Virus record (IMG/VR): IMGVR_UViG_3300036791_001357
Span: 1 to 20,649 of that record
Reading direction: 5' to 3' (one strand)
Length of the DNA stretch: 20,649 nt
Origin: a virus
The notes below the pieces were generated by a model. The model was not told where the DNA came from and made no database searches. It was given only the letters and a program-made list of their open reading frames with translations. The position numbers and the translations under genes were made by a program. Of this stretch, positions 1-20,649 are shown one piece after another; positions within the stretch are counted from its first letter, which is position 1; every line of letters starts with the position of its first letter.

Positions 1-195
1 AGGCCCTTTTTAAAATTGCATAATTCAAAAATCGGTTTAGACGCTCGTACAGCGGCATCGGCAGGGCGAGGCTAGTCAGGTAGCAGCCGGCCTCGAAATG
101 CTCGCCAGCAGCCACGGCAGCCGGCCTGGCCCTTGTGAAACCCCGAATGATCCCCGTATCATCGCCGCCGATCCTGCCAGCAACCTGCTTTGACC

Positions 196-705
196 ATGCG
201 CCGAGGTCCGAAGAACAAGCCGACAACCCTGCTCCACTTGCACGGCACCTGGAATTCGACCCGCCACGGCCAGCGTCCGCCCGATGCAAAGCCTCCTGGC
301 GACCTCGAGGAGCTGCCGGCTGATCTGAGCCCGGCCGAGGCTGAGCGCTGGCATGCGGCCCTGGCAGCCGCTCCTGCCGGCGTTCTGGGCAAGAGCGATG
401 AATCCCTGCTGCGCCTCTGGTGCTTTCATGAAGCGACCTTCCTCGAGGCCCGCCGGATGCAGCAAATGCTCGATGTCGGAAATAAGCTCCCGCTGCTGGT
501 CAAGGGCAAGATGGGAGACATGATCCAGTCGCCCTATCTCAGGATCATGCAACGTTCGAGCCTCATCATGCTGCGCATGATCGAGCAGCTCGGCTTCTCG
601 CCAGTGTCCCGCACCGGCCTCGGCAACACTGAGGAAGCAGCCAGCGGCGATGATGGCCGCTGGATGAGGCTCGAGGAGATGCGGCGCAAGGCCGCCAATG
701 GCTAG
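196..705 (+). CDS. Terminase small subunit, P27 family
   Basis: The product is about 169 aa and should be the DNA-recognition subunit of the packaging motor, which binds phage DNA and recruits the large subunit. The N-terminus (MRRGPKNKPTTLLHLHGTWN) is the typical basic RGPK.KPT..L opening of P27-family small terminases. It is followed by a Pro-rich stretch (about residues 25-40) and a helical C-terminal half. A TTG at 190 is an alternative start in the same frame; I prefer the ATG at 196 because the RGPK motif follows it directly, although no clear Shine-Dalgarno is visible. The stop overlaps the start of the large-subunit gene by 8 bases, so the two are translationally coupled. The family call rests on remembered motif similarity and on the downstream TerL. 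Confidence 0.85.
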   Translation: MRRGPKNKPTTLLHLHGTWNSTRHGQRPPDAKPPGDLEELPADLSPAEAERWHAALAAAPAGVLGKSDESLLRLWCFHEATFLEARRMQQMLDVGNKLPLLVKGKMGDMIQSPYLRIMQRSSLIMLRMIEQLGFSPVSRTGLGNTEEAASGDDGRWMRLEEMRRKAANG

Positions 706-2386
706 AGCTCGCAATGCGATCGATGATGGGATCCGCTATGCCGAGCGGATCGCTGGCTACAAGATCCCTGCACCTAAGCTGGTGCGCCTGGCCTGCCAGC
801 GCTTCCTTGAAGATTATGAAGAGGCAAAGAGCAGCGACAGTTTCTGGCGCTTCGACCCGCAGAAGGCTCTCGGCCCGATCGACCTTGCCGAGGGCCTGCC
901 TAACATCAAGGGTCCGTTCGCAGGCCGGCCGATCAAGCTGCTCGACTGGCAGCGCTGGTGCACCATCAATCTGTTCGGCTTCGTCGAGCGCGAAACAGGT
1001 CTGAGGCGGTTTCGGCAAGCCTCGATCTGGGTTCCTCGAGGCAATGGCAAAAGCACCTGGCTGGCACCGATGGCGCTCTATTCAGCCTTCGCCGAGGGCG
1101 AGGGCGGCGCCGATGCCTTCGCGGCCGCTGTCACCCGCGATCAGGCGAAGATCGTCTGGCAGACAGCCTGGGAAATGGTCCGGCGAGCACCAGGCATGCG
1201 CCAGCATCTCGGCGTCAGCACCTCAGTCAATGCGATCTTTCAGGACCGCAGCGCCTCGAAGTTCGTCCCGATCTCCTCCGACAGCAAGGGCCTCGAGGGT
1301 CTGAATGCACATTTCGTCTGCCTCGATGAGATTGCCAGCCATCGCACTGCCCGCGTTTATGACGTGATGCTGACGGCAACTGGCAAGCGGCTGCAGCCGC
1401 TCCTGGTCTCGATCTCGACAGCAACTGATCAGATCACGGGCATCGGCAAGTCGATCTGGGATTACACGGTCAAGGTCCTGACCGGCGTGCTCAAGGACGA
1501 CCGTTTCTTCGGTGTGATCTATAGCGCTGAGGATGGTGATGATCCTTGGGACGAACGAACGATGAAGAAGGCGAATCCATCCTGGGGAATCACCGTCGTC
1601 CCGGAGCAGATCCGCATCATCGCCCGCCAGGCCAAGATGAATCCGGCGCAGGAGGCGATCTATAAGACTCGCCATCTCAATATGTGGGTGACAGGCGATT
1701 CGCCGCTCTTTTCCATGCCGCATTGGCATGAATGCAAGCGTGCTGATCTCAAGCTCGAGGATTTCACCGAGCACACCTGCATCATCGGCCTCGACATCGC
1801 CAACAAGATCGACCTGACAGCTCTTGTGCTGCTCTTCTGGCAGGAAGGTGATGACGGCCAGACGCATTATACCGTGTTTTGCAAGGCATGGCTGCCCGAG
1901 GCCCGGATCGAGGCTCAGCCGGCCTATGCGACGTGGATATCAGAAGGATGGCTGATGCAGACGCCCGGCGAGACGATCAGCTATGCCGAGGTCGAGGAAA
2001 TGCTGGCCTGGGCCTGCGCAACCTTCGATGTTCAAGCCGTGACCTATGATCCCTGGTCAGCCACGCAGCTGGCGCAGCGCATGCTGGAAAAGAACATCCC
2101 GATGGTCGAATACCCGATGACCGTTGCCACCATGAGCGAGCCGACCAAGGGCCTCGATGCACGGATTCGTGAGCACCGCATCAGCCATGATGGAAATCCG
2201 CTGCTCGGCTGGTGCATGGCAAATGTCACGGGCCATTATGATTTCAAGGACAATGTTTTCCCGCGCAAGGAAGTGAGCGAGAACAAGATCGATGCTGCGA
2301 TCAGCACCATCATGGCGCTCGGGCATCAGATGATCGGCGAGGAAACCACGACGATCTATCGCGACACGGAGCTGCTGGTGTTCTAA
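698..2386 (+). CDS. Terminase large subunit (TerL), Terminase_1 family
   Basis: This 562-aa protein is the ATP-driven DNA-packaging motor and genome-cutting nuclease. An adenine-binding LDWQRW motif lies near residues 82-87. The Walker A motif (PRGNGKST) is at about 113-120, Walker B (FVCLDE) ends at D210-E211, and a coupling motif (LVSISTATD) is at about 236-244. The C-terminal RNase H-like nuclease carries acidic positions D366 in IIGLDIAN, D451 in TYDPW and D532 in NKIDAAIS. All key residues are present, and the length is normal for HK97-type large terminases, so the gene looks intact. It overlaps the small subunit gene upstream. Downstream a portal gene would be usual, but the next gene is a small leftward gene whose 3' end overlaps this one by 4 bases. 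Confidence 0.95.
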   Translation: MARARNAIDDGIRYAERIAGYKIPAPKLVRLACQRFLEDYEEAKSSDSFWRFDPQKALGPIDLAEGLPNIKGPFAGRPIKLLDWQRWCTINLFGFVERETGLRRFRQASIWVPRGNGKSTWLAPMALYSAFAEGEGGADAFAAAVTRDQAKIVWQTAWEMVRRAPGMRQHLGVSTSVNAIFQDRSASKFVPISSDSKGLEGLNAHFVCLDEIASHRTARVYDVMLTATGKRLQPLLVSISTATDQITGIGKSIWDYTVKVLTGVLKDDRFFGVIYSAEDGDDPWDERTMKKANPSWGITVVPEQIRIIARQAKMNPAQEAIYKTRHLNMWVTGDSPLFSMPHWHECKRADLKLEDFTEHTCIIGLDIANKIDLTALVLLFWQEGDDGQTHYTVFCKAWLPEARIEAQPAYATWISEGWLMQTPGETISYAEVEEMLAWACATFDVQAVTYDPWSATQLAQRMLEKNIPMVEYPMTVATMSEPTKGLDARIREHRISHDGNPLLGWCMANVTGHYDFKDNVFPRKEVSENKIDAAISTIMALGHQMIGEETTTIYRDTELLVF

Positions 2387-2700
2387 GCCTTGGCCACGCC
2401 GACCGCGCCAGCCGCGCCGCCCGGTCCTGCCACCTTCACGCCGACCACTGCTGCTCCGGTCGTCCCGGTAGCACCGGTCGTCCCGGTGCTGCCGGTGTCA
2501 CCCATCGCACCGCGCGTTCCCCAATAGGTCTGATCGGCGCTGACCGGTGGATTAGGCGGCATCCGCTCTGCACCCGTCGCACCGGCAGCGGCTGTCGCCC
2601 CGACGCTCGTTACCGGTGAGCTGATCGGCGGCTCAGCCGGCCAGCGATCTGGGCCAGTCACGCCGGTTGCGCCCGTGCTCATGACCTGCGTCTGTGCCAT
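2383..2700 (-). CDS. Small collagen-like repeat protein
   Basis: This leftward gene encodes 105 aa and lies between two rightward blocks. Its start is supported by a strong Shine-Dalgarno: reading the minus strand, GGAGG sits 5 bases before the ATG at 2700. The product contains Gly-X-Thr/Ala triplets (GDTGSTGTTGATGTTG near residues 68-83; GATGVTG near 11-17; GATAAAGATG in the middle) separated by Pro-rich linkers (RWPAEPPISS, RMPPNPPVSAD). There is no signal peptide or membrane segment. Collagen-like triplets in phages form trimeric stalks of fibres, so a structural or decoration role is plausible, but the family is not recognised. It is convergent with TerL, overlapping by 4 bases. The strong Shine-Dalgarno and low-complexity composition argue against a shadow reading frame. 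Confidence 0.65.
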   Translation of the reverse strand: MAQTQVMSTGATGVTGPDRWPAEPPISSPVTSVGATAAAGATGAERMPPNPPVSADQTYWGTRGAMGDTGSTGTTGATGTTGAAVVGVKVAGPGGAAGAVGVAKA

Positions 2701-2774
2701 ATCAACCTCCGTTTATTTGATTGCGCTATCAGTCTATCATGCGAGGCCAGGCAGACCGCCAGGGGGATTTTGCG

Positions 2775-3203
2775 ATGCCCGGCAGCTACACGATGAACCT
2801 CTATCGCGGCGACACCTACCACTGGAAATTCGTCGTCTGGCAAGACACGGCGATGACGATCCCAGCCGATCTGACCGGCGTTACCGCCAAGTCGCAGATC
2901 CGAGACAAGCCCTCAGGAGCTTTCATCGTCGATCTCGTTGTGAACGTGGTGCTGCCGAACACGATCACTGCCGATCTTGCGCAGGTCGATAGTCAGCGGC
3001 TGTTGCCGCCGGCCTGCGCATGGGATCTCCAGCTCACCTATCCCAACGGCGATGTCATCACGATCCTCGCCGGCGCAGTCAATGTGACGCCCGACATCAC
3101 GGATTCGACGCCTGGTGGTTTGACAAAGCGTGCGGCCGATGCCAAGGGAAAATATGAAGCTTGGCGAGAGAAGCAGGCGGCGGCGGCGGCAGCGGCCGAA
3201 TGA
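2775..3203 (+). CDS. Baseplate/receptor-binding-like phage protein
   Basis: The product is about 142 aa. The start at 2775 is chosen because AGGGGG lies 8 bases upstream; the reading frame is open back to 2721 but has no ribosome site there. The sequence (YRGDTYHWKFVVWQDTAM..DLTGVTAKSQIRDKP) looks like the beta-sandwich module of phage baseplate-upper or fibre-associated proteins, in which a 'GDT...F.L...TG..A..qIR' pattern recurs. The C-terminus is Ala-rich and helical (about 120-142, ending in an alanine run). It overlaps the next gene by ATGA and sits in a coupled block ending in the tail fibre, so a role in the host-recognition apparatus is likely. The precise family is not certain. Confidence 0.65.
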   Translation: MPGSYTMNLYRGDTYHWKFVVWQDTAMTIPADLTGVTAKSQIRDKPSGAFIVDLVVNVVLPNTITADLAQVDSQRLLPPACAWDLQLTYPNGDVITILAGAVNVTPDITDSTPGGLTKRAADAKGKYEAWREKQAAAAAAAE

Positions 3204-3496
3204 CCAAGACCATCGACGTCGTACTGCCCCGCCCGTGTGAAAGCCTTGGAAATCGAGCAAGGTGGAGGACCACAACCGATATGATGAACGGCCAGCAACC
3301 CCTGACTTATGACGGCAACACACCGGTTACGATCACGCTTCCTCTCAACAATTGGGCTCTGGTCCGGACGCTGCTCGGCGAGGCGCCGTGGAAGACTGCT
3401 AATCCGATCATAGGCGAACTCGATCGGCAGATAGGCGTCGCGCTCGAACACGTCGAACCCATCCAACAACAGCCCGGCGGCGAGCTGCGGCAATGA
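3200..3496 (+). CDS. Hypothetical phage protein
   Basis: This small gene (98 aa from the ATG at 3200) overlaps the upstream stop by ATGA and the downstream tail-fibre start by the same arrangement, so it is part of a translationally coupled block. An internal ATG pair at 3281/3284 with GGTGGAGG about 13 bases upstream is an alternative start and would give about 71 aa, beginning [18 protein letters not shown]. The C-terminal half contains [18 protein letters not shown] and a helical segment. I recognise no family. The context suggests a minor structural or assembly factor for the fibre. Confidence 0.6.
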
Positions 3497-5379
3497 CGAC
3501 GATCACCACGGGTGGCGATAACAATCTGACGATCGACGTTCAGCAACCGTCACTGCAACCTCTCGGCATCGACATCACGCAGCCCGTGGGTCCGCCCGGC
3601 CCGGCTGGCCCGGCAGGACCGCCGGGTCCGAGCGGCGCTGATGGTGCTCCGGGCGCGACTGGGGCGCCCGGTCCGCAAGGTCCTCAAGGCATCGCCGGCG
3701 CGCAAGGCGTGCCAGGAGCTGCAGGACCGAGTGGACCGCAGGGCGCCACTGGCGCTGCAGGTCCGAGCGGCCCATCGGGCGCGCAGGGCACTCAAGGTGA
3801 TCCTGGGGTCGCCGGGCCGGCAGGGCCGATAGGTCCTTCGGGTGCCGATGGTGTTGCAGGTCCGACCGGTCCAGCGGGTGCGCAGGGTATTCAAGGCACG
3901 CAGGGCGTCCAAGGCCCACCTGGGCCGCAAGGATTGACAGGTCCGACCGGCGCTTCTGGCGGGGTCGCCAGCTTCAACGGCAGGACCGGCGCCATCGTCA
4001 GCCAAGCGAGTGACATCACCTCGGCCGGCGGCGCCCTGCTGGCGAGCCCGGCTTTCACTGGCCTGCCTACCGCCCCGACTGTGGGCGCGGCGGACAACAG
4101 CCAATCGCTGGCGACCACCGCCTTTGTCCAGAACAAGCTCGTCGGAACCGTCACGACCTTCAACGGCCGCAGCGGGGCCGTGACCTTGAACACGGGCGAC
4201 GTGACCGGAGCCGGCGGGGCGCCGCAGAACAACGCCGCGCTGACGGGCATCCCAACCGCGCCGACCGCAGCACCGGCAACGGCCACGACACAGCTTGCTA
4301 CGACTGCCTTTGTCGGCACGTCCTTTGCTCCCCTCGCCTCGCCCGCCCTTACTGGAACCCCCACCGTGCCGACAGCGCCGGCCGGGACCGCTACGACGCA
4401 AGCGGCATCGGCCGCTTTCGTGCAAGCGGCCGTAGCGCCGGCCTTCAACGATACCGGCCGAAACCTGCTGCACAATGCATTGCTAGCTGTACAACAAAGA
4501 GCGACAGGCCCGTGGACCGTCTCGGGTTCCTATACCGCCGATCGCTGGGCAGTCGGCGCCGTCGGGGGCGATACTTTCAGCGCCAGCCTGGTGGCGGCAG
4601 CCGACGCCGATCGCGCCGCAATCGGCGACGAGGCGACAACAACACTGTTGCAAGTCGTCTTTACCGGCACCTCCGGCACCACGTCCTATAGTCAGCTATA
4701 CCAGGGGATCGAAAGAATCCGGCGGCTCGGCGGAAAGACCGTCGCCTTTTCCTTCTGGGCCAGAAGGACCGCAGGAACGGCGCCCAAGCTCGGCATTTCA
4801 ATCGATCAATATTTCGGCAGCGGAGGCACCCCCTCGGCAGAGCTGCAAGGAACGGGAGTAGCAATCACTCTCAGCACGACATGGACACGTTACAGCGGAA
4901 CAATCGCCATCCCCAGCACGTCCGGCAAAACGCTGGGCACAAACAGCGACGATGCTAACTATCTTTCAATCTGGTTCTCATCCGGCGCCAACAACAATGC
5001 CTTTGCCGGCGGCATCGGGGTGCAATCCGGCACCGTGCAGTTTTGGGGCGCTCAGCTCGAAATTGGATCCGTCGCTACGCCATTGGAGAAGCCGCCTGAC
5101 CCGCAGGTAGAACTCGCCAAGTGCCAGAGGTTCTATCAGACCGGGCATTTCAACCTGATCGCATATGCCGCAGCCGGAGCGGGATCGGGCATGGGATTCC
5201 CCTTCCCGACTCCGTTCCGTGTCCCCCCTCAGGTCATCGCCGCCACTACGACAAATACCAATTGCAGCGCTCTCGCGATCAATGCCGCCTATACCGATTC
5301 TTTCCTTGGCGTGTCGACAGCCGTGGCGCTAGGCATGTTCCAACTCGCCGGCACCTTCACCGCCTCGGCCGACATATGA
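3493..5379 (+). CDS. Collagen-like tail fibre protein
   Basis: This 628-aa protein is the probable receptor-binding fibre. After a short N-terminal region (1-32) there is an almost uninterrupted Gly-X-Y tract from about residue 33 to 155 ([13 protein letters not shown] onward, about 40 triplets), expected to form a trimeric collagen-like stalk. Then come two copies of an FNGR(T/S)GA(I/V) element (about 161 and 223) alternating with three fibre repeats of the type ASPA(F/L)TG.PT.PT...TTAFV (about 184-212, 247-275, 282-311). The C-terminal 300 residues start [28 protein letters not shown], a jelly-roll/carbohydrate-binding style seen at the tips of phage fibres. It is coupled to the upstream gene by ATGA. 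The 3' end overlaps a convergent leftward gene by 51 bases. Function is inferred from architecture. Confidence 0.88.
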
Positions 5380-5571
5380 GGCGTAAAGCTCGACCAGCTC
5401 CTTCAAGCTCGCGATTCCGTGATATCTGCTGTGAACCTTGTTGATGAGCGCCTGTGCTGCAGCCAGGGTCAGCGGCTTGTCGCAACACGGGCAGCCAGTG
5501 ACGATCGTCGTCCCATCGCTCAGACTGTAGTGCTCGCCGCCATCGATGGCCTTGATCCTAAAGGCGCTCAT
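5329..5571 (-). CDS. Hypothetical protein with CPCC motif
   Basis: The product is 80 aa, the last gene of the leftward recombination operon. The start is well supported: GGAGG lies 7 bases upstream on the minus strand, and the ATG overlaps the upstream stop (ATGA). A Cys cluster ([10 protein letters not shown], about residues 25-34) suggests a metal-binding knuckle, although only one Cys pair or triplet is present, so a complete zinc ribbon would need a partner chain. The rest is helical. The 3' end runs 51 bases into the end of the convergent tail-fibre gene. The family is unknown. Confidence 0.6.
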
Positions 5572-6029
5572 CCTGAAACCTCCATAGTCGGCGGATCGCC
5601 GATCCAGATGCCGCGAAGGGCTGCATCCTCAGGAAGCTCGATCATCAGGGCCAGATGTGCCCTGGCAGATTCCGGCGGCGCAGTGTGTCTCAACTTATCA
5701 AGCGATGGCACGGTGATCGGCGGCAGCCGATCAATTGTCGGCAGCGGCTCCTGATAGAAGATGCGACCGATGATGTAGCTTATCATCGACTCGCTGATGC
5801 CATGATGGATGGATCCATAAGCATCTTTCCATCCAGTGAACTGTGGGAATTGCTTACGGACGTGAGGGACTATCTGTGACGGTGACATCCCCTCCCAATA
5901 GAGTTCAAAGATGAAGCCGGCAGCAGGGCGAAACTCACCGCCATAGCGGTTGAAGTCGAGTTTTCGTGATCCCAGGCTCGGGGTCGGATTCTCGCCGCCT
6001 TGCGGATAACGGCGCGGCACCTGCATCAT
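5568..6029 (-). CDS. Hypothetical protein, possible GcrA-like DNA-binding
   Basis: This 153-aa product is coupled on both sides in the leftward operon (its start overlaps the ATPase stop and its stop overlaps the next start). Residues about 41-95 read FELYWEGMSPSQIV ... ISESMISYIIGRIFYQEPLP. This resembles the helix-turn-helix of GcrA-type proteins (LW.EG.SASQIA ... SRNAVIGK.HRL.LP), with a longer insertion between the two halves. GcrA is an alphaproteobacterial cell-cycle transcription factor, and phages carry small homologues. The match is by eye and partial, and the insertion is unusual, so this could be an unrelated winged or helix-turn-helix protein. The basic N-terminus (RRYPQGG, SRKLDFNR) fits DNA binding. 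Confidence 0.6.
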   Translation of the reverse strand: MMQVPRRYPQGGENPTPSLGSRKLDFNRYGGEFRPAAGFIFELYWEGMSPSQIVPHVRKQFPQFTGWKDAYGSIHHGISESMISYIIGRIFYQEPLPTIDRLPPITVPSLDKLRHTAPPESARAHLALMIELPEDAALRGIWIGDPPTMEVSG

Positions 6030-7021
6030 ACGAGACTGCCTTGCTGCTTCTTCGATGCTGCGAGCTGACGCAGATTATCCCAGAGGCCAGGCGCGCTTTC
6101 CTTCAATGCCTTCAATCCTGCGGGATGATTGCGCCACCAGGCTTCCGGTTGCTGACTCCCCTCGAGGCCAGCCCGCAGCTCCTGGTGCAGCTTGATCATG
6201 TCTTCATGATAAGCTGGCTCAGGCTGGTCCGATGTCTTCTCCGTCGGCTGGTCGGGCGGCGGCGCGGATCTGGCATGTTCCGGCGCCGCCGCCTTAATGC
6301 TCTTGCCGGCGCACCAGAGTGCGAGCTTTCGCCCTGTCTCAATCGTCACCATCTCCCCGCTCTTGAAGACATCAGCGAGCGCAGGATGGCCGAGCTTCGT
6401 CACCCGCAATGTGTGATCGGCCAGAATCTCGGCATGCACCGTCATCTCGAAGATGAAATCACCATCCTGCTTCGGCGTGGCGAACTCATCTTTTACGATG
6501 ATGGTCTTGCCCTTCTCGTCTTTGCCCTGGCGGGATTTCCGCTTTGCCCTGAGGCAGCAGATCACAGGGAACGGCGTGCGGAGAAGCTTGAGCATCATCT
6601 TTGTGTGAAGCCGCTTCGGCTCTTTCCAGCAATGCAGACCTGCTTTGCCGCTTTCGATTTCTCTATCAGCGGCCATGTCTGACACCGAGCCCTCGCCGCC
6701 TTCCCACTCGTGCGACATGCTGTCGATGATGCCGATGGCAGGCTTTGCCTTCACCATCGCATCGATGGCCTCGATATAGTGCGCTGGCGAGAACGGCTCA
6801 TCCAGGTCGAGCACGTCATATCCGCCGGGGATGACATCCTCATAGTCTGAGCCGCGCCCGGTCTCTGTATCAATCATCGCAATCTTGCCCGCCGGGCCGA
6901 CGAGCCCGCGCGCGAGCAGGAGCGCGGAATAGGTCTTGCCGCCGCCGCTCAGGCCATAGAGCCCGATGAGTGGCCGACGCCGGCCACGAGCTGCAGGGCG
7001 GAAGATCATCGTCAAGGTCAT
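6026..7021 (-). CDS. RecA-fold ATPase, Sak4-like / AAA_24 family
   Basis: The product is about 331 aa. Walker A (GLSGGGKT) is at about 23-30, and a hydrophobic strand ending in IDTETGRG (49-56) follows. Walker B (AIGIIDS) is at about 95-101, and a later strand FPVICCLRAK (about 151-160) carries a sensor-like position. This is the AAA_24 / Sak4 layout: a minimal RecA core used by phages for single-strand annealing and recombination. The C-terminal 100 residues are a charged, Pro-rich linker (EHARSAPPPDQPTEKTSDQPEP) and a helix, possibly for partner binding. Start choice is ambiguous: GAGGAG directly abuts the ATG at 7021, so TTG at 7015 or ATG at 7009 could be used; all keep the whole domain. 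The exonuclease gene lies immediately upstream with a 4-base gap, typical of a recombination operon. Confidence 0.8.
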   Translation of the reverse strand: MTLTMIFRPAARGRRRPLIGLYGLSGGGKTYSALLLARGLVGPAGKIAMIDTETGRGSDYEDVIPGGYDVLDLDEPFSPAHYIEAIDAMVKAKPAIGIIDSMSHEWEGGEGSVSDMAADREIESGKAGLHCWKEPKRLHTKMMLKLLRTPFPVICCLRAKRKSRQGKDEKGKTIIVKDEFATPKQDGDFIFEMTVHAEILADHTLRVTKLGHPALADVFKSGEMVTIETGRKLALWCAGKSIKAAAPEHARSAPPPDQPTEKTSDQPEPAYHEDMIKLHQELRAGLEGSQQPEAWWRNHPAGLKALKESAPGLWDNLRQLAASKKQQGSLV

Positions 7022-7025
7022 CTCC

Positions 7026-8018
7026 TCATGGTTGCCACAAGGCGATCGAGAGCTTGAAGGGATCGACCTTGCCTTGACGATCCAGACTTGCTTGCTGGTG
7101 ACGCTCTTCAACCTCGCGCTGGCGCCACACCGGCGGATCCGCATAATAGGTTCGCTTCGAATAGCCCGGCCATGCATTGCGGCGCTGGCATTTCACCCAC
7201 AGGTCCATTGCCATTTGCAGGTCTTGCTGAGCGAGCTCCAACACGCTCGGCGCCAGGCCCACGACGCTGAGCGCATATGGCGGATTCTGCTCCTGGACGA
7301 TGAAGCGAAATTCCCAATCTTCCCTGAGCAGCTGGCGGGTGCCGCGAAGATAAAAGGCAGCCTGGATATCGCCGTTGATGTCGTACAGCGTCCGGCTCGA
7401 CCATGCGATCGGTGAGGCATTGCCGGCAGTCGTCTTGTAGTCGAAGAGCATTCGCCGCCCGCCCTGACGCTGCATCCAATCGGGACGCATCCGGCACCAT
7501 ATTGCGCCCTCCTGCCAAAGCAGCGTCCGCTCGCCCTCGCCCTCGCGAAAGGCATTCTTGGCCTCGACGGTCTGCTGCAGCTGCAGCCTGGCACTCTTCA
7601 CCATGCTCGAGACCTGCTGCCATTCATGCTCGAGGAGCGCGACCTTGCCCTCGCGGCCAACAGCAGCTCGCTCATCTCTTGCGGCCTCGGATTTCCAATT
7701 CGGCGCATCGATGATTTCAAAGATTGATGCACCTTCGCAAAGCAGCGAATGAGCAGCTCGGCCGATATCGAACTTCGGATAATGCTCGGGCTTGAAATCG
7801 GGATTGAGGCGGGGATGTGCCAGCCAGGCATGGCGCGGCGACTGAGCCCGCAGGATCGCGGCAATATGTGCAGAGAGCGATGCATGCGGCGCCGGGTCAG
7901 CGTGATAGTCTGCCGCCGGGATATTGTAGATCCCGGCCTTTGTCAGTTGTTTCCGAGAAGCATCGCCAGCAGCTTTTCCCGCAGGGTCAACCGCTGCCAA
8001 TGCCGTGCTGCGCGCCAT
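7026..8018 (-). CDS. PD-(D/E)XK exonuclease, RecE/lambda-exo-like
   Basis: The product is 330 aa and probably resects double-stranded DNA to give single strands for the neighbouring Sak4-like ATPase. Visible motifs are a helix FDIGRAAHSLL (about 83-93), the catalytic pair RPDW (Asp at about 180) and DYKTT (D-x-K, about 193-197), and a downstream QAAFYLRG helix (about 219-226). This is the order expected for the DUF3799/RecE C-terminal nuclease fold. An N-terminal YNIPAADYHADP..SLSAHIAAIL region (31-56) is also typical ('Y......YH....lSsS'). Catalytic residues are intact. The C-terminus is charged. Identification is from motif order, not a database search. Confidence 0.85.
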   Translation of the reverse strand: MARSTALAAVDPAGKAAGDASRKQLTKAGIYNIPAADYHADPAPHASLSAHIAAILRAQSPRHAWLAHPRLNPDFKPEHYPKFDIGRAAHSLLCEGASIFEIIDAPNWKSEAARDERAAVGREGKVALLEHEWQQVSSMVKSARLQLQQTVEAKNAFREGEGERTLLWQEGAIWCRMRPDWMQRQGGRRMLFDYKTTAGNASPIAWSSRTLYDINGDIQAAFYLRGTRQLLREDWEFRFIVQEQNPPYALSVVGLAPSVLELAQQDLQMAMDLWVKCQRRNAWPGYSKRTYYADPPVWRQREVEERHQQASLDRQGKVDPFKLSIALWQP

Positions 8019-8031
8019 CGCCGAAAGAACC

Positions 8032-8298
8032 TCATTCTAGAATGCCGGATGACTCCTCGCGCGCCTTCTTGAGCGCAAGGCGGGTGAAGAATTGCAGGAG
8101 ACGGCGGCGATCTTGCTCCTCGACCACGCCACAAAGGGCAACGCCGGTCGCTGTTGCCAAGATCACAAGCGTCTCGCTCAGACTGAAATTGTCCGGCGGT
8201 CCGATCAGTTGATTTGCATAGTGGACGGCATAGGCATCGAGTTGTCGTGCGCGTGCTTCCGTGATCGGGCTGCGCGGTTCATCTTTTTCCGCGTTCAT
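8032..8298 (-). CDS. Hypothetical protein, first gene of leftward operon
   Basis: This small (88 aa) protein opens the leftward recombination operon. It has an acidic-to-basic N-terminus, a helix RQLDAYAVHYANQLIG, a hydrophobic stretch LVILATATGVALCGVV (about 45-60) and a basic C-terminal helix (DRRRLLQFFTRLALKKAREE). The hydrophobic stretch is too Ala/Gly-rich and short to call a membrane segment with confidence. A weak GAGG lies just before the ATG. The gene ends 13 bases before the exonuclease start. No family is recognised. A single-strand DNA-binding or annealing role would suit the context but nothing in the sequence proves it. Confidence 0.6.
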   Translation of the reverse strand: MNAEKDEPRSPITEARARQLDAYAVHYANQLIGPPDNFSLSETLVILATATGVALCGVVEEQDRRRLLQFFTRLALKKAREESSGILE

Positions 8299-8390
8299 TG
8301 CCTCAGCTTACGCTGCTCGAGGTCATCAGCCAAGGTTGTGCAGGCAGTTTCAAGCCATTCTATTCTGAAAATGCCGAATTTAGAACAGTT

Positions 8391-8425
8391 GGACCCCTAT
8401 GGACCCTATTGACCTCTATGGACCC
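8391..8425. repeat. Phased GGACCC operator-like repeats
   Basis: Four related units follow each other: GGACCCCTAT (8391), GGACCCTATT (8401), GACCTCTAT (8411) and GGACCCTCAA (8420). Spacings are 10, 10 and 9 bases, close to one helical turn, so a protein would meet all copies on one face. The first two units plus flanks (8390-8410) recur exactly at 19584-19604 upstream of the integrase. This is seen directly; an operator function is inferred. Confidence 0.7.
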
Positions 8426-8535
8426 TCAATCAAGGGCTGATTCTTTTCTAATAACGACCATTGACTGCTCTGCTGCTTCGGGCAGACCATAATTGCCCCA
8501 AACCGAACGTCGAGGGCGAAGCTCTTCACGCTTAT

Positions 8536-8549
8536 CGATCGCGCGATCG
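8536..8549. promoter_or_regulatory. 14-bp perfect palindrome, possible operator
   Basis: CGATCGCGCGATCG is a perfect inverted repeat located 52 bases before the start at 8602 and ahead of its ribosome site. Dimeric repressors bind sites of this shape, but a GC-rich genome can also give such a palindrome by chance. Confidence 0.35.
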
Positions 8550-8601
8550 GCCCTCTTTGTTCGCACTGTTGCTGCTCAGCCGATGAAAGGAGATTCCGAC
8601 C

Positions 8602-9219
8602 ATGGCACGAATGATGCGAGCCGATACCAGGATCGAGCAGGAAGATGAGCCCCGCCGGCGCGGCAGGCCGAGCAAGCATCCCATGGCAACAGATGCAAAG
8701 GTCACCGATGAGACGGTGCGCGAGTTCGGGCGGCGAATTCGCGCCAGAAAGCTTGATGCTGACCACGATCGCGAACAGGCGAAGAAGAGCAACGGTGCCT
8801 ATCGCGCTGAGCTGAAGGCTGCAAAAGCTGCTGGCGTTGATCCCGATGCATTGCGCTGGTGGCTACAGGCTGCTGCGATGGAGCCCGAGGACCTCGAGCG
8901 CACGATCACCTGGCAGAATCGCGTGGCGCGCGTGATGGAGCTGCCGGTCGGCACGCAGCTCAGCTGGAACGTCGAGACCGGTGAGACCGTCATCCCCACC
9001 GGGAAGAAGACGAAGCAAGACAGGAAGGCAAACGGCAAGGGAAACGCAGATCCTCGAGCAGCATATGTTGCAGGCTATGACGCAGGCGTGGCCGGTAAGA
9101 GTCCGAAGCGCACAGGCCAGCAGTTCACGGGCGAAGCCGCCACGCAATTTCAAGCCGGCTGGCAACAGGGCCAGAAAGATGCAGCCAAACAGCTAGGGCC
9201 CGAAGGCAACATGCAATAA
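8602..9219 (+). CDS. AT-hook and RMF/CrpP-fold-like DNA-associated protein
   Basis: The product is 205 aa. The start at 8602 is fixed by AAAGGAG about 10 bases upstream. Residues 18-27 (RRRGRPSKHP) are a textbook AT-hook (GRP core with basic flanks). The middle (about 60-120, KKSNGAYRAELKAAKAAGVDPDALRWWL) recalls the helical DUF2312/GapR-type pattern. Residues about 153-193 (AAYVAGYDAGVAGKSP...FQAGWQQGQKDA) match the ribosome modulation factor/CrpP signature, a GY.AG..GK...GW..G spacing seen in many phage proteins. It is the first gene of the rightward early operon, so it may act on host ribosomes or chromatin soon after infection. The domain calls are motif-based, and the combined function is unknown. 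Confidence 0.7.
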   Translation: MARMMRADTRIEQEDEPRRRGRPSKHPMATDAKVTDETVREFGRRIRARKLDADHDREQAKKSNGAYRAELKAAKAAGVDPDALRWWLQAAAMEPEDLERTITWQNRVARVMELPVGTQLSWNVETGETVIPTGKKTKQDRKANGKGNADPRAAYVAGYDAGVAGKSPKRTGQQFTGEAATQFQAGWQQGQKDAAKQLGPEGNMQ

Positions 9220-9231
9220 GGCCCGGCAGCG

Positions 9232-10278
9232 ATGGACACGCTGCCCGCCCGCGTCGATGGCGCACCGCCAGCGCTCGACCTGCCGTCGATCCGCAATGCC
9301 CTCGCGCTCGCGACCGAGCCTGAGGAAATCCTCAAGGTCGATCGAACGCTCGAAGCCTTTGAAATCTATCTCCGTCGAAGCGGGCTCTGGAAACAAAGCT
9401 GGGGCGAGGCGCTCGACATCCGCGAGGAACGTCTTCGTGCTCGGTGGCTGCTCGGTCGCACGCTGGACAAGATCGAGCGCGGCAAGGGAAATAGATTTTC
9501 CCAGACCGGGAAGCTCTATAGCAACCTGTTGTCTCAATGGAATTTGAACAAGAACCGCGCGCAGGAAGCACAGCGCATCGGCACTTTGCCCGAGGATGAG
9601 CTGCAGGCAGCCTTCGACGATGCCCGCGAGCGTGACATCCTGCTCGACTTCGAGAGCCTGATCGATCTTGCCCGGCCTTACTGGTATCAGGCGAGCCGCG
9701 AGCGTAAGCACCAGGTCATCTATGAAACCGCGACAGAGGATGCGGAGGCTTTCGGACCGTTCCCACTGATCTATGCCGATCCGCCGTGGAAATTCGAAAT
9801 CTACAGTCCTAAAGGTCTGGAACGCACGCCGGACCAGCACTACCCCACGCTCAGCGACGCGGAGATTGCCGACTTCAAGGTCGCGGGCAGGCCAGTGTCG
9901 GAGATCGCCAACGATGATGCGGCCCTGCTGCTCTGGTGCACGTCGTCCAATCTCGCGCGGGCACTGGAAATCATGCGGGCCTGGGATTTCACCTTCAAGA
10001 CGAGTGCTGTCTGGGTAAAGGACCGCAGCGGAACCGGCTTGGTCTTCCGCAATCAGCATGAGCTGCTGCTCTACGGGACACGGGGCGAAATGCCGGGGCC
10101 GCTCTGGCAACCGCGCTCAGTCTTCACCTATCCGCGCGGCCGCCATAGCGCCAAGCCGCCGGAGATCCGAAAGGCGATAGAACGGATGTACCGAAACTTC
10201 GATGCGTCGGCACGGCTGGAGCTTTTCGCCCGCGGCAATATTCCGGGATGGACTACCTATGGATTCGAAGCGCGATAA
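9232..10278 (+). CDS. MT-A70 family DNA adenine N6-methyltransferase
   Basis: The product is 348 aa and transfers a methyl group from S-adenosylmethionine to adenine N6 in DNA. The catalytic motif DPPW is at 183-186, preceded by the strand FPLIYA. Family features follow in order: HYPTLS (203-208), LLLWCTSSNLARALEIMRAWDFTFKTSAVWVK (232-263), a KPPEIRKAIERMY helix (308-320), and the SAM-binding end LELFARGNIPGWTTYGFE (329-346). The first 170 residues are a helical domain (EEILKVDRTLEAFEIYLRRSG...RARWLLGRTLDKIERGKG) found in phage MT-A70/ParB-associated proteins, probably for DNA contact. The target sequence cannot be read from the protein. It overlaps the next gene, a nuclease, by 20 bases. Confidence 0.9.
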   Translation: MDTLPARVDGAPPALDLPSIRNALALATEPEEILKVDRTLEAFEIYLRRSGLWKQSWGEALDIREERLRARWLLGRTLDKIERGKGNRFSQTGKLYSNLLSQWNLNKNRAQEAQRIGTLPEDELQAAFDDARERDILLDFESLIDLARPYWYQASRERKHQVIYETATEDAEAFGPFPLIYADPPWKFEIYSPKGLERTPDQHYPTLSDAEIADFKVAGRPVSEIANDDAALLLWCTSSNLARALEIMRAWDFTFKTSAVWVKDRSGTGLVFRNQHELLLYGTRGEMPGPLWQPRSVFTYPRGRHSAKPPEIRKAIERMYRNFDASARLELFARGNIPGWTTYGFEAR

Positions 10279-10834
10279 GAACATCATCAAGGTGCCGCTG
10301 GAGCTGCGCTCACGCTGCTATGCGCTCGCCCTCATGCGGCTCGACCAATATGCGACTGGGCGGGCGAACAACTCGCTCGCCGTTTCAAGCCATGGCGCCG
10401 AGCATAGTCTCGATATCCAGAAGCAGGGCTTATTCGCTGAGCTCGGTATGTGCTTGTGGTCGGGTCTCGATGCCGTTGCTCATCTCGACCGTGCCCGGCG
10501 GGAAACTGCCGACAATGGCACTGATATCGTTGTCGGCCAGGGCTATCGCATCGATGTAAAATCGACAGGCTGGTACGGTCAGTGGCTCCTATGGCCCTAC
10601 CGGAAACGGCAGCTGTATGCCTCCAAGGTATTCGATGCACTGGTGCTCGTGAAGGTCGATTGGGACGCCAGCCTATGTCTGATCGGCGGGTGGATAACCA
10701 AGAGCGAGTTTGCTAAGCAGCACAAAGCGGCTGTCGAGGGAAACCCATGGCATTTCACCATCGGGACCATGATCTTGCATGAAAAATTTCTGACGCCGAT
10801 GGAATGCTTTCCCTATCGGATGATCGTCGCATGA
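10259..10834 (+). CDS. Putative PD-(D/E)XK nuclease
   Basis: This 191-aa product carries a compact nuclease-like motif: E61 in GLFAELGM, D89 in NGTDIVVG, and D99-x-K101 in YRIDVKSTG, followed by a strand FDALVLVKVDW (125-135). That order (helix Glu, strand Asp, D-x-K) is characteristic of PD-(D/E)XK enzymes such as restriction endonucleases and Holliday or repair nucleases. I chose the ATG at 10259, which overlaps the methyltransferase by 20 bases; an upstream in-frame opening at 10202 lies inside the methyltransferase. The stop overlaps the RuvC-like gene by ATGA. Being nested between an adenine methyltransferase and a resolvase, it could be a restriction partner or a DNA-processing nuclease. 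Its exact family is unknown. Confidence 0.7.
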   Translation: MDSKRDKNIIKVPLELRSRCYALALMRLDQYATGRANNSLAVSSHGAEHSLDIQKQGLFAELGMCLWSGLDAVAHLDRARRETADNGTDIVVGQGYRIDVKSTGWYGQWLLWPYRKRQLYASKVFDALVLVKVDWDASLCLIGGWITKSEFAKQHKAAVEGNPWHFTIGTMILHEKFLTPMECFPYRMIVA

Positions 10835-11397
10835 CCGCGCCCGTCATCCTGGCGCTCGATCCTGGTCACAAGACCGGCTATGCCGTCGATGATCCAGATG
10901 CCGCGAACGGCTGCCGGACTGGAATCCTGGAGATGCCGCGCGAGTATCCCAAGACCGGCCTCGAGCTTTGCTTTCTTGAGCGCTGGCTGCTGGAGATGAT
11001 CGAGCAATTCGAGGTCACGGTGCTCGCCTGGGAGGCACCGCTCGTCTTCAGCAAACCTGAGTCAGCAACCACGACATCAGAAACGATGGAATTCGCCTTC
11101 TACTTCGGCGCTGTGTGCGATCTCGTCGGCACGCGAAACGGCATTGCGACTTGGAAGGTGCACGCGGTAACGGCCCGGCATCATTTCACTGGCAGCGGCC
11201 GCGCCAAGAAGGATCATGTCTATCAGCGTGCGAAGCTCAACGGCTATCAGGTCAAGAGCTTCGATGCCTCCGATGCGGTCGCAATCTGGGATTTCATCGC
11301 GCACAAATATGGGCACCGGAATCTACCGGCCGGTCCCTTGTTCGGCAAATCCACCCGATCCATGCGCCGCTCGGCACCGGAACTGGACGACGCATAG
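10831..11397 (+). CDS. RuvC-like Holliday junction resolvase
   Basis: The product is 188 aa from the ATG at 10831, which overlaps the upstream stop. It has the RNase H-fold signature of RuvC: ILALDPGHKTGYAV (6-19; D10), VLAWEAPLV (64-72; E68), and the C-terminal acidic pair in SFDASDAVAIWDF (143-155; D145 and D148). These acidic residues bind two metal ions and cut branched DNA. The helix ARHHFTGSGRAKKDHVYQRA (115-134) is also typical of the family. Phages use such enzymes to resolve junctions before packaging, which fits the nearby recombination and replication genes. Confidence 0.87.
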   Translation: MTAPVILALDPGHKTGYAVDDPDAANGCRTGILEMPREYPKTGLELCFLERWLLEMIEQFEVTVLAWEAPLVFSKPESATTTSETMEFAFYFGAVCDLVGTRNGIATWKVHAVTARHHFTGSGRAKKDHVYQRAKLNGYQVKSFDASDAVAIWDFIAHKYGHRNLPAGPLFGKSTRSMRRSAPELDDA

Positions 11398-11400
11398 CCC

Positions 11401-12258
11401 ATGGCCCGGATCAGAACCATCAAGCCCGAATTTTGGGACAGCGAGCAGATCAGCGAATGCTCGACGAATGCCCGTCTGCTGTTCATCGGAATCTGGAATT
11501 TCTGCGATGACCGTGGCGTCATTGAAGAGCGTCCCAAACAGATCAAAGGGCAGATTTTCCGCTTCGATGACGTGTCGGTCCGAGACCTCCAAACCTACCT
11601 CGGTGAGCTTCTACATCACGACCTGTTGCGCCGCATGACGGACGGCGATGGGAAGAGCTATCTATATGTTCCGACCTGGAAAAAGCACCAGAAAATCGAC
11701 CGGCCGCAGAAAAAATTCAACAATCCAGTGCCGCCAGAATTCGATGAAAGCTCGACGAATGACCAACCCGAATTGCCCTACGATTCGTCGAACACTCATC
11801 GAGCCCTCGCTCCGCGCGCGCCTAGGAAGGGAAGGGAAGGGAAGGGAGTCGAAAGGAATCTATCTTCATCCTCGCTTCGCTCGGATGAAGATTCCGCCCC
11901 AGCCCTAAACGGGGCTGGGCCGGCGCCCCCGCCGCGCATCGCTACGCTGTCGGAAAATTGGACGCCGAGTGAAGCTCAGACTGCTTTCGCGGTGACCGCA
12001 GGCTTCACCGAACCGGAGGTGCGCCGACAGGCGGCGTTCTATCGCGCCTATTGGACGACCGGAGGCGGCGCCGGCGAACGGCGATCATCGAAAGGCTGGA
12101 ACCGGACATGGCAGACCTGGATGCGCAAGGAAGCTGACCGGCATCAGACGCGCGCCGCGCCGACGAATGGTGCAGGGCGTGGGCGCGGCCGACCAGTGCT
12201 CTCAGAAGCCGACATCGATGAGGTCCTCGGCCCCAAGGGAGGCGGCAATGACCGTTGA
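11401..12258 (+). CDS. Phage replication initiator-like protein
   Basis: The product is 285 aa. The N-terminus MARIRTIKPEFWDSEQISEC followed by ARLLFIGIWNFCDDRGV (24-40) and YLGELLHHDLLRR (66-78) is the winged-helix domain common to phage replication/helix-turn-helix proteins. The C-terminus (FYRAYWTTGGGAGERRSSKGWNRTWQTWM, 213-241) matches the DnaT-type ssDNA-binding domain (F..YW......W...W..W). They are joined by a disordered linker (about 118-185) whose DNA contains a G-quadruplex-like tract and a hairpin, a likely origin. Spacing from the RuvC-like gene is 3 bases; the 3' end overlaps the next gene by 11 bases. The pair of domains and the neighbouring loader candidate parallel lambda O and P. 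Confidence 0.8.
   Translation: MARIRTIKPEFWDSEQISECSTNARLLFIGIWNFCDDRGVIEERPKQIKGQIFRFDDVSVRDLQTYLGELLHHDLLRRMTDGDGKSYLYVPTWKKHQKIDRPQKKFNNPVPPEFDESSTNDQPELPYDSSNTHRALAPRAPRKGREGKGVERNLSSSSLRSDEDSAPALNGAGPAPPPRIATLSENWTPSEAQTAFAVTAGFTEPEVRRQAAFYRAYWTTGGGAGERRSSKGWNRTWQTWMRKEADRHQTRAAPTNGAGRGRGRPVLSEADIDEVLGPKGGGNDR
11825..11892 (+). other. Candidate replication origin inside the initiator gene
   Basis: Positions 11829-11846 hold four GGG runs separated by AA, a perfect short-loop G-quadruplex motif, preceded by GGAA. Sixteen bases further on lies a perfect 10-bp inverted repeat, ATCTTCATCC (11862-11871) and GGATGAAGAT (11883-11892), with an 11-base loop. Both fall in the low-complexity linker of the initiator, where protein constraint is weak. 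Lambda-type phages keep their origin inside the initiator gene. The structures are seen; origin function is inferred. Confidence 0.5.
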
Positions 12259-13003
12259 TGAACTCGTGCGCAAGCTGGGGCGAGTGTTCCCGCAAGGCTT
12301 CGGCGGCAAAGAGGGTCTCAACGAATGGCAGGAGATCCTGCGAGGATCGCTGAAGCAGTTTGAGGGGCCGACATTGGATGCAGCCTATAGCCAGCTGATG
12401 GGTGCATGGGACCGCCCATTTCCGCCGATGCCCGGTGCCTGGCAGGTTGCCTGCATCAATGCCCGAAAGGAGATCACCGGTCGTGGTGGCACCGGCCTCA
12501 ACTGGAAGGAGATTAACGACCAAATGATGCGGCTGAAGCCGATCCTGATCGATGACTGGCTGCAGGGCAACGCCGATCTGGTCGCACGCTTCCTCGCCCG
12601 CTTCAATGACGACGATCCAGCGCCGACTCGCTTTGCTGCAGGGGAGCCGTTGCGTTTGGTGCCGCTCAATGATCGCCAGCTCGCCCGAGCTCGGCTAGTC
12701 GATCTGCTGCGCGATCGTGCCCATCTGGCAGCGATGTGCCAGGCCATGGGCAAGACGGCGCAGGTCGATATCTTCGAATTCGATCGTGAAGACCCGGAGA
12801 CGAAGCAGATTCTCCGCTCCGATCTCGACAGGATCGAGGGCCAGGTTCGCTCACAGCGGCGCTACGGCGGCTTCGGTAATCTCGGCAAGACAGTGCAGCG
12901 GCCGCTTGCCAAGCCGCTGCGTGATGGTCCGGAACCAGCGCGCGAGATGACCGATGAAGATTGGTCAGCACACGAAAACGAAGCAAAGGAAATGCAGTCA
13001 TGA
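12248..13003 (+). CDS. Putative helicase loader / replication protein
   Basis: The product is 251 aa from the ATG at 12248, with GGAGG 5 bases upstream. It overlaps the initiator stop by 11 bases. The N-terminal part (ELVRKLGRVFPQGFGGKEGLNEWQEILRG.....DAAYSQLMGAWDRPFPPMPGAW) resembles the small helical domain of phage helicase loaders (a 'yP.....E....W...l....a...l......FPP.p..' pattern). The remainder is charged and helical, with RYGGFGNLGK near residues 198-207. Position directly after the initiator mirrors the lambda O-P order. No ATPase motif is present, so it would be a non-AAA loader. This role is an inference from position and weak motif. Confidence 0.65.
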   Translation: MTVDELVRKLGRVFPQGFGGKEGLNEWQEILRGSLKQFEGPTLDAAYSQLMGAWDRPFPPMPGAWQVACINARKEITGRGGTGLNWKEINDQMMRLKPILIDDWLQGNADLVARFLARFNDDDPAPTRFAAGEPLRLVPLNDRQLARARLVDLLRDRAHLAAMCQAMGKTAQVDIFEFDREDPETKQILRSDLDRIEGQVRSQRRYGGFGNLGKTVQRPLAKPLRDGPEPAREMTDEDWSAHENEAKEMQS

Positions 13004-13194
13004 TTGCGCTTCTCGTCTACCTGCTCATCCTCCTGCTGATCTTCGGGGCGATCGGTTATTGCATCCGCTTCTTGCCGCTCATCGAGCCATTCCGATCAGC
13101 AGCCTATGTAATCGTGCTGCTCGTCTTCATTTTGATCTTGCTGAGTCTCATCGGCGTCATTCCCGGCGGTCCCTGGCTGCATGTAACGATCTGA
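13000..13194 (+). CDS. Small two-helix membrane protein
   Basis: This 64-aa protein starts at an ATG overlapping the upstream stop (ATGA), with AAGGA 9 bases upstream. Two hydrophobic stretches, LLVYLLILLLIFGAIGYCI (about 4-22) and AYVIVLLVFILILLSLIGVI (about 35-54), should span the membrane, joined by a short loop with RFLPLIEPFRS. The layout resembles the small 'Thivi_2564-type' membrane proteins of proteobacteria; it could also be a holin-like or superinfection-related peptide. No lysin gene is nearby, which weakens a holin call. Confidence 0.7.
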   Translation: MIALLVYLLILLLIFGAIGYCIRFLPLIEPFRSAAYVIVLLVFILILLSLIGVIPGGPWLHVTI

Positions 13195-13203
13195 GCATGT
13201 CAG

Positions 13204-13737
13204 ATGGATTTTCCGCCGCGACCGAAGGGGATGTGGGTTCGGACCTGGACCCGGATGCACGATCGTGCAGCGACGAAAGAACTCGACTATGAAAAGGCGA
13301 TGGCGGCTCTCTCGCATCCAATCGCTCACATCTTGGCTGAGGGACAGCAGGCTGCTCGGCTTGAAGGTAAGTGCTCTCGGCGACATGAGCACTTTATGAA
13401 GAAACTGCAAAACAGGGAGCATAACGTCATGGGCTATAGCGTCCACGTCCAGAAGCCTCGCAAGATCCGCTGCCAGCAGATCGTGCTCGAGGCTTATCAG
13501 GCTGCCGTTGAGGTCGTTGAGCGCGGCATGAAAGATCTGCAGGACAATGGCGGCAGGCTCCGCGAGCTTGCTTACCTGCAGGATCAATCCGGCAAGTTGC
13601 GCAGCCATTGTGCGCGGTTCATGCGCGGCATGGCCTATGATCTCGGCGAGGCTGATGAAGCAGAGGAAAATGAAGAGGAGAGCGAAGAGGAAACCGATGA
13701 GCGCGGAAACGGACATCCAGATGGAAGCGCTGTTTAG
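13204..13737 (+). CDS. Hypothetical phage protein with acidic tail
   Basis: The product is 177 aa. The opening FPPRPKGMWVRTWTRM resembles the 'RPKGM.W.T..RL' start of a conserved phage protein of unknown function, which supports the ATG at 13204 despite a poor ribosome site. Residues about 40-150 are helical and basic, with several Cys and His (CSRRHEH, CQQ, HCARF) but no clear zinc site. The C-terminus (about 148-168, EADEAEENEEESEEETDE) is strongly acidic, as seen in DNA-mimic or disordered tails. It overlaps the following gene by 41 bases. Function unknown. Confidence 0.65.
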   Translation: MDFPPRPKGMWVRTWTRMHDRAATKELDYEKAMAALSHPIAHILAEGQQAARLEGKCSRRHEHFMKKLQNREHNVMGYSVHVQKPRKIRCQQIVLEAYQAAVEVVERGMKDLQDNGGRLRELAYLQDQSGKLRSHCARFMRGMAYDLGEADEAEENEEESEEETDERGNGHPDGSAV

Positions 13738-13876
13738 CCAGCTCTGCCAGCAGCTGGCGAAGGCGAAATATCCGCATGACTGGTGGCATGAGCGTCACGA
13801 GGCTATCGCACATCTGGAGTACCATTCGCCGCGCTTGTTCGCGGATCTCGTCCAGCGTTATCGCGCAGCCAGGTGA
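13697..13876 (+). CDS. Small hypothetical protein
   Basis: This 59-aa protein starts at 13697 with GAGG about 7 bases upstream, inside the end of the preceding gene. The frame is open further upstream to 13547 but only as a shadow of that gene. The sequence (DIQMEALFSQLCQQLAKAKYPHDWWHERHEAIAHLEYHSPRLF) is helical, His/Trp-rich and without recognised motifs. Ends 3 bases before the next start, indicating an operon. Confidence 0.5.
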   Translation: MSAETDIQMEALFSQLCQQLAKAKYPHDWWHERHEAIAHLEYHSPRLFADLVQRYRAAR

Positions 13877-13879
13877 CCG

Positions 13880-14131
13880 ATGAACGAAAGAGAATTGGAG
13901 GACATGATCCTTAGGCGCGCGGTGGCGGGAAACAGCAATCATGCCATCGCCTATGCGCTGCTACGAATCGCGCATGAGACGGCTGCGATAGCAAGCGCGC
14001 TCAGAATGCTCGGCAATGCCGATGCCGCAACGCCCATGGGTGCCATTGAGGCGCTCGGCAAGGTGATCGAGGAAGGCTTTGGGCGCCTTGCTGATGCCCT
14101 TCCGGATGAGAGTGGGATCACGCGCTCATGA
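13880..14131 (+). CDS. Small hypothetical helical protein
   Basis: The product is 83 aa, starting 3 bases after the upstream stop, with AGGTGA just before the ATG. It is all-helical (MNERELEDMILRRA, HAIAYALLRIAHETAAIASALRML, AIEALGKVIEEGFGRLADAL) with no signal peptide and no known domain. It is the last gene of the rightward early operon before a 129-base gap. Confidence 0.6.
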   Translation: MNERELEDMILRRAVAGNSNHAIAYALLRIAHETAAIASALRMLGNADAATPMGAIEALGKVIEEGFGRLADALPDESGITRS

Positions 14132-14260
14132 AAGCGGCAGATGCTGCGCGACAGTGCTTGGGGAGCCTGTCGCATCACGAGGGGGAACCCGAGACAGCAC
14201 CTGCCCACAGAGATTCTAACTTAAGGCCCGACTGCCCACCAGCAAAGAAGGAGCTTGAAC

Positions 14261-14665
14261 ATGGACGCCTATTTGGTTTTCGTGCAACCCATCCAGGCCG
14301 GAGCCCCGCCTCCCGCCGTCATGCCGCCGATTTACTATCCAGGGGCGCCGGTTTATCCAAGCCACCCGATTCCGCCCTCGGTATGGCCCACGCCGCCGGG
14401 CGGAGGCGGGGCACCGCCCTACCCCTCGCACCCAATTCCGCCGACCGTCTGGCCGCAGCCGCCGCAACAGCCGCCCGGTATCTGGGGACCGCCCGGTCCC
14501 TGGCCGACCCCGCCGATCTACCTTCCCGGCGGTGGCGTCGTCATGCCGCCCATGGCTCCGGGAGGCGAGCCAAGCGACCCGATTGTCATTCCGCCCGGAT
14601 CATGGGTGACACCGCCGCACCCGGATCAGAGCTTGCCCCCGACGCCGGAACCCAAGCCGGCTTGA
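14261..14665 (+). CDS. Proline-rich repeat protein
   Basis: The product is 134 aa and extremely rich in Pro, Gly and Trp. AAGGAG about 7 bases upstream fixes the ATG at 14261. Two copies of YPSHPIPP(S/T)VWP(T/Q)PP (about residues 32-46 and 54-68) are separated by a Gly-rich spacer, followed by IWGPPGPWPTPP and IVIPPGSWVTPPHP variants. Such polyproline-type chains are extended and may act as a flexible spacer or surface adhesive. There is no signal peptide. An overlapping 191-aa frame (14128-14703) is the alternative on this strand but lacks a ribosome site and has shadow-like composition. Similar low-complexity proteins are common in alphaproteobacterial phages; their role is unknown. Confidence 0.75.
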   Translation: MDAYLVFVQPIQAGAPPPAVMPPIYYPGAPVYPSHPIPPSVWPTPPGGGGAPPYPSHPIPPTVWPQPPQQPPGIWGPPGPWPTPPIYLPGGGVVMPPMAPGGEPSDPIVIPPGSWVTPPHPDQSLPPTPEPKPA

Positions 14666-14744
14666 GAGGGGGAGGCGACCGCAACAAGGCCATTTTGAGC
14701 TAGAAGAGATCAATTCGGCGAGGATAGGGTACTCCACTGGACCC

Positions 14745-14784
14745 AAAAAACCCGGTCATGCACCGGTCATGCATGGGACCGGGT
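14745..14784 (-). terminator. Leftward Rho-independent terminator
   Basis: The arms ACCCGGTC (14750-14757) and GACCGGGT (14777-14784) form an 8-bp stem. Read on the minus strand the stem is followed at once by T6 (A6 at 14745-14750 on the plus strand). It would stop transcription running leftward from the small-gene operon at 16517-17961. In the rightward direction only a weak TCTT follows. Confidence 0.5.
14752..14773. repeat. Tandem 11-bp direct repeat
   Basis: CCGGTCATGCA occurs twice head-to-tail within the terminator loop, 40 bases before the beta-helix gene start. One-turn spacing allows a protein-binding site, but it may simply be part of the hairpin. Confidence 0.5.
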
Positions 14785-14812
14785 CTTCCTCGCCGGAGCT
14801 ATCGAGGGAAAA

Positions 14813-15943
14813 ATGAGCACGATCAAGGCGACGAGCCCGAATCGGGAAGATATCCAGACAGCGGTCGCGAAAGCAGTCCCTGGCGATATCGTCGAAGTGC
14901 CCGCAGGCACCGTTAACTGGACTGGTCAGGTATTCTCGTCCGATGGAATCTGGATCAAAGGCGCCGGCCGCGATCAGACGAAGTTGCTGAAAAAAGATGA
15001 TCTCAGCGAATGGAAGGCGATGTTCACCATCGACTGCAAGACCGGCAAGCCCTTCAAGCTCTCGGGCATGCATTTCGAGGGCCGGCTGCAGGATCTCCAG
15101 GGCGACAACCGCAAGACCAATCAAACGCAGGTCCGCGACCAGGGCGTGCTCATCAAAGGCAAGGCCGTCGATATCCAGATTTTTGATTGCCGGTTCACGC
15201 GATTCCTGCGCGCCGGGCTCGAATTCGCGAAGGGAACCGTAGCTGGTACATCGACCGGCGTGATCTACAGGAACGAGATCATCGACTGCTGGTATTCCTA
15301 TCTGGGCTATGGCGTGGCGATCAACGGCGACAGTGCCGGCGCCTGGAACCAACCGGTCAAACCGGGTACGGCCACATACCTATACATCGAGGACAATTTC
15401 TTCGACCGCTGCCGCCATTTCACGACCGCCGGCGACGGCGCCATCTATGTCGCGCGCTACAACCGCTGTATCGACAATTATCAGGATGCCGCCGCCTTCG
15501 ACATGCATGGGCTCTCCAATGCATGGCCTCGCGGCGGGCGCTGGATCGAAATCTATCGCAACACCGTCACCAACAAGGTCATTCGCAATTCGGGCGCCGG
15601 TATCCGGGGCGGCGGCGGCGTGATCTGGGGCAACCGCTGGAGCGGCGTTCGGCTCGGCGTCGAGCTCCAGCTCGAAAAATGCGACAAGGTGCCCTATACG
15701 AATTACCCGCACCAAGATCAGATCGGCTTCGCCACCCAGAACGGCGATCTGCACATCTGGGACAATACCGGCGCGACAAAAAATCTCTCGATACGAGAAA
15801 CGAATCCGCCGAATGGCGTTACCTATTGGATTCAGGAGCCCCGCGATTATCTCTGCCAGCCGAGGCCGGGCTATGTGCCTTTGGTCTATCCTCATCCGCT
15901 GCGTGCGCCGAATGACGGCGGCGAAGCTGCTTCCTGGCGGTGA
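14813..15943 (+). CDS. Right-handed beta-helix (pectate-lyase-like) protein
   Basis: The product is 376 aa; GAGGG lies about 6 bases before the ATG. The opening (DIQTAVAKAVPGDIVEVPAGTVNWTGQVFSSDGIWIKGAGRDQTKL, about 12-60) is the classic first coil of parallel beta-helix proteins: a helix, then 'GD.V.VPAG...' and 'G..I.GAG...T'. Later coils show repeated strand-turn units (GVLIKGKAVDIQIFDCRF, TYLYIEDNFFDRC, AIYVARYNRCIDN, RWIEIYRNTV, GGGVIWGNRW). No secretion signal and no N-terminal virion-anchoring domain are visible. Beta-helices serve as phage tailspike depolymerases or polysaccharide lyases. Its place far from the tail-fibre gene suggests cargo or a host-surface-modifying enzyme. Catalytic residues cannot be assigned. 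Confidence 0.8.
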   Translation: MSTIKATSPNREDIQTAVAKAVPGDIVEVPAGTVNWTGQVFSSDGIWIKGAGRDQTKLLKKDDLSEWKAMFTIDCKTGKPFKLSGMHFEGRLQDLQGDNRKTNQTQVRDQGVLIKGKAVDIQIFDCRFTRFLRAGLEFAKGTVAGTSTGVIYRNEIIDCWYSYLGYGVAINGDSAGAWNQPVKPGTATYLYIEDNFFDRCRHFTTAGDGAIYVARYNRCIDNYQDAAAFDMHGLSNAWPRGGRWIEIYRNTVTNKVIRNSGAGIRGGGGVIWGNRWSGVRLGVELQLEKCDKVPYTNYPHQDQIGFATQNGDLHIWDNTGATKNLSIRETNPPNGVTYWIQEPRDYLCQPRPGYVPLVYPHPLRAPNDGGEAASWR

Positions 15944-15946
15944 GCA

Positions 15947-16054
15947 ATGTTCATATGGGGCGTGATGACTGGGTTAGGCATCGCCGCCGTTCTTTACGTC
16001 AGCTTCCTGTATGCAACAGCCCACAGTTTTCCCCGTAAGCCTCGGCGGAGATAG
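15947..16054 (+). CDS. 35-aa single-span membrane peptide
   Basis: Four bases after the beta-helix stop, an ATG opens a 35-codon frame ending in TAG at 16052-16054. It encodes MFIWGVMTGLGIAAVLYVSF, then LYATAHSFPRKPRRR. There is one hydrophobic span (about 2-24) and a basic tail, the positive-inside pattern of small membrane peptides. A weak GGTGAG precedes the ATG. Translational coupling to the upstream gene is likely. It could be a holin-like or regulatory peptide, but nothing identifies it. Confidence 0.45.
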   Translation: MFIWGVMTGLGIAAVLYVSFLYATAHSFPRKPRRR

Positions 16055-16520
16055 GCCGGAGATCGCGCATGCCTACCTCTACAGCGCGCCTTATTACGGG
16101 CGCCGCAGCATGGGCGTCATCTTCACGCGCGGCGGTGAGTATCTGCCTGAATGGTGGCAGTCCCGAAGCAAGCTCGATATCCGCGTGACACCGCTAACGC
16201 TGGATGAGACGCTGGCGCCGTTGATCGACATCATGCGCAAGCACAGCCGTAAGCTCGACGATGGTCCGCTCGAGGCCCAGGTCGAGGCTGAGGGCGTGGG
16301 GCACTGCGGCCCGCCCCTCGAGCAGGATGCTTGCCCTGCCAGAATCCGCTTCCTACCGAACGGCAGGCTGAACAGGAAAAACGCAGCTCTGCGCCTGGGC
16401 ATCTCGAGCTCGACCATGCCCAGTGGGCCTGGCTGGATAAGGGACCGCGTTATTACATGGTCGGCGGCCGCGCCCAATACGAACCGGCCGATCTCGACGC
16501 CTATGCAGGAATCCATCTAA
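16011..16520 (+). CDS. Helix-turn-helix gene, probably frameshifted at its 3' end
   Basis: The frame is open for 169 aa. The start is uncertain: ATG 16011 lies within the preceding 35-aa frame and lacks a ribosome site, and ATG 16110 is an alternative. From about 16110 to 16415 the frame looks coding (GVIFTRGGEYLPEWWQSRSKLDIRV..., GC-rich third positions). It reaches LNRKNAALRLGISSSTM, the first helices of an AlpA/excisionase-type helix-turn-helix (L.RK.AA..LGIS.STL). After 16418 the frame becomes unlikely (PSGPGWIRDRVITW...). The expected continuation AQWAWLDKGPRYYMVGGR sits in the -1 frame. One missing G after ATG at 16416-16418 would restore it. Either the gene is inactivated or there is a sequencing error. 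Confidence 0.55.
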   Translation: MQQPTVFPVSLGGDRPEIAHAYLYSAPYYGRRSMGVIFTRGGEYLPEWWQSRSKLDIRVTPLTLDETLAPLIDIMRKHSRKLDDGPLEAQVEAEGVGHCGPPLEQDACPARIRFLPNGRLNRKNAALRLGISSSTMPSGPGWIRDRVITWSAAAPNTNRPISTPMQESI

Positions 16521-16621
16521 AGAGGATCGATGTTGTTCGCCAGAGCAAGATCCAGCCAAGAGGCAATGGCGCTGCGCGTCGTCAGCGCATCGATCCGAGA
16601 GCGAAGCTCATCGATCGATGA
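16418..16621 (+). pseudogene. Out-of-frame 3' half of the helix-turn-helix gene
   Basis: In the -1 frame relative to 16011-16520, codons from 16418 read AQWAWLDKGPRYYMVGGR then AQYEPADLDAYAGI. This is the recognition-helix end and wing of AlpA/excisionase-type proteins (W....GKGPRY..VGGR..Y...DLDA). The frame stays open to TGA at 16619-16621, overlapping the convergent leftward gene by about 105 bases. On its own this fragment lacks the first helices, which lie in the other frame. Confidence 0.45.
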
Positions 16622-16780
16622 ATCAGCTCCCCATGCCGGCGCCATGATCCATTGTCGCAGATAGGCGCGAACCGCGGCGATCTCTGCAGCTGTCATCATC
16701 TCGCCCCTCAGATAGGCTTCAATAGCCGGGCGCAGCACACCGCTGGTCTCGAACATCCAAAAGCGTGGTGCATGCATCAT
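16517..16780 (-). CDS. Hypothetical protein, end of small-gene operon
   Basis: The product is 87 aa. Its ATG overlaps the upstream stop, so it is translationally coupled. The sequence RFWMFETSGVLRPAIEAYLRGEMMTAAEIAAVRAYLRQWI is a pattern I associate with conserved small proteins of Hyphomicrobiales prophages, and it ends in LDLALANNIDPL. The domain is helical, with no catalytic motif. The family's function is not known to me. Its stop abuts the convergent helix-turn-helix gene. Confidence 0.65.
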   Translation of the reverse strand: MMHAPRFWMFETSGVLRPAIEAYLRGEMMTAAEIAAVRAYLRQWIMAPAWGADSSIDELRSRIDALTTRSAIASWLDLALANNIDPL

Positions 16781-17052
16781 GACTTCGGCTCTCCGAGCAG
16801 CTCATTCGGCAGTATCAGCTGCTGAACAGCATCGATATGCAGCATCAACAGCTCTTCGCGCAGCCGATGCGTCTCCATGGGATCATCGAAGTCGATATGG
16901 CCGGCAAGCCAGATTGCCGTCAGATCGGCGAGTACTGCAGCCTGCACCTGTGGCGGCTTGCCGCCGAGTTCGGCCCGCAACATCGGCCACAGTCGCCGCA
17001 CGATCGGCGCGACCATCTGCAGCAATTCCTCGGTGCTCATTTCTTCTGTCAT
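16777..17052 (-). CDS. Hypothetical helical protein
   Basis: The product is 91 aa, coupled by overlapping start and stop codons to both neighbours. It is helical and acidic (STEELLQMVAPIVRRLWPMLRAEL, VQAAVLADLTAIWLAGHIDF, HRLREELLMLHIDAVQQLIL). No motif is recognised. The place in a run of six tiny leftward genes suggests an accessory or regulatory role. Confidence 0.6.
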   Translation of the reverse strand: MTEEMSTEELLQMVAPIVRRLWPMLRAELGGKPPQVQAAVLADLTAIWLAGHIDFDDPMETHRLREELLMLHIDAVQQLILPNELLGEPKS

Positions 17053-17231
17053 TGAATCGTCGGCACCTCATAATCGGGATCGATGATTCGGCGCAGCCGC
17101 TCATCCCGATACCATCCTGGAAGGAAGATGCATTCGGCGCACAGCTCTGGGGCTGGTGCACTGATAGACCAGCACCAGCGGATGACGTGCCGGCCGCAGG
17201 CAGCGCAATTGAATTCATCTGGCTCATTCAT
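17049..17231 (-). CDS. Small Cys4 zinc-ribbon protein
   Basis: The product is 60 aa and carries two knuckles, NCAACGRH (Cys 9 and 12) and LCAECIFLPGW (Cys 31 and 34). This spacing fits a treble-clef or zinc-ribbon metal site. Its start overlaps the upstream stop (ATGA) and its stop overlaps the next start. It may bind nucleic acid or a host protein. Beyond metal binding, nothing can be said. Confidence 0.6.
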   Translation of the reverse strand: MNEPDEFNCAACGRHVIRWCWSISAPAPELCAECIFLPGWYRDERLRRIIDPDYEVPTIQ

Positions 17232-17527
17232 GTCAGCATGGCCCTGCCCGTGAGGATGACGACATCACCGACGATGAAATCGCTGCGTGCTATGCCAGAG
17301 GTTTCAAGTGCGATGATCGTAGCCGCCATGTTGCAATCCTTGCCCTTGAGCTTGCCTTCTTCGTCGAGGACCATATGCCCCGGCGCATCGCCGTAGCGAA
17401 TGTGCAGAACCTCGATATAGCCGCCCACGGCAGCCTGCAGCTCCTCGAGCGTCGGCTCACGGTGCGGCAGCTCGCGGATCACGCCCTTGATGCTGAGGAC
17501 AAAGGCGCGGGTCTCTTGTTTGGCCAC
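17228..17527 (-). CDS. DUF3846-like protein
   Basis: The product is 99 aa and starts at GTG 17527, one base overlapping the upstream TAG. The pattern TLEELQAAVGGYIEVLHIRY ... MVLDEEGKLKGKDCNMAAT ... SDFIVGDVVILTG matches the DUF3846 layout (LQ..VGG.IE...; DEEGkl...N..AT; D.I.G..v...). DUF3846 proteins are frequent in phages and mobile elements and have no settled function. The assignment is from memory of the pattern. Confidence 0.72.
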   Translation of the reverse strand: MAKQETRAFVLSIKGVIRELPHREPTLEELQAAVGGYIEVLHIRYGDAPGHMVLDEEGKLKGKDCNMAATIIALETSGIARSDFIVGDVVILTGRAMLT

Positions 17528-17745
17528 TATTGCGAATGTCCCTTCAAACGATGGCCGATCAATTGCCTGTCTTGCTCCTGGTAAGCTTGCAGCGCCCGCC
17601 GGGCGCCATCAATGACCTCCTGCGGCAGGACAGTGCCGACCGGCTGGGTCGGCATGCAGTTCGCGCGCGTGTAGTCGATGCAATCGAGCAGGGTCACAAG
17701 CCAGTGCTCGAGGCGGTCCGGCCCGATCCGATCCATCTCGGTCAT
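17527..17745 (-). CDS. Small hypothetical protein
   Basis: The product is 72 aa. AAGGAG lies 7 bases before the ATG at 17745. It is helical with an IDYTRANCMPTQPVGTVLPQE middle, and no motif is recognised. The stop overlaps the GTG start of the DUF3846-like gene by one base, a coupling arrangement. Confidence 0.6.
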   Translation of the reverse strand: MTEMDRIGPDRLEHWLVTLLDCIDYTRANCMPTQPVGTVLPQEVIDGARRALQAYQEQDRQLIGHRLKGHSQ

Positions 17746-17748
17746 GGG

Positions 17749-17961
17749 TTACTCCTTCAGCTGCATGAGTTCGGTGATGAGGGCGTCAAGCTCGGTGAGC
17801 TTCACCCAATTGCGCTTGTTGTAGCCGTAGATCCGCAGCCTCTCCGTGCGCCGCCATTGCCGCAGGACCTTGGCAGGCAAGCGCGAGTAGCGCAGGGCGT
17901 CAGGGTAATAGGGGATGAAAATCGGACGCAGATCACTCCGCGTCGAAACATGACGGCGCAC
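17749..17961 (-). CDS. Small helix-turn-helix-like protein
   Basis: The product is 70 aa. The only in-frame start is GTG 17961, with GGAG about 10 bases upstream. The sequence YSRLPAKVLRQWRRTERLRIYGYNKRNWVKLTELDALITEL has the shape of a small winged helix-turn-helix (helix, recognition helix, beta wing, then a 'v.LTELDALI' helix), as in excisionase and AlpA-type regulators. It is the first gene of the leftward small-gene operon, and the integrase lies immediately to its right. An excisionase or operon-regulator role is plausible but unproven. Confidence 0.6.
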   Translation of the reverse strand: MRRHVSTRSDLRPIFIPYYPDALRYSRLPAKVLRQWRRTERLRIYGYNKRNWVKLTELDALITELMQLKE

Positions 17962-18044
17962 GGGTCAGCTGCTCCTCAACGTTCGTTGTACGCCTTAAGC
18001 GTTACCACTTTTTGGGTATGTCATGAGGATGACACTGGAGAGCA

Positions 18045-18109
18045 AACGAATCGTAAAAATGCGTCCGGGAGCTGTGGATCAAGCTCCCGGCACACGTTAC
18101 AAATTCGTT
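18045..18109. terminator. Integrase terminator within a larger dyad
   Basis: The inner stem is a perfect 9-bp inverted repeat, CCGGGAGCT (18065-18073) and AGCTCCCGG (18082-18090), with an 8-base loop. On the minus strand it is followed after 5 bases by T5, so it can terminate the leftward integrase transcript, which ends at 18141. The arms GTAA/TTAC (18053, 18097) and AACGAAT/ATTCGTT (18045-18051, 18103-18109) lie outside and share almost the same centre, near 18077. The outer arms exceed what a terminator needs and may bind a protein. Confidence 0.6.
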
Positions 18110-18140
18110 AGTTAGCAGATACGAACCATCGCAGATTAGA

Positions 18141-19445
18141 TCAGTTCCCCATGAGCAGCTGCTGCGCTGTCGGAGCAGAGGGCGGGATGATCATCCCGGC
18201 CCATTCGGCGCACAGCTCGGCCCGCCGGTTCAGGTAGGTGCCCCGGTTGTAGATGCCCTTGACCCCTGGCAGCTTGTGGGCGAGCTGGGCCTCGACGACC
18301 AGATCATCAAAGGGCCGGGCATCGGGACGATCGCTCATGACGGTCGAGAAGCTGCTGCGGAAGCCGTGCGGGCAGTGGCGGTCGGTGAAGCCGGCTGCCT
18401 GGATCAGGTCCGCCATCGAGGTCTCGGAGATCGGCTTCTCGGCCTTGGCCCTGCTCCAATGCGGGAATACGTAGTCGGGACCCTCGTCCGTCCGCAGCTC
18501 GCGCATGGTGCGCAGGATGTCGAGAGCTGGCCCGGAGAGCGGCGACACCCAATCCTCGCGCATCTTCATGCGCTTGCCAGGGACGCGCCAGACGGGCCGG
18601 TTGCCCTCGAGGTCCTCCACCTCATCCCAAGTCATCTCGCGCACCAGGCGCGGCCTGGCAGCTGTCAGGGCGAGGAACCTGAGGGCGAGCTTGAAAAGGC
18701 CCTTCGTCTCGACCTGCTCCGTGGCCCGCAGCAGGGCCGTGATCTCGGGCAGCGTCGTGAGGGCCAGCTGCGGCGTCGTCTCGACCCGCTTGAACACCTT
18801 CGCCTTTGCCAGCCCTGCAGCCGGGTTGTGGTCGCAGTACCTCAGAGCACGGGCATAGTCGTAGACCGCCTCGATGGTCTTGCAGACCCGGCGCCCGGTC
18901 TGGGCGATGCCCTTGTCCTCGAGCCGGCGGACAAGGCCCATGACCTCGGCGGTATCGATGGCGCTGAGCGAGCGCTGGCCGAGCACAGGATAGATTTTCT
19001 GATGCAGCCAGTTTTCGAGGTTTTGCGTGTAGCCGGGCGCCCAGCCGGGCCGGTTGACCTGATACCATTCGTCGGCGACATCCTGAAAGGTCCGCTCGCC
19101 AGCCACGATCCTGGCCGTCGCGATCTCGACGGAAGTTGCACCGGCCGGATGCAGAATCGGGTCGTAACCCATGCGCAGGATCCGCCGGGCATCATCGCGC
19201 CGGTCGCGGGCCTCTTTCAGCCCGACCTCGGGATAGGCGCCGAAGCTCATCTGCTTCTCGCGGCCTTCCCAATAGTATTTCCAGCGCCAGAGCTTGCTGC
19301 CGTTCGGCTGGACGGTCAGGCGCAGGCCCTGGCCAGCCGTCACCTTGAACGGCTTGGCGGCGGGCCTCAGGCCACGGATGGCGGCGTCGGTCAGGAGCTT
19401 CTTCGGCTCTGTCCTGGTGGACAGCATGTCGGTGTTCAGTGTCAT
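18141..19445 (-). CDS. int: Tyrosine-type site-specific integrase, P4/DUF4102 type
   Basis: The product is about 434 aa from ATG 19445, preceded by GGAAG; the frame is open to 19565, but that extension lacks a ribosome site and looks non-coding. The N-terminus KLLTDAAIRGLRPAAKPFKV followed by G.GLRLTVQPNGSKLWRWKY is the DUF4102 arm-binding domain. A core-binding domain follows (TFQDVADEWYQ...NLENWL). Catalytic residues are visible: Arg in RPRLVREMTWDEVE, Lys in the VPGKRMKM segment, HGFR (His-x-x-Arg), QLAHK, and the nucleophile region GIYNRGTYLNRRAE. All elements look intact. It catalyses recombination between phage and bacterial attachment sites. No tRNA gene is visible next to it. Confidence 0.93.
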   Translation of the reverse strand: MTLNTDMLSTRTEPKKLLTDAAIRGLRPAAKPFKVTAGQGLRLTVQPNGSKLWRWKYYWEGREKQMSFGAYPEVGLKEARDRRDDARRILRMGYDPILHPAGATSVEIATARIVAGERTFQDVADEWYQVNRPGWAPGYTQNLENWLHQKIYPVLGQRSLSAIDTAEVMGLVRRLEDKGIAQTGRRVCKTIEAVYDYARALRYCDHNPAAGLAKAKVFKRVETTPQLALTTLPEITALLRATEQVETKGLFKLALRFLALTAARPRLVREMTWDEVEDLEGNRPVWRVPGKRMKMREDWVSPLSGPALDILRTMRELRTDEGPDYVFPHWSRAKAEKPISETSMADLIQAAGFTDRHCPHGFRSSFSTVMSDRPDARPFDDLVVEAQLAHKLPGVKGIYNRGTYLNRRAELCAEWAGMIIPPSAPTAQQLLMGN

Positions 19446-19583
19446 GATGCTTCCAATGCTTAGGGTTTCAATGCCCCGAACGCTGCCCCGCTTTGGGGTC
19501 TGCTGCCGGGTGCCAGGCTTTCCTTGGCATTGCCAGCATTTTGGCGGAAAATGGCTGCGTTTCAAGCGCTACGTGGAAGGGAA

Positions 19584-19604
19584 TGGACCCCTATGGACCC
19601 TATT
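19584..19604. repeat. Second copy of the 21-bp GGACCC repeat
   Basis: The stretch TGGACCCCTATGGACCCTAT plus one further T is identical to 8390-8410. It contains two GGACCC units 10 bases apart. It lies about 139 bases upstream of the integrase start, in the same orientation relative to a leftward gene as the first copy. An exact 21-base match over 11 kb is unlikely by chance. Confidence 0.75.
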
Positions 19605-19752
19605 TGCACTCACTCTGGCATCCAGGGCAGACTTAGGATGACGAGTATAAGAGCTTGAAACCATGTCGTTATCTGAATCTCCCCTGCAAAAATGCCCCGA
19701 TATTCACCCCGAACATGCTTTTGCTGCCTTTCATCCACAGGTCAGAACCGGA

Positions 19753-19770
19753 ACGATACCGGGACGATAC
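19753..19770. repeat. Two ACGATAC direct repeats 11 bp apart
   Basis: ACGATAC occurs at 19753-19759 and 19764-19770, with a partial GACGATTC immediately after. The helical spacing and position 92 bases before the helix-turn-helix gene would suit a small operator, but the units are short. Confidence 0.35.
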
Positions 19771-19861
19771 GACGATTCACGCGCACGCGAAGGCAGCTCT
19801 GGACACCTGCTAAGCCGGTCGGAGACCCTCCATCGTGCTCAGCCAACGTGAGGGTTGCACC

Positions 19862-20197
19862 ATGTACCAGATGCCGCATACGAGGCGCGTACACAAGGCT
19901 CAAGCTGCCAGGCCAGCGGTCAAGCCAGCACCCAAGAAGAAGCAGCCGAAGCCGCCGGTCGTCAAGGCAGCCGACCAGGCCGCCAAGAAGGCCGATCCCC
20001 TGATCGGCCCAGCCGAGTTCCGCCACCTGCTCCACGTCTCGCGGACGACCTTCAAGCGCATGCGTGCACAGGGCAGAGTCATTGAGCCGGCGGTGATCCT
20101 GGGGCAGCGCATGCCGCGCTGGCGCCTGTCTGATGTCGAGGCAGCCATCCGGCAGGCTCGAGCCGCCTTCGCGGAAGCCAGGGAGACCGGCCAATGA
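19862..20197 (+). CDS. Basic-tailed helix-turn-helix protein
   Basis: The product is 111 aa from ATG 19862, with GAGGG about 7 bases upstream. Residues 1-47 are a Lys/Ala/Pro-rich basic tail (KPAPKKKQPKPPVVKAADQAAKK), likely disordered and DNA-contacting. The rest (GPAEFRHLLHVSRTTFKRMRAQGRVIEPAVILGQRMPRWRLSDVEAAI) is an AlpA/MerR-like helix-turn-helix with a wing, as in small phage regulators and excisionases. Its stop overlaps the ParB-domain gene by ATGA, so the two are co-translated. It could regulate the GGACCC repeats or direct excision, but neither is shown. Confidence 0.7.
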   Translation: MYQMPHTRRVHKAQAARPAVKPAPKKKQPKPPVVKAADQAAKKADPLIGPAEFRHLLHVSRTTFKRMRAQGRVIEPAVILGQRMPRWRLSDVEAAIRQARAAFAEARETGQ

Positions 20198-20649
20198 CAG
20201 CGCCGCGCCGGTCCCGCCAGGGCAGGAAGCGAGCGGCAGCTCCCCGGGCACCCAGAGGCCAGCCTGCCGCCGCCCCTCTGGAATCGCCCCTAATGGACGC
20301 TGCGGGGCCATCTGGTGATGCTGCACCGCAGCAGCCGAAGGGCTGGCGAGATCTTCATGTCGCCTGGCGACCTCTGGCGGATCTCATCCCCTCGGCCCGC
20401 AATGCCCGCACCCACAGTCCCGAGCAGGTTGACCAGATTGCCGCCTCGATCCTCGAGTTCGGCTGGACTAACCCGGTCCTGGTCGATGAGGCCGGCGAGA
20501 TCATCGCCGGGCATGGCCGGGGGCTGGCGGGACAGAAGCTCGGCGGCGAGCTCGCCCCGACGATCATGCTTGCCGGCCTCAGCCCTGAGCAGAAGACAGC
20601 CTACCGCGTGGCCGACAACAAGCTTGCCCTCAATGCCGGCTGGAACAAT
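20194..20649 (+). CDS. ParB-domain protein, probably ParB-methylase (partial)
   Basis: The gene runs off the window; 152 codons are visible. AGGGAG lies about 8 bases before the ATG, which overlaps the upstream stop. After a basic Pro/Ala-rich leader (1-55) comes a ParB/Srx domain: PLADLIPSARNARTHSPEQV, then EFGWTNPVLVDEAGEIIAGHGR (the GHGR box) and AYRVADNKLALNAGW. In phages this N-terminus is usually fused to a DNA adenine or cytosine methyltransferase domain ('ParB N-terminal, DNA modification methylase'). That half would lie beyond the window, so the methylase part is an inference. Confidence 0.8.
   Translation, partial: MTAPRRSRQGRKRAAAPRAPRGQPAAAPLESPLMDAAGPSGDAAPQQPKGWRDLHVAWRPLADLIPSARNARTHSPEQVDQIAASILEFGWTNPVLVDEAGEIIAGHGRGLAGQKLGGELAPTIMLAGLSPEQKTAYRVADNKLALNAGWNN

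Follow-up and report, generated by a model that had tools for sequence, protein, structure and literature searches.

The repeated arrays and the neighbouring genes

The DNA analysed here, referred to as the window, is the whole stretch of 20,649 nucleotides of a viral record. The sequence TGGACCCCTATGGACCCTATT is found in it in two exact copies on the same strand, at 8390-8410 and 19584-19604; the identity is complete, as the first-pass annotation had stated for a 21-base copy of two units in the same orientation. The first copy belongs to a distal array (8390-8425, plus strand) located in the divergent intergenic region 8299-8601, with boxes GGACCC at 8391, GGACCC at 8401, TGACCT at 8410 and GGACCC at 8420. 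These four units, described earlier as spaced by about 10 bases, are indeed separated by 10, 9 and 10 bp, but only three of them are exact and the third in order is degenerate. The second array (19584-19604, plus strand) consists of the boxes GGACCC at 19585 and 19595, also 10 bp apart. Both sets are direct repeats at about one helical turn, and both are proposed here to be excisionase operators.

The hexamer GGACCC itself occurs in the window at chance frequency (11 seen, 10.5 expected), so that meaning attaches to the array alone. Among exact direct repeats with copies more than 200 bp apart the longest has 21 bp, compared with 13-19 bp in windows simulated by a third-order Markov model (100 simulations, longest repeat 19). 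A matrix of six units passed over the window revealed no third array, the best other tandem pair (minus strand) scoring 8 compared with 32-35 for the real arrays. No similarity between the surroundings of 8390 and 19584 was found past the boxes.

The distal array precedes two divergent operons, a leftward one at a distance of 92 bp and a rightward one at 177 bp. The leftward recombination operon (5568-8298, minus strand) contains a small ORF (8032-8298), an exonuclease VIII-like PDDEXK protein (DUF3799, 7026-8018), a P-loop ATPase (AAA_24, 6026-7177) and a second small ORF (5568-6029). The ATPase and exonuclease frames (6026-8018) overlap by about 150 bp as called, and the true start of the ATPase is probably downstream of the called position 7177. 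The divergent rightward operon (8602-13003, plus strand) comprises an unknown gene at 8602, an MT-A70 methylase, a RuvC-like protein and a replication initiation protein, and it could be the regulated unit instead of the leftward operon. The MT-A70 type adenine methylase gene (9232-10278) adjoins the RuvC-like and replication initiation genes. A search of 8250-8650 gave no consensus promoter.

The integrase and its attachment site

A tyrosine integrase of the P4/KplE1 type is encoded at 18141-19445 on the minus strand, as judged from Pfam matches, alignment and PHROG 1. The matches to PF13356 (2e-21), PF22022 (5e-23) and PF00589 (3e-11) correspond to an N-terminal Arm-DNA-bind_3 (DUF4102) domain and a catalytic domain. 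N-terminal alignment to relatives makes 19445 or 19427 a more likely start than 19565, which places the second array about 140-160 bp upstream of the integrase. The location given by the first-pass annotation, upstream of this gene, is thus retained with the start at 19445 or 19427, the start at 19565 being less likely.

Most of the related phage integrases examined have short tandem repeats beside the attachment site, and for this reason 80 relatives were collected from bacterial genomes. Tandem repeats resembling T[A/G]CCCCCA, at 11-13 bp, are present just upstream of the integrase in 69 of the 80; they are the integrase arm class. The arm motif TGKTGGTATC of IntS from ICEMlSymR7A, the sites of which are needed for integration, reads on the other strand like this class (PMC11963761).

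When the whole window was scanned with an arm matrix derived from the relatives, the top two tandem pairs were 19472/19484 and 19693/19705, and these flank the GGACCC array. The integrase-proximal sites (19472-19490, plus strand), the best pair of the window, are a tandem TGCCCCG with 12-bp spacing; the distal sites (19693-19711, plus strand), the second-best pair, are TGCCCCG and CACCCCG, again with 12-bp spacing. With arm pairs on both sides of the array, the attP of the window appears to be intact, and the GGACCC boxes within it appear to be sites of another class than the arm sites.

The candidate attP core TGGCATCCAGGGCAG (19616-19630, plus strand) was placed by geometry, because the host attB was not found: TGGCATCCAGGGCAG has no match in 385 genomes of one class. 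Of the 684 TGG positions in the window, the one at 19616 fits the P4-type att layout best, with a score of 17; the runners-up score 11 (with the same arms) and 9. Counted from this core, the proximal arms lie at -144/-132, the boxes at -31/-21 and the far arms at +77/+89. A core at TTTTGGCGGA (19539), which resembles the ends of tRNA-Ser, was rejected since the arm distances would be -69/-57, far below the commonest values in the relatives (about -120 to -156). A nested element whose left and right att arms would be the two arrays was also rejected: the 8390 place has no shared core, the arm matrix scan gave no integrase arm pair near it, and both arms are found around 19616.

The view favoured at first, suggested by the tandem repeats upstream of int in related phages, was that the GGACCC boxes are themselves arm-type sites, bound by the integrase at both places. 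The boxes are direct repeats that adjoin an integrase with an arm-binding domain, and at one related locus (L088) a GGACCC pair lies between the integrase gene and a tmRNA. However, the relatives have an arm class of the form T[A/G]CCCCCA, spaced by 11-12 bp, and copies of it, canonical and separate from the boxes, are present in the window on both sides. With a preliminary arm matrix the score of the GGACCC array is about zero or less, and the full matrix does not place it among its top pairs. Moreover, in KplE1 it is TorI that binds at the box positions, the arm sites there being distinct (PMC2951348). We consider this explanation very improbable.

Conserved positions of the boxes

The excisionase sites of KplE1, an E. 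coli prophage, have been mapped experimentally with TorI (PMC2951348). In MG1655 the attL TorI sites are CGATC at -94, CGAAC at -84, CGAAC at -74, CGGAC at -31 and CGAAC at -11, and a further CGGAT is present at -21. The attP of P4 has GGAC at -31, GGAT at -21 and GGAA at -11; its annotated 12-bp tandem arm pairs are at about -136/-124 and +73/+85.

For 61 relatives of the integrase, all tRNA-inserted and deduplicated, box positions were counted with the CCA end of the tRNA as origin. The peaks of GGA[C/T] are at -21 (28 relatives), -31 (21), -84 (19), -85 (12) and -11 (10). At least two boxes at -31, -21, -11, -74, -84 and -94 are present in 26 of the 61, compared with 0-4 when the positions are shifted, and the block -74/-84/-94 is common among the relatives, though not universal. 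Similarly, TTGGAC between the arm sites and the tRNA core is found in 21 of 52 relatives (1.5 expected). The positions mapped in one E. coli prophage therefore recur at the same coordinates in other P4-type elements, which belong to Alpha-, Beta- and Gammaproteobacteria, Acidobacteria and others. Sites of RDFs are usually called by footprinting, the motif being weak, so that a positional rule would allow their prediction from sequence.

In the window only two of the six canonical positions are filled. The -11 box is absent, as in most relatives, and no GGA box occurs in the second attP block at -74/-84/-94. The pair at 19584 occupies the canonical excisionase positions of a P4-type attP, between the arm sites, which replaces the earlier description of this copy as a simple operator of the integrase promoter.

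A scan of related genomes for the repeat, proposed with the first-pass annotation, recovered GGA[C/T] boxes at att positions, but distal arrays of at least three boxes numbered 5 in the relatives for 2.3 expected, no clear excess over chance, so that the 8390 copy stands without comparative support. Other shared exact phased repeats were absent or unconvincing in 82 related phage loci, and close relatives of the window integrase were not found in viral contigs. The GGACCC array as a widespread viral element was rejected: TGGACCCNNNTGGACCC occurs in 109 viral stretches, most of which look like chance, and only one of the loci fetched adjoins a related integrase.

Two observations concern the relatives. 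At L088 (2571-2680), where a related integrase lies beside a tmRNA, GTGGACCCTGGTGGACCC directly precedes the 3' end of the tmRNA, which gives another case of GGACCC boxes at such a site. Upstream of the integrase in many relatives (L121-L200) a hairpin with a GC-rich stem, AAAAAAGCCCC...GGGGCTTTT, is located between the two blocks of excisionase boxes; it may serve as a terminator of the target tRNA or of the integrase unit.

The candidate excisionase

The gene at 19862-20197 (plus strand), just past the far arm, encodes a candidate excisionase (RDF), a helix-turn-helix protein resembling AlpA, Vis and TorI. It matches phrog_66, 'excisionase and transcriptional regulator', with E = 8e-8, a family matched also by P4 Vis (4e-15) and TorI (3e-8), and it can be aligned to P4 Vis with 35% identity over 43 amino acid residues. 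Its Pfam matches are below the cut-offs, and close homologues were found neither in phages nor in the 385 genomes. The first-pass annotation had named two helix-turn-helix proteins as possible binders; this one is retained by its match to phrog_66, but the other, at 17749-17961, matches no DNA-binding family in PHROG or Pfam. The single-sequence structure models of both small proteins are too poor to use (pLDDT 62 and 56).

The attP boxes have the canonical positions and motif, and the 19862-20197 protein falls in the PHROG family of TorI and Vis; the boxes are thus most likely excisionase operators, and the protein that binds them is most probably this candidate. We propose, with a probability of roughly 0.78, that the GGACCC boxes, the attP pair together with the distal four, are operators of an RDF, most likely the 19862-20197 product, the distal set forming a second operator. 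Sequence and comparison show what the proposal is built on: both arrays, the layout of attP, the conservation of the box positions and the candidate's protein family. The phased direct repeats, from which a regulon had been deduced in the first-pass annotation, are the right clue to a shared binder. The regulon idea holds in part: a common DNA-binding protein is still the best reading, but this protein is most probably the excisionase and not an unknown one.

Another phage regulator, a repressor or activator coordinating the integrase and recombination genes, might instead bind the boxes. Repressors typically have exact operators in common, and since the 20.6-kb record is incomplete and no repressor gene was identified in it, such a gene may lie outside. 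However, the boxes fall exactly at the -31/-21 excisionase positions, and the repeats are direct, not inverted, at one helical turn; a regulator of this type is hardly to be expected.

Comparison with known systems

RDFs are described as binding short direct repeats spaced by one helical turn, at attP as well as at a distal promoter, and those of P2-like phages and P4 as acting also away from att (PMC7498355). The operators of Apl of phage 186 measure 6 bp and repeat directly every 10-11 bp; attP has five of them and a distal pair of promoters has seven. Apl binds them cooperatively, bends the DNA and regulates both promoters (PMC7498355). By analogy, Apl is the closest precedent for the distal array. 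Apl (186) and Cox (P2), RDFs that serve as excisionase and transcriptional regulator, resemble the window in having the same operators at attP and in a distal promoter region, as direct repeats about one turn apart. The differences are that Apl has five and seven boxes, compared with two and four GGACCC boxes here; that the integrase of the window is of P4 type, not P2 type; and that its distal site adjoins an exonuclease/recombination operon and no recognised lysis-lysogeny switch.

In the TorI/IntS system of KplE1 (CPS-53) the boxes CGGAC, CGGAT and CGAAC are located between the arm sites and the tRNA core and overlap the integrase promoter (PMC2951348), whereas the window clearly shows only the -31/-21 pair, plus the distal copy. 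The P4 Int/Vis system shares with the window the 12-bp tandem arms on both sides and an RDF protein in the same PHROG; it differs in that its only arrays of at least three such boxes are two in attP. RdfS of ICEMlSymR7A, a wHTH RDF, also binds attP and a distal promoter (PMC11963761), but its sites have no clear consensus, while the repeats of the window are sharp.

Proposed role of the two arrays

In the proposed mechanism, excisionase monomers would occupy the two attP boxes, which stand at the canonical -31/-21 on the integrase side of attP, with the integrase arm sites beyond them and the core before them. The monomers would bind head to tail, one per helical turn; they would bend the arm, promote excision and probably also repress the integrase promoter. 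The array at 8390-8425 would be the second operator, located between the divergent operons and upstream of the exonuclease/recombination genes. Bound there, the excisionase would adjust early genes of recombination and replication at prophage excision, much as Apl and Cox act on distal promoters. This analogy suggests that 8390 may be a regulatory site, and that the excisionase would regulate one or both of the operons bordering 8299-8601.

RDFs have loose DNA specificity, so the exact identity over 21 bp exceeds the need and may reflect a recent duplication. The attP boxes could accordingly be excisionase operators and the 8390 array a non-functional or recently copied duplicate, or one bound without regulatory consequence. 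The exact identity fits a recent copy, distal box arrays are not clearly enriched in the relatives, and the region between the operons offers no consensus promoter. On the other hand, the array continues past the 21-bp copy with two more phased units (one degenerate), it sits in a divergent intergenic region, and the sharing ends at the boxes, with dissimilar flanks. A duplicate, or an array without regulatory consequence, is considered unlikely, and a second operator at 8390 is preferred.

Excisionase sites at att and at a distal place are an arrangement already known in phages such as 186 and P4; the arrays are very probably of this known kind, and only the target, a recombination operon, is possibly unusual. 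A repeat that was unexplained has become a specific prediction of binder, place and effect. More tentatively, the excisionase may directly control the exonuclease VIII/ATPase operon, forming one switch for excision and for homologous recombination or replication of the excised genome, and the GGA[C/T] grammar of -31/-21/-11 and -74/-84/-94 may predict excisionase sites in elements with P4-type integrases from many phyla.

Features of the whole record

The region 1-5379 contains the small and large terminase subunits; portal, capsid and head protease were not recognised in it before the collagen-like tail-fibre gene. Possibly the record is incomplete or rearranged, or comes from a defective or satellite phage. 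The right end of the record (20194-20649) cuts a ParB-like gene, which has no in-frame continuation at base 1; a ParB-like gene of this kind often precedes terS.
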